From IMG/VR virus record IMGVR_UViG_3300030107_007542, positions 92,967 through 156,966 of that record: a stretch of 64,000 nucleotides of DNA. One strand, given 5' to 3'. The notes beneath the pieces were generated by a model. That model worked only from the letters and a program-made list of their open reading frames with translations. It ran no database searches and was not told the origin of the DNA. The DNA is from a virus. Of this stretch, positions 1 through 64,000 are shown in pieces (the first letter of the stretch is position 1; each line of letters begins with the position of its first letter). The translations under genes and the position numbers were made by a program.

Positions 1-3000
1 CGGCTGTCAAGGCCATTGAAGTTATTGGCCATGGTGAGCGGATCGGAAATACTGTCGGGGGATCCAGATTGGTTCAGCTCAATATGACGGTGCTGTCGGC
101 CTCCAACAAACTTCTCAGTAAAGGGCCCCTGCATTGGAACATCTGTCTGATCTGAGGCAAGGTCAGCATGCATGTTGGTGATGATTGTGCTGCCAGTAAA
201 GTTCGACATCTCGCTTGATAGAGCATCACTAATAGATGAGCTGTACAGACTAAAGGGTGCAACCGTGGCACCGTCGGCGTCTCTCTCGTACACTTCATAA
301 CTTGCCGACTGGACTCCCATTCCAAATCCATAACGAACTTTCTGAGCTGGGAAATATTCATCTGAGGAACTGATCAGGCTTTCTACATCAGCAGACTTTG
401 CCACCATGATGTTGCTCGGTACAGCACCATAGGTTCCCTGACCCACTGTGGGGCCGGCTGGTGCCGTCGCCTCATACACCACACCCTTGCGCTGACTTGG
501 GTGTCTGGCGACGCCTCCGAGGACCACAGAGCCTCCTCCGCTAAATCGGTATGGCCGGCCTAGGGTTCGGTTATTGGAAGACTTGATGGCGTTAAGAAGG
601 ACCTGGCGGTCAGCCAAAGCACCAGAAGGCATGCCTCCGGTGGCATTCAAGACCATGAGTTCAGCGTCACCGCCTCGATCGGCACGGTTTTGCCACCAGG
701 CCAAAGAGCCCGAGTCCTGTTGTGGTCGGGCCCCGGCGGCCCAAGAAGCCGTGGGAAGGGGGGCGTGGTCATACTTCCAGTTGTTTAGGTTGGAAATATT
801 TGGCATTCCCGTAACGCGCTTTGTCGGGGCTTGCGCAGATTCAAATCCTGTTCCCTGTGCATCATTGATAATAGAATTAACAGCAATTGGTGTAGCGATA
901 GTTCCAATAGATCCTGTTATATCCGGGTCGGACTGTGCCAAAAATGGGAACTTGTTCTGATACTTGCTGCGCTCAAGAATGTGGCTCTCAATTAGCGTAC
1001 GTATATTGGGATCAAAATCAAGAGAAACCGGAGCGAGTTGACCAAGGAGGACGCCAAGGGTCCCGTCGATCCACTTATAATATTCAAAGAACTTCTCAAA
1101 ATCTATTTCTTCATTAGAAACACTTTCAAAGAAACGCTGACGTAAGAACTTAAGTCCCTTATATTCGCTACGATATCGATTAACCGGAGCGCCGATGAGG
1201 GTGTTAAGGTCACTTAAAGTAGCAAAGTAGTTGATCATCTGATCAGAGATCGCCTGTTGCATACTCTTCTCAAACGTTAAGAAGTAATTTTGAGGCCTAG
1301 ATGTGCGTGAGAACTCAACGTCGTCCTGTTGAGACAAGACTGTTATCATGTCTGCGGATTCGAGGGATTCAGGCAGATTCTGCTTCGAGGCCACCACATA
1401 GTCTTTGTCGAGAACGGTACTGGTGCTAGCCGAGAAGTTTGAGCCAGAGCCAGGATGCTGGTAGTAAAGAATATTGCCGAGCCAACTATTCTGAGTAGAA
1501 GCCTTGGTGGCGGAACCAGAGGACAAGTCAGCAACTCTAAATCCACCGTTAGCATCAGAACCAGTATTCTGGTTGAAATCCCAGTTCAGCATGAGTGTAT
1601 TGATACGCGGGAGATCACCATAACTGGCTGTGGCCTGGAACGGGAAGGCATACAGTCCCGTGTCTGCCACACCATAATTGGTAGGATCAAGGGCGTGAGC
1701 CTTAATTGTCTCCTGACTGAGTTTATCGAGCCACAGCCTGCATGCACCAATCTTGGCATCGCAGCGCTGGAGGATGGTGCCTGTCATGTTGGTGCGGTGG
1801 GCGCCGACAAAGGCGCGGCGGGAGCCAGTTATGAAAGCAGCGCCCGGGGCAGTGGCGGTCCCTGTCACATTAAAGCTGTTAACAATCACGCCAGCGTCGA
1901 CATTTACTCCTTGGAATTCAATATCATAGTTCGCTATTGGCGCGGTAGGAACATAAGCTGTCCATGGGTAGCGAGAGGGACTAATCTTAACGGCAAAGTT
2001 CCATTTATTATCGTTATAAACATCATAAAACATAGAACTCGTAAGGGTGGGCATTTTGCCACCAGTAGAACTCTTTAAGATAAAAGTAACATTGGGAGAT
2101 TCTTTTGTTTCGCGAACCGCATAAACTTGGAAGTTGGTCGCATCATCTGTTGGGAAAACCGTATTTGTCTGGGCATTCTCAGAACCGGGAGTATCACTTA
2201 TTTGTGTGTTTGTGGCGTGCACACCAAAGAGAGAACACGAGATGATGTTTGTATCCTGATAAAAGTCATGACTCTGAGTGAATTTTTCTGGGAACAGGAC
2301 CTCTGCTTCCATAGTAAAGGCGAACCCGCCGGTTAAATGAGTACTTGAAGAAATAAAACCATAAGTATTGGTAGTGTCTCCCGGGTCGCGAATCTGATAA
2401 ACATTAGCATCCATACTGGCATATGAGTTAAAATTAGCATACTTCTTACCATAGGATTGGTTGGTTCGATTCGTTGTAAAATCAAACTCAACATTATTGG
2501 CATACATGTTAATCTTTATCAGCTCATCATCGACACCAAAGCACCTAATCAAATTTCTAAATGCTTTCTCGGTTCCTTTAGACTTATAAATGTAGCTTAA
2601 GTTGTTGTAAATATTCTGATAAATAAGGTTCTTGATCTCGGTGAGACTCTTTTCAAAAACTCGGTCCTCGCTCCTGTCGGCCAGCTTTTCGAGCACCGAA
2701 GCGTCAACAAATAACTCAGGAGCTACCAAGCCGGTGGACATAAGCAAGCGTTCCGCAAAGACATTGGCCTTGTCAGAACCACTTACATATTGAATATCCT
2801 TTAATTTATTTAATGATTCTATCTGGAGATGCAGTGTGTCCAGATAGCTGGCCATGATTTGTGTTACATTATGAAGCCCCCCGCCTCGCTCCGTATCTTC
2901 TTCTGTTATCCAAGCCGGCAGAGACTTATATATGGATGCCGCATTGGATGCATCATGATCAGAGCCCGATGTAACAAGCTGTGCGCGAAGGGCGACGACC

Positions 3001-4324
3001 GCGGGGTCAAAAGAATAGATAATGGGGTCTTCAAACTCTTTAATGGCTGCACTAGAGGAAATAATTGCCGAACCAGTATTTCGAGAATCGCTACTATAGC
3101 CAGTCCAGGCGCCATTCGAAACGCGGCCGGAATAATCTAGAACCGTGCTATCCACGGAACTGGTTCCGGTGATTCCCTCGTTAAATTTATAATAGACCCC
3201 CAAATTGGTGTTGGCCACTTCAGTGGTATCCATGAAGGGCATGGGATCATTATTGACACCGCCTCCGACTTGCGTAAACCAAAACCGACCGATTTCCTGA
3301 CTGCTTCGTTGAGTTTTCCAGTATCGGAACTCATCGATTGATCCGGAAAGCTTTCCGGCGTACTGTGCGCCTCCGCCGAGGGTTGTCACGAGGGCACCCA
3401 TCGTGGCTTGCATCGCTCCAGTTACTTCACTCAGAGCATCGCTACCGAGAGTAGATTCTTGATTAAGCGCACCGTCAACATATACGCGGCTAGTGATACC
3501 TGCACTGGCATTTTTAAAGGAGAAGGCATAGTGGTGCCAAGCCGAATCAGCTATAGTAACAGAACTACCGATCGAAGATTCACTTACTCCGTCGGAACCC
3601 GAAAGGAGAGTGGCCAAGAAAACCGCACCCCCTTCGTTTGTTGAATTTAGGGCCAGAGAAAGGCGCCCATAATGAGCCTGCCCTTCTGCGACTCCATTCC
3701 ACATGTCGAACAAAACCTCTTTGGTGGTCAGGGAGGACGCATATGCATCCTTCTTCATCCAAAATTCTACTGTTACACCGTCTCCCGATAAGTCATACTT
3801 GAGATTAGAGGTACGATTTGAGCCGGTATCGTAATAGTTAGATCCCGTAAATTGCAGATACAGCGGCGACATGCCGTCGGGGTTAGGATTGGGGCCGCCT
3901 TTAAAATAAATATATTCTAAAGAATTGGGCAGACCATAGCCATTCTCCAAGGTACCATTCCTGGTTCCCCAACCATCAGCCGACAATAAGCCATAACCAG
4001 TACGACGTGGATAAAGATTGTTAAGAATATAAAGGTCGATCTCTGTCGACTCATTTTCCCACTTAAGGCGCTCTCGAAGCGAGCCATCATACGGGTAGGT
4101 CTTATAAATTCTATCTAATGATTCACCATAATACTTCTCGGCTGAGCCATACCGAGCAAAATTAGAGGCAGTTGTATAATCAACCGCAGGAATAAACCTG
4201 CGCTCCTTAATGATATCCTGTTTTTGGTATTCCGCAGACTCTACTACCGACCCAACCTGCTCTGCAGATTGATCGGAAAGTGATTTAAGAGTTTGCGCTT
4301 TTTCAAAAAGATGTTTAAAGCTCA
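1..4324 (-). CDS. Large virion structural protein with LamG-like domains (3' end beyond window)
   Basis: Reading back from an ATG at 4324 the frame stays open for about 1440 codons to the window edge, so the C terminus is missing. Roughly residues 150-380 look like a concanavalin/LamG (laminin G-like) sandwich: there is an EFWMK strand, an AWHHYAFSF strand, a VDG turn and a YKFNEG strand. A second sandwich-like stretch lies near residues 665-880. Such domains bind carbohydrate or protein in phage tail and fibre proteins. It directly follows the baseplate genes in transcription order, 8 nt after the next gene. Likely a tail/baseplate-attached structural or adsorption protein. The fold is an inference from pattern; the exact role is unknown. 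Confidence 0.8.
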
Positions 4325-4332
4325 TATCCTAA

Positions 4333-5886
4333 TTATTCATCAACCCTAAATTTAAACGTTTCTGATTGCTCCACCCAAGTTGCTATACTACCATTATAAT
4401 AAGAGAATTTAATCCCATACATGTATCCAGCCTCTAATTCCATCATATCCAGATCAAAATAATTACCGCTCACGTCATAAGAAAGATAAGTAGAATACTC
4501 GCTGCCGGTACCATACGGAAGCACCTCATAGTCGTCAACCATTCTCAAAATGCGATACGATGCACTCTCAATTATCTCCGTGGGATTAACGCTTGTAGCC
4601 ACCGTATAAATGGTGGGACTCCAATTCTTATCTCGCACGAAAGTTCTAAAACGTACAGTCTGATTCCTTCGATAGGAAGGCTGCAAATTCTTAATGGCCG
4701 TCACCCTCTCAAACGTTGGGGCGCCTTCAAAGTTACGGAAAGTTTTAGTGACCACAGAACCAGTCTTATATTGAATTGACCCTGTTGGTAACGACGTCCA
4801 CACATCGAACAGTTTAGATGGCGCGCCGTTAGCTGAGGATGAGGTCATGCAAACAGAAGCCGTATAGATTCCTGTGCTGATCAAGCCGCCGGTGACGCAA
4901 ACAGCATTTCCGGCGCCTGCCCCCGAAAGAGCCTGGATCCCAGATGGTTTCGTATTTCCAGCATTCCCCGAGTAGAAAGAGACATACAGAAGGTTATTGG
5001 TAAGATTGGGAATATTAGTGAGCTGCCCGCGAACATAATTATACAAATAGATGGTGTTCAAGTTGTCAATTGCCGGAGCCATGGAGCTACTATAATAAAA
5101 GGATCCTCTCTCATCGGTAACCCGGGAGTCCCAGCGCGCCTCGATCCACGGGCGCTTAAAGAAATATTCACTTGAACGAGCAAAAAACTTCTTCGTATAA
5201 TAGGATGTCTCTGCGCCACCGGTGTTTGCAATAACACCATGAGCTGCGGCGGCGGCGGCATATGCTTCCTGGCTGGAAGTTAAGAAAATACCTAATCCAT
5301 AATTATCAACATGCTTCGCGGAGCCGGAGGATTGCATCCATCGCTCTACGGTCGGAGTAATGTTGATCTCCAAATCTTCATAACCTAACTCAAACGTCTG
5401 CCGATAAACAGGCGAGTCGGAGTCTTCATTGTCATCTCGATAATCTCCGCCATTATTTGCCCATGCAACAGTAGTAGAAGCGGACATCCAATTAGATTTT
5501 CCAAGATCGGAATACTCATCCATGTCTAGTCCAGTACCTTCGGCCCAGGACCGAGATACCGAGGCCACAACCAATGTAAAATCCTGAGGCAATGTCCAGG
5601 GGTGCTTGGCGTTGCTCAATTTAAGAAAGAAGTTAACACTTCCAGAAGCCGGAATAGTGCCAGCAGTACGATCAGCAGCAACAGTAGAAACGGGAAATTG
5701 TATAAGTATTCGAGAAAGCTCTTGAGACTGTCCTCCTGCGGAGGATGAATTTTGTCCATATATCGAGAAAACTTCTAGGGAATCGGCGTAACCCATGTTG
5801 GAGCCCGAGCCGCGATTACTCAGATTAGATTTATACGCATTAGTAATAGTATTATCGGCGCTGGCTGTATACCTCTTGAAAGCCAT
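4333..5886 (-). CDS. Virion structural protein, tail/baseplate-associated
   Basis: 517 aa, Ser/Thr/Tyr/Asn-rich and beta-strand-like, with no signal peptide. The first ~250 residues resemble DNRLRE-type, carbohydrate-binding-like modules: a TSDSLEVF-like start, a SRILIQFPV strand and a repeated RPWIEARWDS-type strand. The remainder looks like further Ig/FN3-like strands. Its start codon overlaps the stop of the gp6-like gene and it is followed by the LamG protein, so it belongs to the tail module. Family membership is weakly supported; that it is structural is well supported by context and composition. Confidence 0.75.
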   Translation of the reverse strand: MAFKRYTASADNTITNAYKSNLSNRGSGSNMGYADSLEVFSIYGQNSSSAGGQSQELSRILIQFPVSTVAADRTAGTIPASGSVNFFLKLSNAKHPWTLPQDFTLVVASVSRSWAEGTGLDMDEYSDLGKSNWMSASTTVAWANNGGDYRDDNEDSDSPVYRQTFELGYEDLEINITPTVERWMQSSGSAKHVDNYGLGIFLTSSQEAYAAAAAAHGVIANTGGAETSYYTKKFFARSSEYFFKRPWIEARWDSRVTDERGSFYYSSSMAPAIDNLNTIYLYNYVRGQLTNIPNLTNNLLYVSFYSGNAGNTKPSGIQALSGAGAGNAVCVTGGLISTGIYTASVCMTSSSANGAPSKLFDVWTSLPTGSIQYKTGSVVTKTFRNFEGAPTFERVTAIKNLQPSYRRNQTVRFRTFVRDKNWSPTIYTVATSVNPTEIIESASYRILRMVDDYEVLPYGTGSEYSTYLSYDVSGNYFDLDMMELEAGYMYGIKFSYYNGSIATWVEQSETFKFRVDE

Positions 5887-7676
5887 TATTTAATACTCCC
5901 CTTAATGTCTGTATTTGGAAACTTCATTTCAAAAACAACGTTCTCTTCTGCTAAAATACGCAGGTTATCTGCACTAGTGGCGGCCCTAAAATCATAAGAG
6001 TCGCCGCTGTAATTGGATCCTGTTTTCTCAACGATCTTGACCTTAATGACATCCAGCAATCCTTCTACCTTATTAAGGGTCTTATAGATATCCGAGATAT
6101 TGATGGATTCTCCGATATCATAAGAATGCGCAAACTTGGCTGCTAAAGCCCTGGAGGCCGCATTAATAACATTAAAACGATTTGCGTTCAAATCGATTGA
6201 GACCTCATATTCAATTCCAAAATTAATAATTTTTGCATCTAGTATATCAATGGTATCATTAACCATTTTATACTGTGCTAACCAATTTTTAAGGTTAGTT
6301 TTTAAGGTAGAGTTAGCAGTCACCAATTTACCACTAGCATTTTCCGAAATAACATACAGGTTAAGATTCCGCTTAAATGCATCGAAGTCACGAACAATCG
6401 CAGCGCGTTTCACTTTGCCGAACTTGGCCGGCATGCCGTAACTAATAGCTTTATAATCTTCGCCAGTGACTGCGCGATTTTGTGTTGCAAAGTAACTGTA
6501 GGCCCGTTGTTTAATTTCGTCTGAATCTGGGAGTGCAACACTTCCTACAAATTGTTCCTCGTTCACTACCTGCAAAGATTCTGTCACGCCGGCTCTCTTT
6601 GCTGCTGTTAAAAGATTCTCTTCTTTAAAAACTATAAGCGCGCGACTTACTTCGTTGATGGAATTTACTGAGGCGTTAACATCAGTGGTGGTGTTATATC
6701 GAAATGAAATTATTAAATCAGTGTTGGCCGGTGCAATGCCAAACTTATCTGTGTCCAGAAGTTTTGTGGGATCGAACCCGGCATCTGTTACATAGTCACG
6801 GCCGTTCATGTTCAGCATTAAATTCGAGGGGTCGATTACCGATCCATTGGTTAATTCAGAATCAGACCCATATCCAAATTGTAAAAACGTTTTGCCGTTT
6901 TCAAACTCAACTGTAAATCGGCGAGGAACTGGAAAAGGCTTAAGAATATTAGGAACAGTGGCTCTGGTGGTGGTGGTGTTTCTCACGGCTTTATAAATAA
7001 CATTCTGCGTGAGGTGATCCACTTCATAAAACCTATGACCCTCTAAGTCATAAACACTCACAACATTATTAATTTTGGCGATCGAAAGAGGCACGCGGCG
7101 GAAGCGTTCAAAATTTCCGATGCTCACCTTGTCTCGGCCCAGGCGACCGGAGACCGCGCGACCTTGAGCACGAATAACGAAATGAGTGGGGGCACCAGTG
7201 GTGCTCGCATCACTCACAACAATTTGATTTTGTTCTTTTGCAAAATCAACGTCGTCTACCAAAGTATAATAACCGCCCGCATCGGATGTAAATTCAGAGC
7301 CGGCCTTTAATACCGGAATATAGTTGGTATCGGGGCCCTGTGTAGTAGTAGATGCTGGTACCTTAATATAAAAGGTTACTACACCATACGAAGAATGGTT
7401 GGGGTTAAGCTTGAGACCCATTTGGCGAACGAGGCGAACTACATTGTTATATTCAATCGCGGTATCGAGAAAGGTTTCATTAGCTTGATAATCGAGATAG
7501 AAGGAAAGAATGTCTCCGATATAAGAAACAGTATCCAGCATGAGAGAGCCGAAGCCGGCTTCACTGAAGTCTCGATAAGTATTTGGATAATAGCGGCGCG
7601 CAAAGTTCTCTAGATCGCGACGGATAGATGCGAAATCTCTACTAGTATAATCAATGGCTTCTAACTTCTTTGACAT
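5886..7676 (-). CDS. Baseplate wedge protein, gp6 / baseplate-J-like
   Basis: 596 aa, close to T4 gp6 in size. The N terminus has the wedge-like pattern of a YTSRDFASIRRDLENFAR start followed by a conserved EAGFGSLMLDTVSYIGD segment. Residues ~395-440 carry the baseplate-J signature seen as RAVTGEDYKAISYGM followed by GKVKRAAIVRD. The C terminus has the usual gp6-type pattern with INISDIYKTLNKVEGLLDV. In T4-like baseplates gp6 forms the dimer ring that holds wedges together. It lies directly downstream of the gp25-like gene, the usual wedge-gene association. Confidence 0.9.
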   Translation of the reverse strand: MSKKLEAIDYTSRDFASIRRDLENFARRYYPNTYRDFSEAGFGSLMLDTVSYIGDILSFYLDYQANETFLDTAIEYNNVVRLVRQMGLKLNPNHSSYGVVTFYIKVPASTTTQGPDTNYIPVLKAGSEFTSDAGGYYTLVDDVDFAKEQNQIVVSDASTTGAPTHFVIRAQGRAVSGRLGRDKVSIGNFERFRRVPLSIAKINNVVSVYDLEGHRFYEVDHLTQNVIYKAVRNTTTTRATVPNILKPFPVPRRFTVEFENGKTFLQFGYGSDSELTNGSVIDPSNLMLNMNGRDYVTDAGFDPTKLLDTDKFGIAPANTDLIISFRYNTTTDVNASVNSINEVSRALIVFKEENLLTAAKRAGVTESLQVVNEEQFVGSVALPDSDEIKQRAYSYFATQNRAVTGEDYKAISYGMPAKFGKVKRAAIVRDFDAFKRNLNLYVISENASGKLVTANSTLKTNLKNWLAQYKMVNDTIDILDAKIINFGIEYEVSIDLNANRFNVINAASRALAAKFAHSYDIGESINISDIYKTLNKVEGLLDVIKVKIVEKTGSNYSGDSYDFRAATSADNLRILAEENVVFEMKFPNTDIKGSIK

Positions 7677-7694
7677 ATGTCTACCTCGCTATAA

Positions 7695-8078
7695 TTAGTC
7701 CAAGTTTGTATCAAGATGCAGAGTTCCTGTCATCTGCAGTGGTACAATCTTATACGTAATACTTACGCGCATATCATGAGGATAAAGATCCGGGCTGTTT
7801 TCTTTGTCTCCAAACTCTATTTTTTGAATCTCCAGAAAGGACATATACCTCGAAACTTGCTCCCGAATACGAGATGCAATATCTTGATAAGTAAAATTAT
7901 CATTCAGCTCAAATAAATACCTTTTAAGTCCCACACCAAAATTAACATCCATCATTCTTTCCCCGGGAACCGTAAGAACAAGCATTTTCAAGTTTTGTCT
8001 TACCAGCGCAGGATAGGTGGTAATCATGTCAAACCTGCTTGATTCGATAGGTAATAAAGGTGTTAAGCCATTTGCCAT
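7695..8078 (-). CDS. Baseplate wedge protein, gp25-like (GPW_gp25 family)
   Basis: 127 aa from the ATG at 8078, which has a GAGAGG Shine-Dalgarno site; a longer reading begins with TTG and is less likely. The central segment follows the gp25/GpW family pattern: NLKMLVLTVPGERMMD, then an FGVGLKRYLFE segment. In T4-like and P2-like phages gp25 sits at the inner baseplate and helps start sheath assembly. The neighbouring gp6-like gene downstream supports the call. Confidence 0.92.
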   Translation of the reverse strand: MANGLTPLLPIESSRFDMITTYPALVRQNLKMLVLTVPGERMMDVNFGVGLKRYLFELNDNFTYQDIASRIREQVSRYMSFLEIQKIEFGDKENSPDLYPHDMRVSITYKIVPLQMTGTLHLDTNLD

Positions 8079-8116
8079 TTGTCGTCCTCTCAATAATTAC
8101 TTAAAAAAGATGTTTT

Positions 8117-11100
8117 TTAACAAACATTCGAACTTTGTCCGTCTGCTGCGTTCTGCTGCGAGTTTCCGGTTCCCGATTCTGCGTCCACTTCATCATTGTT
8201 TTGTCCTTCTTCTAAAAGCATCAGTAAGAGATAAATTATACCCAATGGGCTCGGCGGCATGCAGAACAAGCCGACGATAGTCCCAGTGAAATCAACACCT
8301 CTGGTTGTCATCTTCGGACCGAGAGAAGGAGCCTCTAGAGGCCCAGGTGGATCAGGAAGGGCGTTAGTAGCTTCTGCATTCATAGTATTAAGGCCGCAGA
8401 ATGCCAAAGCCAATAACTGTTCGCCCTCAAGATCCTTCAGCATAGGCTTGATAGGTGACTCGTCTGGCTGTACGGCCACCGCAACGTCAATTCCTTGATC
8501 GATGGCATCGATAACAAAAGAAAAGACCTGACCAGTGATTTCACGAACAATCTTCCAAATCGCCACATGAGGATCAATCATCTCTGCCAAGCCCTTAAGA
8601 ATCTTAATTGGCGTCTCGCGGAGCATTTTCATAATGAACTCGCGCGCGGACATTCCCATATCGGATTCGCCGGCGGAGCCTAGGCTGTTGGTCAGCGCCG
8701 TGGAGGCGCTGTCCTCCGGGCCACCTACGGGGGGAGCCATATCCGTTCGAGACATCATCCCAAAGAGATCCAGTATCACTTGCTTGGTTGTATTAAAATT
8801 ATCTTCAATTCCCTCAAAGAAAGTGTTGGTAAGTCCCAAGTTATAAAGGAGCGGCACCATCAAAATCATCTCGGGGTTAAATGTTTGAGAGATAAAACGA
8901 GAATATTCCACATCTTCCTTAATACGAGGAACGTGGACTGCAGGGGACGTACGATTAAATCTCTTGATCTTATCAAGCCTACTATCCATGGAGGTGCCTG
9001 TGTTGGCGTTATTAGGGTTTGGGTTCGTTGCAAGGCCGGTAACCATGCTAGCAGAGGGAAGCGCTTGATTTGAGTTGGAACTTGCGGCGTTAGCCTCTAG
9101 TTCATTGGGATTAAAATCACCTATAGCGTAAATATCCACCGTTAAAAGGTCCCCTAGAATCTGGGCTCCAGGGTTCGACGCATCCAGATCTGTCTGCGCT
9201 GCGTCTAGAATAGAATCATGTCCAACCGCGCGGCCTTGCAAATTCATTGCCTTGACCATAAGGTTTCGTACGGGCCCTGATCTAAACGACTGAACAAAGG
9301 GAGAATTGGATTGATCCCAATCGTTCTCTGCCGTACTGCTGCCGCCGCGGTAGTGCGGGAAGTTGAACATTAATTTATAGCCTACCTTCAAGTTTTCAAA
9401 AATCGGAAGAGTTCCTTCCGTAAGTTCAATAAGATCAATAAAATCTACTGCAGTGTTAGTGCGTACTGGCATGGCTCCGCCAGCGGAGGAGCCCAATATA
9501 TCTTGCAACGTTAAGACATGGCGGGGGAGGCTCCCATCGGGGCGCGCACCAACCGTAGCCTGGTGCCAGTCGACGTGAGTGGTGTGACCAGTGACATGGA
9601 TCCCGCCGGCGGCGAACCAATCCTGTACGGCGTTCTCCCAGGAGGTGTCCCAGGCGCCCTGCGCTCTTTCAAGCTCACGCGGATGCCAGGGAACCTGGAC
9701 CTCAGAAGAACTAAGATCTTCCCAGTTTGAAATTCCATCCCAGTATGCATACTTGGCAAAAAAGACTCGGCCCTCACCAGATTTCATAGGTGCATTTTTG
9801 CGCCCATAAGGCGCCTTATAGATTCCTAAAACCTCTTTAATAAAAATGTCTTCATAACTCGAATCAGCGCCAGTGGTGCTTAAGATATTATTAATAGACT
9901 GCATCGTATTAACCATCTGACCACAAACCTCATAAGTAAAGCCCATGCGCTCTTCAATCAGATATTGAATTATCTTACTAAATGGTAGACTATTCATATC
10001 GGTACCCGTTTTGAGGTATGGAACTACCGTATCGCGTGCAAAGGAGTGGGTGATACCTCCAGCTGCCATGGCCCTGGTCCTATTCAACATTTTCTCAAAT
10101 CGATCCCGCAAAAAGACATCCAGGCCTGCGCCGCCTTCGCCCAATTTAGCTGATATCTGGTTGACCATGCTTGTCATGAACAACTCTCGCAAAAGAGGCT
10201 TTTCAAAAATTTCCTCAAACTGAAATGCACTGACAACAAAAATATTCTTTATTAAGAATTCAACAATATAAACCTGGATGAACAGATTGATGAGTCCCAT
10301 TTTTAGGGCGTCTCTGGCGCAATCTTTCGCGTCTCCCTCATCATTGCAGGCTGCTTCGCCAAAATCTTCTTTAAGTTGGGCCAATATTCCCCTAACATCT
10401 AGTAGATCGCCTGTCTGGGCTGGGTCACAGTTTGTGTTGTCTTTAAAAAGATTTAAAGAATTTAACTTTGCCAGGGTAAAAATTCCATTTCGCTGGATGT
10501 ACCCAAAGATTCTTTTCACCATTCCATTCATAGCTGTTGGGAACACTTGCTTTTGCAGCTTATTTTGTAGATATTTCTTGTTAGCTGCGCTCAGTGGTGC
10601 ATCCGCAAGGCTTATCAGTTGCTTCTGGAGAGGGTATGTAAAATTAAAGATATAGGGATTGAAATCGCTCTCTGTCCCGAACCCAGACACAGCATCTTCA
10701 GGATCTGCGCCGGCGCCGTACAGAGGCGTAAAAGAAGGGTCGTCGACGATGCCCTCAAGCCAGCCTTGCTCGACGCCGGGGAGCAAACCATTTGGGATTC
10801 CCATACGGAATGGAGGTCGGCCGGCCATAATATCATTGTTGGAATAGAATTCCAGATTGAGTGGGTCGATCTTTGGCACGACTTTACTCAAGAATCGATA
10901 TTGCATTCTTAATCGCCCGTATTCGTCGTTGGTCTTGTCCGTCAGCATGCGCGAGTAATAGGTTTGGTCACCACCGGGGGATTCCGTCCGAGTACGCCAC
11001 ACATTATTCGGCTTATCACTACCCGCTATCTCAACATACTCCGGAGGCGTTTGTCGTGCCATGGCCATGAAATTATTATAGAAATTACGCGAGAAGACAT

Positions 11101-14100
11101 ACGTCACGTTGGGAGGTGACCCACCACCGTCGTCCATTGTAGCCTTAATATCAGCAATCTTATTATTTACATCTGCTATGGCGGCTTGCGCTTCACCACC
11201 TTGGGCTAAAACATCTTCAATGATGCCGTTTATTATAGGAAGCATTTCCTCGAATGCCTCCAGGCTACCTCCGAGCTTATTCAGATTAACATCGGGACAG
11301 ACCTCCGGGTCGATGTTAAGTCCCACATTAGATATCTCTTCAAAAATATCAGACAAAGTAGAAAGAAACCTAGTATCCATCTTAGGTGGATCAACACAAT
11401 CATCTCCCACTTTTCCATGCACACACAGTTGTTTTAAAGCTTCATCTACCGCGGGATTACCACCACCACCATTAGCACCCCCGGCCCCAGCCACAACCTT
11501 GGGCTCTAGTAGAGTAGCTCGGCTGGCCTCTACTGAGTATACAAACTGCATCTTTACATTGTCAACGGTGCTATTAAAGATGGAAGGAATAACACGGTCT
11601 ATGACGGGGTTAGCCAAAAATTGAGGGTGCTCGGGACATAAAAGATTCGGTAGAAGTGAGCTAGGGTCAATTGGAATGCCGTCATTTAACATGGAAGCGA
11701 GCTTTTGAATGCTCTCTTGGTCAGCCAGAGGAGAAAGATCAGCTTCATTTAAACAATAGTTCTCTATAGCTGCTCTTAGGTCCACATCATTTATCAAATC
11801 ATTGCAAACCGTTTCCATGTTGGCAAGAGGTGCCAAAGCGCCGAAGAACGACAGAACAAGGTTGCGACTCTGAAGAACTTGAATTTGTGGCTCTGGCCAT
11901 GTTGTATTAAAGATAGCAATTTTTTGAATTGTGGTATCTTGCACATCCGCACGAGAATTGAAGAGGCGGCATACCTCCAGAGGTGTAAGGACCGCGCTCA
12001 CTGCTGACAAATAATCAAAACCCCTGTCCTGATCTAAGCCAAACTGGTCGAAGGCGTTGTTAAGCAGATCCTCCATGTCTGGAGTTATGGGAGGGCCGCC
12101 TTTCAAATTATCCTTCATTGCTTGGGCTGCATCAACCGCACCCAATTGTTCAGGGCGGTTCAATAGATTATCACAATTAAATTTAATTATTTCAGCTAAG
12201 CCCGAGACGAGATCCATTGCTAATTCCATTAAGATTTCCAAAAGCATGTCAACAATCTGCTTCCACAATGGAGGATCACCGGTGATCGGATTGGGTATTA
12301 CTATCTCTGGAAATTCAGGAATCTCTAGGAGCGGCTTAGGAATTTTTGGAGGCTCATAGTCCTCTATCATTTGAGCTATATCTAATCCTGAGTTTATTGC
12401 ATCTTTGATCCTATCAAGCGAAAAATTAGTTCCCATTGTTAGGCAAATCAATGCTTCACCAATTAACTCGATGATTCCAAAGCGCGCGAGGACTTCGTCC
12501 ATGATCTCCAGAGTATCCCGAACCTGCTTAACACCACCCCCTTCTCTGGAAGATGTCCTATCGCGAGTTAAGTCTGCTCGCGCCCGGTCCAGGACTCGTT
12601 GCGCGTCTTCAATACGGAGACCGTCGCCGGAGTCCATGGCAGCCTGTAGATCCTGCTCAGCAGTCTCCACTTTGCTCTCTAACTCGCGTCGTTCTTCCAC
12701 TGCGGCAGAAATCCCCTTGGCTTCCTTAACCATGGCGATAACATCATCAATGACCTGTTTAATGGGAAATTTCGCTTCAAAGGTTTTGTTTGCGTTTTCT
12801 AAGAACAAAGCCGCTTGCGCGTCTGGGTCATTAAGAGCAACTTCTAAAGCTGCTACTTCTTCGGATCTCAAAAACGTGCTCAAAGTGGCAGCGAGCGCGA
12901 CCGGGTTACTTACATCAAGTTTGGTGGAACTCTCGGCAGCCTGAAATATCGAATTGTACAAAAACGGGTTTACACCAGGAGGTGCAGGCGCTTGAAACTC
13001 TACCTCTATTGAGGCGCCATCGTCCGATGACAATCGAACGGGCGCAGCGGCCGTCATCAAAGCGGCAGGAGTCAGGCCGAGAAGTGGCCCATATGTACTC
13101 TGGATAAATTCAAGTAATGAACTGAGGCCCGTGGTTCCGCGTGCATTCACATCAAAATCGGAAATTATCCTACGATGATTTCTTAGCGTCTCTATCAGCC
13201 ATGGATCTTTCGCAGTGCGGTTGTACTTAATGAGAGAAAACAAACCGATCTTGAGAGCCCCCATTTCAAGGCCATCTAAAGTATCCAACTCATAGGTAGC
13301 AGAAAGGATGTTTTGATTAGGCCCAAGTTGAATTCGAAGGACATCATCGTCTCCTAGAGTACCAGAGTTCTTACCCGATAAATTCAAATCACGACGGACT
13401 GCGGCGACCAAATCTCCCACAAACATCCGTATCTCTGTACTGATTGCTTCCAGATCTAAAGGAATCTTCAGAGGGGCAGGATAACGTATAATCTGCTTAT
13501 TATAGGCATTGAGTGTTGCTGTCAGGTCTCGGGTCATCTGTGCAGCAGTTCCCAGATTAATAATAATCTCGCCTCCAGGGTTACGCTGATCGGATTGATA
13601 ATATTGCTCTATAAAATATTGTCTTGCTTCCGTGTAGCTCGGAAATCCAGAACTATATGAAGGAACCCCCGGAGTTTGGCCCGGGAGCAAACAAGGATCA
13701 CCACTTACTGCAGCCTGAATTGTAGCGGTCGTCGCATTTGCAGCCTCTTGCACTTGAGGGTTATATTCTCGCAAGCCTTGGCGTATTCGCTTAAAATTTA
13801 TGGTGCCAGGGGAGGTCATAAAATAATATTTAGGTGCGATAGGCGATGCGCTATCAAGATCGGCGGCGCCTTGATCGGATTTTATAAACTCAAGATTAGC
13901 AAGAATTTGACCACGAATAGTGTTGTAACTGTCTGTGGCACCGGTCGGGAGCGAAGGTATCGTTGGCTGCGGGGATAGGCTAGCTTTCGACTGGCGCTTA
14001 CCCTTTTTAGCGGAGCGTCGGGACGTCTTAGGCTTAGCTTTTGGTGCACCCTGAGTTAAAGGATAGAACTCTGGTAAATAATATTCTATTAAAGCATTCA

Positions 14101-14260
14101 CCGCAGATTCTTTTAGCGATTCTGGGGTGGGCATTTCTTTGGCTCCTCGTTGTAGAGCTGGCTGCACCAATACCGCGTACGCTCCCTTATCCAAATCAAA
14201 CCATGGGATGAAAGGAGAAAACTTTTGAAATACATTTAAGCTGTTAAAGTCGATTGTCAT
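8117..14260 (-). CDS. Giant baseplate/tail structural protein (2047 aa)
   Basis: 2047 aa, the largest gene in the window. Lys/Arg-rich residues 60-85 (KSKTSRRSAKKGKRQ-like) are followed by long mixed helical and loop regions. There is a predicted coiled coil near residues 545-600 and several hydrophobic helices, including one near residues 640-680 and one close to the C terminus. No enzymatic motif was recognised. It lies between the gp25-like gene and the gp5-like hub group, so it is probably a large baseplate wedge or peripheral component, in the position other phages use for gp7/gp10-type proteins. That equivalence is inference; no sequence match to those families is claimed. Confidence 0.75.
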   Translation of the reverse strand: MTIDFNSLNVFQKFSPFIPWFDLDKGAYAVLVQPALQRGAKEMPTPESLKESAVNALIEYYLPEFYPLTQGAPKAKPKTSRRSAKKGKRQSKASLSPQPTIPSLPTGATDSYNTIRGQILANLEFIKSDQGAADLDSASPIAPKYYFMTSPGTINFKRIRQGLREYNPQVQEAANATTATIQAAVSGDPCLLPGQTPGVPSYSSGFPSYTEARQYFIEQYYQSDQRNPGGEIIINLGTAAQMTRDLTATLNAYNKQIIRYPAPLKIPLDLEAISTEIRMFVGDLVAAVRRDLNLSGKNSGTLGDDDVLRIQLGPNQNILSATYELDTLDGLEMGALKIGLFSLIKYNRTAKDPWLIETLRNHRRIISDFDVNARGTTGLSSLLEFIQSTYGPLLGLTPAALMTAAAPVRLSSDDGASIEVEFQAPAPPGVNPFLYNSIFQAAESSTKLDVSNPVALAATLSTFLRSEEVAALEVALNDPDAQAALFLENANKTFEAKFPIKQVIDDVIAMVKEAKGISAAVEERRELESKVETAEQDLQAAMDSGDGLRIEDAQRVLDRARADLTRDRTSSREGGGVKQVRDTLEIMDEVLARFGIIELIGEALICLTMGTNFSLDRIKDAINSGLDIAQMIEDYEPPKIPKPLLEIPEFPEIVIPNPITGDPPLWKQIVDMLLEILMELAMDLVSGLAEIIKFNCDNLLNRPEQLGAVDAAQAMKDNLKGGPPITPDMEDLLNNAFDQFGLDQDRGFDYLSAVSAVLTPLEVCRLFNSRADVQDTTIQKIAIFNTTWPEPQIQVLQSRNLVLSFFGALAPLANMETVCNDLINDVDLRAAIENYCLNEADLSPLADQESIQKLASMLNDGIPIDPSSLLPNLLCPEHPQFLANPVIDRVIPSIFNSTVDNVKMQFVYSVEASRATLLEPKVVAGAGGANGGGGNPAVDEALKQLCVHGKVGDDCVDPPKMDTRFLSTLSDIFEEISNVGLNIDPEVCPDVNLNKLGGSLEAFEEMLPIINGIIEDVLAQGGEAQAAIADVNNKIADIKATMDDGGGSPPNVTYVFSRNFYNNFMAMARQTPPEYVEIAGSDKPNNVWRTRTESPGGDQTYYSRMLTDKTNDEYGRLRMQYRFLSKVVPKIDPLNLEFYSNNDIMAGRPPFRMGIPNGLLPGVEQGWLEGIVDDPSFTPLYGAGADPEDAVSGFGTESDFNPYIFNFTYPLQKQLISLADAPLSAANKKYLQNKLQKQVFPTAMNGMVKRIFGYIQRNGIFTLAKLNSLNLFKDNTNCDPAQTGDLLDVRGILAQLKEDFGEAACNDEGDAKDCARDALKMGLINLFIQVYIVEFLIKNIFVVSAFQFEEIFEKPLLRELFMTSMVNQISAKLGEGGAGLDVFLRDRFEKMLNRTRAMAAGGITHSFARDTVVPYLKTGTDMNSLPFSKIIQYLIEERMGFTYEVCGQMVNTMQSINNILSTTGADSSYEDIFIKEVLGIYKAPYGRKNAPMKSGEGRVFFAKYAYWDGISNWEDLSSSEVQVPWHPRELERAQGAWDTSWENAVQDWFAAGGIHVTGHTTHVDWHQATVGARPDGSLPRHVLTLQDILGSSAGGAMPVRTNTAVDFIDLIELTEGTLPIFENLKVGYKLMFNFPHYRGGSSTAENDWDQSNSPFVQSFRSGPVRNLMVKAMNLQGRAVGHDSILDAAQTDLDASNPGAQILGDLLTVDIYAIGDFNPNELEANAASSNSNQALPSASMVTGLATNPNPNNANTGTSMDSRLDKIKRFNRTSPAVHVPRIKEDVEYSRFISQTFNPEMILMVPLLYNLGLTNTFFEGIEDNFNTTKQVILDLFGMMSRTDMAPPVGGPEDSASTALTNSLGSAGESDMGMSAREFIMKMLRETPIKILKGLAEMIDPHVAIWKIVREITGQVFSFVIDAIDQGIDVAVAVQPDESPIKPMLKDLEGEQLLALAFCGLNTMNAEATNALPDPPGPLEAPSLGPKMTTRGVDFTGTIVGLFCMPPSPLGIIYLLLMLLEEGQNNDEVDAESGTGNSQQNAADGQSSNVC

Positions 14261-14262
14261 GA

Positions 14263-15252
14263 TTAATTTGTATTATTGTATCTACTCAAAATAAAACGCT
14301 TTCCACGAATTCCGCCCGGGCTCAGCAAATATCGCGACTTAATTCCAATTGCACCATCTTTGCCATCTAAAAGATCTGAGGTGTAAGCTGGTACTTCCAC
14401 ATTCAATGCAGCATTAACCACACTCTCTAAAATCCTAGGCATTGCAGTAAAAGAAGGTGAGCCATCTAAGCCATAAAACGGAGATTTATGAGTGTGAGTA
14501 AGCAGTTCGGTATTGATCGTTCGTTGATAATCGGCCATTGCCAGTACACGGTCACGCAATTGATTAACATTATTGATGATGGCATTCAAACATGCCACAA
14601 GATTGGCCCCCTTAACTAGGGGCTGCATATCTGTATCATCATTCATCCCAATGAGGTCAATGCCATACTGCCCTTGCCAGGTCGTGGCACACTCTCCTCC
14701 TTGAGAGTTCTTCGCATCTGTCCGTGTGACAAGCTTAATATTTTCGCGTGCGATTACACGAATCGTGTCGGCCTTCAGAGCGATCGTAGAGCGCGGGGCG
14801 TCCAAAGTTACATTCCCTACAACTCCCTTTGGAAGATCAAAGTAGGTGGGGTCGTCTACTGCTGCCTTTTGACTGAGATAAATTCGTGCGGCATCTTTCT
14901 TAAAATTAGGATTGACACCGATATCTCCCTCGGTCGTAAGACTTCGCCGCGCTTCAAAACCCATCAGCCCCGCCACTATATCAATTGAGGAACATCTAAT
15001 ATTGCCTTTTCCTCCATAGCCGCTTGCTTTACTATGAGTACGATCATATCCTAGTACAATAAGGGAGTTGCCCTTTTTATACACCTTCTCGTTGGAAGTG
15101 GCAAGATATTTAGGAGCATCATATTGTCGCCTTGCGCCGACGCCGCCCATGCCCATCCACCTGCTCTTAAGGCCTCCTGGTAGGTTGTCGAACTCTTCAC
15201 CAACAGCGGGTGGCATAATTGAACGCCATGCTGCTTCTACTGTCTTTCCCAT
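14263..15252 (-). CDS. Baseplate protein of unknown family
   Basis: 329 aa. The middle (residues ~150-175) has short, regular beta repeats (TLDAPRSTIALKADTIRVIAREN), like the beta-helical stalks of spike and gp5-C-type proteins. The C-terminal third has a helical NNVNQLRDRVLAM segment. It sits 2 nt from the giant baseplate gene and just after the gp5-like lysozyme, so a central spike or hub-associated role is likely. I do not recognise a named family. Confidence 0.7.
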   Translation of the reverse strand: MGKTVEAAWRSIMPPAVGEEFDNLPGGLKSRWMGMGGVGARRQYDAPKYLATSNEKVYKKGNSLIVLGYDRTHSKASGYGGKGNIRCSSIDIVAGLMGFEARRSLTTEGDIGVNPNFKKDAARIYLSQKAAVDDPTYFDLPKGVVGNVTLDAPRSTIALKADTIRVIARENIKLVTRTDAKNSQGGECATTWQGQYGIDLIGMNDDTDMQPLVKGANLVACLNAIINNVNQLRDRVLAMADYQRTINTELLTHTHKSPFYGLDGSPSFTAMPRILESVVNAALNVEVPAYTSDLLDGKDGAIGIKSRYLLSPGGIRGKRFILSRYNNTN

Positions 15253-15264
15253 GCCTTGTTCCTT

Positions 15265-16617
15265 CTATTCAAACTTGTAGCTAGCCTTATTGGTTGAATT
15301 AATAGCGCGGTCAACTGCCGGGCCTGTTTTACCCCAGCCAGCATTTGCACGAGCCACAACAATGTTTGCTTCTTCTTGGGTCGTCGCGCTGTTAATGTCG
15401 CCTGAAACAGGAGAAGCGCTCATTTTCAGGCGCCGTACTAGAAAATTAACAGCCGCATGAGAGGCGTGCTCAGGGTTGTTCATTAGATCAGGCGATCCTA
15501 CAAAATCCACACCTATTCTATCACCTGAATTTTTGTACGACCCTCGAAACGTTATTTGATTCATGCCTCGGCCGCGATAATCATACCCGTCGCTGGTTCC
15601 AGGACGGTTGCCATATTTTTCAAAATTCTTAAAGTGGCCGCCGTAGATATGGTTAAAAAACTTTTTGTCATCTGCAGCCAGGGCCTTAAGCTCGGTATCA
15701 TTAAAGTCTTTAACTCGTGACCCAAAGATCTCTCGAATTCGCCTTACAGAAGCATTCCCATATCCTTTTTCTTCTTGTGGCATTAGCGCCGACTCCTTAG
15801 CTATAACACTGAGTAACGCAATCTTCATATATCGATTTGTAAGTCCATACTGCGTCATATACCGCTCAATAATTTTAAGATTAGCATTTCGAGTGCCTCT
15901 GGCATAGACTCCCTTTCCTTTGATGGGACCAGTGTCGTCTGCACGTACATTCGAGTTATTAGGCGCCGGTGTGTCAATACCTCCAGAACTGTTATCAGAG
16001 GAGCTACCACGAGAACTGTTGGGCGCTGCTGATGTCCCTAGCTTAAAAGCTTGTTTGGTTGATGGTGGCTGCTGCATAGCAGGCGTTACAAGACCAGGGA
16101 TATTTTCTCCAATTTCAATAATTTTTGGATCGGCCAAAGTGTGAGTATTTCCAAAAAAGACTTTCACTTGTGTGCCAGGAGGAATAGCTCCCTGGACCTG
16201 GTTAGCTCCGATGTCGACCGGTACCCAAGGCGCCATGGTCATGAAATAATTAAACTTATCTTTGTCCTTCCAATCATCGCATTCTAAAAGATTATAAGTC
16301 GTTCCCGCTAATCCAGGGATCCATACCTTGTAAAGATAGTTAAATACTTCAAAACTGGCGCGTTTTGCCGCCGAATAGCGCAACCTGTCGATCATATAGG
16401 CAGGAGATGGAGATGTGATTGCCTTGTAAGCAACAACAACACCCTCCATCGGATTAGAAAATACTACTTCTTTTTTAAAAGTCTCGCCGCGAAGAGCTTG
16501 AGAGATCGCTGTAGAAGGCTTAAGGGTCCGAGGATTTCCCACATGACCGGGTGTCTCGACTGTGTTAGCCTCCAGCATAGATTTTTCAACTTTACAAATT
16601 AAAGTATCTTCGGCCAT
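15265..16617 (-). CDS. Tail hub protein with GH19/chitinase-like lysozyme domain (gp5-like)
   Basis: 450 aa, two parts. Residues ~1-190 look like an OB-fold hub domain (VPVDIGANQVQG, then GTQVKVFFGN), as in T4 gp5. After a Ser/Asn/Pro linker (~195-245), residues ~250-450 match a glycoside-hydrolase-19-like muramidase: an early AKESAL helix with a candidate catalytic Glu, then the family hallmark YDYRGRGMNQITFRGSYKN and a final NPEHASHAAVNFL helix. The enzyme would cut peptidoglycan at the tail tip during DNA entry. It overlaps the upstream gene by one base. It is separate from the amidase endolysin at 55.1-56.1 kb. Confidence 0.88.
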   Translation of the reverse strand: MAEDTLICKVEKSMLEANTVETPGHVGNPRTLKPSTAISQALRGETFKKEVVFSNPMEGVVVAYKAITSPSPAYMIDRLRYSAAKRASFEVFNYLYKVWIPGLAGTTYNLLECDDWKDKDKFNYFMTMAPWVPVDIGANQVQGAIPPGTQVKVFFGNTHTLADPKIIEIGENIPGLVTPAMQQPPSTKQAFKLGTSAAPNSSRGSSSDNSSGGIDTPAPNNSNVRADDTGPIKGKGVYARGTRNANLKIIERYMTQYGLTNRYMKIALLSVIAKESALMPQEEKGYGNASVRRIREIFGSRVKDFNDTELKALAADDKKFFNHIYGGHFKNFEKYGNRPGTSDGYDYRGRGMNQITFRGSYKNSGDRIGVDFVGSPDLMNNPEHASHAAVNFLVRRLKMSASPVSGDINSATTQEEANIVVARANAGWGKTGPAVDRAINSTNKASYKFE

Positions 16618-16922
16618 CAGTCATCCCCCTGATCATTCAGTAGATCAAAAATCTGTTCCTTATCATCGGCACTAAGTCCGATCTGATCAGACTTTTGTTT
16701 TTGCAGGAGGGCGGCCAACTTTACCATCTGTTCGTTGGAGCGCTGTAAATTTTCTACATATTTAGCAGCAATGGATCCCATTTCGCGTCGCGCGGAATCC
16801 GATAGCTTCATGTCATTGATGGCATCCATCAGAAGGGACTTCGCCATGGCCCGATCCTCACGGATATTGGTGGTGGTCTCTTCGATATAGTCGTCTAAAT
16901 TTAAATTTCGCCGCTTTCCCAT
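16617..16922 (-). CDS. Small helical protein of unknown function
   Basis: 101 aa, almost entirely charged alpha helix (VENLQRSNEQMVKLAALLQKQ), probably coiled coil. The N terminus (MGKRRNLNLDDYIEETT) is basic then acidic. It overlaps the sigma-factor gene by 22 nt and the hub gene by one base, so it is translated with the tail genes. No family recognised. Confidence 0.65.
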   Translation of the reverse strand: MGKRRNLNLDDYIEETTTNIREDRAMAKSLLMDAINDMKLSDSARREMGSIAAKYVENLQRSNEQMVKLAALLQKQKSDQIGLSADDKEQIFDLLNDQGDD

Positions 16923-17608
16923 TTGTTTTTAAACACCTTATAACGCTTTCTCAATTTATTAAGATTATTCACAACTTGTTTAGTATTAAGTCCGGTAATC
17001 TCTCGCAAGTATAAGTAAATAGCTTTTTTGTTGAAAATTTCTATTTGATCTGCGGAGTCTAAAAGTATGCGCACTGCCATTAAAACCTTTTTTTCGTTTT
17101 CCTTTAACATAAACGAATCCCAAGTGCCCATCTCGCCATGAAACGAAGTCCAAAATTCAATGTCCTGACGCTTTGATTCATAGGTGGGTTCCCGTGAAAT
17201 AAGATCCTCATCTAACTCATTAACAACGTCCTCTAGATAAACCTCGGTCCGATTTTGTTTTTGAGTCTTCTTTACTTTGTGGATAAACCAATTTTTCGTA
17301 ACAACCGAGAAGTATGAAAATGCTTTGGATCCCTTGGAGGGATCGTACTTGTTGAGAATTGTGGTGAGCCATATCTTACACTCATCTTTTAAAGAATCAA
17401 TGTTTGGGAGACTGGTAAAGCGATAAGTATAAATTATCTTGTCTACCATTTGATCAAAGGCAGGTTGTATGTACTCTATATACAGTTTTGATCGAAGCTC
17501 TCGATCTGTTGTACTGGCGTACTTAATAATCGCATCTTCATGAACCTTAGTAAAATAATGGTTCTTACTCGATTTCTTGCGGCGTGTACGCCTCTTCGGA
17601 GCGGCCAT
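16901..17608 (-). CDS. Late-transcription sigma factor, T4 gp55-like
   Basis: 235 aa. Residues ~80-115 contain the region-2-like signature of phage late sigma factors: LNKYDPSKGSKAFSYFSVVTKNW followed by a basic IHKVKKTQKQ. The C-terminal ~60 residues are Lys/Asn-rich helices. T4 gp55 (185 aa) binds host RNA polymerase and the sliding clamp to read late promoters; this protein is longer, with a basic N-terminal extension (KRRTRRKKSSK). The start overlaps the upstream membrane-protein gene by 44 nt. The match rests on the region-2 pattern and context. Confidence 0.85.
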   Translation of the reverse strand: MAAPKRRTRRKKSSKNHYFTKVHEDAIIKYASTTDRELRSKLYIEYIQPAFDQMVDKIIYTYRFTSLPNIDSLKDECKIWLTTILNKYDPSKGSKAFSYFSVVTKNWFIHKVKKTQKQNRTEVYLEDVVNELDEDLISREPTYESKRQDIEFWTSFHGEMGTWDSFMLKENEKKVLMAVRILLDSADQIEIFNKKAIYLYLREITGLNTKQVVNNLNKLRKRYKVFKNKWESGEI

Positions 17609-17903
17609 AAAATTCTTCCTCTTCTTCTTCGTCTAATGTATATTCAAATGTATCCCTAAACATCTCTATTTCGCTTGTAACGTCCTTAACCCGAAATATC
17701 AATTCTTGTATAAGGGGCTCCCCATGATAGCTGTCCATGCTATATAAACTTTTAGCAAAAGCTTGAAAGTCTTTAGTAACGATAAACAGACTTGTGATAT
17801 TTTCTGATATGTATAGCAGCTTTTGGAGGAGCCTTACCACATACCAGATTAGCAGAATGTTTAGAAGTATCGAAAGGACCCCAGCAATAATAAAATTTGT
17901 CAT
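17565..17903 (-). CDS. Single-span membrane protein of unknown function
   Basis: 112 aa. Residues ~4-25 form one strong transmembrane helix (FIIAGVLSILLNILLIWYVV). A helical cytoplasmic part follows, ending in a very acidic tail with seven Glu in a row or nearly so. The tail encodes the overlap with the sigma-factor start. The gene before it overlaps by 4 nt. No known family recognised. Confidence 0.65.
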   Translation of the reverse strand: MTNFIIAGVLSILLNILLIWYVVRLLQKLLYISENITSLFIVTKDFQAFAKSLYSMDSYHGEPLIQELIFRVKDVTSEIEMFRDTFEYTLDEEEEEEFYGRSEEAYTPQEIE

Positions 17904-18148
17904 CTCTGATCTTCTAATTCTTTCTTCTGTTGGCGCAACTCATCGCGGGAAGTCTGTATAAACTTCTCCGTGGTGTCGCCTACTTTTTGTTTTCGAAGCT
18001 GCTTTTTGTTTGTGCGAAAGGTGGTAAGCTGCTTTGTAAGCGAACCTTGTGTTTCACACTTAGGACAGTCGTTCACCACTTCATCCGACAGATGTTGGAT
18101 TGTGATATCAGTGTCACACTTGTCACACCTATAAGCATACCTCGGCAT
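17900..18148 (-). CDS. FmdB-type zinc-ribbon protein
   Basis: 82 aa. The N terminus MPRYAYRCDKCD with CPKC about 20 residues later gives four Cys (8, 11, 28, 31) in the FmdB putative regulatory-protein arrangement. The rest is a Lys/Gln-rich helix. FmdB-type ribbons are small metal-binding proteins of uncertain role, common in bacteria and phages. It overlaps the membrane-protein gene by an ATGA junction. Confidence 0.8.
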   Translation of the reverse strand: MPRYAYRCDKCDTDITIQHLSDEVVNDCPKCETQGSLTKQLTTFRTNKKQLRKQKVGDTTEKFIQTSRDELRQQKKELEDQR

Positions 18149-18150
18149 CG

Positions 18151-18363
18151 CTATTCCTCTATAGAGGAAATGAGATCGCCTAGCTCAGTGTTTTCTAAAC
18201 TCACTACAGGAGGGTTAGTAATAACGAGAGCGCTTTGAGATTGATCCTCGGGATCAACTTGAAAGTTCATCTCTTTCAAAAGCGGTACAATGTCTGTTTG
18301 TTCCAATAAGGATTTTTGGAGCGCCATCATGAGGGCGCCCATGGCTTGGTCGGTAAGTTTCAT
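18151..18363 (-). CDS. Small acidic protein of unknown function
   Basis: 70 aa, with a helical N-terminal half and an acidic C-terminal half ending in ISSIEE. Its start overlaps the stop of the nucleotidyltransferase gene upstream by 4 nt, and it stops 2 nt before the zinc-ribbon start. Nothing in the sequence suggests a function. Confidence 0.6.
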   Translation of the reverse strand: MKLTDQAMGALMMALQKSLLEQTDIVPLLKEMNFQVDPEDQSQSALVITNPPVVSLENTELGDLISSIEE

Positions 18364-18920
18364 TTCTGCTTTCTCTCTAGCCGCAAAATACGCTCATGAA
18401 TATCGTGGAGGTGGCTTTCCATATGCCTTGAGTGCTCTTGAAATGCGGTGCGCAGCATCTGATCTATAACCTCGCGGATCGTCCCTTCCGACAGGGCCGG
18501 AGTTGTTGGAGTTGTCTTTTTCTTCATTTTATTAGTCCCTTCTAATATTTCAGTGGTTGAGTAGGCTCCCACGCGCTCAAAGTAACATACTTCTTTTGCA
18601 AACCGTGCTCCTACAATTGGTTTACCCTTCCAGTCCGAACCCACCACCATATAGGCCGGACGAAAGCGTTTAATACATCTTCCTAATTCTTGTGGTGTTC
18701 GAAATATCACCACTTCATCGACGCATCTTAAAGAGTTTAGCATAGCTTTACGATCTTCTTCAGTATTAAAAGGCCGATCTAAACCCTTATCCTTTTTGAC
18801 TTTTTGATCTGAATCGATGCCGACCACAAGCCGAGTGCCCAAAGATTTTGCATATTCCAGCATTTCTATGTGCCCTCGATGAAGAACATCAAAACATCCA
18901 TTTGTCCATACAGTTGTCAT
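18360..18920 (-). CDS. hldE (C-terminal domain-like): HldE C-terminal-type heptose-1-phosphate adenylyltransferase
   Basis: 186 aa from the ATG at 18920, which forms an ATGA overlap with the upstream kinase gene. Residues 1-130 are a cytidylyltransferase-like nucleotidyltransferase: NGCFDVLHRGH (the HxGH motif), KGLDRPFNTEEDR, and a late YSTTEIL in the place of the ISTT motif. This matches D-glycero-beta-D-manno-heptose-1-phosphate adenylyltransferase (RfaE domain II). The last ~55 residues are an extra charged helix not typical of the family. With the kinase gene it would turn heptose 7-phosphate into ADP-heptose, apart from the GmhB phosphatase step. Confidence 0.88.
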   Translation of the reverse strand: MTTVWTNGCFDVLHRGHIEMLEYAKSLGTRLVVGIDSDQKVKKDKGLDRPFNTEEDRKAMLNSLRCVDEVVIFRTPQELGRCIKRFRPAYMVVGSDWKGKPIVGARFAKEVCYFERVGAYSTTEILEGTNKMKKKTTPTTPALSEGTIREVIDQMLRTAFQEHSRHMESHLHDIHERILRLERKQK

Positions 18921-19654
18921 TGGGCTGTGTTGACTCCTCGCTTTTGAACCACTTGAGTGGCACATTGATTCGCGTACTCGATTGCCTCACTGATGTCGGG
19001 GTTGTGATTATAACTTACAGCAAGAGCTGCCATGAAGGTGTCTCCCGCTCCCGTAACATCTTTGATCTCCACTTCACTAACTGGGTATGTCACCCCTCCA
19101 TGAAGGCACCCTTTGGAACCAAGGGTAACAATTAATTTTTCCTCAATATCGGGCGTGATGGTGGCTTCTGTTTGTGAAAACTCGTAATTATTTATTTTGA
19201 TATATTTAATCCCTGCGCAGTACGGGCCCAAGGGGCGTTTGGTGTCCAGGAAAACCGTATCATGTTGAGAGGCCACATAGGCTATACTTTCTTCTGTCAA
19301 GAACCCCTTGCAGTAATCAGATATAACGACAAGGGCGTATTGTTTGAAATCAATAGCCTTAACATCACAAGGTTCGATAACATCGTCATTGACATCAATG
19401 CGAATAAACATCTGATTTGTGTTCTTGTGAATATACCGAGTTTTAATAACATGGGCCCAATTATGGTTTGTTACAATGTCACATTCTGTCCCTAGAGAAA
19501 CGATGTTTTGTCGGACATTCATAGCCATCCCACAGTTCTCTACCTGACTAATAGGATTAAACACCGGGGCAGGCGCTTCTGGGCAAAGTCGGTCAACATT
19601 GCCATAGCAAAAGACATCCTTACAAGTTTCACCTATCACCAATATTTTCTTCAT
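18917..19654 (-). CDS. hldE (N-terminal domain-like): HldE N-terminal-type heptose-7-phosphate kinase (PfkB family)
   Basis: 245 aa, shorter than the ~315-aa kinase half of HldE. It starts MKKILVIGETCKDVFCYGNVDRLCPEAPAPVF, in which the ICPEAPVPV-like patch is the heptose-kinase signature; note the run is split here as CPEAPAPVF. The C terminus has the PfkB anion-hole motif DVTGAGDTF and an LGSKG turn. Substrate is inferred to be D-glycero-D-manno-heptose 7-phosphate. The two HldE halves are separate, ATGA-coupled genes here instead of one fused protein. Confidence 0.87.
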   Translation of the reverse strand: MKKILVIGETCKDVFCYGNVDRLCPEAPAPVFNPISQVENCGMAMNVRQNIVSLGTECDIVTNHNWAHVIKTRYIHKNTNQMFIRIDVNDDVIEPCDVKAIDFKQYALVVISDYCKGFLTEESIAYVASQHDTVFLDTKRPLGPYCAGIKYIKINNYEFSQTEATITPDIEEKLIVTLGSKGCLHGGVTYPVSEVEIKDVTGAGDTFMAALAVSYNHNPDISEAIEYANQCATQVVQKRGVNTAQ

Positions 19655-19656
19655 TT

Positions 19657-20664
19657 TTACCTTGACAAAAAATTTCGCCCTGAGCTGACGCGGTCACGCC
19701 AATAATCTAAAAGATCCTGCATGGTAGTTTCGAACGAAATCTCCGGTGTCCATCCCGTATGAGTAGTAAACTTAGTCGTGTCAGGAACTTGCAGGTCGGC
19801 ATCGATCGGTCGCAAGCGACTTTGCTCTACTTCGACCTGAATTCCTTCCATGGTCGAAAGACCAACCAGATGTTTCAGCATATCTCCCACCGTACAGGAG
19901 AATGTTCCTCCGATGTTATAATACTCTCCCCCCGTAGGATTCACTGTAACAAGCATGTGATACGCGCGGACCGCATCTCGGACATCAGACCAAGTCCTAA
20001 GAGAGCTTAGATTTCCTACCTTTATAACAGGGGGCAATTGGCCGGCCTCAATCATTGCAATTTGTTTTGCAAAAGTAGACTCAGCAAAAACGTCTCCGCG
20101 GCGAGGGCCGGTGTGAGTAAACATTCGGGTGGTCATCACTGTAAGGCCATATGCCTGTGCATAGTAACGACCAATCAGATCTGTACCCACTTTTGAGATT
20201 GCATAAGGCGACGCCGGATGAAATGGTACCTCTTCATGAATCGGCAGATATTCCTTGGGGACTTGGCCGAAGACTTCAGAAGAGGCGCAAACATGAATAA
20301 TAGGACGACAATCCGACTTTCGGATTGCATCAAGAAGCTTGGCGGTCCCTAGGATATTAGTGTTAAGTGTGTCGAGGGGCGCCTCGAAACTTGTTTGAGG
20401 GTAACTCTGCGCAGCCAAATGGAACACATAATTTGGTTCTGTCACTTGAATAGTGTAAATCAGCGAAGACAGATCATTGAGATCTCCGTATACCAATTCC
20501 ACTCGACCCTTTTTGTTGATCTCTGGAAGGAGATGGTTCAAATTGTCTAGGTCGTCATTCCACCGCGCTAGGCCATAGATTTTCCAATCAGTATTAGCTA
20601 TGAGATAGTCGGCCAAATGAGATCCAACCATCCCGGTAATACCTGTGATTAATGCTGATGTCAT
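19657..20664 (-). CDS. gmd: GDP-mannose 4,6-dehydratase-like SDR enzyme
   Basis: 335 aa extended short-chain dehydrogenase. GITGMVG at residues 8-14 is the NAD(P) motif, S129-E130 stand at the dehydratase position, and Y154-xxx-K158 is the catalytic pair. HTGPRRGDVFAESTFAKQI is typical of GDP-mannose dehydratases. The product would be GDP-4-keto-6-deoxymannose, precursor of fucose, colitose, rhamnose and perosamine. A ColD-like enzyme that uses this product lies four genes upstream (23277-24458). Overlaps the next gene by 4 nt. Confidence 0.87.
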   Translation of the reverse strand: MTSALITGITGMVGSHLADYLIANTDWKIYGLARWNDDLDNLNHLLPEINKKGRVELVYGDLNDLSSLIYTIQVTEPNYVFHLAAQSYPQTSFEAPLDTLNTNILGTAKLLDAIRKSDCRPIIHVCASSEVFGQVPKEYLPIHEEVPFHPASPYAISKVGTDLIGRYYAQAYGLTVMTTRMFTHTGPRRGDVFAESTFAKQIAMIEAGQLPPVIKVGNLSSLRTWSDVRDAVRAYHMLVTVNPTGGEYYNIGGTFSCTVGDMLKHLVGLSTMEGIQVEVEQSRLRPIDADLQVPDTTKFTTHTGWTPEISFETTMQDLLDYWRDRVSSGRNFLSR

Positions 20665-21614
20665 AGAATGTTCTCCTTATACCAGGCTAATGTGCGTTTA
20701 ATACCCTCATCGAGTGAGATTTGTGGCGACCATCCCAATTCGCGCGAAGCTTTTGTGCAATCCAGAAACAAACTTGTTTTGATAGTAGGTTTTGAAAGGT
20801 CATGCTTTATAGCGAGGGTGCGGCCTGAGGTGCTGATTATCTTCTTTACAAGATCCACAACTGGGACGGCTGCTCCTAGGCCCACATTAAATAGCCCAAA
20901 AGGTGCTTTTTGGTGGGTTAGGGCTGCGTCAACAAAATTAACCAAGTCATCAACGTGGAGAAGATCGCGCTCTTCCTCACCTGTACCCCACACATTTACG
21001 ATACCAGTTTCATTGGTCATCACCTTGGTAACTGTAGCACCAAAAACATGGCTGCGCTCTAGATCGTACTTGTCGTAAGGACCATACATATTAGAGTGTC
21101 GCATCACAGTGTGGGTGGTTCGTCCCAAGCCCGCATAGAATTCACACATCTTCTCAATGTAAATCTTTGTGTTCCCTACTCCAAAATAGCGATCAAGAAG
21201 TCGCTTATTACCATCGAAGTCTTCCTCTGTGGTTGGGTCTTCTTTGGGTTGGTACATTACAGTACAACTCGGAAATACAAAATGTTCAACCTCGAAGTCA
21301 AAAGCCGCTCTCAAAAGCAGCGAGTTCATAACAGCATTATCAGTAACATGTATGTATGGTCGATTAACTATATCATTTGCGCCCGACGTAGTGGCCGCAA
21401 ACTGGAGTATGATGTCAACCCCTTCAGTGACACGTCGAACATCTGCCTCATTGTTCAGGTCTGCCTTTACCCACTCTACATTGTACTGTGTAAGTGCTGG
21501 TCTCTTATTCCAGACTGCGCGTACATGGTAGCGTTCGTCGTCAACATACCTTTCTAATAGGTTTCGTCCGATAAACCCTGTAGCGCCGCATAACAGTAGT
21601 GTCTTCTTACTCAT
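20661..21614 (-). CDS. NAD-dependent epimerase/reductase (GDP-fucose synthase-like)
   Basis: 317 aa extended SDR: GATGFIG nucleotide motif at residues 10-16, then SCTVMYQPKED in the position of the SSC motif of GDP-L-fucose synthase, and a YIEKMCEFY catalytic segment (Y-xxx-K). The RHSNMYGPYDKYDLERSHV stretch is typical of GDP-fucose synthase and relatives. It probably acts on a 4-keto-deoxy sugar nucleotide. ColC (GDP-colitose synthase) is a close family member and is an alternative. Confidence 0.8.
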   Translation of the reverse strand: MSKKTLLLCGATGFIGRNLLERYVDDERYHVRAVWNKRPALTQYNVEWVKADLNNEADVRRVTEGVDIILQFAATTSGANDIVNRPYIHVTDNAVMNSLLLRAAFDFEVEHFVFPSCTVMYQPKEDPTTEEDFDGNKRLLDRYFGVGNTKIYIEKMCEFYAGLGRTTHTVMRHSNMYGPYDKYDLERSHVFGATVTKVMTNETGIVNVWGTGEEERDLLHVDDLVNFVDAALTHQKAPFGLFNVGLGAAVPVVDLVKKIISTSGRTLAIKHDLSKPTIKTSLFLDCTKASRELGWSPQISLDEGIKRTLAWYKENIL

Positions 21615-22332
21615 AATAATTCCTTAAAAACAACTCTACCACATCGCTCGAAGTCCGTTCGGGATAAGGGTAAAGATTCTCCACCTCTATAAGATCATTC
21701 AAGCTTGTTTCGTATGTATAATGTCCAAATCTTACGTTTTTATTATAGTGTTCCGCCAAGTCCAGTAGCCTCACACCCTCAGATGCTACAAAATTGTACG
21801 TACCTGATCGGGCAAGGAGTTCATCGTTGGTAACTGCTTCTAATATATCATTTTGTAATACATAATTAAAGATTGATTCTGAATGAAGGGTTAATTCCTT
21901 CTCCTCCATCAAGCGAATTAAAGAATTCTTTCTCATCGTAGGCCCCAAAATAGCTGGTAACCTGAGAATCAATGCGTCGGCCTGTCGCTTTGTGATAAAA
22001 TCTTCTGCGCAGCGCTTCATGAAGCTATAAGGAGTAAAAGATCCATATACATCAATACTGGAAAAATACACAAATTTAACGCTATACAAATATAATAAAT
22101 CTTCGGTTAAGAAAATGTTGTCTTCTATGTATTGACTATAATCTGTAACATCTCTTTTGGTATTAAAGGCGGCATGTAATACTACCAAATTTTCAGCCTT
22201 TTCAGCAGCATCTAAAATCTCATATTTATTATCACGTGAAAGACCAAGAGCCCCGGGAAGGTTTTCATAAAGAAATTTCCCGAGGCCCGATCCTACTCCT
22301 GTAATAAGATATGTTTTATTTTCGGAAGGCAT
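21607..22332 (-). CDS. Short NAD-dependent sugar dehydrogenase/epimerase (SDR)
   Basis: 241 aa, shorter than most extended SDRs. GVGSGLG in residues 12-18 is the nucleotide-binding loop, YFSSIDVYG gives the central Ser, and a YSFMKRCAED stretch supplies Y-xxx-K. The middle is condensed. Substrate unknown; context says a sugar nucleotide. Overlaps both neighbours (8 and 17 nt). Confidence 0.75.
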   Translation of the reverse strand: MPSENKTYLITGVGSGLGKFLYENLPGALGLSRDNKYEILDAAEKAENLVVLHAAFNTKRDVTDYSQYIEDNIFLTEDLLYLYSVKFVYFSSIDVYGSFTPYSFMKRCAEDFITKRQADALILRLPAILGPTMRKNSLIRLMEEKELTLHSESIFNYVLQNDILEAVTNDELLARSGTYNFVASEGVRLLDLAEHYNKNVRFGHYTYETSLNDLIEVENLYPYPERTSSDVVELFLRNYYE

Positions 22333-23284
22333 TGTGTCGATTATCTACAATCTCCTGGTTCTCCTTGAACCATTTAATGGTGTCTACGATTCCCTCTTCG
22401 ATACTAACAGTTGGTTCGAAGCCGTGGGACTTTGCGCGAGTCATGTCAAACACCCTGCGTGCATCGCCTGTGGGCTTTGTTGTATCCCATCGTACCTCGA
22501 TGTCTTTACCGCAGTGCTTGACTACTAGATCCACAATGGTCTTAATTTGCACTCCATCGCCGGAGCCTAAATTAATAGGGTCCGTAACCCCGTTCTCCAC
22601 CGCGTGTAGCATACCTAGTGCAACATCCCGGGAATGAATAAAGTCCCTAATAGGAGACCCGTCGCCCCATACTTCAAGGTGGTCATTCTCTAGGGCCTTA
22701 CGCACCAGTGATGGAACTACCATAGCATTCTCAGGGTCAAAGTTGTCGTATGGACCATACACGTTTGCCGGCCGGACTATAGAAACGCAGTCCCAACCGT
22801 ACTGTATGGAATACGCCTGTGCTTGTAGCTCCCCGATCCTCTTGGCCCAACCAGCAAAGCGGTCGTTATCAGAGGGAAAAGTACTCCACACATCATCTTC
22901 CTTAAAAACCTCAGCTGGGTGATATACCCCAACACTGCTAGTATAGAGGTACCACTTAACTCCTTGGGCTCGTGCAGCCTCCATCATGTTGGTATTAAAC
23001 TGCAACATTGGTACCATGAAGTCTGCTGGTTGTTCTCGGCACATCTTGGGTGAACCCTTAACTCCGACGAGGTTGAAAACGTAGTCCATCCCCTCACAAA
23101 TCTCCAGACACTTATCAAAGTATCGCAAGTCTGCCTTAACAAACTGTACACTCTCTGGGAGTCCCTGTGGGGTATCTAGTGAGACTACATATACCTGGGC
23201 TCCTCTCTCCACTAGCAAATCTACTAGAGGCCGGCCTATCATCCCAGTACCCCCTGTTACTAATACCTTTTGTCCCTCAAACAT
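22316..23284 (-). CDS. NAD-dependent sugar-nucleotide epimerase/dehydratase (SDR)
   Basis: 322 aa extended SDR with GGTGMIG at residues 11-17, a TSSVGVYHP motif for the central Ser, and RPANVYGPYDNFDP, which resembles GDP-fucose synthase and NAD-epimerase family members. The candidate Y-xxx-K is not as clear as in its neighbours (WAKRIGELQAQAY occupies the place). Product and substrate unknown. Overlaps the aminotransferase-fold gene by 8 nt. Confidence 0.8.
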   Translation of the reverse strand: MFEGQKVLVTGGTGMIGRPLVDLLVERGAQVYVVSLDTPQGLPESVQFVKADLRYFDKCLEICEGMDYVFNLVGVKGSPKMCREQPADFMVPMLQFNTNMMEAARAQGVKWYLYTSSVGVYHPAEVFKEDDVWSTFPSDNDRFAGWAKRIGELQAQAYSIQYGWDCVSIVRPANVYGPYDNFDPENAMVVPSLVRKALENDHLEVWGDGSPIRDFIHSRDVALGMLHAVENGVTDPINLGSGDGVQIKTIVDLVVKHCGKDIEVRWDTTKPTGDARRVFDMTRAKSHGFEPTVSIEEGIVDTIKWFKENQEIVDNRHNAFRK

Positions 23285-24458
23285 TGTTTATCCTTTCACA
23301 CAAGTCAATTATTTGTTCTCTCGTTAAGTCAATATGATTTCCCACATATAAACTAAAGTCATGGATGTGGTCGGCTACGTCCAGACGACCCACAATCTTA
23401 TATTCATAGAGTCCTTCTCTCAGGTATGGCTGGCGGGCCTGGTTGCCCCCTCCTGCCGTACCGAGGCGATACTCTACCCCAACCTCCTCTAGGACGCCTG
23501 CAATGCGGCAGAGAAGCTCCTTGTCCGTCTCCTGCAGGATTAAGGGTAGTGCAAAGTTACTATTACCCTCTAGTGCATAGTCGGTGAAGAACCGCTGGGA
23601 GTTTAGGTGTGAAACCCAGCATTCCAAATTCTCAACGCGGCGAGCGATATTTGAATCAAGCCGTTGCAGCTGTTCCAGTCCCAGGACTGCGTTCATCTCC
23701 ATGCTGCGTAGATTATATCCGGGCACAGCAAAAGTAAAGAGAGGATTGAGATCTGGATAATTCTTCTTATAACGATCTTGGAAAGCCGGAGATGCCTCGC
23801 GGGTCATACCATGGGATCGAAACAAACGCGCGTACTCATGGATCTCCGGGTTATTTGTGCAAACAACGCCGCCTTCAATTGTTGTGATGTGGTGGCCAAA
23901 ATAAAACGAGAAGTTAGACATATCACCGAAGGCGCCAATTTTCTCACCATTGTATGTGGCCCCATGAGATTCACAACAGTCCTCAATCAACAGAATGTTG
24001 TATCGATCAGCTAGTTCTCGTAGCTCAGTTGACATGGCGTTAAAGCCCATCGCATGCACCAAAACAATAGCCTTTGTGTAGGGGGTGACTGCTTCTTGGA
24101 TATTCTCAAACGTCATTGAAAAATTGCTTTTATCAACATCAACAAAAACAGGCGTCATCCCTAGATTAACCACAGGAGCAATATCCGAAACCCAACCAAT
24201 GGGAGGCACAATAACCTCCCCAACTCCTTTAAGCTCTTTAACGATTGACATCATGATATAGTTGGCCGAGGCGCCCGAATTTACAAACGTGGTGTGATTG
24301 ACCTGCAACCACTCAGACCACTTGCTTTCAAACTCTCGTACCTTGGGTCCATTTGTAAAACGAACGTTAGGGGTCTTAATAAAATCAATCAAAGCCTGCT
24401 TATCAGACTCAGTAATGTTGTCATTAATCAAAGGCCACGTAAATTTATTTGGTGCCAT
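23277..24458 (-). CDS. DegT/DnrJ-fold 3-dehydratase, ColD-like (His replaces Lys)
   Basis: 393 aa from the ATG at 24458, which has a GGAGAAT ribosome site; a 6-residue longer reading is possible. Fold-type I PLP enzyme: GASANYIMM at the start of the cofactor cleft, IEDCCESHGA with the PLP Asp, and FSFYFGHHITTIEGG, where His189 stands at the position of the usual Schiff-base Lys. This substitution is the hallmark of ColD and RfbH/E1 sugar 3-dehydratases. There are no E1-type iron-sulfur cysteines, so ColD (GDP-4-keto-6-deoxymannose 3-dehydratase) fits better. It matches the Gmd product made by the gene at 19657-20664. Confidence 0.85.
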   Translation of the reverse strand: MAPNKFTWPLINDNITESDKQALIDFIKTPNVRFTNGPKVREFESKWSEWLQVNHTTFVNSGASANYIMMSIVKELKGVGEVIVPPIGWVSDIAPVVNLGMTPVFVDVDKSNFSMTFENIQEAVTPYTKAIVLVHAMGFNAMSTELRELADRYNILLIEDCCESHGATYNGEKIGAFGDMSNFSFYFGHHITTIEGGVVCTNNPEIHEYARLFRSHGMTREASPAFQDRYKKNYPDLNPLFTFAVPGYNLRSMEMNAVLGLEQLQRLDSNIARRVENLECWVSHLNSQRFFTDYALEGNSNFALPLILQETDKELLCRIAGVLEEVGVEYRLGTAGGGNQARQPYLREGLYEYKIVGRLDVADHIHDFSLYVGNHIDLTREQIIDLCERINNV

Positions 24459-24981
24459 AATATTCTCCATATTCAACTATAAGAGTGGGTCGAGCGTCGT
24501 CTCGTTCGTAGGCTTTCTGAAAGGCCGGAAAGATCTCTTCTGGCTCCTTAAGCTCAACCACATCCACATAAGTGAGCATTTTCCGAAATGCCTCAGTATG
24601 GTTCTGGGTATGCTGAGGGCCGGCGTCAATGGGTGTTTTCGCTCCAATAGCCACTCTAATGATAACGCGTGGGCGCATATCCCCGGACGACATTACATTA
24701 ATCTTATCCAAATGATTCACAAGCTGGTTACACGCCAAAATAAAGAAATCAAAACGAGGATACATTGTAATCGGAACAAGACCCGTAAGGGCCATGCCCG
24801 TAGACAGCCCCAATTGTGTCTCTTCAAAGACCGGTAGTTCTACACGCTTGTCCAAGGGGACATTCACCAGTGTGCTAGAAATAGCGTGACCGCTAACGCG
24901 GCATGCCTGCCCCAGAAAGATTGTGTCTTTCTGTTGCCCAAGCCAGTCCATAGACCGGATTAATTCATCGCGATATTTCAT
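24445..24981 (-). CDS. Thiamine-diphosphate enzyme beta subunit, pyrimidine-domain only
   Basis: 178 aa from ATG 24981, 2 nt after the alpha stop; ATG 24999 would add six residues and overlap it. MKYRDELIRSMDW, then PVFEETQLGLSTGMALTG with the candidate catalytic Glu, and an R-rich DMRPRVIIRVAIG stretch are typical of the E1-beta/transketolase pyrimidine-binding domain. E1-beta proteins are usually ~325 aa with a C-terminal transketolase domain; that domain is missing here. Pairs with the alpha gene immediately upstream. Chemistry inferred: decarboxylation of a 2-oxo acid and transfer of the two-carbon unit, possibly to a keto sugar. Confidence 0.8.
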   Translation of the reverse strand: MKYRDELIRSMDWLGQQKDTIFLGQACRVSGHAISSTLVNVPLDKRVELPVFEETQLGLSTGMALTGLVPITMYPRFDFFILACNQLVNHLDKINVMSSGDMRPRVIIRVAIGAKTPIDAGPQHTQNHTEAFRKMLTYVDVVELKEPEEIFPAFQKAYERDDARPTLIVEYGEYYGTK

Positions 24982-24983
24982 AA

Positions 24984-25616
24984 CTAAAAATTCACCCATT
25001 TTCCAGTACCATGATGGGGGTATTCCATCTCGTACGCATAATATATAACATCATCTGGAATGGGTTGTTTGACCCCCCACGCCATATCCGTCGGAGTGTG
25101 GACGCTCATATTGTTATCTTCAATAACCCACTGCAAGGGAAGGTCAAAGTTTTTGGCATATTTATAGCTTTCATAAAATACGCCCCCTTCGGCGGTCATA
25201 TCTCCAACAAAACACCACACTCGGTTGGGCGATTTAAGCTTCTTTAGGCCAGCTGCAGCGCCCAGGGCCATCGGGATAATCCCTCCAACAATCGAAGATG
25301 CATAAAAATTAGGATTGACGTTGTTCGTTCCCATGCTGTGTCCTTTGACAATGTTCGCAAACAGCTTATCTTCGGGGACACCGTGTAACAAGGCGTGATA
25401 ATGATTTCGCCAGGGAACAAAAACCCAGTCTTTCTCGCTTACGTGTTGAAAAATCTCAATGAGTTGTTCCTCATTGTTTTTTGCTAGGTGAATAGGGCCA
25501 GCTATTTCTCCGGCCTCGTACTTGTCTCGCACTCGCGACTCAAAATCTATAAGTTCTTGAGCGGTGTACAACGGTTCCCGAACCTTCTTCAGATGTGATG
25601 GTATTTTTAGTGTCAT
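24984..25616 (-). CDS. Thiamine-diphosphate enzyme alpha subunit (E1-alpha-like)
   Basis: 210 aa; typical E1-alpha subunits are ~320-360 aa. WRNHYHALLHGV and KGHSMG, then the ThDP-binding motif GDMTAEGGVFYESYKYAKN ... WVIEDNN, identify the PP-binding domain. It is reduced to the core. With the beta gene it should make an alpha2beta2 ThDP enzyme. In avilamycin-type pathways (AviB1/B2) such pairs add an acetyl unit to keto sugars; that role here is inference from context only. The gene overlaps the RmlC-like gene by one base. Confidence 0.82.
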   Translation of the reverse strand: MTLKIPSHLKKVREPLYTAQELIDFESRVRDKYEAGEIAGPIHLAKNNEEQLIEIFQHVSEKDWVFVPWRNHYHALLHGVPEDKLFANIVKGHSMGTNNVNPNFYASSIVGGIIPMALGAAAGLKKLKSPNRVWCFVGDMTAEGGVFYESYKYAKNFDLPLQWVIEDNNMSVHTPTDMAWGVKQPIPDDVIYYAYEMEYPHHGTGKWVNF

Positions 25617-26092
25617 TATTTATCTCTCGGTTGTAAAATAGGGTTATCAATTGGCCAGTCAATATTCCAGGAAGAATCGTCCCACTTAATGGTGAACTGA
25701 TCGTTAACATCTGGGTATGATCCAGGGTACAACCACTTATAGTGGAACACCGATTCATCGCTCAGGACCAGAAATCCATTTCCAACGCCCGGGGGCAAAA
25801 GAACTTGTTTGCGACTTCTTGAATCTAGTATCATCGAATCCCATTGTTTATTCGTTGAAGAAGTGGGTCGTGGATCAGCTACCACAAAGTATAGTTCCCC
25901 GTATAAGCAGGTCACTAGCTTCCAAGATTTTTGGTCGCCATGAATTCCCCGTAGGACATTGCGTCGCGAAGTTGAGACTTTATCATGATTGAAATTGAAC
26001 CTGTGCGTATCAGAATTCCATAAAGTCCAAAGATCTCCTCTATAGTCTGTGTACACATCTGGCTGCATAACTTCAACGCCTTCAATCTTCAT
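25616..26092 (-). CDS. RmlC-like dTDP-4-keto-6-deoxysugar 3,5-epimerase (cupin)
   Basis: 158 aa. An RGDLWTLW start and LRGIHGDQKSWKLVTCLYGELY carry the RmlC-type catalytic His in the RGIH motif. A VLLPPGVGNGFLVLSD strand resembles the PxGxAHGF motif, with Asn in place of His. The SSTNKQWDSMIL and DQFTIKWDD segments also match. It likely isomerises a 4-keto sugar nucleotide made by the RmlB-like dehydratase at 27992-28942. It overlaps the next gene by 11 nt. Confidence 0.83.
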   Translation of the reverse strand: MKIEGVEVMQPDVYTDYRGDLWTLWNSDTHRFNFNHDKVSTSRRNVLRGIHGDQKSWKLVTCLYGELYFVVADPRPTSSTNKQWDSMILDSRSRKQVLLPPGVGNGFLVLSDESVFHYKWLYPGSYPDVNDQFTIKWDDSSWNIDWPIDNPILQPRDK

Positions 26093-26501
26093 TATCGCTC
26101 CAGCTAATCTCCCAATCTTTAAACTCGGCCGCCAAACAATCTATTTTATAATCCTTACGGCCGCCGGCGAGTTCTTGGATCTTGTTCTTTGCTGTATTTC
26201 GAATACCATTAAGCCCATGGGTCAGTTCCAGATTATTGCCATCCCTGATCCCTTTCCGGTAGTTTGACTCATTATGCCAAATATGTAAATTCATCTGCGA
26301 TAGAACAACTATCGCCCGCACAACCTCAGCATTTATTTCTTCGGCTTCGTTCAAACACACATCGATATCGTGACAAATGTCTTTAATTTCCTGTGCGTAT
26401 TCCTCTTTATGGTCTGTTATAAAGACTTCTTTCAGCTGGGTGATAGACAGCCGGTCAACCAGTTCAGCTAAAGTGGGAAGGTATTTTCGTTCACTTGTCA
26501 T
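26082..26501 (-). CDS. Conserved glycan-cluster protein of unknown function
   Basis: 139 aa, all-helical and charged, with a TLAELVDRLSITQLKEVFI N terminus reminiscent of small proteins (such as DUF6165-type) found in O-antigen loci, and an IWHNESNYRKG segment. Overlap with the glycosyltransferase gene is 11 nt. The domain assignment is only a resemblance; a regulatory or scaffolding role in glycan assembly is possible. Confidence 0.6.
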   Translation of the reverse strand: MTSERKYLPTLAELVDRLSITQLKEVFITDHKEEYAQEIKDICHDIDVCLNEAEEINAEVVRAIVVLSQMNLHIWHNESNYRKGIRDGNNLELTHGLNGIRNTAKNKIQELAGGRKDYKIDCLAAEFKDWEISWSDNED

Positions 26502-27354
26502 TCAAAGTCCTTTGTAGATTATCAGCAAATGTGTCGGCCATTGACATATAGTTTTTGGCAGTCTCAAAGTTTTCCTTCACTGCATCATATCTTTTATGAT
26601 ACTCTTCTGGCGATAAATTGTCAAGTATTTTAAATAATTCTTTTCCATCATTAAACGACAGAATTCCATCAGTATTGAAATACTCCCCTATGTTATCACA
26701 TCCCCAGAAAATTGGAATGGTGCCATGCCTGAACACGTCGACCAAGGTTTCCGTAAAATAGTTGTCCTGCTTTGAGTTCATAACCGTTATGCTAAAATAA
26801 TAATCTTTAAGCGGCTCCGTCTTACCCTCTTGTTGAGCAGCGCCAGTACCAATCTCAGGGTTGCCCCATGGGCGATAAGCTTCGCCCCACAAGTCAACAT
26901 CATAGCGGTCCTGGACCGAGCTGGCAACTACATGGCGTAACCGATGGCCTACGGTCCAGTTCTTTTTAGACGCTATTAGAGACATAAGCTTAGTCTTGTC
27001 ATGTAGACCCGCATCAGCATCAGCTACTCGCGAGGATGCAATAATACTCTTAACATATTTTGGACCTCTATCCAGAAGAGTTTGATCAAACGTAAAGATA
27101 TGATCAAATTTATGCTCCGTCTGAAGTATGTGATCATAGGCAAACGGATGAACTTCCCGGCACTCTAAAATCCAAGCAACCTTTTTAGTGCACTGTACCT
27201 TATCTACCCACGGTGACAATAAGTCCTTATCAGTAAAGACCGCAGGACCATCAAATGCTGGCTGACCATGAACCCACTCAATCTTCTCCTGCGAGTGTTC
27301 CTTATACCCTTCTGGCGTAAGACTATCAAATAAATTGGCTCTAAAGGTCGTCAT
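26491..27354 (-). CDS. Glycosyltransferase family 10-like (fucosyltransferase fold)
   Basis: 287 aa from ATG 27354, which has AGGGAC eight bases upstream; a 12-residue longer reading is possible. The C-terminal half has the FUT signature: YYFSITVMNSKQDNYFTETL, then VDVFRHGTIPIFWG, matching the family pattern of a Glu-containing helix followed by G-x-(V/I)-P. GT10 enzymes transfer fucose or related 6-deoxy sugars from GDP donors, in line with the nearby Gmd/ColD pathway. Donor and acceptor are not proven. It overlaps the phosphatase-like gene by 14 nt. Confidence 0.83.
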   Translation of the reverse strand: MTTFRANLFDSLTPEGYKEHSQEKIEWVHGQPAFDGPAVFTDKDLLSPWVDKVQCTKKVAWILECREVHPFAYDHILQTEHKFDHIFTFDQTLLDRGPKYVKSIIASSRVADADAGLHDKTKLMSLIASKKNWTVGHRLRHVVASSVQDRYDVDLWGEAYRPWGNPEIGTGAAQQEGKTEPLKDYYFSITVMNSKQDNYFTETLVDVFRHGTIPIFWGCDNIGEYFNTDGILSFNDGKELFKILDNLSPEEYHKRYDAVKENFETAKNYMSMADTFADNLQRTLNDK

Positions 27355-27646
27355 CAAAAAAGTCCCTGCTATTAATGGCTTTATCATCAATAAAAATGTC
27401 GTAATGAGGCTTCCCTAGTTTAAGTTCATGATGTTTAGCTCCCCACTCTTCTAACTGGTTGGTTGTTAGCTCAGTCCAGTCCCGGCCTGTTACACCGCCG
27501 CGAGCAGTCCAATAAACTATAGTATGACCGTCGTCATATAACTCATTAATTTTTTTGATGTTCTCGCGGAGAGGCTTTGCATCCGGATAATATCTTTCTC
27601 CAGCATAGAAACAAATTGTTTCATCTATATCCACGTAATATATCAT
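27341..27646 (-). CDS. Small HAD-like phosphatase
   Basis: 101 aa. MIYYVDIDETICF carries the HAD DxDxT motif (D6, D8); IVYWTARGG is motif II (the T), and KPHYDIFIDDKAINS provides the Lys and acidic pair. Such compact HADs often occur in capsule and heptose clusters. It could supply the phosphatase step (GmhB-like) needed between the two HldE activities, but GmhB is longer; this is speculation. Confidence 0.8.
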   Translation of the reverse strand: MIYYVDIDETICFYAGERYYPDAKPLRENIKKINELYDDGHTIVYWTARGGVTGRDWTELTTNQLEEWGAKHHELKLGKPHYDIFIDDKAINSRDFFDDDL

Positions 27647-27648
27647 TC

Positions 27649-27990
27649 CTAGTCTCCCTTCTGTATTCTGTGACTGTCGCTATCGAAATGTTCTGTTGAA
27701 AACTCAAACAATTCTGAGTCCTCTAGAGCGATCATCTGATGTCGCAGGCCGCGGTACACATGAAAGTTGTCGCCGGCATTAAGGATCAATTCAGTTGCTT
27801 GATCTAGATCGTCGTCGTCGGAATATTTGACTATCATCTTACCACTTTGCAAATAGAACACTTCATCCTTTAACACATGATAATGCCACGAACAACGCTT
27901 GCCTTTATTAAAATATAAAAGCTTTCCGCAATACTCTGGCTTGTTAACAATCCAGCGCTCCCAGCCCCATCCTTTGTCTACATGTTGCAT
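27649..27990 (-). CDS. Cupin, mannose-6-phosphate-isomerase-like / sugar-binding
   Basis: 113 aa from ATG 27990, with AGGTGG ahead of it; a longer reading runs into the RmlB gene. MQHVDKGWGWERWIVN resembles the start of type-II phosphomannose isomerase (GWGxE). SWHYHVLKDEVFYLQSGK provides H-x-H-...-E metal ligands of a cupin. These small proteins are common in phage and O-antigen clusters; isomerase activity is uncertain. Confidence 0.75.
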   Translation of the reverse strand: MQHVDKGWGWERWIVNKPEYCGKLLYFNKGKRCSWHYHVLKDEVFYLQSGKMIVKYSDDDDLDQATELILNAGDNFHVYRGLRHQMIALEDSELFEFSTEHFDSDSHRIQKGD

Positions 27991-27991
27991 A

Positions 27992-28942
27992 TTACCACCT
28001 AAAGTTGTTTCTACATTCTTCGACGATCTTAGTGATCTCTTCATGGAATTTTTTCTTAGGCTCCCAGCCTAAAGCGCGCAGCTTAGAATCATCTAGAGCA
28101 TAGCGTACGTCCTGACCTAGACGAACAACAGAAAAATCTACATATTGTTCCCAGTTTTCGTCGGTGCCATAAAATGCTTTCACGATTTGCTTTACTGTCT
28201 CCCGATTACTCTGCTCAAAGCCGCCGGCTACGTTATAAATCTCGTCCACCACGCCAGCCTCCACAATGGTGACAACTGCTGCCGCAGTGTCTTCAGCATG
28301 CAACCAGTTTCGCACGGGGGTTCCCTGGTTATGAAGTCGAATAGGGTTGTCGCGCGTAAGATTCTTTACAGCAATAGGGATTAATTTCTCTGGGTATTGT
28401 CCGATACCGTAGTTATTTGTCGGTCGCAAAATAATATAGTTGATATCATAGGTCCTGGCCCACGCATGAATAAGCATATCTGCAGCAGCCTTGGCGGCTG
28501 AGTATGGGTTGCTAGGCTTAAGAAGGTCTGTTTCGGTGTGATCACCGTCTGCAATATCTCCATACACTTCATCTGTGCTTACATGAAAGAAGATGGGTCG
28601 ATTATTGCAGTTTAATGGCTTATGACGGACCAAATCAAGAAGGTTTTTGACCCCCACAATATTACTGTTGATAAATTCGTCGCTGTTAATGATGCTGTTG
28701 CCCACATGTGACTCTGCCGCGAAGTTAATAACATAATCACAATCATAAAGATGCGTTAGATTACAGATATCTTCGCGTAAAAACCTAAAATTATAATAGG
28801 ATTCGAACTCTTCCAACAAAGACTCATTAGCTACGTAGGTACATTTGTCTATACCATACACTTTCCAGCCCAGTTCTAGGCATTTTCGTGTCGTATATGA
28901 CCCTATAAAGCCCAAGCATCCTGTAATATAAACAATTTTCAT
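27992..28942 (-). CDS. rmlB: dTDP-glucose 4,6-dehydratase (RmlB-like)
   Basis: 316 aa. GCLGFIGS at residues 8-15 binds NAD; HVSTDEVYGDI with T-D-E is the dehydratase triad; NPYSAAKAAADML gives Y-xxx-K; PEKLIPIAVKNL and NWLHAEDTA complete the RmlB pattern. The reaction gives dTDP-4-keto-6-deoxyglucose. No RmlA (nucleotidyltransferase supplying dTDP-glucose) is visible in this window, so the host would supply the substrate. Confidence 0.92.
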   Translation of the reverse strand: MKIVYITGCLGFIGSYTTRKCLELGWKVYGIDKCTYVANESLLEEFESYYNFRFLREDICNLTHLYDCDYVINFAAESHVGNSIINSDEFINSNIVGVKNLLDLVRHKPLNCNNRPIFFHVSTDEVYGDIADGDHTETDLLKPSNPYSAAKAAADMLIHAWARTYDINYIILRPTNNYGIGQYPEKLIPIAVKNLTRDNPIRLHNQGTPVRNWLHAEDTAAAVVTIVEAGVVDEIYNVAGGFEQSNRETVKQIVKAFYGTDENWEQYVDFSVVRLGQDVRYALDDSKLRALGWEPKKKFHEEITKIVEECRNNFRW

Positions 28943-30279
28943 TGATACTTCTCCATAAATCGATTCACAGAGCCTTCAATATAGTCTAATTTTTCATCAG
29001 TAATCCCGGCGAAAGTGCCCAAAAAGAAGGAATTAGTGGTGATTTTATAGGCTACCGGGAATGTCTCTTTAAGATTTTCGTACTGTCGGCCAAGCTCTGA
29101 GTATCCGGGGTGGAACAAAATGTTGCCGGCAAAATAACTGCGTGTTTGAATTTTATCCCCTTCCAGGTGGCGCACGATATCTTCACGCGTGAAGGGTGCA
29201 TCCTCCCTAAGTGTTAGCAAAAAGGCAAACCAACAGGGATCTGATTTGGGTGTGGGCTCTGGGAGGTGGCAGTACTTGGCATAGGGCTCGAAAATCTCAT
29301 GCAAACGTGCAAAGTTTTTGCGGCGGGCTCCGTCCATCATCGGAAGCTTCTTAAGCTGTTGTAATCCCATAGCTGCTTGCAGTTCTAGGGGCTTGATATT
29401 ATAGCCAATTTCTTCGAAAACATAACGATGGTCTGCAATGATCTCTCTCGCACCCGGGAGCCAGTTCTTGAACCTGTTGCCGCAAGCTGTCCCACTTAGG
29501 ACACATCCCGGCTTAACAGAATTGCAATAGCAAGCGCGGCCCCAATCACGGAAACTGCTGATGATTTTTTCTAGTCGAGCGGAGTTCATCGCGACGAAGC
29601 CGCCTTCGCCCATAGTCATATGATGAGCAGGGTAAAATGAACAGGTTGAGATATCCCCAAAAGAGCCGAGCTTCTTGCCGTCATATGTTGAACCCAAAGC
29701 ATCGCAAGCGTCTTCTAAGAAAAGTAAGTCATATTTCTCTACTAGGGCCATTACACGATCCATGTCGGGAGGATTCCCCAGCACATGAGCAAACATAAGA
29801 GCCTTGATCTCTTTGTTGGTGTCGGCAGCTAAGGCCGCTTCAACTTGATCAAGATCAAGATTTAAGTCTGGAAGAGTGACGTCCACGAAAACTGGTTTAA
29901 AGCCATTCTGGATAATCGGATTAAGAGTCGTAGGGAAGCATACAACGGGGGTAATAATTTTAGACCCCTCCGGGAGTTGCTTCCATCTTTTGGATTTAAG
30001 CGCCGACACCATAAGTAGGTTTGCAGAGCTACCTGAGTTTGTCAGGACTCCATGAGTCTTTCCTAGGTGTGCGGGGAACTCAACTTCAAATTGACGCCCC
30101 TTTTTGCCTAATACAAGCCATCGACTAAGCAGGCTTTCCACAGCAGCCACGTATTCGTCACTATTATATACGTTGCCTGAATAGGCAATCCAGTCCTCGC
30201 CAGGGGTCCAACTCTCGGCGCCCTCGCATTCTTTAATATATTCATCAACCAAAGTTAAGATAGTGTCTAACTTAGACAT
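28939..30279 (-). CDS. rfbH: RfbH/E1-type CDP-4-keto-6-deoxyglucose 3-dehydratase
   Basis: 446 aa, full length. CSFYPAHHMTMGEGG has His219 in place of the PLP Lys, the E1 mark. Cysteines C192, C250 and C252 match the C-x57-C-x-C spacing of the E1 [2Fe-2S] site. The fourth would be C259 or C266; C266 sits before GNRF as in relatives, so a ~6-residue insertion lies inside the cluster loop. Product: CDP-4-keto-3,6-dideoxyglucose after reduction by an E3 reductase; no E3 (AscD/RfbI) gene is visible here. Feeds 3,6-dideoxyhexoses and yersiniose-type branched sugars. Confidence 0.88.
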   Translation of the reverse strand: MSKLDTILTLVDEYIKECEGAESWTPGEDWIAYSGNVYNSDEYVAAVESLLSRWLVLGKKGRQFEVEFPAHLGKTHGVLTNSGSSANLLMVSALKSKRWKQLPEGSKIITPVVCFPTTLNPIIQNGFKPVFVDVTLPDLNLDLDQVEAALAADTNKEIKALMFAHVLGNPPDMDRVMALVEKYDLLFLEDACDALGSTYDGKKLGSFGDISTCSFYPAHHMTMGEGGFVAMNSARLEKIISSFRDWGRACYCNSVKPGCVLSGTACGNRFKNWLPGAREIIADHRYVFEEIGYNIKPLELQAAMGLQQLKKLPMMDGARRKNFARLHEIFEPYAKYCHLPEPTPKSDPCWFAFLLTLREDAPFTREDIVRHLEGDKIQTRSYFAGNILFHPGYSELGRQYENLKETFPVAYKITTNSFFLGTFAGITDEKLDYIEGSVNRFMEKYQ

Positions 30280-31096
30280 TTTGTTCCCTCTCCATGACCT
30301 GACGGATTCCTTCCTGTAATCCTACCAGATCTAGACCTAGTTCCTCCAGCCGAGCGCCGGAGCCGGTGTATGTATAAGCATATCCTTGCTTTTCTAATAT
30401 AATGCCTGTGCTATTCGTTGTCAAGTTGTTCAGTTCTTGTGCAACCTCTAACAAACTGCTTTTATCAGGATAACACATGTTATAGTCTACATGTGTTGTG
30501 TGTTTTCGCGTCATCAAATGTTCTATCACCTTGATAAGATCTCCCACATAAAAGAAATCCATCTTTCGATCTTGAAGGATAAAAACAGGAAGGCCCTCTC
30601 TTATTCTCGCCATTGAATTCTTAATGAATCTCGTACTTTTCTCCATTGTACCAAAACATCCGAACAAACGCAAGTTAATAATATTCTTATTATGCAGAAT
30701 AATCTCGCGAGCAATTAAATTCTTGGCTAGTCCGTAATAATCCGTGGGAATACATCCATAGATATTTTCTTCAACAGCATTCTCGACATTTGAGTACCTA
30801 TCAAATGCTGCGCCGGAGCCAAACGAAAACATCCACTTATACTTATCGGCATGCGCCTTAAGATTGTGAAACATATTTAAGTTAGCCCTAAGGGATGCGA
30901 AGCTATTGTCTGCTCTAACAGCAGTGTGGAGTACAACATCAATCCGGTGGTTAGAAAAAAAGCTCTCCACCTGTGTTGCATCTGTAAGATCTAGCGTTTG
31001 CCGTGGTGCGGCGATGACCTCATGAGTAGTTCGAGAAAAGTGCTCTACAAACTCTTTACCGAGAAAACCATTTGCTCCGGTTATTAATATCTTCAT
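30272..31096 (-). CDS. NAD-dependent sugar epimerase/reductase (SDR, RmlD/fucose-synthase-like)
   Basis: 274 aa. GANGFLG (residues 7-13) and GSGAAFD with a Ser in the central strand, then YYGLAKN for Y-xxx-K. NLRLFGCFG and YVGDLIKVIEHL are typical of reducing SDRs acting on deoxy-sugar nucleotides. Overlaps the RfbH gene by 8 nt. Confidence 0.8.
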   Translation of the reverse strand: MKILITGANGFLGKEFVEHFSRTTHEVIAAPRQTLDLTDATQVESFFSNHRIDVVLHTAVRADNSFASLRANLNMFHNLKAHADKYKWMFSFGSGAAFDRYSNVENAVEENIYGCIPTDYYGLAKNLIAREIILHNKNIINLRLFGCFGTMEKSTRFIKNSMARIREGLPVFILQDRKMDFFYVGDLIKVIEHLMTRKHTTHVDYNMCYPDKSSLLEVAQELNNLTTNSTGIILEKQGYAYTYTGSGARLEELGLDLVGLQEGIRQVMEREQNV

Positions 31097-31107
31097 TTAA
31101 CACTAGA

Positions 31108-32043
31108 TTATTCCACCCACTTCGCCGATTTTCTAAGCTCAGTTAGTTGCTCATCTTTAATCGAATATGAGTAGGTTTCTCCCGGGAAGGCTCCACTGTG
31201 TACATCTGCCACGTACTGCTCGATAGCCATTTTGGCCAACACTAGCAAACCATCGCCTCGCTGAGTGCGACCCAGTTGGCGAAGATCTCCGGCGGCTGAA
31301 AGATATTCAGTAAACCTACCTACAACCTCCGGTACATAACACTTTGCAAACCAAGGTCGGAAAGACTGATAGAAGCCCATCAGATCATGCATAATGACAA
31401 GTTGTCCGTCAACACCTCCGCCGGCGCCGATGCCATAAATAGGAATTTCCAGCTGCGCTGCGATCTGGGCCGCTGGTTCTGCTGGCATCGCTTCAAGCAA
31501 AATAGCAAAGACGCCAGCCTCTTGTAATGCCAATGCATCTTCAAGAGTATCCTCGAAGCTCTTTACAGTCTTTCCCTGGACTCGATATCCACCAAAGGAG
31601 GTTGTACTCTGAGGAGTGAGCCCCAGGTGCCCCACAACCGGAATACCTGCATCAACAATTGCGCGTACGCGAGTGGATACTCGGCGCCCTCCTTCTAGCT
31701 TGATAGCATCAGATGCGCACTCTTTTACAAAGCGCATTGCATTTCTAACTGCTTCCTCATCACTAATCTCATATGACCCCTGAGGCATGTCTCCCACAAT
31801 AAACGTATTTGGGGCGCCTCTGCGAGCAGAGGAGGCCATGAAAATCATTTCATCCATCGTAACCGGATTTGTGGTGTCGTATCCTAGTTGTACCATCCCC
31901 CCAGAATCGCCAACAAGAATCATATCAACTCCCGCTTCTTCCGTGACCTGAGCAAACGGCAAATCATAAGCCGTAATCCAAGTTAATGGAGTACCGTTCT
32001 TCTTCATGGATACAAAATCTAATATTGTTTTCTTAGTTGCCAT
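31108..32043 (-). CDS. panB: Ketopantoate hydroxymethyltransferase (PanB)
   Basis: 311 aa, slightly longer than the ~265-aa bacterial norm, with an extra C-terminal helix region. All family landmarks are present: VGDSGGM (D46) and VGDMPQGSY (D85) for Mg2+, KLEGG (K115, E117), GHLGLTPQS, FGGYRVQGKT, LLEAMPAE (E184, base) and IYGIGAG. PanB transfers a hydroxymethyl group from methylene-tetrahydrofolate to 2-oxoisovalerate in pantothenate synthesis. No panC, panE, ilvC or ilvD gene is nearby. Only one codon-length junction separates it from the acetolactate-synthase-like gene, so a joint role is likely. Confidence 0.93.
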   Translation of the reverse strand: MATKKTILDFVSMKKNGTPLTWITAYDLPFAQVTEEAGVDMILVGDSGGMVQLGYDTTNPVTMDEMIFMASSARRGAPNTFIVGDMPQGSYEISDEEAVRNAMRFVKECASDAIKLEGGRRVSTRVRAIVDAGIPVVGHLGLTPQSTTSFGGYRVQGKTVKSFEDTLEDALALQEAGVFAILLEAMPAEPAAQIAAQLEIPIYGIGAGGGVDGQLVIMHDLMGFYQSFRPWFAKCYVPEVVGRFTEYLSAAGDLRQLGRTQRGDGLLVLAKMAIEQYVADVHSGAFPGETYSYSIKDEQLTELRKSAKWVE

Positions 32044-33830
32044 TATTCCTCCTCAAGTGGTGCGACTACCATATTCTCGTAAAATTCTTCTCTGTCCAGG
32101 AAAGGAAGCATGTCCTCTAGCGGTCTAGAAATAAGGCGACCGTCGGGGAGCTTTTTCGAACCAATTGTTGGTAAGACCGCATCCCACTTTTTACACATCA
32201 CTTCACAAATTACTGGACCCTTGTATTCTAACACCCTTTTGATGCTTCTTTTAAGGCCTTTAAGCTTCGAGGCTCTAAAATATTTAATGCCATAAGCGTT
32301 GGCGATTTTTTGAAAATTAGGAAATGAAACTCCCGATTCCTCATCGGTACCAATAAACCTATCCTCAAAAAATTTTCTTTGTGTTGTGCGAATGGAAAGA
32401 TAACCATTGTTGTTCCACACAAATATCTTCACCGGAAATTTATTATAGACGATCGTTTGAAGTTCCTGAATGTTACTTTGGAATGAGCCGTCGCCAGTAA
32501 TGCCAATAACATCTTTGTTTCCGCGAGCAACACATGCGCCAATGCTTGCAGGGAGTGTAAAGCCCATATCGGCTTGACCGCCTGATGTAATATAGCGCTG
32601 TTTATTGGTTACCTGAAGCGCCTGGGATGTTACATAAAAGGCCGAGCCTGCATCCGATACCACCACATCGTCCGGTCGCATAGAATCAGACAGCACCTTC
32701 ATAAAGGCATAAAGACTTATGCCATCTTCGTCACTTTCAAAATGTTCTGGGAGAGAGACTGGCCACTTTGTTTTCCAGGCCAAACATTTCTGTGCCCATG
32801 GAGTGGGAGCCGGAGGGAATCCAACTTTTAGCAAAAACTCCTTAGCGTCTGCCACAATCAGATGGTCGATTCGGACGGTGTTCTTCTGGTGTTCGAACTT
32901 ATCAATGTCTACAACAATGAGCTTGGCCTCTCGACCAAACAACTCGTAACGATAACCAGTAACAGGGACGCCCAAGCGCGTGCCAATAGCCAAAATTACA
33001 TCGGCATTTTGCATGGCAAAATTAGCTGCTCGATTTCCTTTAATTCCTACGCGCCCAATATTGAGGGGATCGTTAGATGGCAAAAGATCTGCAGCCAGAT
33101 ATGTGTTCACTACAGGAATATTATGCAAATGCACAAACTCAGCAAAAATCTCTTGTGCGCCAGCCAATCGAATGCCGTTGCCTGCCAGAATTACGGGACG
33201 CTCTGCTTGTGCGAGATATCGACTAACAGCAGCGAGGTCCTCCACTTCTGGAACGAAGGATTCTTTTTCGGGTGTAAACCTCTTGAGCTTTTCAGGCTCG
33301 ATAAGAGCGCCCTGGACATCCATCGGAATATCAAGCCAGACTGGGCCCGGGCGGCCACTGAACGCTAGGTGTACAGCCTTATCAATATGGTAAGCAATCA
33401 TTTCAGGGTCATTAATCATGACCGCATATTTCGTCAATGATTCAACAATGGCAATAATATTGGCCTCTTGAACGCCAAGTTGTCGCAAAGGCAAATTAAT
33501 ATTATGTGTGGCCTGCTCTTTATTAACCTGACCAGAAATAAAAAAGGTAGGAAGGTTGTCCTGCCAAGCTTCCAGGAGCCCCGTTATAGTATTGGTGCTC
33601 CCGCACCCCGTTGTGGGCATCACAACGCCCATTTTGCCACTGTATTTGCCATAGCCAACCGCGGCCATTGCCGAAGCTTGCTCATGATGGCTACAGACTG
33701 CTTGTAGTTTTGGATGTTTGGCAACGCCGTCGTTTAAAAACATAGCACCGCCGCCGGTCAAGGTGAAAACATGTTCTACCCCCAGGTCAACGATTCGCTG
33801 TGCTACATAATCTACAACGCGGGTAGGCAT
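32043..33830 (-). CDS. Acetolactate-synthase-like ThDP enzyme
   Basis: 595 aa, full three-domain length. HHEQASAMAAVGYGK carries the catalytic Glu (E50); NGIRLAG and GTRLG lie in the middle domain; GDGSFQSNIQELQTIVYNKFPVKIFVWNNNGY is the ThDP motif. This is the acetohydroxyacid-synthase superfamily, which also includes YerE, the enzyme adding an acetyl unit from pyruvate to CDP-4-keto-3,6-dideoxyglucose. An RfbH/E1-type enzyme that would make that acceptor is two genes downstream. No regulatory (IlvN) subunit is visible. Overlaps PanB by one base and the GT2 gene by one base. Confidence 0.9.
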   Translation of the reverse strand: MPTRVVDYVAQRIVDLGVEHVFTLTGGGAMFLNDGVAKHPKLQAVCSHHEQASAMAAVGYGKYSGKMGVVMPTTGCGSTNTITGLLEAWQDNLPTFFISGQVNKEQATHNINLPLRQLGVQEANIIAIVESLTKYAVMINDPEMIAYHIDKAVHLAFSGRPGPVWLDIPMDVQGALIEPEKLKRFTPEKESFVPEVEDLAAVSRYLAQAERPVILAGNGIRLAGAQEIFAEFVHLHNIPVVNTYLAADLLPSNDPLNIGRVGIKGNRAANFAMQNADVILAIGTRLGVPVTGYRYELFGREAKLIVVDIDKFEHQKNTVRIDHLIVADAKEFLLKVGFPPAPTPWAQKCLAWKTKWPVSLPEHFESDEDGISLYAFMKVLSDSMRPDDVVVSDAGSAFYVTSQALQVTNKQRYITSGGQADMGFTLPASIGACVARGNKDVIGITGDGSFQSNIQELQTIVYNKFPVKIFVWNNNGYLSIRTTQRKFFEDRFIGTDEESGVSFPNFQKIANAYGIKYFRASKLKGLKRSIKRVLEYKGPVICEVMCKKWDAVLPTIGSKKLPDGRLISRPLEDMLPFLDREEFYENMVVAPLEEE

Positions 33831-34567
33831 TAATCGTCCCTACCCCAGGTACCCTTCCAATAGCCGCGGATAGTATCATCGTAATTGGTGGTTTCTTTGT
33901 GCATTCCCCATGTTGCTTGCCCGGGGTGCCACCGGTACTTATATCCTAACCAACGATCAGCTGGAAAAATGAACACGTTTTTATCGGCTAATCTAAAATA
34001 CAGGTGATAATCGGCAGCGCCTAGGTACTGCGGATCCCATTGCAACAGGCGACGCTCTTTAAGCTCTCGACTATACACCATGGTGGGAGTGTTGACAGGG
34101 CTTTTCTGGAACAAAAGTTCCTTAAACTCAGCCATGCTCTTGTAATGATGTGCCACCTCTCCTAGAAAGGTCTCTTCTTTTCCTTCAATTCCTTGAATCG
34201 GACTCTGGAATGCCAGAATTTTAACAGGAGCCTTTTCAATATACTCCATAAAATTAGCCACATAAGTGGGAATTATATAGTCATCGGCGCCTAAAATAGT
34301 GATATAATCACCGGTGCACAACTTAAGACCCTCAGTAACTGGCTCATCCCAAGACCATCGATACAGATTAGGAGCCGTTGAAATAACTAATTCAGGGTGA
34401 TCTTTTTGAATACCCCGGGCAATCTCTAGACTCTTGTCCGTGCTCTCATTATCAACGAAAATAACCTCTGTATTTTCATAAGTTTGATCAAGGGCCGAGA
34501 GAATGCATTTTTCAATCCAATCTTCGGCGTTATAACATGGTATTAAGATAGTAACTTTGAGACTCAT
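33830..34567 (-). CDS. Glycosyltransferase family 2
   Basis: 245 aa. The GT-A start VTILIPCYNAEDWIEKCI, then VIFVDNESTDKS (first Asp region) and ITILGADDYIIP with a DD metal motif at the end of the nucleotide domain. The C-terminal portion ends with a WHPGQATWG stretch. A cytosolic GT2 that would extend a glycan chain. Overlaps the next gene by 4 nt. Confidence 0.9.
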   Translation of the reverse strand: MSLKVTILIPCYNAEDWIEKCILSALDQTYENTEVIFVDNESTDKSLEIARGIQKDHPELVISTAPNLYRWSWDEPVTEGLKLCTGDYITILGADDYIIPTYVANFMEYIEKAPVKILAFQSPIQGIEGKEETFLGEVAHHYKSMAEFKELLFQKSPVNTPTMVYSRELKERRLLQWDPQYLGAADYHLYFRLADKNVFIFPADRWLGYKYRWHPGQATWGMHKETTNYDDTIRGYWKGTWGRDD

Positions 34568-35397
34568 TGCATCAATCCTATGATAAGATCGGGGATTTCA
34601 TCCCTCTTGGCGCGCATTTTATTAACTAAGTCGGAGCCCTTAAGTTTGAACCAACTTTCTTGTGTAGCTCCAACTAATTTATTGGTAATGACTTTCATTC
34701 CCATCATTCGACTTTCCACCACTATTCGAGACAGTGTTTCAGGTGTTTGGGGAAAGAAGACTAGCGTATCATTTTCCCCGAGTTGTTCCAGAAATGTATG
34801 ATAATTGGCACCGGAACACAGAACGTAATCTCGTTGCGTCGCTTTACAGTATTTGACTGCCGTGGGCGTGTTCTTGTGGACAATAGGGGAATCTAAAACA
34901 GCGCAGCGCTCCTTCTTTTCCGTGGTAGCCAGAGACTCTAGTTTTTCCAAAGCTTCCTCACTCCACAGATTTCCTCCAACACTCTCTATATTCTCCAACT
35001 TCAAATTCTTTTTAACTATATTAGCATGAAAGGAGCTTTGACACAACACCTTCCGAGCTTTTTGATAAAAATCTACATTTACCAAAGCGTGAGCCGGGGC
35101 GACGAAATTGTCGTAGCGCGCTGGATCTCGGGTTGTTAGATATTTGTGGTCATGTTCGTAAATGACATAGTTTTTCGATTTAAGGGCTTCGCGGCTTTCG
35201 GCAGAGAGCCCCATAAAGTTGGCCACAATAAATAGTTTAGCGCCACAAGTATTAATATAACCTGCATCAATTTGTTGGCTCTTTTTAGTCTCTACAGCTT
35301 GCCCCTTAGTTCGGAGAATATCTATCAATTCTTGATTATTGAGTTCACCGCCCCCTAAAATTTCATGGGCAAAAAAATCGGCTATGAATACAATCAT
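34564..35397 (-). CDS. Glycosyltransferase-like protein (GT-B, short)
   Basis: 277 aa. The N terminus IADFFAHEILGGGELNN is the GGxE-type opening of GT4-like GT-B enzymes. The C-terminal half has FFPQTPETLSRIVVESRMMG, matching the E-x7-E region of GT4. It is shorter than most (~350-400 aa), so it may be a reduced GT4 or a capsule-type transferase. Acceptor and donor unknown. Confidence 0.75.
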   Translation of the reverse strand: MIVFIADFFAHEILGGGELNNQELIDILRTKGQAVETKKSQQIDAGYINTCGAKLFIVANFMGLSAESREALKSKNYVIYEHDHKYLTTRDPARYDNFVAPAHALVNVDFYQKARKVLCQSSFHANIVKKNLKLENIESVGGNLWSEEALEKLESLATTEKKERCAVLDSPIVHKNTPTAVKYCKATQRDYVLCSGANYHTFLEQLGENDTLVFFPQTPETLSRIVVESRMMGMKVITNKLVGATQESWFKLKGSDLVNKMRAKRDEIPDLIIGLMQ

Positions 35398-35399
35398 AA

Positions 35400-36683
35400 T
35401 TAATCATGTACTTCGAGATCGAACCCTTCAAGCCATTCATTAACGTCTACCTCAGTCTCATCAACAATAAGAGAGACAAACTTGGCATACTGACCTTCTT
35501 TACTAAAGTTCGTGTCTACATATTTCTTAAGAGCCTTGGCCTGATTTTTAAAATGAACTGGCTTATCTATAACTTCCCTAAGTGCGCGACGATATGACGC
35601 CTCTTTAGCATACGTCCACATGGAGTCTGCTTGGATGACGCCTTCCCATCGGGCTGCTTCTTGTACGGGAGCCAGATCGTAATCTACACGAGCGACACGG
35701 GGGACCTGCTTCCCTTTCTTATTCGGGCGACAGATAAAGTCCATTTGTCCTCCCCACGTAACGGTTACAATAGGGAGTGAATTATAGGATGCTTCGAAAA
35801 GCGGTAATCCAAATCCTTCTCCATGAGAGAGGCTAATCAGAGCTTGCATTGTCGGGTGCTGATAAAGCCAGGTCATTTGCTCTTCAGAAAGCTGACCATG
35901 GACCAAATAAATCTTACACTTACGATCTGGAAAATCATGAATCAATGCCTGAAGGCGCTTCTTGGTATGAACCCGGTCCATAATGCTTTCATTTGCCGAA
36001 TTTAATTTCAACACCAACCCAACGTCAGGATCATCACTAAACTCACTGCAGAATGCGCGGACCGTTTGCTCCACGTTTTTACGAATGCCCCACTGTTTAA
36101 CACACAAGAAATTTTTAGTAGTCTCAAATGGAATATCAACCCCGTTTGGGTCTGGTTCGATATCCTTAACAGGATAGCTGATATACTCTACCGGCTTGGT
36201 AACGCGCCAGTTTTTAATCATCTCGCCCGTATGAGGGTTCGGGACATCATACGTGGTTTTCTCGATAACTTTCTTAGAGTGACTTGAAATAGTGATCACC
36301 TTATCCATCGTGTTATTAATCATCTCAATCCATTGAGGCGCAATCTTATTTGTCTCGATACCCGCTGTGTATCCAATATTAACTGGGGCGATGCGTTCAA
36401 ACTCATTAGGAATTGTAACCTGAAATGACATATCGAACTGTGGATTTGTCCCTTGTGCTTGGCATTCTTGGACATATTGATTAGTTTTCAGTATCAAGGA
36501 GTCAAGCCACTGCCTTTCCTCACTATGTTCTGCTATCATGCCAGTATTGCCCCATGGGATATTAAGAAGATGTATGTCGAACAAATCCTCACGAGAACGC
36601 ATAGAGCGCAAGGAAAACCGAGACTGCTCTCCGTAGCCCGATCGGGATAAAGCTGGTGCTTTCACCAAAATTCTTTTTCTCAT
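35400..36683 (-). CDS. Glycosyltransferase family 4
   Basis: 427 aa. Starts with a SRSGYGEQSRFSLRS loop typical of phage and O-antigen GT4 proteins; SLSHGEGFGLPLFEASYNSLPIV is the E-x7-E nucleotide-sugar motif, with WGGQMDF after it. Cytosolic. Its stop lies 2 nt before the short GT-like gene. Confidence 0.9.
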   Translation of the reverse strand: MRKRILVKAPALSRSGYGEQSRFSLRSMRSREDLFDIHLLNIPWGNTGMIAEHSEERQWLDSLILKTNQYVQECQAQGTNPQFDMSFQVTIPNEFERIAPVNIGYTAGIETNKIAPQWIEMINNTMDKVITISSHSKKVIEKTTYDVPNPHTGEMIKNWRVTKPVEYISYPVKDIEPDPNGVDIPFETTKNFLCVKQWGIRKNVEQTVRAFCSEFSDDPDVGLVLKLNSANESIMDRVHTKKRLQALIHDFPDRKCKIYLVHGQLSEEQMTWLYQHPTMQALISLSHGEGFGLPLFEASYNSLPIVTVTWGGQMDFICRPNKKGKQVPRVARVDYDLAPVQEAARWEGVIQADSMWTYAKEASYRRALREVIDKPVHFKNQAKALKKYVDTNFSKEGQYAKFVSLIVDETEVDVNEWLEGFDLEVHD

Positions 36684-37933
36684 TATAAAACCTCAACTCC
36701 GTATGATTTGTATCCGGTTCTCGTCTCCCAAGAACCCTTCTCTTCGTAAACTTTAGTAAGCAGCTCGTCCCATCTTTCCATAAACGTCTCAAAATTAAAC
36801 TGCTTAAGGGCGTATTCACGGCCTAGTCGGCCGAGTTCATCACGCTCTTCTTGGGACTTCAAAAACATTTCCTTCATAGCGCCCACTACATCTGCTTCTG
36901 ACAGCCGATCTTCATAAATATATGGTACGGTTTGCGAACCAATCACCGCCTTAGATGTTGGCTCGATACCTATCCCGAAGGTGGTAGTGCCATCTGTAAT
37001 CTGATCCTGCATTCCTCCTGTGAGGTTTACAATGATGGGCGTCTCGCATGCTAAAGATTCCAGTGTCGCGAGGCCGAAACCCTCCGCGTCAGAAATATTA
37101 ATGGTGCAGTCGACCGCGTTGTATAGTAACGCTAGATTTGCAGCATCCATCTTTTCTCGGGAAAACAATACTTCGCCGTTTTTCAGCCCAAGCTCCGCGA
37201 TGATGGCTTCCAGGTCTTGACCATTGGGGTCTTTAGGTTCCGTATGCATGATAAGGACCGCCTTGTCATGACCCACTTCGTCCAAGAATTTCTTAAACCA
37301 GAAGATCAAGGTTCCCGACTGTTTACGGCGAGCGTTGCGGTTGTTCCAGAAAAAATAAAACTTATCAGGATCGAAGCGACCCTTCGTAAAATCATTGAGA
37401 AGTGGTGAATCTACCTTCTTAAAAATATCCATATCTACTGCATGAGGAAGATAGGTAGAATCGACATCCGGGGCAACATTCTGAACTATGTCGTATGTAA
37501 GCTTAGAGATGCACGCGATGTGATCATTAGAATCATAATATGGCTTATTGAAATGCGGATAAGGGTAGTTGTCCCACACATGATAATAAACCATAGGGAC
37601 CTGGGCACGGATTTCATTCTCGATACCCCACAACCATTCATAAAAGCGTGGATCGGTCATAAACCAGAGGATATCGGGCTTTTGCTGGCCAATCATAGCA
37701 CGGACTTGGTCAGGATTGCCATATCCATCAACCGGCCAAATAATCCAGTCTTCATCCCACTTCTCTGTCTTTTGTGGGTTATGGTCTGGATGAGAGATTG
37801 CACCCCCAAACGACACAAACTGGTACTTTCCTGTTTTAAGCATGCCTTCAATCATATACTTAGTTTGAGTGCCTACCCCCGAAGGCGAAAGAGGATGGTC
37901 ACTGATCGTAAAGATCTTAATTTTATCTGACAT
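36683..37933 (-). CDS. Glycosyltransferase family 4
   Basis: 416 aa. SPSGVGTQTKYMIEGM is the GT4 N-terminal acceptor loop; DAEGFGLATLESLACETPII is the E-x7-E motif, followed by LTGGMQDQI. A paralogue-like pair with the next gene (overlap one base). It is the first of the glycan cluster in transcription order, 9 nt after the nuclease gene. Confidence 0.9.
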   Translation of the reverse strand: MSDKIKIFTISDHPLSPSGVGTQTKYMIEGMLKTGKYQFVSFGGAISHPDHNPQKTEKWDEDWIIWPVDGYGNPDQVRAMIGQQKPDILWFMTDPRFYEWLWGIENEIRAQVPMVYYHVWDNYPYPHFNKPYYDSNDHIACISKLTYDIVQNVAPDVDSTYLPHAVDMDIFKKVDSPLLNDFTKGRFDPDKFYFFWNNRNARRKQSGTLIFWFKKFLDEVGHDKAVLIMHTEPKDPNGQDLEAIIAELGLKNGEVLFSREKMDAANLALLYNAVDCTINISDAEGFGLATLESLACETPIIVNLTGGMQDQITDGTTTFGIGIEPTSKAVIGSQTVPYIYEDRLSEADVVGAMKEMFLKSQEERDELGRLGREYALKQFNFETFMERWDELLTKVYEEKGSWETRTGYKSYGVEVL

Positions 37934-37942
37934 ATGGATTCC

Positions 37943-38722
37943 TTATTTACAATGTTCGGTTTTGTAAAGTTTGCAACGATACGGTTTTTCACACGACAGC
38001 CGATTTTTAATCGAGAATCGTTTAGAAATATTATAAATTGCTTGGTATAGAAGTTTAAGAGCGTTCTCAGTTTTTTTCTCACCGCTCGTTACTTTAAATA
38101 GCTCCACGCGGTTTTTAGATGCCGTTCTTTTTAAGAGAGCAAAATGCGTTTCAACTTTTTGAGGGTCGATTTTGTGCTTTAAACAAAAGAAATGTTTATA
38201 CAAAGTGAGTTGATATGTAACTATTTTTTGACTCTTGCGTCGTGAGTCCCACCCCCATGAACATGTCTTCCAATCAAACAGATGGTACGTGTCTCCTACT
38301 TTGACAACAGCATCAACAAAGCCCTTGAAGTGAATGTTAAAATTTTCAATAGGTACATAAAGCTTTTCCTCCGAGGAAAAAACTTCATAATCTCCAAAAT
38401 AATCTTCCAAAGCACCATCGATTTCAGATAAGATTGCCGGTGCACAAGATTTCATCTGTTCTACATTCTTGGGGTTGACTTCGATGTTTTTTTCCATTAA
38501 CTCTTGGAGTTGCTTGTCGAAGCCTATCTGGAACATCTCCTTCTCGTTGATATTCTCTTTTAAAAGTTTTTTCTCACAAACTTCATGCATAGCAGTACCG
38601 AAGGCGGTATGCTCATTCCCCTCAAACGGTGAAATTCTCTCGATCCAGGCTTTCTTATGATAATGGGGGCATGTGGCCCAGTCTTTTAGTTCGGAATAGG
38701 ATATATGTTCACGCGTCGTCAT
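37943..38722 (-). CDS. Cas4/RecB-like PD-(D/E)XK nuclease with Fe-S cysteines
   Basis: 259 aa from the ATG at 38722, which overlaps the zincin stop. HISYSELKDWATCPHYHKKAW starts the RecB-type fold, GTAMHEVCEKK has the His, FVDAVVKVGDTYHLFDWKTCSWG the D-x-K catalytic core, then a QLTLY helix. One Cys near the N terminus plus three in the last ~25 residues (CEKPYRC ... C) form the Cas4/AddB iron-sulfur arrangement. Phage members probably process DNA ends. It lies between the zincin and glycosyltransferase genes. Confidence 0.87.
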   Translation of the reverse strand: MTTREHISYSELKDWATCPHYHKKAWIERISPFEGNEHTAFGTAMHEVCEKKLLKENINEKEMFQIGFDKQLQELMEKNIEVNPKNVEQMKSCAPAILSEIDGALEDYFGDYEVFSSEEKLYVPIENFNIHFKGFVDAVVKVGDTYHLFDWKTCSWGWDSRRKSQKIVTYQLTLYKHFFCLKHKIDPQKVETHFALLKRTASKNRVELFKVTSGEKKTENALKLLYQAIYNISKRFSIKNRLSCEKPYRCKLYKTEHCK

Positions 38723-39326
38723 TAAGTATATTATCAATCTTTTGGTAGAGTACGGGGCTTATCGCTTTTACAAGACCAGGGCCGTCGAGGAAAAACTTTT
38801 CAAATCCATTAGCAAAGTACTCCTGAATAGAAGTAGCCCCATATGGAGATGCAAAAAGCCCCATGGTCAAATTAAGCAACATAGGATATCCTACCACATC
38901 TGACAGGAATTCGTCAAACTTTTTATTATATTCAGTAAAATCATAGAGAAGAGGATTTATCGTAAACCCTTCTGCTTCTAAGATATCTTTTAGTCGACGG
39001 CGCTTTCCTAAGAATTCTTGTAGGAGTCTATCATCATAGATCTCCCACGCGCGATCGACCTCTAAGGAGTGAGCCACCTCATGTATAAAGTTCTCCAAGA
39101 TATCAAAATTAGTGGGTTCGGACCCTGTAATATAGATGGCGCCGTTAGTAAAGGCCGCATTGCGCCCCGAGAGTTCAGCAAACGCGCCAATATAGACAAC
39201 CTCGACATTTCGCAGTAGCCCGGGCGCTAAGACCCCTTCTACCTCCCGACAAAAGACAGGTATATCCACTGAAGGCAACGTTTCCGATAGTACAAAAACC
39301 GGAATATTATAAATGTAATATTCCAT
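38709..39326 (-). CDS. Zincin metalloprotease-like protein (ATLF-like)
   Basis: 205 aa. ENFIHEVAHSLE contains HExxH (H82, E83, H86), and a later IQEYFANGFEKFF supplies a downstream Glu in the EYFA-x-F arrangement of anthrax-lethal-factor-like and Pro-Pro-endopeptidase zincins. No signal peptide, so it should act in the cytoplasm or virion. Substrate unknown. Other phage proteins of this kind are common but uncharacterised. Confidence 0.75.
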   Translation of the reverse strand: MEYYIYNIPVFVLSETLPSVDIPVFCREVEGVLAPGLLRNVEVVYIGAFAELSGRNAAFTNGAIYITGSEPTNFDILENFIHEVAHSLEVDRAWEIYDDRLLQEFLGKRRRLKDILEAEGFTINPLLYDFTEYNKKFDEFLSDVVGYPMLLNLTMGLFASPYGATSIQEYFANGFEKFFLDGPGLVKAISPVLYQKIDNILNDDA

Positions 39327-39574
39327 TATTCGTCTGTATTAAATTCTTCTACATCATCTAATGCTTGTGTATATCCCCGAAGGTAATTTTCCTCAGCTAC
39401 TGGCAGAAGGAATTCTGGAAAATCCGTGCTAAACACATCTACTACCATTTCCACAGTCACCTCATCATTCTCGGGCTGCAGCTTAGTTCCTACGTATTCG
39501 ACAATCAATTCTTTGAGCGGATTGTTTTTTGAAACGGGGATTATCAGATTGGGGTTTTTATCTACTTTTTTCAT
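39326..39574 (-). CDS. Small protein of unknown function
   Basis: 82 aa from the ATG at 39574, with GAGAGAA as ribosome site; an upstream nine-residue extension is unlikely because it would overlap the PIN-PhoH stop. Lys-rich N terminus, acidic C terminus (DDVEEFNTDE). It overlaps the zincin start by one base. No family recognised. Confidence 0.65.
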   Translation of the reverse strand: MKKVDKNPNLIIPVSKNNPLKELIVEYVGTKLQPENDEVTVEMVVDVFSTDFPEFLLPVAEENYLRGYTQALDDVEEFNTDE

Positions 39575-39581
39575 TTTTCTC

Positions 39582-40898
39582 TCACAAATTACTAGCGGCA
39601 AAGGTCGCGACCTTCGAGCGTTCGCCCTTATGAAGAGTCACATGTGCAGCAAGTTCAAAATCCTTAAATTTTTCTACTGCATGAGTTAAGCCGTTCGAAG
39701 TAGCATCAATATACACATTATCAATCTGCTCTACGTCTCCGGTTAACACAATCTTGGTACCTTCACCTACTCTAGTTATTATAGTCTTTAGTTCGTGGGT
39801 TGTCAAGTTTTGTGCTTCATCAATAATGATAAAAGCATTCGAAATTGATCGACCACGAATGTAAGTCAATGCTTCTATCTCTATTGTACCCTTTTGCATA
39901 TAAATGTCAAGAGTTACTTTATCATTTCCCATTAAAAACTGTAGATTATCCTGAATTGGCATCAACCAGGGTGACATTTTCTCTTCCATGGTCCCGGGAA
40001 GAAAACCAATATCCTTTCCAAGCGGCTGTACGGGCCGTGAAACGATTACGCGTGAATATATTTGGTTGCGCTCGTCTATCGTCTGTTCAAGCCCTGCAGC
40101 GATGGCACAGATCGTCTTACCGCTACCTGCCTTGCCGATTGCACTTACTACTTCTATAGAAGGATCCATAAGAGCGTCGAGGAGGAATTGCTGTTCTTTG
40201 TTTCGAGGAGTAATTCCCCATATTTTAGATTTACCCGGGAGAAGCTGTTTAAGAGGAGTGGCCTTGTTCGTGAATCGACCTAAAGCCGTTTTCTTTTCAT
40301 TAGCATTAGAAACCATCATGACGTATTGATTGGGACAAAGAGGGTGCTCATCTATATAAACATTTTTCTTCTCATAAAATTGGTCAATCTTCTGGTCATC
40401 GACCAACACTGAAGTATATCCTTCAAATATGCTTTCACTGCTATCAACAACCTGATTGTTCTGAAAGTCTTCGGAAGTCACTCCCACCGCGTCAGCAATG
40501 ACTCGCATATTAATGTCACGCGAAACTAAAATTACTTTACGGTTTTCTTGTTTGTGAAATTTTAAGGCCGTGGCAATAATGAGATGATCTGGAACTCGTA
40601 CGTCCAGATCTGAGGGGAGGTCTTCGGTTATACCATGAGAACTCACCGACTTTATGATGCCATGGCCTTTTCTTAGCCGCACACCTGTATCGATGGATCC
40701 CTTGGAACGAAGCTCATCCCAAATACGAATGATTTTGCGAGCTTGTGCTCCAACAGCATCTTGGCGTTTTTTGTGTTTATCAATTTCCTCAAATACTTTT
40801 AGAGGAACATAGATATCATTATTTTTGAAAGCATAGATGCATTCTGCATTTGTCAGGTAGACACTGGTGTCTAACACATAAATTTTTTTTCGACTCAT
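39582..40898 (-). CDS. phoH: PIN-PhoH protein (RNA nuclease plus ATPase)
   Basis: 438 aa from the ATG at 40898. Residues 1-150 are a PIN domain (VLDTSVYL with D10; further acids at 38 and 128). Residues ~240-438 are the PhoH ATPase: Walker A GKAGSGKT at 255-262, IIIDEAQN at 357-364, TGDVEQID near 380. PIN-PhoH2 proteins of bacteria act as RNA helicase/nucleases; in phages PhoH-like genes are common and poorly understood. A CTATTTACTGTA motif lies just upstream (40909-40920). Confidence 0.93.
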   Translation of the reverse strand: MSRKKIYVLDTSVYLTNAECIYAFKNNDIYVPLKVFEEIDKHKKRQDAVGAQARKIIRIWDELRSKGSIDTGVRLRKGHGIIKSVSSHGITEDLPSDLDVRVPDHLIIATALKFHKQENRKVILVSRDINMRVIADAVGVTSEDFQNNQVVDSSESIFEGYTSVLVDDQKIDQFYEKKNVYIDEHPLCPNQYVMMVSNANEKKTALGRFTNKATPLKQLLPGKSKIWGITPRNKEQQFLLDALMDPSIEVVSAIGKAGSGKTICAIAAGLEQTIDERNQIYSRVIVSRPVQPLGKDIGFLPGTMEEKMSPWLMPIQDNLQFLMGNDKVTLDIYMQKGTIEIEALTYIRGRSISNAFIIIDEAQNLTTHELKTIITRVGEGTKIVLTGDVEQIDNVYIDATSNGLTHAVEKFKDFELAAHVTLHKGERSKVATFAASNL

Positions 40899-40908
40899 AT
40901 GGACCCTA

Positions 40909-40920
40909 TACAGTAAATAG
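40909..40920 (-). promoter_or_regulatory. CTATTTANTGTA motif ahead of PIN-PhoH
   Basis: Read on the minus strand this is CTATTTACTGTA, 11 bases before the ATG. The same 12-mer with one variable base occurs at 56110-56121 and overlapping the ATG at 61898-61909, always just before a minus-strand start. Function unknown; promoter element or translation signal are both possible. Confidence 0.4.
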
Positions 40921-40929
40921 GGCTTTCTC

Positions 40930-41451
40930 CTAATAGTCCCCCTTCTTAGCCACATCTCCGGCGGCTAAGATCTCTACTCGGGACGGTTTTACTTCGATTC
41001 CATCGATTTCCTCTGGTGTTTTGTTGACCATGCCAGAGTCGTTTACTAAGGTGGAGGAGCTTTGAATTTTGCCTCCTCCAACATTCCACAACATTTCAAT
41101 CCCTTCTATGTCACATACGTTCATTTCTGGGGTGTTATCGGTCTTACGATCGCCACCATTGGCGAAATAGTCTGGCTTAATACGGCGTAGTGCCTCGCAG
41201 ACGCTATTATCTGAATCTTCTACATGCGTGGTTTTTGTCACGCAACCAAAGCCTTCAAGAATCTCACAACGCTCCTTAAAAGGCATAAATATATATCCTT
41301 TTTTTCTCATGAGCCACTCATCTGAATTAACGATTACAATAAGATTTCCATGCTTGGCAGCTTCTTCCATCATCCGTAAATGACCAATGTGAACGGGATC
41401 GAATCCTCCCGAGACACAAACTGTAGTATAAGGGGTGCTAGGTGTCGGCAT
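40930..41451 (-). CDS. Cytidylyltransferase-fold nucleotidyltransferase
   Basis: 173 aa from the ATG at 41451, six bases after a perfect AGGAGG site. VCVSGGFDPVHIGHLRMM has the HxGH motif, then NSDEWLMRKKGYIFMPFKERCEIL and, near the end of the fold, IQSSSTLVND in the ISST position. Related to RfaE-C, TagD and FAD synthetases; the phage substrate is unknown. It is the third such domain in the window (with 18360-18920 and the 47028-48884 fusion). Overlaps the upstream gene by 14 nt. Confidence 0.85.
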   Translation of the reverse strand: MPTPSTPYTTVCVSGGFDPVHIGHLRMMEEAAKHGNLIVIVNSDEWLMRKKGYIFMPFKERCEILEGFGCVTKTTHVEDSDNSVCEALRRIKPDYFANGGDRKTDNTPEMNVCDIEGIEMLWNVGGGKIQSSSTLVNDSGMVNKTPEEIDGIEVKPSRVEILAAGDVAKKGDY

Positions 41452-41722
41452 TGGAGCCTCCTGGGGCAAATGAAGCGGATTCTTCTTCGGTAGTCAAGAA
41501 GTGCCTTTCTAGAGCAGCCATTGCTTCCTCTGCTTCTGCTAGTTCTTTCGTAGCCGTCACTATCTCGGAAACCAAGTCAGCATGGTCTCCAATAGCTATT
41601 GGCTTATGTAAGTAGATGTCAAGAGTGGCTAAAGCTCTTTGCCTTCGAGAGTCAAATTCTGCAAGCGTGGCTCGAAGGAGCTGGGATGCTATCCGACTTT
41701 GGGTATTATGATTATTCGACAT
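41438..41722 (-). CDS. Small helical protein of unknown function
   Basis: 94 aa from the ATG at 41722 (AAAGGA ribosome site). It is mostly one long helical pair (TLAEFDSRRQRALATLD, LVSEIVTATKELAEAEEAM). A longer reading would run into tRNA-Asn and is rejected. Only 14 nt separate the CCA end of the tRNA from the ATG. Confidence 0.65.
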   Translation of the reverse strand: MSNNHNTQSRIASQLLRATLAEFDSRRQRALATLDIYLHKPIAIGDHADLVSEIVTATKELAEAEEAMAALERHFLTTEEESASFAPGGSNADT

Positions 41723-41736
41723 GGGGTTCCTTTCTG

Positions 41737-41811
41737 TGGCTGCGGCGGCGGGGCTCGAACCTGCAACCGTTCGGTTAACAGCCGAATGCTCTACCATTGA
41801 GCTACACCGCA
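41737..41811 (-). tRNA. tRNA-Asn (anticodon GTT)
   Basis: The minus strand folds as a full cloverleaf. The acceptor is TGCGGTG paired with CGCCGCA (one G-T), the anticodon stem TTCGG/CCGAA holds the loop CTGTTAA with GTT at 34-36, the T-loop is TTCGAGC, and CCA is encoded (41737-41739). The 88-aa gene ends exactly at its 5' base and another starts 14 nt after its CCA. Confidence 0.95.
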
Positions 41812-42075
41812 TTAATCTTCTCTTTGCAAGTATACTACATTTCCTTCTTGTTTAAAAGCTTTTATTTCATCTACTATATCTTCCATGTCCTCAACTTCCC
41901 ATGGCATTGGTATGAGGCCATGATGCGACATTCCCACTTCAAGATAATTTAAACGCTTCCATATATGTAAGTTAATTTCTTCCTGATTGTTGCGGATTTT
42001 TGTAACTCCCCATAGAATAGCAAAGTTAAACATAAATCCTAAAGTCGCTATAAAAAAAACAAATTCTACAGTCAT
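41812..42075 (-). CDS. Small membrane protein between two tRNAs
   Basis: 87 aa from the ATG at 42075: MTVEFVFFIATLGFMFNFAILWG is one N-terminal transmembrane helix, followed by a charged, acidic domain. The ATG lies 7 nt after the encoded CCA of tRNA-Thr, and the stop abuts the first base of tRNA-Asn. After tRNA processing its mRNA would be nearly leaderless, with no clear Shine-Dalgarno site. Function unknown. Confidence 0.7.
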   Translation of the reverse strand: MTVEFVFFIATLGFMFNFAILWGVTKIRNNQEEINLHIWKRLNYLEVGMSHHGLIPMPWEVEDMEDIVDEIKAFKQEGNVVYLQRED

Positions 42076-42082
42076 AATAATT

Positions 42083-42158
42083 TGGTGCCGGCACACGGGT
42101 TCGAACCGCGGACCTGCTGTTTACAAGACAGCTGCTCTACCAACTGAGCTATGCCGGC
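42083..42158 (-). tRNA. tRNA-Thr (anticodon TGT)
   Basis: Complete cloverleaf on the minus strand. The acceptor GCCGGCA pairs fully with TGCCGGC, the D arm is GCTCAGTTGGTAGAGC, the anticodon stem GCTGT/ACAGC has loop CTTGTAA with TGT, and CCA is encoded at 42083-42085. The first ten bases overlap the end of the gene at 42149-42361. Confidence 0.96.
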
Positions 42159-42361
42159 TGCTTGATCCATACTATACTTAATGGCAAGTAATTCTCTGGA
42201 GATGTAATCTTAACAGCTCTGTACCCTTCGAATCCAATCCATGGCATTCCTACAACTTCGAGAGCCAGTGTTGTTTCGTATTTATCCTCAAAGTTCGGAT
42301 AGTAAAAATTATAATGGCCCTTTTGTGAGCCATAACAAGTGGTTCCCTTTGGAATTATCAT
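42149..42361 (-). CDS. Small protein overlapping tRNA-Thr
   Basis: 70 aa with aromatic-rich beta strands (YGSQKGHYNFYYPNFEDKY). The last codons and TAG stop form the first 10 nt of tRNA-Thr. Start at ATG 42361 with GAAAG ahead. Function unknown. Confidence 0.6.
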   Translation of the reverse strand: MIIPKGTTCYGSQKGHYNFYYPNFEDKYETTLALEVVGMPWIGFEGYRAVKITSPENYLPLSIVWIKQPA

Positions 42362-42375
42362 AACATTTTCTTTCT

Positions 42376-42585
42376 TTAGTCGCCTATATCTACACTATAG
42401 GAATAGGTTACGATTACGTAATAACCCTCAAACGTGCCCGGAGCGATCTTTCGAATTATATGAGCTTTTTCTTTACTGTCTGTGTGTATGTAAAGGGTGG
42501 GGCCCAGGGTGCCATTTCTAAAGTCATAATTCCACTCAGGATCTAACTCTATGGCTGCTTTTAAAATGATCTCATCTTTTAACAA
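42376..42585 (-). CDS. Small protein with TTG start
   Basis: 69 aa. No ATG occurs in frame; the likely start is TTG at 42585, six bases after AAAGAG. IELDPEWNYDFRNGTLGPTLYIHTD looks like a small alpha/beta fold. It lies between two other unknown small genes. Function unknown. Confidence 0.5.
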   Translation of the reverse strand: MLKDEIILKAAIELDPEWNYDFRNGTLGPTLYIHTDSKEKAHIIRKIAPGTFEGYYVIVTYSYSVDIGD

Positions 42586-42588
42586 GTC

Positions 42589-42783
42589 TTACTCTTTTCG
42601 TTTGCGACGAACTTTCTTGTGCAACTTTTCAAAAAGCAGCTTTTTCCAGAGAGTTCCTTCTATTTCCTCTTTCGGCATGTCAAGCGAATAAAGACCAGCT
42701 AGAAGTAGTCTAATTTCCCTATTTGACAAATAGATAGTTTTAAGAAAAGCCGGTAGCTTTTTTTCATGGTGATTGTTAGACAT
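42589..42783 (-). CDS. Small basic protein of unknown function
   Basis: 64 aa, with a Lys/Arg-rich C terminus (HKKVRRKRKE). Starts at ATG 42783, separated by about 140 nt from the terminator-flanked structural gene, so it may begin a new transcript. No family recognised. Confidence 0.55.
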   Translation of the reverse strand: MSNNHHEKKLPAFLKTIYLSNREIRLLLAGLYSLDMPKEEIEGTLWKKLLFEKLHKKVRRKRKE

Positions 42784-42870
42784 ACAATATTTGGCTCCGT
42801 ACTAATTAGCCGGCCTCATGTGTTTCCTCTTTATTCATTTTAACAGTATAAAGGAAAACTTTTCACCTGT

Positions 42871-42900
42871 CAATAAAAAACCCCCTCCGAAGAGGGGGCA
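42871..42900 (-). terminator. Rho-independent terminator after the 168-aa structural gene
   Basis: On the minus strand CCCCCTC-TTCG-GAGGGGG is followed by TTTTTTATTG: a 7-bp GC hairpin with a TTCG tetraloop and a T-run. It lies 25 nt past the stop of the gene at 42925-43431, so it ends that transcript. Confidence 0.92.
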
Positions 42901-42924
42901 AAATATAGAATATTTTATTTTAAA

Positions 42925-43431
42925 CTAAGCCAGTCGATAGACAACATAAGCCTCTGAGCCAGAAGTTACGTTTGTAAACCGCATGCGGAACAGGCCAGAG
43001 CCTGATCCACGAATACCAGCGACCAATTGACTGTCAACAACCATAAGACCAACGGCGCTGCCGCCGGTGCCCACTGCGACTGTGATTTTTTCATCAGCTG
43101 CACTGGTAGCATCATTAATAACCACAAAGTCAATGCAATCGTTCACTGCAACGTTGTTCACTCCAGCAACCGCAAGAGCGGCCGTTGGAAGAGTCCAAGT
43201 GGCGTTCCCCTCAGGATCATCATGAAGAATTCCTGTCACAATCTCAGCAATAGTAATTGTCTGAGCTGAAGCGCCTGGTGTGGCGGGGGCCGGATACTTT
43301 ACAACCAGCCCTGGGGCGGTGGTAGCGTTCCCACGGGCAAATATTGTTCCGGATGTGGTAGCCTTACGAACTACCAGATCCATTGCAGGGCCCATCTGCT
43401 TTCTTAGTAAATTTACTGCTCTTTTACTCAT
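42925..43431 (-). CDS. Probable head/tail decoration or fibre-type structural protein
   Basis: 168 aa, rich in Ala, Gly, Thr and Val with a beta-strand pattern. The N-terminal ~15 residues are basic (MSKRAVNLLRKQMG), and residues ~20 on look like a compact beta domain (VVRKATTSGTIFARGN, then AGVNNVAVNDCIDFVVIND). It has the strongest ribosome site in the window (TAGGAGGG) and its own terminator, as highly expressed virion decoration proteins often do. Identity is inference; no family name is claimed. Confidence 0.65.
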   Translation of the reverse strand: MSKRAVNLLRKQMGPAMDLVVRKATTSGTIFARGNATTAPGLVVKYPAPATPGASAQTITIAEIVTGILHDDPEGNATWTLPTAALAVAGVNNVAVNDCIDFVVINDATSAADEKITVAVGTGGSAVGLMVVDSQLVAGIRGSGSGLFRMRFTNVTSGSEAYVVYRLA

Positions 43432-43550
43432 TTTATTCCCTCCTATAGGTTTTGTTTTGTAATAATTATTATCTATAAAATCCCCGGAGGTCCGGTTCTT
43501 ATACGTTATATTTAGTGAGGGAAGCTGTCTTTAGACTAAATTTTATCTTC

Positions 43551-43811
43551 CTAATGAATAAGCCTTGCGATGACCAAATAATGAGGCCCTCGCTTAACAA
43601 CTTTGGTTTCCATTAAAACGTTACATACGGTGTCTGTGCATTGTTCTCTGTGATCCAACCATTGCTTAAGATATTCGGTAGCTGGTTTCTTTGTTTTAAA
43701 GACAAAAGGCGCCATCCAATCCCAACCAGGAACTGTCTTTTGAATTTTCTCCATCTCCTCCAAGTCCTCAATAACTGTGGATAGGCGAGGATTTTCCGTA
43801 ATATTAAACAT
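43551..43811 (-). CDS. Small protein of unknown function
   Basis: 86 aa, mixed charge, with a WDWMAPFVF stretch and a C-terminal LVIARLIH strand. Start overlaps the stop of the upstream gene by one base. Function unknown. The ~120 nt that follow (43432-43550) are AT-rich and contain a small CCGGACCTCCGG hairpin ahead of the decoration gene. Confidence 0.55.
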   Translation of the reverse strand: MFNITENPRLSTVIEDLEEMEKIQKTVPGWDWMAPFVFKTKKPATEYLKQWLDHREQCTDTVCNVLMETKVVKRGPHYLVIARLIH

Positions 43812-44053
43812 TACCTCTTTTTCCTTTTGTTTTTCTTAGGAGACTCTGGTGATGTTTTAGCCGGATCCAGGCGAGTTTTGACAGCAAAAAACTGGCTATT
43901 GCGAGGGCCCATTACATGTACCTTAACTTGCATTGTATCAGTTTCAGTCAATAATCCATTTCGGTGAAGATCAGCCTCCGCATACGTCTTGCAACGACGT
44001 ACGATTTTCCAACGAGGACCTTCAGTGTGTTTCGTTTCTTCTGTTTGAGTCAT
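43811..44053 (-). CDS. Small Lys-rich protein of unknown function
   Basis: 80 aa from ATG 44053, which makes an ATGA overlap with the upstream stop. Ends in a run of Lys/Arg (KKNKRKKR). The middle resembles a small alpha/beta unit (WKIVRRCKTYAEADLHRNG). No family recognised. Confidence 0.55.
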   Translation of the reverse strand: MTQTEETKHTEGPRWKIVRRCKTYAEADLHRNGLLTETDTMQVKVHVMGPRNSQFFAVKTRLDPAKTSPESPKKNKRKKR

Positions 44054-44280
44054 GCTGACTCCTTCCATAGTATAGTGGCGTCTTCTGGCCAATAAATTTG
44101 TTCACCAGTGCCTACTACCAATATTTTATATACTGTAATTGATTTGTCAAGAACTAATCCAATAAATCTTTTGGGCTTATGAGCTATGTGATCAAAACGC
44201 CGAGCTTCATCGACACATATCACTAGATCTCCTACCGTCGCTGCCTTAGACCTTCCGTATCCCAACCGCCCATCATCCAC
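44050..44280 (-). CDS. Small beta-rich protein of unknown function
   Basis: 76 aa. VGDLVICVDEARRF, RFIGLVLDKSITVYKILVVG and IYWPEDATILW look like a small SH3/beta-barrel fold of the kind phages encode often. The annotated ATG overlaps the metzincin by 49 nt; a GTG start at 44223 with a TAGGAG site would avoid that. Function unknown. Confidence 0.55.
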   Translation of the reverse strand: MDDGRLGYGRSKAATVGDLVICVDEARRFDHIAHKPKRFIGLVLDKSITVYKILVVGTGEQIYWPEDATILWKESA

Positions 44281-44813
44281 TTTTCATTCATGAGGTGATT
44301 AATTTTATTATAATGAAGAAACCCTAAAGCATGCCCTAACTCGTGCTCCAAAACAGTTTCTCTTACGTCGGGCCTTAAATAGATGACTGCGTATTCCACC
44401 TGATTTGTCGCGTTATCAATAAAGAAATGTGTCTGTGCTAAGGCTGTTTCTTCCATTTTTATGCCCAAGGTTACCATGTGAATTATAATATAACCTTTGG
44501 GGTTCTCGCTTAAGCATTTATTCATTGGATCGTGCTTATACTGAGTATTGTAGAAACGATAACCTAGGTCTTTCCAGAATCTTACGGCCTTATCTACTTC
44601 GGTCTTTTTTACTGGTGCATGTTCACAAACAATCACTGTAGGGGTCAGTCCCCAGCGCGCGGCCTGCGGTGGCTTATCATTAACAAGAGGTATTCTGTCG
44701 TAGTTGCTAATGTAAGGTCCTGCGGTAACTGGCTTCGATGATAAAACAACAATCAAACTGAAGCAAACAACATAGATTAAGGCTGCGCAGCCTATCCGTA
44801 TAGTATCACTCAT
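44232..44813 (-). CDS. Membrane-anchored or secreted metzincin-type protease
   Basis: 193 aa. Residues ~8-26 are a signal/anchor helix (GCAALIYVVCFSLIVVLSS). EHELGHALGFLHYNKINHLM gives the metzincin zinc site HExxHxxGxxH (H157, E158, H161, H167) with a Met-turn (M175), a matrixin-like arrangement. It would act outside the cytoplasmic membrane. A lipoprotein gene lies 8 nt upstream. Enzymatic motifs are certain; substrate is unknown. Confidence 0.85.
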   Translation of the reverse strand: MSDTIRIGCAALIYVVCFSLIVVLSSKPVTAGPYISNYDRIPLVNDKPPQAARWGLTPTVIVCEHAPVKKTEVDKAVRFWKDLGYRFYNTQYKHDPMNKCLSENPKGYIIIHMVTLGIKMEETALAQTHFFIDNATNQVEYAVIYLRPDVRETVLEHELGHALGFLHYNKINHLMNEKWMMGGWDTEGLRQRR

Positions 44814-44820
44814 ATAATAT

Positions 44821-45339
44821 TTAGTTGAAAAAACCAGTTTTGTAATAAATGGTGCCCAAAACTCGCACAGATTCTCCTTCTGGGGGTGGTAAATAAAGAG
44901 TTAGTGCTTTATGTACCTCGTCTGGCGGGCGCCAAATTATTTGAAGGACCGATGCGGCGGAATTCCAGTTTGTATCAAACTCATTACCCAGTTGGTTTTC
45001 ATAGTGCTCATGACAAGCATATTTATTATTGGTGAGAATAGCGATGAGATTATCGTGAAGATCATAACCTGAATTAAGAACGATATCTCTTCCGCAAATT
45101 GTAAAATAATTCTCCTCATCGTCATCGCGAAGCATCGCAAAGGCTACTTGTCCTGAAATAAGATCAGTCTCTAGATTATCTGCGCAGTTAAAAATAAAGG
45201 TGTCGGGCCCGGTATTGCGACTCCACCAACAATCCATCGATGTGTAATAATCACCATATTCCTCGACTCTTAAGTCTTCTTCGATCAAGTTAGCACATGA
45301 AGACAAGAACAAAAATAGTAGAAATATTAGTTTATACAC
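44821..45339 (-). CDS. Predicted lipoprotein
   Basis: 172 aa, GTG start at 45339 with a TAAGG stretch directly before it. MYKLIFLLFLFLSSCANL is a lipoprotein signal with lipobox LSSC (Cys15). The mature part has several Cys (DCWW, FNCAD, TICGRD, YACHEH), suggesting disulfides in the periplasm. Function unknown; could alter the envelope or block superinfecting phages. Preceded by a candidate promoter at 45354-45382. Confidence 0.75.
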   Translation of the reverse strand: MYKLIFLLFLFLSSCANLIEEDLRVEEYGDYYTSMDCWWSRNTGPDTFIFNCADNLETDLISGQVAFAMLRDDDEENYFTICGRDIVLNSGYDLHDNLIAILTNNKYACHEHYENQLGNEFDTNWNSAASVLQIIWRPPDEVHKALTLYLPPPEGESVRVLGTIYYKTGFFN

Positions 45340-45353
45340 CTTATATTAATTAT

Positions 45354-45382
45354 ATTATAATAATATTAATTGTAGTATACAA
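45354..45382 (-). promoter_or_regulatory. Candidate sigma-70 promoter for the lipoprotein/metzincin genes
   Basis: Minus strand: TTGTAT at 45382-45377 and TATAAT at 45359-45354 with a 17-bp AT-rich spacer. The start codon is 15 nt downstream of the -10 box. The AT-rich background makes chance possible, but spacing and the exact TATAAT support it. Confidence 0.5.
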
Positions 45383-45398
45383 GCAAAAAGTATATTTT

Positions 45399-45710
45399 TC
45401 ATTCGCAACAGTTTATATCGTCATGAGTGTCAGGTTTGTTGGTCACCTTAAGCCACAAGCCCCACAGAATCGGAATCGCTAGCCAATGAAAACATAGAAC
45501 TAAAGATGCTGGAATTCCAGCGAAAAACGCTGGATGTACATAGTTGCCTAAGATCCCAAATATAATTGGGAAAACAACATCCTCAACAATCTCCCACCCA
45601 ACAAAGATGATGACAAATGCTAGTCCATTTTTCTTAAGAAAGGCCTTCAGCTTTTCAATAGAAAAGTTGCTTAGTTTATGAGAGATTCTGGATTTTAGCC
45701 AACTAATCAT
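45399..45710 (-). CDS. Membrane protein of unknown function
   Basis: 103 aa. Two hydrophobic segments (residues ~30-55 and ~64-92: GLAFVIIFVGWEIVEDVVFPI, then AGIPASLVLCFHWLAIPILW), with acidic and Cys-containing C terminus. Its ATG is 8 nt after the CCA of the tmRNA-like RNA. Function unknown. Confidence 0.65.
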   Translation of the reverse strand: MISWLKSRISHKLSNFSIEKLKAFLKKNGLAFVIIFVGWEIVEDVVFPIIFGILGNYVHPAFFAGIPASLVLCFHWLAIPILWGLWLKVTNKPDTHDDINCCE

Positions 45711-45718
45711 AAGTTTTT

Positions 45719-45800
45719 TGGTGGAGGTGCGCGGAATCGAACCGCGGTCCTGAGACTACCATTGCAGGTTTTAATCCCAGTCGAAACCAGAGCCACCCCC
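45719..45800 (-). ncRNA. tmRNA-like tRNA-like domain lacking the message part (mini-tmRNA)
   Basis: An 82-nt minus-strand RNA with both ends of a tmRNA joined by a short hairpin. Acceptor stem GGGGGTG (45800-45794) pairs with CACCTCC (45729-45723), includes a G3-U70 wobble (alanine identity), discriminator A and encoded CCA (45719-45721). GGTTTCGACTGGG is the tmRNA D-loop signature, GGAC precedes the T arm as in tmRNAs, and the T arm is CGCGG-TTCGATT-CCGCG. Between them TGGGATTA pairs with TAGTCTCA (8 bp, two wobbles) capped by AAACC-TGCAAT-GG: helix P2 without pseudoknots or tag reading frame. It is not a cloverleaf tRNA. No similar one-piece element is known to me in a phage; charging with alanine is inferred. 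Confidence 0.85.
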
Positions 45801-45834
45801 TCATGTTTTTTCTTGACATTCATGTTTATATAAG

Positions 45835-46197
45835 TTATTCTAAATCATTCTTATAGGAGTTCTTAATGTCATATTTACGTTTCAAAGCTTTAAAGGTCTG
45901 CTCACTAATTCCTAAGATTCTAGTAGCCCCCTTATTGGTATCAGTTATACTAATCACTGCATTATATAGCGCTTCCTTCGTAATATCAACCACATTCGAC
46001 CAAAGATTAAATCCATATAGTTTCCCCCCAGTTAGTCGACTGGAGCATTCTAATTTAAGGCCTATTAGTTCTTCCAAGGTTAATGTGGAGAGCATGATTT
46101 CAAATGCCTCGTTAGATTTGTTTTCGTCTCTCAACTTTTTAGAGAGAGAAAGATCTTTACAAAAACCCTGCGAACTTCGTCGCGGAGGTTTGTTCAT
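45835..46197 (-). CDS. Small protein with C-terminal Fis-like helix-turn-helix
   Basis: 120 aa. The last ~45 residues (ALYNAVISITDTNKGATRILGISEQTFKALKRKYDI) have the Fis/NtrC C-terminal HTH pattern: helix, N-x-GA-x-x-LGIS-x-x-T-x-x-x-KLKKY-like. The N-terminal ~75 residues are charged and helical. A DNA-binding role is likely; no activator ATPase domain is present. Sits upstream of the mini-tmRNA. Confidence 0.65.
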   Translation of the reverse strand: MNKPPRRSSQGFCKDLSLSKKLRDENKSNEAFEIMLSTLTLEELIGLKLECSSRLTGGKLYGFNLWSNVVDITKEALYNAVISITDTNKGATRILGISEQTFKALKRKYDIKNSYKNDLE

Positions 46198-47025
46198 TTA
46201 TAATAAATTTTTAATAATGTCGTCTACATCAAGGTGCTTAAGCAGCTCTTGCAGTTCTAATCCAACTTCTTCTTCCGCCGCAGCCGGCTCATCAATTGCG
46301 TCTTCCTCGGCATCCACAGCCTCTTCAGGCTCGGGAACATCAGCTGGTAATTCGGACTCATACTTATCGAAATATAAGGCCAGATTTTTAATAAGATATT
46401 CTTCGAACATCTTAAGATCCTCAGGATCGTCGAGATCATCGTACGCCCGGAGGATTACTTTCGAGATAGTTTGGAAGTCAGTATACGCCTTATTTCGGCC
46501 GGTTTTGTCTTCCCCGGAGATTGCAAATTCTTCCTTTTCAACTTCTCCATCAGATTTTACAACTTCTTTTTCTTCCACATCAATAAAGTCTGGATCATCT
46601 TCTGGATTATCAACACTGATATTGATATCCTCATCTAGAGGACCACCTTCTACACTGGCAGAGGCCTCAATGGTGTCATCGGCTTCTTTTCGGGACTCTT
46701 CAGGTGCAAGTGATTTTTCAACTGCAACTAGAACATGGTTTCTGTAAGACATCCTCTGTTCTTTGGCAGTCGTGAGGGATTTATACCCCTTTTCCAAAAC
46801 GGAGAGAATGTTAGAATTCTTAAGAAGATCTTCTAATACGTTAATACCAGTGTTGGCGTGCTTGGCAGTTGTGGTAACAGCGGTTTGACCTTCGCGAATC
46901 AAGTCACGAACGAGTTCTCGCAATTGACGCTCGTCGCTTGTATGTCGCGACTGGACCACTCGGATCGCTCGTCGCACGGTTTCGCGCAATTTCAATTCTT
47001 CTGCAAATTCTTCTCTGTTTATCAT
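46198..47025 (-). CDS. Acidic head/internal-type protein of unknown function
   Basis: 275 aa, with very acidic stretches (residues ~125-165 and ~235-260). The N terminus MINREEFAEELKLRETVRRAIRVV is helical. The middle is helical (LLKNSNILSVLEKGYKSL). The acidity and the position just ahead of other head-type genes suggest a scaffold or internal protein. No family recognised. Confidence 0.6.
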   Translation of the reverse strand: MINREEFAEELKLRETVRRAIRVVQSRHTSDERQLRELVRDLIREGQTAVTTTAKHANTGINVLEDLLKNSNILSVLEKGYKSLTTAKEQRMSYRNHVLVAVEKSLAPEESRKEADDTIEASASVEGGPLDEDINISVDNPEDDPDFIDVEEKEVVKSDGEVEKEEFAISGEDKTGRNKAYTDFQTISKVILRAYDDLDDPEDLKMFEEYLIKNLALYFDKYESELPADVPEPEEAVDAEEDAIDEPAAAEEEVGLELQELLKHLDVDDIIKNLL

Positions 47026-47027
47026 AG

Positions 47028-48884
47028 TTAGCCCACCGATATACCTAATAAATAGTCCATTACTTCGTTAACCAACCCTTCATCTGTCTTCTTGCGCTTT
47101 TGTTTGCGTTGTGGTCGACGCCGCAAAGGTTTTCCTAGGCCTCCGACCCCAATGGCCGCAGATCCGGCGCCCATAGCGGAAACTTCATCGAGTTCCTCTA
47201 GAGGCTCTTCTCCCAGTAAGGTTAAGATATCATGAATTTCTTGCTGATTTAAGGAGCCAGGCAACCCGGCGACAAAATCATCTGTGTCGTCACTCCACAG
47301 CGCTTGTCGCATCTGAGTTGCTGAGATCCCTCCGGCCTGCGGTGGAACAGGAATTTGATTAACCCCAATTCCTCGGGCAGACCCGCGCTGGTCGGCTGCA
47401 GCATAGCGGCCGTCAGCAAGATCTTTTTCACCCAGGATTAAGTTAAGAATATCGCCTTCTTGGGCTTCATTATCCAGATAGTCATAAACAGAACGAACTG
47501 GGGAAATATCACCAATTCGAATTTCAACATCTCCGGGCAAATAAGGCTTATATATTTCCCATATGGCCTTCGCTTGATCAGGACCTATTCCCTCATGAGG
47601 TCTGGGTGAAATATAAATGATAAGCTTGTTAACATTCGGCTTATTTAAGATTTCTTTAGCTACATCAAAGTGGCCACCATGAGGAGGCTTAAACTTTCCG
47701 GGGTACAGAGCTATGCTGTGCCCCTTCTGTTCACTTAAAGATTGCTTGGAACGATCGCCGTGGGTAGAAGCAAGTCCTTGAACAATAAAATCACCAGTTA
47801 ACTTAACTAAGAAATCTTCCATTCCTCTTAGGACCACACCCTCGTGGCTTCCTACGCTTCCAGCTTGACTTGTAAGAGCACGTTTCACCGCCTGACCCAA
47901 AAGGCGCGTTCCATGATACAGGATCGCTCCATTTATTGCGTCTTTTACATCTTCTTGTGAGTCTAAATACTGACTCAGGGGCTGTCCCCCTTCTGTTGCG
48001 CTATTTAAAACAGCCATATAAACATCTTTGCTAAGCGCTCCGACGCTTTTTCCGTCGGCTCTTGTGACTTTGCGTTCTTGTGGATGTTCCACCATGCCGA
48101 GCCACTCCCGCAGTGTATTAGTAGCAATACCTCCAGGAGTAATCTGTACAGAAATGGGTGTTTCGAGTACAGCGTCCAAATCTAAATTGACCTCAGGGTC
48201 AAACTCGACAGGAACATCTCCGAAAACTTCAAAGCCGTACTTTGCCGCAAGTGGACGCACTTTTTCAATAAGACTCAATAAGGCATCCTTATCATAAGGT
48301 ACTTCGATTCCACCTGCTTTCGTGGGTTTGTCCGTATTGGGATCAATAGGCCTTTCAAGGCCCGGGCGATCCATAGATGTGCCTTTGCGAATAGCATGAG
48401 GTTGAGCTTTTTTAGCGTAAAATTGGTTAATTCCGTGAATAGCCAAAATGTTCTGATCATACTCTTGAACATTGGACTTTCCTTCAATATACTCAGTATT
48501 GAAATACTTGGTAGGATTATCCCACATTCCTAATTTTTTAAGATCTGGTTCAATTTCTGGGATTGTGGCATTAAAGATTTTTAGAAGCTTGGCAACTGCG
48601 CCAGCCATTCCATGTTCGGGCCCCCACTTCTCTAGAGCCGCTTCGGCATCGAGGCCTATAACTGAATCGATGTGGTTGGTTCCCCGATCCATGCGAAACT
48701 CTTTTTCACCATCGTCATTTGTGATGAGTTTAAAACTGGTATTAATACCGTCCCATTTAACGCTGCCATCAATCTCTTGATTTTGAAGACGCAATACAGC
48801 ATCATTGATATAATCAATTAAATCCTGCCCGGTTTTAACCCTCTCTACATCAAAAGGGTGCGCCATATGGCCTGGGGTACCCAT
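47028..48884 (-). CDS. Fusion of ligase-type nucleotidyltransferase and NMNAT-like domain
   Basis: 618 aa, started at the ATG with a perfect AGGAG site. Residues ~1-370 carry covalent-nucleotidyltransferase motifs: KWDG with K43 (motif I), EYIEG (near 131), FGDVPVEF (near 221), HEGVVLRG (348-353, motif IV) and FLVKL with K361 (motif V). Residues ~388-545 are a cytidylyltransferase-fold domain with ALYPGKFKPPHGGHF (HxGH at 402-405) and an ISATQMR motif, as in NadM/NMN adenylyltransferases. The C-terminal ~70 residues are low complexity (KPLRRRPQRKQKRKK). Phages carry related NadV/NadM-like and RNA-ligase proteins, but this fusion is striking. Confidence 0.85.
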   Translation of the reverse strand: MGTPGHMAHPFDVERVKTGQDLIDYINDAVLRLQNQEIDGSVKWDGINTSFKLITNDDGEKEFRMDRGTNHIDSVIGLDAEAALEKWGPEHGMAGAVAKLLKIFNATIPEIEPDLKKLGMWDNPTKYFNTEYIEGKSNVQEYDQNILAIHGINQFYAKKAQPHAIRKGTSMDRPGLERPIDPNTDKPTKAGGIEVPYDKDALLSLIEKVRPLAAKYGFEVFGDVPVEFDPEVNLDLDAVLETPISVQITPGGIATNTLREWLGMVEHPQERKVTRADGKSVGALSKDVYMAVLNSATEGGQPLSQYLDSQEDVKDAINGAILYHGTRLLGQAVKRALTSQAGSVGSHEGVVLRGMEDFLVKLTGDFIVQGLASTHGDRSKQSLSEQKGHSIALYPGKFKPPHGGHFDVAKEILNKPNVNKLIIYISPRPHEGIGPDQAKAIWEIYKPYLPGDVEIRIGDISPVRSVYDYLDNEAQEGDILNLILGEKDLADGRYAAADQRGSARGIGVNQIPVPPQAGGISATQMRQALWSDDTDDFVAGLPGSLNQQEIHDILTLLGEEPLEELDEVSAMGAGSAAIGVGGLGKPLRRRPQRKQKRKKTDEGLVNEVMDYLLGISVG

Positions 48885-48887
48885 TAG

Positions 48888-49136
48888 TTACTCCTTGCTT
48901 TCTTCTAGAACCTTCACTTGCTCTTCTAGAACATTAACTCGCTCTTGCAGTCTGCGAGAGTGTCGACGCACTTCCTTAAGGTTAGCTTTAGCTACTTCGA
49001 TTCGTCGTTCATCTGTGCGCGTACGAGGAGAAATTGAGTTAAGAACTTCAGAAACAGACTGAATATAGCTAGCCAAACTGGGGGCTTTGCCCTCGCCCAT
49101 CAAGAACTCGCGAGTCATGCGTCGTAAGTCGGTCAT
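48888..49136 (-). CDS. Small coiled-coil protein with possible capsid-targeting N terminus
   Basis: 82 aa. MTDLRRMTREFLMGEGK resembles the N terminus of neighbouring virion-type genes (see finding); the C-terminal ~40 residues form a Leu/Glu/Val coiled coil (LQERVNVLEEQVKVLEE). Start codon overlaps the upstream stop (TAATG). Confidence 0.6.
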   Translation of the reverse strand: MTDLRRMTREFLMGEGKAPSLASYIQSVSEVLNSISPRTRTDERRIEVAKANLKEVRRHSRRLQERVNVLEEQVKVLEESKE

Positions 49137-49279
49137 TACTTTTCACTAGATTTGGTAGTAGTACTCGAAGACTTCTTACGTGGTTTCTTGGGAGCGGCTA
49201 CTTTCGGTTTTGAAACCTCAGGCTCTTCTACCTTTTCAACCGCCGGCTTAGGCGGGGTGATAATCCATGGAGCAGCCAT
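49136..49279 (-). CDS. Short Pro/Lys/Ser-rich protein
   Basis: 47 aa. Rich in Lys, Pro, Ser and Thr (PKKPRKKSSSTTTKSSEK at the end), like histone-H1 or DNA-packing peptides, after an acidic EKVEEPEVSK section. Its TAA overlaps the next ATG (TAATG). Too short for fold prediction; real gene supported by tight spacing and a neighbour of similar composition. Confidence 0.5.
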   Translation of the reverse strand: MAAPWIITPPKPAVEKVEEPEVSKPKVAAPKKPRKKSSSTTTKSSEK

Positions 49280-49281
49280 TT

Positions 49282-49578
49282 TTACTTCTCCTCTTTCTTG
49301 GTTCTGGAACCCCTTCGGGTTCTCTTCGGTGTGGACTCAGCCACGGGTTCGGCTTTTTTGGCTTTAGCTTTTTCCTCAGCCTTAGCAGCTTCAGCAGCAA
49401 CCCGCGCTTCTTCTTTCGCTCTTGCCTCAGCTTTAACCTTTTCTGCTTCGGCTCGTGCTTTTTGAGCAACGTCAGCCTGTCGAACCGTCTCTTCAGCTTG
49501 GGCCCTGAGAGCTTCGGCGGCTTCTTCTGCCGCGGCAAGGGCTGCCAGCCTCCTTCGTTTAACGTTTGGTGCTACCAT
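49282..49578 (-). CDS. Ala/Lys/Glu-rich histone-H1-like or core protein
   Basis: 98 aa. Repeats AEAEKVKAEARAKEEARVAAEAAKAEEKAK-type, then a basic tail (KRTRRGSRTKKEEK). Highly helical. The composition resembles phage internal/DNA-condensing or head-core proteins. It starts at the ATG at 49578; a different reading frame through the same stretch is rejected. Confidence 0.6.
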   Translation of the reverse strand: MVAPNVKRRRLAALAAAEEAAEALRAQAEETVRQADVAQKARAEAEKVKAEARAKEEARVAAEAAKAEEKAKAKKAEPVAESTPKRTRRGSRTKKEEK

Positions 49579-49579
49579 C

Positions 49580-50569
49580 TTATTTGCCTTCCTTTCTGAT
49601 ACGCTCGATAATGCGTCGAGTGATCTCTTTGGCTTCCTTTACGGAGATTTTACCTGAGGTGTTCTCGCTCATTTTCTTGGCCATACCATATTGATTACCA
49701 CGCATATCACTGCTTTCGGGATTCACCTTATCCAGGCAAGTCTTGGTTTCTTCATCCCAATCAACACAGTCATCGTCGCGATACATCATTTCAGAAACGG
49801 GGTGATCCTCACCCGGATGTGCTTCGTCGCAACTTTGTCCAGGATGTCCAGCGCCTTCGTCCATGTGGTCATCTTCACGATGCTGATCAACACCCATATC
49901 ATGTCGCAGGGCGTCCAGATGATGCTCGATGCTGTCGAGATGATGCTCTAGGCGATCTTCTTCGCGCTTGTCGGCACTCTCATCTTCTCCATAGTGCTCG
50001 CTTTCTTCTTCTTTGGAGTCTTCCTGAAGTTGGTCTTTAGACTCCTTAAGAAGTCCCCACTTCTTCATCAAGAGCGTGTTAAGCTCGTTATCTTTCCATT
50101 CTTTAAGTGACATCTGTGGTTCTCCTGAATCTTTAAAATTGATATCTATGGTAATCTTACCTCTCTTAATTAGGTCCTCAAAGTCCCTAAAGATCAAATT
50201 ACCTTTGGTATACGCTTCGCGCTCCATTTTTCGTAAGTGTGGATCACGCTGTGCGTATCCGGGGCTTGTGTCATCCGAGCCATCAAAATCTCCGCGGCAA
50301 TTCTGGGCGTGATGTACTAACTCATGAGAGAGTGACCTCATAATATCTTTAGGATGACGTTTATCCGTGAAGAGATAAACTTCAAAAGTCTCAGGGTTAT
50401 AATGAGCAGTTTTTCCCAAAAGTACATCAGCATTGCTAGGATCAGATTGAAATACAATTTTCACTGGCTGGTCAAATCCAAGCTGTTGTTGGGAATATGG
50501 AAGAAAGCCCTTCACCATCTGTTCTAAATGGGAAATATTGCCTCCGGTATTGTTCTGACAACTGTGCAT
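49580..50569 (-). CDS. Phage metallopeptidase-like protein with acidic His-rich tail
   Basis: 329 aa. SHELVHHAQN carries HExxH (H82, E83, H86) of a zincin. Residues ~180-260 are Glu/Asp/His-rich, with repeats such as LEHHLDSIEHHLDALRHD. The start may be a later Met. Zincins are common near phage head and lysis genes; substrate unknown. A CTATTTATT motif lies just upstream (50573-50582). Confidence 0.7.
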   Translation of the reverse strand: MHSCQNNTGGNISHLEQMVKGFLPYSQQQLGFDQPVKIVFQSDPSNADVLLGKTAHYNPETFEVYLFTDKRHPKDIMRSLSHELVHHAQNCRGDFDGSDDTSPGYAQRDPHLRKMEREAYTKGNLIFRDFEDLIKRGKITIDINFKDSGEPQMSLKEWKDNELNTLLMKKWGLLKESKDQLQEDSKEEESEHYGEDESADKREEDRLEHHLDSIEHHLDALRHDMGVDQHREDDHMDEGAGHPGQSCDEAHPGEDHPVSEMMYRDDDCVDWDEETKTCLDKVNPESSDMRGNQYGMAKKMSENTSGKISVKEAKEITRRIIERIRKEGK

Positions 50570-50583
50570 ACGTAATAAATAGT

Positions 50584-50898
50584 TTAAAATACTAGAAATA
50601 GCACTCCTGTTATGTGCCAGCTAAAAACTCCCACATATACAAGATTAAGGCCAAAAAGAGTATAGAATATAAATTTCTTAAAGCGTCGCTTGAACTTTAA
50701 CAGTATTGAAAGGCTTGCAAAACTAATGAATAGCTTAACAAATGCAAAAAGTGCGATAGAGTGCTTAAGGTAGTAGTTCATGATCGGATTAGCCTCGGTG
50801 GCTAGTCCGCTAGAAATCCAGTAGACTGTAGCTAGAAGATCAGATAATATAAGAAAGATGAGTAAATAAGAAAGAATATGGATCTTCCTTATTGTCAC
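50584..50898 (-). CDS. DUF5658-like membrane protein
   Basis: 104 aa, three membrane segments. SDLLATVYWISSGLATEANPIMNYYL matches the DUF5658 pattern D-x2-(S/T)T-x3-(L/I)x2-G-x-A-x-E-x-NP. Function of the family unknown. Start at 50898, 4 nt from the upstream stop. Confidence 0.75.
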   Translation of the reverse strand: MTIRKIHILSYLLIFLILSDLLATVYWISSGLATEANPIMNYYLKHSIALFAFVKLFISFASLSILLKFKRRFKKFIFYTLFGLNLVYVGVFSWHITGVLFLVF

Positions 50899-50901
50899 AT
50901 T

Positions 50902-51216
50902 TTATTCCTTGACGTGTCCAGGATGCTTTTTGTACATCATATGATCGAAAATAGAACTCATCATCGCAGAGGCCTTTGTAATTTTAGCTTGTACCCATGG
51001 CTCTAAGTTTTCGTCCTCCATTATAATATCATGGAGTTGTTGTGCCTTCTGGCCCATGTGAAAAAGTTCCCGCTTTGCCATATTACCTTCATAACCATCG
51101 GGGTCCTTCTCATAAGGTCGATCCTCGGGGTTCTGTGGGGATTCGAGTAATACGGAGTGTTGCTCGCTGACAGCCTCTTGAATTAAACGTTGAAGTTCGT
51201 TTCGTGTGATTTTCAT
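50902..51216 (-). CDS. Virion-type helical protein, possible head-core/internal protein
   Basis: 104 aa. MKITRNELQRLIQEAVSEQ is a short amphipathic start with I-Q-E, a T4-type prohead-protease site. Residues ~45-100 (MAKRELFHMGQKAQQLHDII, then LEPWVQAKITKASAMMSSI) match a helical module seen repeatedly in phage structural proteins. Internal head protein is the best guess. Confidence 0.6.
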   Translation of the reverse strand: MKITRNELQRLIQEAVSEQHSVLLESPQNPEDRPYEKDPDGYEGNMAKRELFHMGQKAQQLHDIIMEDENLEPWVQAKITKASAMMSSIFDHMMYKKHPGHVKE

Positions 51217-51251
51217 TTTTTACCTTCCTCCGGAGGGTCTTCGTGATCTGG

Positions 51252-51686
51252 TCATTTCCCGCCCTCTTCAAGTTCACCACCAGGCGAAAAAGTCATGGGC
51301 ATATGACCTCCAGCACCAAAATACTTTTGTCGATCGGGAGGCGGCGCGACCACGCGCTGATCGGGCATCGGATAAGCTCCCTCGCCCTCCAGGGTGTTAA
51401 GTACCCTACGAAGCGACGCAGAGGCCTTAAAGGCGTGTTCGTAAGCGTCATCATAGACAGGGTCATCAAGAGCTTCTATAAGCTCCTCAGTGGCCTCTCT
51501 GGCCTTAAGGGCGATCTCATACATCTTGTTGGACTTTTTATCGCCCATGTCTTGCATACTAACATCATTATCCGCCGCCGGTTCCCTATGGGGGACGCCC
51601 TTCGGCGCCGAAGGAGTATTAATGCCCCCTCCGGTGAACATTGCCTCTCTGACGAAGGCTTTAAGTTGATCGAAATCAATACTCAT
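51252..51686 (-). CDS. Virion-type helical protein, second copy of the same module
   Basis: 144 aa. An N-terminal helix FDQLKAFVREAMF is followed by a loop rich in Pro/Gly. Residues ~55-100 (KMYEIALKAREATEELIEAL ... AYEHAFKASASLRRVL) resemble the module of the previous gene, here as two helical stretches. Likely a paralogue. Both are flanked by other virion-type genes. Confidence 0.6.
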   Translation of the reverse strand: MSIDFDQLKAFVREAMFTGGGINTPSAPKGVPHREPAADNDVSMQDMGDKKSNKMYEIALKAREATEELIEALDDPVYDDAYEHAFKASASLRRVLNTLEGEGAYPMPDQRVVAPPPDRQKYFGAGGHMPMTFSPGGELEEGGK

Positions 51687-51688
51687 GA

Positions 51689-52372
51689 TTAGTCTTTTCC
51701 TTGCTCGATATCAGGATACTTCCTCTTCACTGCAGCGCGAACCTTAGCTTTTTCCTCTGAAGTGCCATGCTGTGCTACCAAGCTCAGAGCTGATCTTGCC
51801 CTGTTCTCAGTATCAATGGGATAAGAGCCGGCCTGCTTGCCCTTTGGGCCCTCTCCCTTTCCTGGAAGTGCAAAATCACTATCGGGAAGCGCCCTTCTTT
51901 CCGCAGCGGAAAGGTCTTTTTCATTTAAGCGCTCTTCCCAAACGGAGCTTCGTTTCGGCGCCGCATCTTTTCGGCTAGCTTGGCGCAACTTAGCTGTGAG
52001 GGCGCTAATTTCGGCAGGGTCCGTTGGGAGTCCTAATGCTGGAAATATGACCTTTAAGATCATTTCGCTCTTCATAGCAGGGGTCGTTGCTTTAGCAAGT
52101 TCTCGACGAATTAATTTTAATGGTTGCATCATTCCGCTTTTGTCGAACTGCTTCTGTGCGCGCTTCTCTCGACCTCGAAGGTCAGGCTTACCCGCCTGCG
52201 CTTGCTCCTCGGGGGAAATGGCAGGCATCGACATCTCCTCTCGGGATCCCTCTTTCATCATCTCATCTAGAAGTTTTGAGGGGTCTAAGTCAAAGAATTC
52301 GATGGCCTCATTATTCGTTAAAATAACTTCAACCTCTTCTTTAATAATTTTCAAAAGTTGTGTTTTTGTCAT
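51689..52372 (-). CDS. Virion-type protein with DUF6582-like C-terminal domain
   Basis: 227 aa. MTKTQLLKIIKEEVE is an amphipathic start with I-K-E. The C-terminal ~60 residues (RRALPDSDFALPGKGEGPKG, YPIDTENRARSAL, HGTSEEKAKVRAAVKRKYPDI) match the family often fused to phage structural or portal-associated proteins (R-x-L-P-D-S-x-F-A-L-P then YPI-x-ARSAL). Function unknown; virion component inferred. Confidence 0.65.
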   Translation of the reverse strand: MTKTQLLKIIKEEVEVILTNNEAIEFFDLDPSKLLDEMMKEGSREEMSMPAISPEEQAQAGKPDLRGREKRAQKQFDKSGMMQPLKLIRRELAKATTPAMKSEMILKVIFPALGLPTDPAEISALTAKLRQASRKDAAPKRSSVWEERLNEKDLSAAERRALPDSDFALPGKGEGPKGKQAGSYPIDTENRARSALSLVAQHGTSEEKAKVRAAVKRKYPDIEQGKD

Positions 52373-52403
52373 GCTAGCAATCTCCGGCGTACTATTAATT
52401 AGT

Positions 52404-52901
52404 TTAGTCTTCGCTCTTTGCCATATGATCTAACCATTTATCTCGTAAACGATTCGTAATTCCATCTTCGGTGGGGACTAGCTCTGCCTCAATTCCCGCT
52501 CGCTCAGCAGCTGTGACTTCATCTTCGTCATCATCCCAATGCTTAACAACTCCTAGTTCTGTGAGTTTGTCTGCTTTGAGATCTCCAAATGTATAGTAGA
52601 CTTCTTCGACTGGCAAATTAAACATTTCAATTGCCTCCTCGGGCGTCGGAGCTAGGTCCCACACATGCTTAGGACGACTTAGTTTAGATCGGGAAGTGAC
52701 AATTATAACTTTATGTCCTTCTGCTGCCAAATCTTTAAGGAGCTGAATGTTCTCATCATGAGGACCAAGATATTCGACGTCTCCATCTTCGAGAGTTTCA
52801 TATCGAATTAGTGTGTTATCAAAGTCAAATGAGTAAATGTTTTGTTCTAAGTTATCTTCTTCGGCGATAAACTTCCGCCATTCTTTTAATATCTGTTTCA
52901 T
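52404..52901 (-). CDS. HAD-superfamily phosphatase-like protein with virion-type N terminus
   Basis: 165 aa. MKQILKEWRKFIAEEDN is very like the start of the gene at 53159-53887 (LLENWRKYLAE); both carry an I/L-A-E site. Residues 22-130 are a HAD domain: SFDFDNTL (D26, D28), VTSRSK and KHWDDDEDE. It may act on a nucleotide or protein phosphate. Injection with DNA is possible if the N terminus is a capsid-targeting signal. Confidence 0.7.
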   Translation of the reverse strand: MKQILKEWRKFIAEEDNLEQNIYSFDFDNTLIRYETLEDGDVEYLGPHDENIQLLKDLAAEGHKVIIVTSRSKLSRPKHVWDLAPTPEEAIEMFNLPVEEVYYTFGDLKADKLTELGVVKHWDDDEDEVTAAERAGIEAELVPTEDGITNRLRDKWLDHMAKSED

Positions 52902-52955
52902 TGTTATAAATATACCTTTTCATTCATTTATAGTATATCAAATATAAAAAGGGTG

Positions 52956-53162
52956 TCAAGAATTAATTTTATTACGTTGTGTTAAGCGCTGGAGACACTC
53001 TATCTTGCTTGAGACCGCGGTCGTAAACAGAAATGGTAGAAAAGAGTGTACAAGGCACTTAAAGCTTAATACTTTTAACATCCAAACAATCTTCCAAGCT
53101 CCTATCATGTGCTGGAAGTACGTCTCATTTTGAGCATCTAGGTGTTCTAGTAGATTTTTCAC
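52956..53162 (-). CDS. DUF6356-like small membrane protein
   Basis: 68 aa, GTG start forming a GTGA overlap with the next stop. ETYFQHMIGAWKIVWMLKVLSFKCLVHSFLPFLFTTAVSSKI matches the DUF6356 pattern (TYFxHM, then an HAFLPF-like turn), one or two membrane segments. Function unknown. Confidence 0.7.
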   Translation of the reverse strand: MKNLLEHLDAQNETYFQHMIGAWKIVWMLKVLSFKCLVHSFLPFLFTTAVSSKIECLQRLTQRNKINS

Positions 53163-53887
53163 CAGCTATCCTCCTCAGGATCAGAACTAAATACGGAAGA
53201 ATCAATAATCTTGAAGTTATTCTCACTATCGGCGCCAACATTGCCTCTTCCAATCTCATATTTATCAATCTCAAACTCGTGCATTGCCTTACTTAATTCT
53301 TGGTAGGCAGGACCAGCTACACGGGACAGGAGGACTCCGAGTTCTTGAGCAATCTCGGCACTTTTAGACTCGTCATCAGCCGGATCTTCGGTTCGATCAT
53401 ACCGGAAGGATCCCAGAATCGTCTTCAAGATATGAAAAGGGTCGGCAGGATTGATATCTGCCTCACGACGCCATTGCAATATGGCTTCTTTCTCTGCGGG
53501 GAAAGACTTATCAAGGGCTTTGTCCATATCCTCCATATAGTAGATCTGGGGGATATTCTCCATCACAACCCACGAGAAATCATCAGCATGCGCGTACGCA
53601 CGGGGGAAGATAAGAGGATAGCGCTTGGCGGTGTTGAAATCGTCTTCGTTCATCTGCATTTTGTAATCATCGGGTTCATGGATCATTTTAATAACGTGGT
53701 CCGGATCTCCAACAGGCTGGTATACAGTGCGGAACATGCCTCTACCAAGTTTCTTGAACCGATCGGACTCTAGAATCTCGTGAATCTCATCGAAGTCGTC
53801 GGTGGCTTGGATTTCTTTGAGCCAAGGGAAATATTCGGCCTCGCCTTCTGCAAGGTACTTCCGCCAGTTTTCAAGCAGGAGCTTCAT
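53159..53887 (-). CDS. Protein-kinase-like virion-type protein
   Basis: 242 aa from the ATG at 53887 (ATGA-coupled to the small gene upstream). Residues 1-16 (MKLLLENWRKYLAEGE) are an amphipathic start with L-A-E. LGRGMFRTVYQP (47-58) is a glycine-rich loop, VIKM (K67) fits the Lys strand, and VVMENIPQ is the hinge. GNVG ... FKIIDSS stands where catalytic and metal loops should be, with DSS in place of DFG; no HRD motif is visible, so activity is uncertain. Similar phage kinases are known in other myoviruses. Confidence 0.65.
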   Translation of the reverse strand: MKLLLENWRKYLAEGEAEYFPWLKEIQATDDFDEIHEILESDRFKKLGRGMFRTVYQPVGDPDHVIKMIHEPDDYKMQMNEDDFNTAKRYPLIFPRAYAHADDFSWVVMENIPQIYYMEDMDKALDKSFPAEKEAILQWRREADINPADPFHILKTILGSFRYDRTEDPADDESKSAEIAQELGVLLSRVAGPAYQELSKAMHEFEIDKYEIGRGNVGADSENNFKIIDSSVFSSDPEEDSW

Positions 53888-53976
53888 TCTTCGGAATTCC
53901 AGCAACCACAATTAGAGCAGCACCGCCCGATTGTAAGGTCTGCAAGCTTTCTAAGATATTTGATTATAAGATTCAT
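53884..53976 (-). CDS. 30-aa Cys-rich microprotein
   Basis: MNLIIKYLRKLADLT then GRCCSNCGCW and NSEE: five Cys in the second half, a possible zinc knuckle. Its start and stop are ATGA junctions with the genes on both sides, so translational coupling strongly supports a real gene. It has no obvious independent ribosome site. Function unknown. Confidence 0.55.
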   Translation of the reverse strand: MNLIIKYLRKLADLTIGRCCSNCGCWNSEE

Positions 53977-54257
53977 TCTTTACCCTTTCCTTGCATCCTA
54001 AGTAGTCGATCTTCGGCATATTTGGCCCTCATATCGCCCAAACCACGGTCAATCTTCTCTAGCGCTTGCGCCAGCATCTTTTCCTGATTGGCTAATTTAG
54101 AAACAATCATTTCTTGATGATATTGGCGCGCCTCCTTAGCGGCCGCCTCCTCTTCTTTTTTATCCTTACGTTGCTGCCAGTTCATAAACAACAAAGAAGC
54201 AGTCCACAATCCTAGGACGCCATACTGCGCTAAACCTTTTATTATTTCGAGTTCCAC
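53973..54257 (-). CDS. Small membrane protein, holin-like candidate
   Basis: 94 aa. An N-terminal membrane helix (residues ~8-26, AQYGVLGLWTASLLFMNW) is followed by a long charged coiled coil (KKEEEAAAKEARQYHQEM ...). This layout fits BhlA/UviB-like or spanin-type lysis proteins; the amidase gene is ~1 kb downstream in coordinates. Holin is inference. Confidence 0.6.
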   Translation of the reverse strand: MELEIIKGLAQYGVLGLWTASLLFMNWQQRKDKKEEEAAAKEARQYHQEMIVSKLANQEKMLAQALEKIDRGLGDMRAKYAEDRLLRMQGKGKE

Positions 54258-54273
54258 TCAATAAGTAGTGATA

Positions 54274-54933
54274 CTATAGCGTCAATAGCCACTCAATTGA
54301 ATGGATAACTTCTTCTGCGTTATAACCGCGGTCTATATCTCTCAATACCATCTCTCGGTCGATGTAATAAAAAGTTGGCCACCCTGTAAGGGGCCATGGC
54401 CCGCCCGAGCTTTCTAGAATTGCTCGACTTGCACCGATTACCAAGGAATCGCTAAGACCATACTCCGCTCCCCATGCTGCTACATCAGCTTGGGTAGGAA
54501 TATCTCCGTTTGCCGTCTCAATGAGAACTGTTATATATAGGAGGCCCGTGTCGGCATATAGATCCTGGACCTCTTCGGCATGCGCGGCTGCCAGTCTACA
54601 GGGTCCACACCATCCAGTGGAGAAATCCAGGACAATCGGGCGCCCAAATTGAGCATACAATCCGAAGTTGTCTCCATTTTGGTCGGGCCCTGTGAGGTTG
54701 CAGGGGTGATCACCCTCTACTCCAGAACAAGTGCTCCAAGTTATTGGACTTGGGGGCAGTAAGTCAAGTGGGTTGGTATCATGAATTGCTTCAAGAGTGG
54801 ATAAAAAGACATCATTTTCCACATTTGTCGGCGAAATATCCTTTTGTGGATCGATGGTTTTAAAATTATTGGCTTCTGGTGGCGTACAAGCGCTCGCGAG
54901 CAAACAAAATGCTGCTAAAAGTGTTCGTAACAT
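54274..54933 (-). CDS. Thioredoxin-fold lipoprotein (TlpA/ResA-like)
   Basis: 219 aa. Signal MLRTLLAAFCLLASAC with lipobox and Cys16. DFSTGWCGPCRLAAAHAEEV carries the WCGPC redox motif (C109, C112), and TGWPTFYYI has the cis-Pro. The redox domain should face the periplasm, as TlpA/ResA proteins that reduce disulfides. An auxiliary phage gene; periplasmic target unknown. Confidence 0.87.
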   Translation of the reverse strand: MLRTLLAAFCLLASACTPPEANNFKTIDPQKDISPTNVENDVFLSTLEAIHDTNPLDLLPPSPITWSTCSGVEGDHPCNLTGPDQNGDNFGLYAQFGRPIVLDFSTGWCGPCRLAAAHAEEVQDLYADTGLLYITVLIETANGDIPTQADVAAWGAEYGLSDSLVIGASRAILESSGGPWPLTGWPTFYYIDREMVLRDIDRGYNAEEVIHSIEWLLTL

Positions 54934-54982
54934 TATGAAATACCTCCTCTATTTAACTAGGGCGGTCAGTGAAGGGAACACT

Positions 54983-55150
54983 TTATCTTTTCGATTCTTT
55001 CTTTTTTATTGCTGGTTTAGCCTCAAAACAGCCGGTTGTTTCACACAATTTTTCCACTTTTTCTTTAATTGTATCAATTTTAGCCGTTAAGTCAGCCAAC
55101 AAAGACGCTACAGACTCTGTATTCCTTTCTTTTTCCAATTTAGGGTCCAT
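54983..55150 (-). CDS. Small Lys-rich coiled-coil protein
   Basis: 55 aa from the ATG at 55150 (the longer reading overlaps the endolysin stop). The middle is a heptad-like helix (SVASLLADLTAKIDTIKEKVEKL), and the tail is basic with two Cys. It directly follows the endolysin stop. Could be a lysis accessory protein; no family recognised. Confidence 0.5.
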   Translation of the reverse strand: MDPKLEKERNTESVASLLADLTAKIDTIKEKVEKLCETTGCFEAKPAIKKKESKR

Positions 55151-55151
55151 T

Positions 55152-56096
55152 TTATAGGTGCTCCAATGAGTTTTTAGTTTCTTCAAGTAAATTAGGCAAA
55201 TCAAGACCAGCGCAATCTATTTTACTTTTAATAAAATTATAATGATTGCAAAATCCATGAAATTTACCATGCTGACATTCCTTGTTGACACTTGTATCAA
55301 CAAATCCCTCGGTATTCTTAGGATATTCTAAGGGTATGCCGATTCCTAGGTGAACTGCCTCCCATAAAGCCTTCAGTGCTTGAATTTGAACGGGATAAAA
55401 GTCCAAAAACGGTTTTAAGGTTTGGCCGTGAACATATCCATGTTCTTGTAGAGGTCTTTCACCGAATCCTTGTTGTACATACCAGGATTGATACTTAGGA
55501 TAATAGGCATTACTAATTTCAACACCGATTCCTTTGGTATTTCCTCCTTCATATCGGGGAATCCCCGCATGCCACGCTTTATGTTGTGTATCCAAAGTTT
55601 GAAAGATTGTACCATCGTTGTCGATGAGAAAATGAACAGAGATCCCCCTCTTGTTGAGAACACGAGAACATGACTCGGAAGACAAGCAAACATCCCAATG
55701 GTTAACAAACATAGTCGGATTTCGATCAGTCTTGCCCGAATAATTCGTATAAGTACCGGGATTAGCCTTTAGACCCCCCTCTTCGTCCCAAAGTCGCACT
55801 TGCTTCCACTTAATGGGGATAAAATTGCCATTATGAACAATATATTTGTCATCAGCCTTAAAAGGGCATCTTTTTGTCGGTATTTTATCCAACCAGTCGG
55901 AAATTTGAGATTCTCGTTCCGTCCAGACACGTCGATATGTCATAGGACCCACTAAGCCGTCAGCAGTAAGGTGATGTTGGCGTTGCCATTTCTTGACGGC
56001 ATTTACCAAGTCATTATCAAACTCTATGCATCCAAACCACGTAGGATCCCAGCCTAGGCTGTCAGCAGAGCTTTTATTATAAAAGTGTTTGTCCAT
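55152..56096 (-). CDS. Endolysin: peptidoglycan-binding plus N-acetylmuramoyl-L-alanine amidase
   Basis: 314 aa. N-terminal ~60 residues contain a PG-binding repeat (AVKKWQRQHHLTADGLVGPMTY). VNHWDVCLSSESCSRVLN with H133, then GISVHFLIDNDGTIFQ and KAWHAG, are the amidase-2 zinc fold; a late KFHGFCNHYNF gives another His. Together they cut amide bonds of peptidoglycan. Lysis gene at the end of the virion module; distinct from the tail lysozyme. Confidence 0.9.
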   Translation of the reverse strand: MDKHFYNKSSADSLGWDPTWFGCIEFDNDLVNAVKKWQRQHHLTADGLVGPMTYRRVWTERESQISDWLDKIPTKRCPFKADDKYIVHNGNFIPIKWKQVRLWDEEGGLKANPGTYTNYSGKTDRNPTMFVNHWDVCLSSESCSRVLNKRGISVHFLIDNDGTIFQTLDTQHKAWHAGIPRYEGGNTKGIGVEISNAYYPKYQSWYVQQGFGERPLQEHGYVHGQTLKPFLDFYPVQIQALKALWEAVHLGIGIPLEYPKNTEGFVDTSVNKECQHGKFHGFCNHYNFIKSKIDCAGLDLPNLLEETKNSLEHL

Positions 56097-56109
56097 GGGG
56101 TCCCTCTTC

Positions 56110-56121
56110 TACAATAAATAG
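56110..56121 (-). promoter_or_regulatory. CTATTTANTGTA motif ahead of endolysin
   Basis: CTATTTATTGTA on the minus strand, 13 bases before the endolysin ATG at 56096, followed by a GAGGG ribosome site. Second of three near-identical copies (see also 40909 and 61898). Confidence 0.4.
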
Positions 56122-56131
56122 AACTAGGGGG

Positions 56132-56632
56132 TTATAAGTACTCTTTCCATTTGAGATTCACCTCACCTATGCGTTTTTTAATAATAGAACGATAGGTAGG
56201 TTTTTTTGGACGCTGAATTAGGGAAACTGGAGCATTTTCAACAAGATAATCACGTTTTTTCTGGTTGCAGGGCTTGCATGCGGCTACTAGATTGTTCCAT
56301 TGTGATATACCGCCTTTAGATTTAGGAATGACATGATCAAGGGTTAGATCTGCTTCACGAAAGTACTTGGCGCAATATTGGCATCGATTTTCGTCTCTGG
56401 CGAGAATATTTTTTCGTGTACAAGGTAAAGTAAAGAATTTTTCATCAATAAAGCGCTTTAAAACAATAACAGAAGGGATTTGGAATGCTCTTGTGGCAGA
56501 ATGAACCCATTTATCGGTATATTCGACAGCCCAGGCCTTTTTAAGCCATGTTAGGACAACTGCTTCCTCCCAGCTAATGACTTCGATGGGTTTGAACGAC
56601 GAATCGAGTTTTAGGACTGTGATGTTGTCCAT
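56132..56632 (-). CDS. HNH endonuclease
   Basis: 166 aa. C84 and C87 (RCQYC), DHVIPKSKGG with H100, NN at 113-114 and C119/C122 (AACKPC) form the HNH zinc and metal sites, matching the family layout. Residues 1-70 are an N-terminal extension with WEEAVVLTWLKKAWAVEYTD that many phage HNHs carry. It may act in mobility, packaging or degradation of host DNA. CTATTTATA lies upstream (56677-56669). Confidence 0.9.
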   Translation of the reverse strand: MDNITVLKLDSSFKPIEVISWEEAVVLTWLKKAWAVEYTDKWVHSATRAFQIPSVIVLKRFIDEKFFTLPCTRKNILARDENRCQYCAKYFREADLTLDHVIPKSKGGISQWNNLVAACKPCNQKKRDYLVENAPVSLIQRPKKPTYRSIIKKRIGEVNLKWKEYL

Positions 56633-56668
56633 TTTACTCCTAAAAATTATTAACGAGGGGTGCTCTCT

Positions 56669-56678
56669 TTATAAATAG
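56669..56678 (+). promoter_or_regulatory. T4-late-promoter-like box TATAAATA (or, on minus strand, CTATTTATA)
   Basis: TATAAATA at 56670-56677 equals the T4 late -10 box on the plus strand. On the minus strand it reads CTATTTATA, ~38-46 nt before the HNH start. Which strand matters is uncertain. Confidence 0.35.
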
Positions 56679-56743
56679 AGGATATTTTGTCGATAAACAT
56701 GAATAGATGTCGCCCCGCGCACGGAAAATATTAAGAAAAGGGC

Positions 56744-56772
56744 TTGCAATCTTGCCATAAGTCGATTATAAT
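56744..56772 (+). promoter_or_regulatory. Near-consensus sigma-70 promoter for the YeaH-SpoVR-PrkA operon
   Basis: TTGCAA at 56744-56749, a 17-bp spacer, and TATAAT at 56767-56772. Transcription would start ~56780, 45 nt before the YeaH ATG at 56825. It is the best host-type promoter seen in the window, and suggests early expression by host polymerase. Confidence 0.8.
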
Positions 56773-56824
56773 ATGAAAGAGATTAAAACTAAACAGTTTT
56801 GTCGGGTATCAAGGTAATTAGTGT

Positions 56825-58069
56825 ATGAGCGTCTTCCGTAAACACAAATCCATCGTCGATCGCGCCGCATCCGATCGGACGCGTCACAAAAAAAAGATTG
56901 ACAAGGCAATTAAAGAGTCAATTAAAGATGTGGTGGCCGAAGAATCCATTATTGGACAAAATGGCAAGAAAAAGATCCGTATTCCGGTAAAAGGGATCAA
57001 AGAATATCGTTTTATCTACGGAAATAACGAAAAAAACCAGTCTGTTGGCTCTGGAGGGGATCATACTCTTAAAAGAGGTCAGAAAATCGGTGGCAAACGC
57101 GCCAAGAAGGGCCAAGGCCAAGGCCAAGGGAAAGCTAGCAATGAGCGCGGCGAGGAGTACTACGACGTAGAGATTACCCTAGAGGAATTAGCTGAATACC
57201 TCTTCAATGACCTTAATTTGCCCGATTTGGAGAAAAAACAGTTCCGTTTCATCACACAAGAGTCTATAAAGCGCAAAGGATACCGCTTTCAGGGCATTCG
57301 GCCGCGGCTCTCTAAAAAAGAGACCATTAAAAGGAAGATTCGACGTCGAAAACGCGCTGAAAAGGCCGGTACCTATGATCCAGAGGGTGACGAGCGCTTT
57401 CCTTTTCACAAAGATGACCTGAAATATCACCATATTAAGCCCAAATCGAAAGAAAACAGTGCAGCAGTCATCTTTTTTCTCATGGACGTGTCGGGATCTA
57501 TGTCTCAGGACCGAAAATTCCTTGCAAGGAGCTTCTTTTTCCTCTTATATCAGTTTCTAAACCATAAATACGAGAAATTAGATGTTGTTTTCATCTCTCA
57601 CAGTACATATGCAGAGCGTGTTAACGAAAATGACTTCTTTCGGGTGGCCTCAAACGGCGGAACTCTGATTTCAAGCGCTTTGGACAAAGAATTAGAAATA
57701 ATTGACAAAGAATATCACCCAAATGCCTGGAATATTTATACTTTTTACTGTGGCGATGGTGAAAATTGGGCATCTGACAACGAAAAAGCTGTTGATGACT
57801 TTAAAAAGATTAAAGAGGTTAACCAATTGGTAGGATATTGTGAAATTAATGAAAATTATTCGGGACTTGCGGACACAGATGACAATCCCTCCACCTGGAC
57901 GGGGCTCCCATGGGGTACTTTTTCGGCATGGAAAAACGAAGAGCCCGATAATCTATGGTCCAATTTAAATCCTATATGTGACAGCTCATTCAAACGAATT
58001 ATGATTGGAAGCACGGACCATATATGGCAAGCCTTTACATATCTATTTGGAGGAGGCTCTAATGAGTAA
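56825..58069 (+). CDS. yeaH: YeaH/YhbH-family protein (DUF444, VWA domain)
   Basis: 414 aa, family length. The basic N terminus (SIVDRAASDRTRHKKKI) and GSGGD...RGQKI are typical of YeaH. A VWA MIDAS motif is at MDVSGSM (D221, S223, S225). SRPF, FHKDDLKYHHI and FISHSTYAERV, NENDFF stretches also match DUF444. In bacteria YeaH partners with the kinase YeaG (PrkA) and with SpoVR. First gene behind the sigma-70 promoter. Confidence 0.92.
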   Translation: MSVFRKHKSIVDRAASDRTRHKKKIDKAIKESIKDVVAEESIIGQNGKKKIRIPVKGIKEYRFIYGNNEKNQSVGSGGDHTLKRGQKIGGKRAKKGQGQGQGKASNERGEEYYDVEITLEELAEYLFNDLNLPDLEKKQFRFITQESIKRKGYRFQGIRPRLSKKETIKRKIRRRKRAEKAGTYDPEGDERFPFHKDDLKYHHIKPKSKENSAAVIFFLMDVSGSMSQDRKFLARSFFFLLYQFLNHKYEKLDVVFISHSTYAERVNENDFFRVASNGGTLISSALDKELEIIDKEYHPNAWNIYTFYCGDGENWASDNEKAVDDFKKIKEVNQLVGYCEINENYSGLADTDDNPSTWTGLPWGTFSAWKNEEPDNLWSNLNPICDSSFKRIMIGSTDHIWQAFTYLFGGGSNE

Positions 58070-59369
58070 TTGGACAGTTGGCGACCTGGAGATGTGGGAC
58101 AACAAAATATGCAAGGTTGCTACAGATTTTGATCTAGATTGGTTCCCCATCGACTATGAAATCATAGATTATCAAGAAATGCTGGGAGCTATGGCTTATA
58201 CTGGTATTCCGACCCACTACCGCCACTGGTCCTATGGAAAAGAATACGAGCGCACACATACTCTTTATAACATGGGGCAGACTGGTCTTCCCTATGAGAT
58301 GATCATCAATTCTAACCCGAGTATTGCATACCTGATGCGTGAAAATCCTTTGTACATTCACGTACTGACGATGGCACACTGTGTGGGACATAGTGACTTT
58401 TTTAAACAAAATCGCATGTTTGCCCACACCAATCCCGACAACGTCATGAGTACTTTTAAGGCAGCTGCAAAGTATGTTAGGCAGCTTATTGAGGATCCTT
58501 CAATTGGAATTGAAAAGGTTGAGCGCATTCTGGATGCTGCACATGCCATTAAATACCAGGTCCCGCGCTATCCTGGGATCACTTATAAAACAAGAGAAGA
58601 GTGGGTGGCGATCGAGCGTAAAAAACAACAGAAAGATCCCACCTATCAAGTAGATCTAAAAAAATACCCTCATGAGCCAGAGTATAACCTACTGCTTTTT
58701 ATAGCCAACAATAGTCGAAACCTTGAAGACTGGGAACGAAACTTATTGATGATCGTAGAAGAAAACTCACAGTATTTCATTCCTCAGGCACTTACGAAGA
58801 TAATGAATGAGGGGTGGGCTTGCACTATTCATCAAAAGATTATCAATGAATTGAATCTTCCGGACAAGCTATATTTACCCTTTATTAAATTACACAACCA
58901 AGTGGTACGCCCCCACTTGGGTACTGTCAATCCTTACCATTTAGGGTTTGAATTATTCAAGAAGATTATCGAAGAGCACGGTTTTGAAGAAGCGATGCTA
59001 ATTCGCGAAACACATAATGATATTACCTTTTTGAGAACCTATTTAGATCAAGAGTTTCTTATGGATCAAAATCTTTTTAGTTATTCATTTAAATCGGCTT
59101 ACAAATCAAGTACAATTGATGATATATCAGATGAAGGTGGCTGGGAGCGCATCAGGGATGCTCTTATCTCTAACGTAGGGTTGAACCGCGTACCTGTTGT
59201 GTTTGTAATGGAAATGAATAAGGATCACAAATTAACCTTAGTTCATGAACATGATGGTAGAGATCTAGATGTGCCTTATGCACAAAAAGTTTTTGATTAC
59301 ATAAAAGACCTTTGGGGAGATGAGATAGTACTTCTCTCTCAGATAGAGGGCGAAACATGGGAGTTTTAG
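58062..59369 (+). CDS. spoVR: SpoVR family protein (YcgB-like)
   Basis: 435 aa from the ATG at 58062; a 19-residue longer reading overlaps YeaH further and lacks a site, while this ATG follows GGAGG inside the last YeaH codons. The start LDWFPIDYEIIDYQEMLGAMAYTGIPTHYRHWSYGKEYERT is a SpoVR signature, and AHCVGHSDFF, NSRNLEDWERNLL, PHLGTVNPYHLGF, FLRTYLDQEFL match. SpoVR is needed for B. subtilis cortex formation; in proteobacteria it is a starvation gene. Confidence 0.93.
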   Translation: MSNWTVGDLEMWDNKICKVATDFDLDWFPIDYEIIDYQEMLGAMAYTGIPTHYRHWSYGKEYERTHTLYNMGQTGLPYEMIINSNPSIAYLMRENPLYIHVLTMAHCVGHSDFFKQNRMFAHTNPDNVMSTFKAAAKYVRQLIEDPSIGIEKVERILDAAHAIKYQVPRYPGITYKTREEWVAIERKKQQKDPTYQVDLKKYPHEPEYNLLLFIANNSRNLEDWERNLLMIVEENSQYFIPQALTKIMNEGWACTIHQKIINELNLPDKLYLPFIKLHNQVVRPHLGTVNPYHLGFELFKKIIEEHGFEEAMLIRETHNDITFLRTYLDQEFLMDQNLFSYSFKSAYKSSTIDDISDEGGWERIRDALISNVGLNRVPVVFVMEMNKDHKLTLVHEHDGRDLDVPYAQKVFDYIKDLWGDEIVLLSQIEGETWEF

Positions 59370-59370
59370 C

Positions 59371-61305
59371 ATGGGAGTAACAAACAAGTTTCTGGAAACG
59401 ATCCAGGCACACAAGGAGGGCGCCAAAAAAGAAAAGTTTGATGGCCTTCTCCAAGATTACTTAGAACTTATTGAAAACGGCGACGTCAAGCCGGTATTGG
59501 CTCACAAGCGCCTGTACGATGGCATCCTCTCGTATGGCATGGAGACGCTAGACGAGTCTGACAGTCGATGCAATAAGATCTTCGACGGCGAGCCAGTGCG
59601 TATTTATGATTATTTTGCATCTCAATTCTTTGGCATGGAGCGCTCTTTAGAGAAAGTAATGCGATTCCTCCATTCTGCTGCCATGAAGGGAGAGGAAAGT
59701 CGACAGGTCTTGCTACTTCTGGGCCCTGTAGGCGCCGGAAAGTCAGCTCTCGTAGAACACATCAAGAGCGCCCTGGAGAAGCTTGACCCGGTTTATACTC
59801 TCAAGGGTTGTCCAATTCAAGAAGAGCCGCTCCACTTGATCCCTCGCTCTCTAAGAGCAGAGTTTGAGGAGTTGTACAACGTCAAGATTGAAGGAGACCT
59901 TTGCCCGGTCTGTCGACACCGACTTTTAAAAGAATACGAGGGGGACTACACACGATTTCCCATTACTGAGGTCTCATTCTCAATTCGCGGCCGTAAGGGT
60001 GTCGGCGTCGTGCCTCCCATGGATCCGAACACTCAAGACACAAGCCTCCTCATTGGCTCCGAAGATATTTCAAAACTAGATCTCTATCCGGAGGACGACC
60101 CCCGCGTACTTAGCCTTAATGGTGCTTTTAATGTAGGTAATCGAGGTATCGTCGAGTTTGTCGAGGTCTTTAAAAACGAAATTGAATTCCTTCATACCAT
60201 GATCACAGCCACGCAGGAAAAGAGTGTTCCATCGCCAGGCAAACAGGCTATGATTTATTTTGATGGCGTCATTCTAGCTCACTGTAATGAAGCAGAGTGG
60301 AACAAGTTTAAATCTGAACATACCAACGAAGCTATCCTGGATCGAATTGTGAGGGTGAATGTTCCTTACTGTTTAGAGTACGAGCAGGAAGTAAAGATTT
60401 ATGAAAAGCTCCTTGGCCGCTCAGATTATCGGTGTCATATCGCGCCGCACACACTAGAGGTAGCCGCAATGTTCGCTGTTCTGTCGCGACTACACTCCTC
60501 CAATAAAGCTGACCCCTTGACCAAGATGAAAATCTACAACGGTGAGGAAATCATTGAAAAGGGTCTCATTCGTAAAATTGATATTAAAGATCTTCGTGAA
60601 GAAGTAGAAGACGAAGGAATGACAGGAATCTCTACTCGCTTTATCATGAAAGCCATTGATGCCGCACTAGCCGACTCCACTAAAGATATGATCACTCCCA
60701 TATCGATTCGGGATGCTCTGATTAAACAGGTAAAAGAACAGATTACCAATTCGGACGCCAAGAAGACATATCTCTCATATCTTCAGAAAACACTTCATGA
60801 GGAATATCTAACAATCCTTGAGAAGGAAATTACCAAGGCATTTGTTACAGCTTATGAAGAGCAAGCTGAGTCCCTCTTTAACAACTACCTTGATCACGCC
60901 GAGGCCTATGTTAATAACACCAAGGTAAAGGATAAAGTTACCAGCGAAGACATGGAACCCGATGAGAAGTTCCTCCAATCAATTGAGGAGCAGATCGGCA
61001 TTAAGGGTTCTGCCAAGAACAACTTCCGAGCTGACATTACCTCCTACATGTTTTCAAAGTTGCGGCGAGGAGAAGCAATTGACTGGCGTTCTTATGGTCC
61101 TCTAAGGGAGGCGATTGAAACAAAGCTTGTTGCATCGGTGCGAGACATTTCTCGAATTATCACAAAGTCTAAGTCGCGCGATACCAAGCAGCAACGTAAG
61201 TTCAGCTCAATGGTTCAGACCTTAATTGACAATTATGGTTATAATGAAGATTCAGCCGAAGAAGTGATAAAGTTTGCTAGCAACAATCTTTGGAGAGACT
61301 CTTAA
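59371..61305 (+). CDS. prkA: PrkA serine protein kinase / AAA protein
   Basis: 644 aa, full-length. The PrkA AAA domain begins with MGVTNKFLETI, has FFGMERSLEKVM, Walker A GPVGAGKS (118-125), DTSLLIGSEDISKLDLYPEDDPRVLSLNGAF near 230-260, and the family-specific GKQAMIYFDGVILAHCNEAEW. The C-terminal kinase region includes GISTRFIMKAIDAALAD and helices to the end. Starts 2 nt after the SpoVR stop. Its TAA overlaps, in convergent orientation, the stop of the thioesterase gene. Confidence 0.95.
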   Translation: MGVTNKFLETIQAHKEGAKKEKFDGLLQDYLELIENGDVKPVLAHKRLYDGILSYGMETLDESDSRCNKIFDGEPVRIYDYFASQFFGMERSLEKVMRFLHSAAMKGEESRQVLLLLGPVGAGKSALVEHIKSALEKLDPVYTLKGCPIQEEPLHLIPRSLRAEFEELYNVKIEGDLCPVCRHRLLKEYEGDYTRFPITEVSFSIRGRKGVGVVPPMDPNTQDTSLLIGSEDISKLDLYPEDDPRVLSLNGAFNVGNRGIVEFVEVFKNEIEFLHTMITATQEKSVPSPGKQAMIYFDGVILAHCNEAEWNKFKSEHTNEAILDRIVRVNVPYCLEYEQEVKIYEKLLGRSDYRCHIAPHTLEVAAMFAVLSRLHSSNKADPLTKMKIYNGEEIIEKGLIRKIDIKDLREEVEDEGMTGISTRFIMKAIDAALADSTKDMITPISIRDALIKQVKEQITNSDAKKTYLSYLQKTLHEEYLTILEKEITKAFVTAYEEQAESLFNNYLDHAEAYVNNTKVKDKVTSEDMEPDEKFLQSIEEQIGIKGSAKNNFRADITSYMFSKLRRGEAIDWRSYGPLREAIETKLVASVRDISRIITKSKSRDTKQQRKFSSMVQTLIDNYGYNEDSAEEVIKFASNNLWRDS

Positions 61306-61706
61306 GAGAAATCGGCGGTTTGTTTGCGATACTTCTGTCGCACCTTTTGCGAAATGGGAATAGCTTCCCCGTCACCATCAATTCGTACAAAGGTCATTTG
61401 CGTACTAACCACAGAGCGTTGTGTACCATTATACACCGAATGCCTTCTGGCTTCCATGTTTAATGTAAGAGAAGTTTTCCCCACCTTAGCAACCTCTCCG
61501 TAGATTTTAATAATCTGTCCTGGTCGACATGGCTTTTCAAAGGTAAGACTACCAATGTGCTTAGTAACCATTCTAGGGGTATCGGCCGCCTGAGCTGCAA
61601 AAGCCGCGGCAGCCTCATCAAGCCACGCAAGCATTACTCCGCCAAAAAGGTTTCCATGGTACCCTACGTCTTGAGTCTTAACAAAGTGTGTTGAAATTAG
61701 TTCCAT
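61302..61706 (-). CDS. Acyl-CoA thioesterase, YciA/hotdog family
   Basis: 134 aa. YHGNLFGGVMLAWLDEAAAAFAA with D30 and ITKHIGSLTFEKPCRPGQII are hotdog-fold hallmarks; a Lys-rich tail follows. YciA-like enzymes cleave acyl-CoAs, giving free CoA and fatty acid. Auxiliary metabolic gene. It ends tail-to-tail with PrkA. Confidence 0.9.
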   Translation of the reverse strand: MELISTHFVKTQDVGYHGNLFGGVMLAWLDEAAAAFAAQAADTPRMVTKHIGSLTFEKPCRPGQIIKIYGEVAKVGKTSLTLNMEARRHSVYNGTQRSVVSTQMTFVRIDGDGEAIPISQKVRQKYRKQTADFS

Positions 61707-61898
61707 TTAGCTAGTCGTTTCTGGATTCTTGCCTAATACAATAAGGCCTGAGCGCTTACTCCACTCATATGAATGGTGAGGCGCGGTCCAACGAACCCGA
61801 ATCCATGGGTCCTTCGGATCGAGATCGCCGAAAATATCGACAACAAATCCTATCCTTTTTTCAAATCGTGTTGATTGCACAAGGTCGCCTATCTGCAT
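61707..61898 (-). CDS. Small SH3/KOW-like protein
   Basis: 63 aa, beta-rich: MQIGDLVQSTRFEKRIGFVVDIFGDLD, then WIRVRWTAPHHSYEW. It looks like a small SH3-type barrel of the kind phages carry. CTATTTAGTGTATG overlaps its ATG (61898-61909). Function unknown. Confidence 0.6.
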   Translation of the reverse strand: MQIGDLVQSTRFEKRIGFVVDIFGDLDPKDPWIRVRWTAPHHSYEWSKRSGLIVLGKNPETTS

Positions 61899-61909
61899 AC
61901 ACTAAATAG
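61898..61909 (-). promoter_or_regulatory. CTATTTANTGTA motif at the start codon of the 63-aa gene
   Basis: CTATTTAGTGTA on the minus strand, overlapping the ATG of the gene at 61898. If it is a -10 region, the mRNA would be leaderless; if it is not, it may be a translational signal. Confidence 0.4.
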
Positions 61910-61922
61910 CTACATCGAGTCG

Positions 61923-62357
61923 TTAATGGAAAGTATTATCATCAGAGTCCGTATTAAAAAGATCTGTCATGAGAGAGGCTGAGGGATCCGACGAAGGAAC
62001 ATCAGAATCGTTTAGCGCCAAGACAAGATCTTGAGTATTGACATCGACGTAAACCGCCACATAAGATGCTTTATCGAGCGTTTCGAAATCGTGAGAAGTA
62101 AGACGAACGGCCCCCATCTTTTTAATAAGGACAGTTACAATGGTAGCCAACAGGGCCGGCTCAGCCAGTAGATCCGAAACATCCGGACTCGGTAATTTTT
62201 TTGCGGTAGTTTTTTTGAGAGTAGCTAAGCTTTTGTCTAATTCTTCTCCCACTTCCACCAAAAGGGCCCGTTGACGATTGAATTGTATCGCTCGGACGCA
62301 GAAGAAAAGAATTGATAGGACTAAGAAAACAAGAAGTCCGACATTGATGGCAGTCAC
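61923..62357 (-). CDS. Single-span membrane protein of unknown function
   Basis: 144 aa, GTG start at 62357 with an AGGAG site. The N-terminal membrane helix (VGLLVFLVLSILFFCVRAI) is followed by coiled-coil-like and beta segments. No family recognised. The 25 nt to the next gene contain nothing notable. Confidence 0.65.
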   Translation of the reverse strand: MTAINVGLLVFLVLSILFFCVRAIQFNRQRALLVEVGEELDKSLATLKKTTAKKLPSPDVSDLLAEPALLATIVTVLIKKMGAVRLTSHDFETLDKASYVAVYVDVNTQDLVLALNDSDVPSSDPSASLMTDLFNTDSDDNTFH

Positions 62358-62437
62358 AGTGGTGCTCCTAAAGGTACATAGTCAAAAATCCGCGATTTTT
62401 TTATCGCAAAATTTTTCCCCACCCGCATTCACAGTAT

Positions 62438-62454
62438 ACCGGATTAATACCGGT
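62438..62454. other. Palindrome ACCGG-ATTAATA-CCGGT
   Basis: A 17-nt inverted repeat with 5-bp arms and TTAA core, covering the stop codon of the 54-aa gene. A GCGAT-T6-ATCGC hairpin lies ~40 nt away (62389-62405). Possible operator or weak transcript-end structure; no direct evidence. Confidence 0.3.
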
Positions 62455-62608
62455 GATTAAAGTGAATACCAGCACATATCTCCCAGAATAAGATATAAAC
62501 CGACACAGTGTAGATGGTTGTCCCAAACATGTTTTGACCGCCAAGACTAAAAAGAATACCTAAGTTCACTTGGGCGCCCTTAGAGACAGACAGGAAAGGG
62601 CGTATCAT
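62444..62608 (-). CDS. Small membrane protein (54 aa)
   Basis: 54 aa, ATG at 62608: MIRPFLSVSKGAQVNLG, then a hydrophobic segment NMFGTTIYTVSVYILFWEICAGI. It starts 3 nt after the stop of the 38-aa gene. Small membrane proteins like this sit in lysis/immunity modules of other phages; function unknown. Confidence 0.45.
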   Translation of the reverse strand: MIRPFLSVSKGAQVNLGILFSLGGQNMFGTTIYTVSVYILFWEICAGIHFNHRY

Positions 62609-62611
62609 CGT

Positions 62612-62728
62612 CTAAAAAAGCACAGTAAGTATGCGCGCCCCAGATCCAACAATAATGGCACAGCAGAGCCAGAACACAACGTAAGTAACATCTTCATGTG
62701 ATTTCAAGAATGCGCGCATAACAGACAT
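62612..62728 (-). CDS. Tiny membrane protein (38 aa)
   Basis: 38 aa, ATG at 62728. One transmembrane segment (VVFWLCCAIIVGSGARILTVLF). Weak ribosome site. The tandem arrangement with the 54-aa gene supports it. No homologue recognised. Confidence 0.4.
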   Translation of the reverse strand: MSVMRAFLKSHEDVTYVVFWLCCAIIVGSGARILTVLF

Positions 62729-62812
62729 AAGTAGGCGTTATTATAACATATCACCCAATTAATGTGTTGTGGAGATATGCACGAGTTGTGCCAAAATCAC
62801 GAAAAGGCGAAA

Positions 62813-63106
62813 TTAGTCCCCAGAATCCTTACGCCGGCGAGTTCTGAATCGGTCTAGGCGCGTTCTCCTGCTTTGCGCGCGGAGGGATTGCTTAGGATAC
62901 ATGCTGAAGAATGCTTCCCGGGCCTCGTCGACAGTTGGTAGCTCAGCTGGAAACTCCCCTAATTGATCAGAATCGTCGTTTTGATTAGGGTTCGCCTTAG
63001 GGGAGGTAACCTTCCTAGCCGCTCTCCACGCAAAGTAGACCAGTAGGCCTCCCGGTATCAGTACCGCGGCGATAAACGCTAGTGTGTGGACGACCGGATT
63101 CGTCAT
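62813..63106 (-). CDS. Small membrane protein with basic tail
   Basis: 97 aa. MTNPVVHTLAFIAAVLIPGGLLVYFAWRAARK is one helix, then an acidic middle (NQNDDSDQLGEF) and an Arg-rich end. No family recognised. Follows the 48-aa gene by 11 nt. Confidence 0.6.
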   Translation of the reverse strand: MTNPVVHTLAFIAAVLIPGGLLVYFAWRAARKVTSPKANPNQNDDSDQLGEFPAELPTVDEAREAFFSMYPKQSLRAQSRRTRLDRFRTRRRKDSGD

Positions 63107-63117
63107 TGCGTCTCATT

Positions 63118-63264
63118 CTACCCCCGCTTCTTCACCTGCTCGACTAGTGGCTCTATGACTGTGGTCCATCCCACTTGCATCATGCCTGCTATAGCGAAGA
63201 TCCATAGGATGCTTAAGCCCGTCATACCGGCCACGATCAGTACTTCCTGTAATATGTCTGTCAT
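63118..63264 (-). CDS. Tiny membrane protein (48 aa)
   Basis: 48 aa, ATG at 63264 with AGGA before it. A single hydrophobic helix (VLIVAGMTGLSILWIFAIAGMMQVGW) and a charged tail (EQVKKRG). First of the minus-strand small-membrane-protein island (63264 to 62444). No homologue recognised. Confidence 0.5.
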   Translation of the reverse strand: MTDILQEVLIVAGMTGLSILWIFAIAGMMQVGWTTVIEPLVEQVKKRG

Positions 63265-63391
63265 ATCCTAATTATGGCGCTATCAAGCTTAATTTTGCTT
63301 ATTTTCGAAAAAGTCTCAAAAAATGGGCCGCGTATCATGAACGTACTTAGGGCATTACTTACGACCCGGTTAGTTGCATGGCACATACATT

Positions 63392-63422
63392 GGGGGCACC
63401 AGGGGGGAGGGGGGGTCCCCCC
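63392..63422. other. G-run cluster with adjoining G6/C6 hairpin
   Basis: Plus strand has G5 (63392-63396), G6 (63402-63407) and G7 (63409-63415), then T and C6 (63417-63422). Three to four adjacent G-tracts could form a G-quadruplex, and the last tract pairs with the C6. Lies in the ~300 nt gap 63265-63561 between two minus-strand genes. Confidence 0.4.
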
Positions 63423-63460
63423 TATATGTCAAGAAGTTGTCATGTGATTATTTATATCTT

Positions 63461-63480
63461 TTGACACTCACACTGTGAGT
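63461..63480. promoter_or_regulatory. Perfect palindrome ACTCACA-C-TGTGAGT beside TTGACA
   Basis: 63466-63480 is a 15-nt perfect inverted repeat (7-bp arms). TTGACA at 63461-63466 touches it on the plus strand, though no -10 box follows at the right distance. A TATTTATA box lies at 63449-63456. The layout resembles an operator, but the regulator is not known. Confidence 0.45.
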
Positions 63481-63511
63481 TGTTTGTGTGTGCGTAGTAA
63501 CTCACGCGAAT

Positions 63512-63540
63512 ACAAAAAAGCCCCGGACAATGCCGGGGCA
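63512..63540 (-). terminator. Rho-independent terminator of the last gene
   Basis: Minus strand: GCCCCGG-CATTGT-CCGGGGC followed by T6, 7-bp stem, 22 nt past the stop of the gene at 63562-63975. Strong and strand-specific. Confidence 0.93.
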
Positions 63541-63561
63541 ATCTTGCGCGTGACTCACGGG

Positions 63562-63975
63562 CTACTTGTTGTAGCCTCGCTTGTGCAGGACCATAGCGCG
63601 GATGTTAAGCTCGACAGACGCGACCTCATCAGCCGCGAGAAGCTGGGCATTCTCCACGCACTGGCGAAGCTCCTGGACCTTAGCGACGTTCGACGGGTCA
63701 ACGCCAACGAGCGCACAAGCCGCGATTGCACCGTCCAGCTTAGACTGAGCAGCCGCAACCTGCGAAGCTGCATCAGCACCGGACGCGGTGAAGTCCAGGT
63801 CACGGCGCACGGAAGCCTTGACGGCTTTGACGGTCGCGGGCTTGCCGTTAAGCATGAGCGCGGAACCCTCGGGGTTCAAGTCGGCGTGGGAGTCTTGAAT
63901 AAAAGTGAACGCCGTTCCGATGTTGGAGAATGCGAGGGTCATGTCGGCGGCGGTTGCAAGAAAAATCGTGGTCAT
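63562..63975 (-). CDS. GC-rich Ala-rich protein of unknown function
   Basis: 137 aa from the ATG at 63975 (AAAGGA site 8-10 nt upstream); a 6-residue longer reading starts with TTG. TATAADMTLAFSNIG-like N terminus, then helical parts rich in Ala (SQVAAAQSKLDGAIAACAL). The coding sequence is clearly GC-richer than the rest of the window and has its own terminator. It may be a high-level transcript or recently acquired. No family recognised. Confidence 0.6.
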   Translation of the reverse strand: MTTIFLATAADMTLAFSNIGTAFTFIQDSHADLNPEGSALMLNGKPATVKAVKASVRRDLDFTASGADAASQVAAAQSKLDGAIAACALVGVDPSNVAKVQELRQCVENAQLLAADEVASVELNIRAMVLHKRGYNK

Positions 63976-64000
63976 TTTATTGTGTCCTTTCAAGACAGTT

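Follow-up and report, generated by a model that had tools for sequence, protein, structure and literature searches.

Nearly all bacteria have ribosome rescue, which is also a drug target. Phages are known to supply tRNAs of their own and, in some cases, an entire tmRNA. The described RNA closest to the one analysed here belongs to Mycobacterium phage DS6A, the original work on which is reportedly that of Mao et al. 2009. This RNA is listed as a 'TLD only' tmRNA (PMC4131195) and is the phage example of the TLD-only form in the 2025 tmRNA database paper (PMC11915505). In E. coli, the cell's own tmRNA is reportedly inhibited by a TLD-only molecule (PMC4131195, PMC11915505); the former source describes this inhibition as seen whether or not the molecule is chargeable, with titration of SmpB as a possible mode (PMC4131195). 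Regular charged tmRNA, together with EF-Tu and SmpB, enters stalled ribosomes, and the nascent chain passes to it (PMC3985003, PMC8012679). An engineered TLD hairpin, its ends joined by a UUCG loop, was co-crystallised with SmpB (PDB 2CZJ; described in PMC3985003).

The window, a 64,000-nt stretch of a 193.8-kb IMG/VR virus record, encodes at 45719-45800 on the minus strand a complete tmRNA tRNA-like domain in which the ~300-nt message and pseudoknot part is replaced by a short hairpin. A preliminary description of this locus had stated that no phage example was known; this claim of novelty fails because the DS6A RNA has been published as 'TLD only' (PMC4131195), and the kind is therefore already known. 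What appears to be new is how broad the family is, that its design with a capped P2 is conserved, that the charging signal is never lost and that the SmpB junction is altered in one subclass. No report of a broad phage family of such RNAs was found in the open-access literature searched, an absence that is no proof of novelty.

Anatomy and genomic setting of the RNA

Compared by Infernal with all 4227 Rfam families, the window RNA (in the following called mini-tmRNA or mini) was identified as tmRNA (RF00023) with 72.9 bits and E=2e-26, above the gathering threshold of 47 bits. The alignment spans model positions 1-374, with 10 nt replacing 303 model positions, which bears out the earlier proposal of tmRNA ends without the message. 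With these 303 positions, the reading frame for the tag, including its resume and stop codons, is missing from the mini; pseudoknots are likewise absent, and only a 29-nt hairpin is found, located at 45751-45779 as previously claimed. Our own family model R1 gave 77.1 bits, and ARAGORN called neither a tRNA nor a tmRNA at this position.

The acceptor GGGGGTG/CACCTCC with G3.U70, the signature GGTTTCGAC, GGAC, the T arm and the encoded ACCA could all be read on the minus strand as described before (Table 1). Thus, the mini has the G3.U70 and A73 of a tmRNA acceptor, a D region (GGNUUCGAC) opposite GGAC and the T arm, while AAA and a short P2b hairpin stand in place of message and pseudoknots. 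The predicted fold comprises acceptor, P2 and T arm. The folding energy of the single sequence provides mild support (z=-1.8), hence the strong evidence is comparative, consisting of 95 relatives and compensatory changes.

Table 1 Coordinates of the mini-tmRNA, its parts and the adjacent genes within the window.
Feature	Position	Strand	Basis or remark
120-aa gene upstream of the mini	45835..46197	(-)	syntenic in two related phages
Mini-tmRNA: tmRNA tRNA-like domain + capped P2	45719..45800	(-)	82 nt including encoded ACCA
Acceptor 5' strand GGGGGTG, nt 1-7, with G3 of G3.U70	45794..45800	(-)	sequence; relatives
D-loop-like region GCTCTGGTTTCGA, nt 8-20, with G19 A20 equivalents of the SmpB-contact motif	45781..45793	(-)	Rfam alignment; G19 role PMC8363625
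Helix P2a 5' strand CTGGGATT	45773..45780	(-)	8-bp helix in fold; P2 covariation
AAA internal-loop bases + P2b hairpin ACC-TGCAAT-GGT	45758..45772	(-)	family consensus AAAnCCGCAnnnGGA
Helix P2a 3' strand AGTCTCAG	45750..45757	(-)	fold; P2 covariation
GAC, G333 A334 equivalents, opposite G19 A20	45747..45749	(-)	sequence, Rfam alignment; PMC1168896
T arm CGCGG-TTCGATT-CCGCG	45730..45746	(-)	sequence, Rfam alignment; pairs 1-3 covary
Acceptor 3' strand CACCTCC (U70) + discriminator/CCA end ACCA	45719..45729	(-)	sequence; relatives
103-aa gene downstream of the mini, start 8 nt past CCA	45399..45710	(-)	in one of two relatives

Three other identities were discarded. A tRNA-Ala would have an anticodon arm, which is absent, the P2 hairpin taking its place, and ARAGORN calls no tRNA. 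A permuted two-piece tmRNA is ruled out by both acceptor strands lying in standard order within 82 nt and by alpha_tmRNA not being in the record. The full record contains no full tmRNA or alpha-type two-piece tmRNA, and the hidden message part considered in the preliminary description was not found in it. An ssrA attachment-site fragment, representing the 3' end only, is ruled out by the presence of both ends and a covarying P2.

From its baseplate, endolysin and PhoH genes, the window phage is recognised as a large tailed phage. The mini sits between genes on the same strand, neither of which has a Pfam or PHROG match. The spacing of CCA, 8 nt and ATG, previously likened to that of the true tRNAs, holds for the mini itself, but the distance is 7 nt for tRNA-Thr and about 13 for tRNA-Asn. 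In two related phages (contigs L247 and L248), most shared proteins are 45-85% identical to those of the window phage and the mini lies at the same place. These two minis show paired substitutions in T stem and P2, and the flanking intergenic DNA has diverged. Elsewhere in the window, adjoining DUF444, SpoVR and PrkA kinase genes, a trio associated with stress and sporulation in bacteria, lie at 56825-61305(+). A sugar-nucleotide or surface-polysaccharide-like cluster extends over 18917-37933(-), with a PfkB kinase, epimerases, a DegT aminotransferase, an acetolactate-synthase-like enzyme and a glycosyltransferase.

Conservation and variation within the viral family

We searched IMG/VR with a pattern fixing TTCGAC, GGAC and part of the T arm and allowing 20-50 nt between the first two (pattern 1). 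A perfect 7-bp acceptor, which is not part of the pattern, and a T stem were present in 113 of the 120 matches listed. With the window mini and a few others added, the pattern 1 set comprised at least 95 distinct sequences with a mean pairwise identity of 68%. For the selection of the 95, acceptor pairing and four out of five T-stem pairs were required, P2 pairing was not. No evidence can be drawn from the conservation of TTCGAC, GGAC or the letters of the T arm among the 95, since pattern 1 fixed them; G3.U70 and A73 were not required by the search, and G1-C72, G2-C71, G3.U70 and A73 occur in 95 of 95 sequences of the pattern 1 set. The CCA is encoded in 29 of the 95. A blastn search of the annotated phage collection with the window mini yielded no full-length relative, only matches to the 3' end (T arm and acceptor).

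Across the 95 sequences, acceptor pairs 4-6, T pairs 1-3 and P2 pairs 2-7 occur as three to six pair types each, and covariation in all three helices is far above that in shuffles. P2 is paired at 92%, falling to 36-45% when P2 is slid by 1-3 bases. The ends, the G-U pair and P2, on whose conservation in relatives the preliminary description had made its reading depend, are therefore all conserved. The number of relatives, the strong helix covariation and the constant G3.U70 and A73 show that the mini is the product of neither chance nor decay. Following a P2a of ~8 bp, most members have AAA(R), a 2-4 bp stem, e.g., CCG-CAnG-CGG, and then A. P2a and P2b are likewise set apart in the full-length RF00023 consensus, with 3 nt between them on the 5' side and a single nt on the 3' side. 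In our reading, the mini is a tmRNA of which only the first few pairs of P2b are left, with a small loop closing them.

Pattern 2 constrained a GGGGSYG/CRSCTCC acceptor and the T arm alone, leaving the SmpB motif free. It gave 94 distinct folding matches and, in union with the pattern 1 set, at least 155 distinct relatives. According to our parse, exact UUCGA[P2]GAC is found in only 31 of the 94, and the remaining members have the near variants UUUGA or AUCGA, or AGC[P2]NAC. The apical AAARCC..GG hairpin occurs in 33 of 60 variants versus 26 of 34 members with UUCGA (simple test). With model R1, all 42 junction-variant loci tested reached E<=1e-5 or better; the RF00023 threshold was passed by 7 of the 16 examined for it. 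The variants keep the D-loop GG (62/63), a G at or adjoining position 19 (55/63) and A334-C335 (56/63), and A20.G333 is replaced in part of the wider family. In described tmRNA, G19 is reported to pack against SmpB, with A334 lining the pocket of Trp122 (PMC8363625), and 19-GA-20/333-GA-334 form non-Watson-Crick pairs (PMC1168896). Replacement of A20.G333 might weaken SmpB binding. A pattern pair without acceptor constraint (pattern pair 3) returned three further junction variants, all with G3.U70; its matches lacking G3.U70 looked like ordinary tRNAs or chance. The alanine signal thus appears to be the most constant feature wherever testable, the unbiased sample of variants being small.

Some of the contigs showed additional RNA elements. 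Two viral contigs with junction-variant minis also contain type II hammerhead ribozymes (RF02276; L264:974-1038(-) and L292:5839-5903(+)). Another mini-bearing contig has a second, divergent mini-like RNA (L275:3208-3291(+)) with a GGGTGTG/CACATCC acceptor and G3.U70, and in a further mini-like RNA (L323:12855-12941(-)) P2 is an unusually long, nearly perfect hairpin.

Carriers of the mini-tmRNA

Pattern 1 was also run on one genome per bacterial or archaeal species. Just two of the 117 matches listed passed the acceptor and T-stem test, versus the 113 of 120 in viruses; the family appears strongly concentrated in viruses, the ratio being a rough one from the matches listed in both scans. The two passing matches lie on a contig binned with a Pseudanabaenaceae cyanobacterium and on a contig in an Acidimicrobiaceae MAG.

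The carrier set comprised 47 records, 42 viral contigs and 5 cultured phages. RF00023 matched 45 of the 47, in 43 of them above threshold. We found no SmpB gene in any of the 47, nor in the 193.8-kb record of the window phage; the control search detected SmpB in 10 of 14 named genomes, the four misses being the four archaea. A full tmRNA was present in a single carrier (G008), which has a mini at C1:46486-46567 and a 392-nt tmRNA at 77588-77979. Since none of the 47 has SmpB and one has a full tmRNA, SmpB and AlaRS of the host would have to be used. Long ARAGORN tmRNA calls over the minis of L010, L066 and L102 were set aside as over-extended.

The cultured carriers include the Streptomyces phages LuckySocke, GiJojo, pSt2308, Shaeky and BRock; Streptomyces phage Alone3 has a weaker copy (36.8 bits), and Arthrobacter phage Mimi gave weak sub-threshold matches only. 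In all cultured carriers checked, the mini was unannotated. It lies inside a tRNA cluster in all five Streptomyces phage regions inspected (that of GiJojo not among them) and directly upstream of the major capsid gene in Pontimonas phage phiPsal1. PaoPu and TG1, related to carriers in their structural genes, are without a mini. The flanks of 71 of 95 metagenomic loci are without an ARAGORN tRNA or tmRNA. No partner gene is conserved across carriers; most of the genes that recur beside the minis are ordinary ones for structure or replication, among them terminase, portal, protease and capsid-type genes.

Possible mode of action and known counterparts

The DS6A-type RNA provides a precedent that makes a tagless competitor or inhibitor plausible. 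We lean, with slightly more belief than doubt, toward the mini being a phage-made tagless tmRNA that acts as a charged competitor of host tmRNA, suppressing or diverting trans-translation. This reading starts from the observed RNA anatomy, conservation, covariation, virus-borne distribution and absence of a phage SmpB. The transcript would undergo tRNA-like processing, receive alanine from host AlaRS via G3.U70 and be bound by host SmpB and EF-Tu. It would then enter ribosomes stalled on broken messages, competing with host tmRNA, and would accept the nascent chain, offering no reading frame. The nascent protein would be left untagged for proteolysis, and normal trans-translation would be suppressed or diverted during infection. 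However, phages with full-length tmRNA exist (PMC9004378, PMC4131195), hence blocking trans-translation is no universal phage need.

Charging and ribosome entry would be irrelevant if the mini were a plain sponge that only titrates host SmpB off tmRNA, which we consider unlikely. Such titration is stated as a possible mode for the TLD-only molecule in PMC4131195, and the carriers have no SmpB of their own; because inhibition was seen in chargeable and non-chargeable form, charging may not matter for it. A pure sponge should, however, tolerate loss of the charging signal, and G3.U70, A73 and the full acceptor stem were kept in 95 of 95 sequences, which favours the charged competitor. The variant subclass, moreover, alters the SmpB-side motif and keeps G3.U70 in the few testable cases. 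Retention of the charging signal would equally suit a helpful tagless rescue, in which charged mini and SmpB free stalled ribosomes and leave phage proteins unmarked for proteolysis, in the manner of the message-less mitochondrial tmRNAs. Those RNAs lack the tag frame and are conserved together with SmpB (PMC11915505), and minis are often near late structural genes, as in phiPsal1. We rate this rescue as improbable, a shade more so than the sponge: without a reading frame there is no obvious termination and release, as argued for mitochondria (PMC11915505), and the effect reported in E. coli is inhibition.

If the host has an RNase, an RNA-repair factor or a defence factor by which tmRNA or tRNA-Ala is attacked or read, the mini might be its decoy, for which a faithful tRNA-like end would be needed. 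SmpB-like domains occur in predicted defence systems (CoCoNuTs, PMC11090510), but no partner gene recurs beside the minis across carriers, making this a far-fetched option. We give the least credence of all to the view that a host tmRNA gene left the mini behind, as a degenerate remnant or as a copy at an attachment site. Some phages do integrate in ssrA and carry its 3' end, and 3'-only matches were found in mycobacteriophages, one of them annotated AttP. Against this stand both ends and a covarying middle helix in 95 sequences, the synteny of the mini in relatives of the window phage, and the separate full tmRNA, with different T stems, in both mini-bearing genome bins; the att remnant raised in the preliminary description was rejected accordingly.

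That very many viruses carry a mini suggests that viral interference with host rescue of stalled ribosomes may be common. With a common viral RNA that retains just the half of tmRNA used for rescue entry, phages would directly attack ribosome rescue or take it over. Extended beyond the charged competitor, the proposal is that message-less, alanine-chargeable tmRNAs form a widespread, essentially viral class of regulatory RNAs that would commandeer AlaRS and SmpB of the host, so that the tagging of proteins from stalled ribosomes is jammed or bypassed, and that one subclass has rewritten its SmpB junction by replacing A20.G333 and keeping G19 and A334; we see this as evenly poised between right and wrong. 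ARAGORN misses the mini, and the cultured phages checked carry it without annotation; as several of these have tractable hosts, the idea is testable at once.

Compared with known systems, the mini shares with bacterial tmRNA (RF00023) the G3.U70 acceptor, D region, P2a, asymmetric P2a/P2b junction, GGAC, T arm and CCA, but it is cut within P2b, closed by a small loop and devoid of tag frame and pseudoknots. Full-length tmRNAs of the Bxz1 group, Bacillus phage G and Melnitz are also phage-carried, but retain the message. The message-less mitochondrial tmRNAs of jakobids and oomycetes and the ~65-bp plastid tmRNA of Mallomonadaceae have, as the mini, kept the tRNA-like domain and lost the tag frame; the mitochondrial ones have a nucleus-encoded SmpB, whereas phage minis would have to use that of the bacterial host. 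The phage minis also offer a counterpart to these unexplained organellar RNAs. The engineered TLD of PDB 2CZJ has the same layout as the mini. The DS6A RNA, going by its description, resembles the window mini in being phage-encoded and tagless with little beyond the tRNA-like domain; in contrast to that single case, the form is here shared by many different viruses, its capped P2 hairpin being conserved and its junctions varying.

Follow-up and report, generated by a model that had tools for sequence, protein, structure and literature searches.

A tailed-phage contig carries, complete and in one operon, the three genes yeaH/yhbH, spoVR and prkA of a known bacterial module, and this trio looks like standard phage equipment. 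Phage trios of this type form one clade and descend with the phage: a large lineage of myoviruses gained the trio a single time, far back, from a source resembling Bacillota, and has handed it down since.

Phage spoVR or prkA genes are already known (PMC8504454, PMC8940887, Thermus phage annotations and PHROG families). Ralstonia jumbo phage RsoM2USA has a spoVR with prkA two ORFs away (PMC8504454), and oxygen-minimum-zone viruses carry spoVR as an auxiliary gene (PMC8940887). Neither report, RsoM2USA being compared here by description only, presents the full trio as a module that phages inherit. An incomplete search of the literature turned up no account of the whole trio being inherited vertically in this phage lineage, and none of its permuted order or of SpoVR having a zincin-like fold. 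Surveys count viral 'spoVR' among the auxiliary genes of sporulation; the present results suggest that it belongs to a module of three genes, which need not have to do with spores.

Genes and promoter of the trio

The window, our term for the whole stretch of 64,000 nucleotides analysed, covers positions 92967-156966 of the 193,778-bp virus record IMGVR_UViG_3300030107_007542. Besides a DNA polymerase with a DnaE-like start, this 193.8-kb tailed-phage contig encodes a terminase, a T4-type major head protein and a tail sheath, in agreement with the phage context originally predicted. Among cultured phages, Microcystis phage Mel-JY01 (47%) and Flavobacterium phage immuto (44%) have the closest terminases, and neither is among the phage records holding a trio gene. 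In two related records (G302 and G304) the gene order continues from the end of the contig into its start; the phage map is therefore probably circular and the contig nearly complete.

ORF and Pfam profile analysis gave three intact plus-strand ORFs at 56825-61305 (Table 1). Their products score above the Pfam cut-offs: 471.5 bits for AAA_PrkA and 270.7 bits for the PrkA C-terminal domain (cut-offs 25), 351.5 bits for DUF444/YeaH-YhbH (cut-off 27), which has an intact MIDAS and a vWA fold, and 384.9 bits for SpoVR PF04293 (cut-off 27). They do not reach the NCBIfam equivalog cut-offs set for the E. coli and B. subtilis types (spore_yhbH 373 versus 468, PRK11767 272 versus 679, PRK15455 408 versus 576 bits), so the function of the phage trio may have shifted from those types. 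The ends of yeaH and spoVR share 8 nt and a single nucleotide separates spoVR from prkA, which makes translational coupling across the three genes likely. The dN/dS values of about 0.02-0.05 for the closest usable pairs show the trio to be under strong purifying selection. With the domains, motifs and constraint all in place, the complete trio of the original prediction stands, as does its claim of an unusual gene order, here yeaH-spoVR-prkA versus prkA-yeaH-spoVR in bacteria. The trio is also, as had been stated, the only clear plus-strand multi-gene unit within the window, single plus-strand ORFs (such as 45866-46747 and 49267-49599) being left aside.

Table 1. Features at the trio locus, in window coordinates
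Feature	Position	Strand	Remarks
Predicted sigma-70-type promoter	56744-56772	+	TTGCAA-17-TATAAT; 10/12 match
Palindrome AAAACTAAACAGTTTT (AAAACTAAAnnGTTTT)	56785-56800	+	Directly downstream of the predicted promoter; single copy in the genome searched
yeaH/yhbH	56825-58069	+	414 aa; DUF444 protein with vWA/MIDAS domain; PF04285, E 1e-104
spoVR	58062-59369	+	435 aa; ATG start at 58062; PF04293, E 5e-115, plus SpoVR_C
prkA	59371-61305	+	644 aa; AAA+ ATPase / 'serine protein kinase' family; PF08298, E 2e-141; PF06798, E 2e-80
HNH endonuclease gene, flanking	56132-56632	-	PF14279/PF01844; outside the module; same place in L002-L006; used for junction check
Hotdog thioesterase gene, flanking	61302-61706	-	PF03061; convergent, overlaps prkA stop; outside the module

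The sigma-70-type promoter claimed for the operon is, taken alone, near chance: an 8-kb region held 19 promoter-like matches against 16.3 expected, and the window promoter is therefore weak by itself. It gains weight because relatives of the same subclade have equally spaced promoters in much the same position, namely a perfect TTGACA-17-TATAAT in L002 and L003 and TTGAAG-17-TATACT aligned with the window's site in L004-L006; this conservation of position backs the claim. A private trio promoter as a general feature was ruled out, since only 7 of 83 loci have a promoter of 10/12 or better at most 200 bp from yeaH. The palindrome in Table 1 may be an operator, and a similar one, AAAACTAAAATGTTTT, occurs in L004-L006.

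Distribution and descent

Scanning viral contigs with the window PrkA showed that at least 208 encode a close PrkA, and the best 80 of these 208 were fetched for locus comparison. Every one of the 79 fetched loci long enough to include yeaH holds the three genes, like the window, in one operon, with the order yeaH-spoVR-prkA on the same strand; L014, which starts inside spoVR, shows spoVR-prkA. The search of viral collections proposed with the original prediction thus found trios common to at least 80 related viral loci.

Among the fetched loci the window's flanks are shared only by L002-L006, and only this small subclade has a lone, flipped plus-strand trio under its own promoter; most relatives are co-directional with their neighbours. 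One subclade (e.g. L008, L020 and L043) has the trio near genes for the major head protein and a head-tail adaptor and, in loci whose flank extends that far, the tail sheath. PhoH adjoins the trio in L007, L010, L011, L044 and L046, a PLP-dependent enzyme gene follows it in 7 loci, and the neighbours in other subclades include Nudix genes. A divergent GroEL-like gene lies directly 3′ of prkA in 29 of the 72 loci having a downstream ORF (e.g. L016:7953-9281); its product, of about 400-470 aa, is assigned to the PHROG chaperonin groEL and matches the GroEL profile at 1e-18. A separate canonical chaperonin was found in 14 of 18 records tested. The trio cassette moves within phage genomes yet remains whole.

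When records were instead sampled by terminase, 8 of 30, mostly fragments, carried prkA; five of the 8 were already known carriers, and G291, G294 and G299 are carriers outside the 80 fetched loci. The long prkA-less records G280, G302 and G304 do not cover the trio region, and G292 (164 kb) may truly be without a trio. The trio is thus common in this phage lineage, with its universal presence unsupported by such fragmentary records. The carriers are a large group of uncultured, apparently marine phages; 'marine' is taken from the spoVR-bearing viruses of oxygen-minimum zones in the literature and from three marine MAGs, rather than from sample data.

A three-protein tree unites the window-type phage trios in a single clade (support 100) and makes the Bacillota trios its sister group (99); the PrkA tree gives the same clade in the same position. 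The order is prkA-yeaH-spoVR in 7 of 7 sister-branch Bacillota loci, in 2 Pseudomonadota and in Thermomicrobium. PrkA distances track terminase distances (Mantel r = 0.865, 0 of 5000 permutations, n = 19 records), and the trio therefore descends with the phage. The part of the original prediction that gave way is the moron-type acquisition: the trio does have its own promoter in one subclade, to which the lone plus-strand position is peculiar, but it is no recent sporadic insertion, being old, monophyletic and co-diverging with terminase across the related loci. As to the early expression proposed along with it, one subclade has its trio among structural genes. The bacterial trio sequences sampled cover three phyla plus plasmids, which leaves room for a true donor outside the sample; the bacterial contig scan used patterns conserved in phages and consequently found few bacteria. 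Among the sequences sampled, an Alicyclobacillaceae contig (L093) encodes the bacterial PrkA nearest to that clade (55%); yeaH directly follows prkA there, and spoVR is on other contigs.

Compared with the bacterial prkA-yeaH/yhbH-spoVR module (yeaGH plus ycgB), the phage trio has the same three full-length families in one operon with intact motifs, the Bacillota branch being nearest; it differs in gene order, in its sub-equivalog NCBIfam scores, and in being carried and inherited by phages. Thermus phages TMA/YS40, MN1, phiLo and Lalka8 also bear the trio in the permuted order, TMA with one extra gene between spoVR and prkA. A common origin with them was rejected despite the shared order (one clade, AU p = 0.0008, to be read with caution given long branches). 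Since these phages share the order and fall elsewhere in the tree, it would have arisen more than once or been passed on in a way invisible to the tree, again with caution for the long branches. Uncultured phages of about 600 kb (LR745206, LR756504 and LR756511) carry the trio as well, LR756502 having spoVR apart, but in the bacterial order prkA-yeaH-spoVR, and three of the four PrkAs group with Pseudomonadota in the PrkA tree. Phages thus acquired the trio at least three separate times, which argues that the three genes act jointly and benefit large phages. In a phage of about 636 kb (L264), two DNA-methyltransferase-like ORFs lie between yeaH and spoVR (10507-12191).

Protein features and possible roles

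In PrkA the Walker A motif GPVGAGKS and residues D298, N306 and R325 are conserved, and the protein is homologous over its length to the solved 'serine protein kinase' PDB 9xip. A 2026 study characterised the B. anthracis homologue as an AAA+ protein whose protease and kinase activities in vitro are negligible, and traced the weak proteolysis reported earlier with B. subtilis PrkA to possible contaminants (PMC13001217). The YeaH MIDAS residues D221, S223, S225, T280 and D311 are invariant in 30 phage proteins, and the YeaH model aligns with vWA domains at Z scores up to 16.8, among them the MIDAS domain of the AAA+ machine Rea1 (Z 14.5). The phage SpoVRs have invariant HxxGH and NEGxA motifs. 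A SpoVR model (mean pLDDT 82.9) aligned by VIA-align gave top rows that are mostly zincin metallopeptidases, the best with Z 11.6 over 182 residues, while Foldseek gave no significant match; two conserved His and one Glu sit in helices of the expected zincin kind. The catalytic Glu of HExxH is absent in every SpoVR examined, an HCVGH/HVYGH-type motif taking its place in the phages and bacteria examined. Sequence search found no solved structure for SpoVR or YeaH.

The explanation we favour, with confidence about evenly balanced for it as a whole, is that the trio is an ancestral PrkA-YeaH-SpoVR remodelling machine that shifts host stress and growth control. Judged from homology and fold, PrkA would form an ATP-driven AAA+ ring with YeaH as its vWA/MIDAS partner or substrate adaptor, and SpoVR, zincin-like in its model without the catalytic Glu and possibly metal-binding, would handle or process the remodelled protein. 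AAA+/vWA pairs of the MoxR-vWA type and the Rea1 MIDAS offer a parallel of an AAA+ ATPase with a MIDAS-bearing vWA partner, in architecture and with no membership claimed. Less certainly, the targets might be host proteins, and the machine might shift the stress and growth control of the infected cell such that a long infection can be sustained even in starved hosts. With its sigma-70-type promoter, the trio of the window's subclade would be open to transcription by host polymerase, without depending on the minus-strand genes around it.

Host stress control is a plausible leading guess for the phage trio because bacteria use these genes there, in starvation and stress (PMC4664914). The intact domains and motifs, the operon common to all 79 loci, the well-supported trio clade, its co-divergence with terminase, the strong constraint, the repeated acquisition, the AAA+/vWA pairing, the zincin-like SpoVR model and the position-conserved subclade promoter support the favoured explanation. 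Counting against it are the missing zincin Glu, the nonsignificant Foldseek result and the scores below equivalog cut-offs, as well as the several subclades with the trio among structural genes or beside the GroEL-like gene, an arrangement that fits assembly or folding too. A broader formulation, doubtful in our estimate, is that an uncharacterised AAA+/vWA/zincin-like protein-processing machine was separately adopted as core infection equipment by several large-phage lineages and coupled, in one of them, to the divergent GroEL-like protein of the next gene.

These neighbour genes make the folding or assembly of phage proteins the main rival: the trio would be a proteostasis or morphogenesis machine that remodels, matures or solubilises capsid, connector and tail proteins beside the phage chaperonins. 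The subclade with the trio between head/adaptor genes and tail sheath speaks for it, as do the Thermus phage Lalka8, whose trio lies between portal/minor head and terminase genes, the GroEL-like gene following prkA, and the canonical chaperonins. Position by itself, however, says little for a moving cassette, and the trio adjoins PhoH, PLP-enzyme or Nudix genes in other subclades and, in the window, where it has a promoter of its own, HNH and thioesterase genes; bacterial homologues moreover work without phages. We consider this rival rather unlikely. An improbable one is that the trio counters host defence or growth arrest, for example by restraining toxin-antitoxin modules, for which the repression of mqsRA and dinJ-yafQ transcription by E. 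coli YeaG (PMC4664914) is a precedent and with which the repeated acquisition by large phages agrees; a defence-family search gave no link for SpoVR or YeaH and a weak DolB match for the PrkA ATPase region. Membership of a defence system was rejected on that search.

An old, strongly constrained phage trio with about 200 detected relatives, together with the cultured Thermus phages and their separately acquired trio, offers a route to the biochemistry of PrkA, YeaH and SpoVR by way of phage deletions, interaction partners and targets.

Contig junctions and other observations

Chimeric assembly at 56.7 or 61.3 kb or contamination from a bacterial contig, either of which was named in advance as refuting a phage-borne trio, can be dismissed almost with certainty: trio genes are common in bacteria and viral contig collections include some false positives, but the junctions recur in independent contigs (L002-L006 repeat the upstream HNH gene and the downstream small minus-strand genes), 12 of 20 carrier records have a phage terminase, and the phage trio is the single, terminase-tracking clade described above. 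The thioesterase gene lies upstream of the trio in L002-L006, unlike in the window.

Contamination was seen in the reverse direction. Three contigs from public MAGs labelled Legionellales, Methylococcaceae and Halobacteriovorax (L090, L091 and L092) carry a phage-type trio together with phage neighbour genes and are probably mis-binned phage, which suggests that bacterial MAGs contain phage-type trios as contaminants. On a further contig, the Halobacteriovorax MAG also encodes another SpoVR and PrkA, which differ from these.

Elsewhere in the window, a long minus-strand run at 18360-38737 has gene starts like those of nucleotide-sugar epimerases, dehydrogenases and glycosyltransferases (N-termini only) and is probably a phage-borne surface-glycan island. 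At 54274-54933 a thioredoxin/AhpC-like protein with a lipoprotein-like N-terminus is encoded next to an amidase (endolysin-like) gene. In L083, the translation of an ORF at 9968-11026 (about 30 kb in the whole record) includes a few undetermined residues in a row, reflecting a gap or ambiguous bases.
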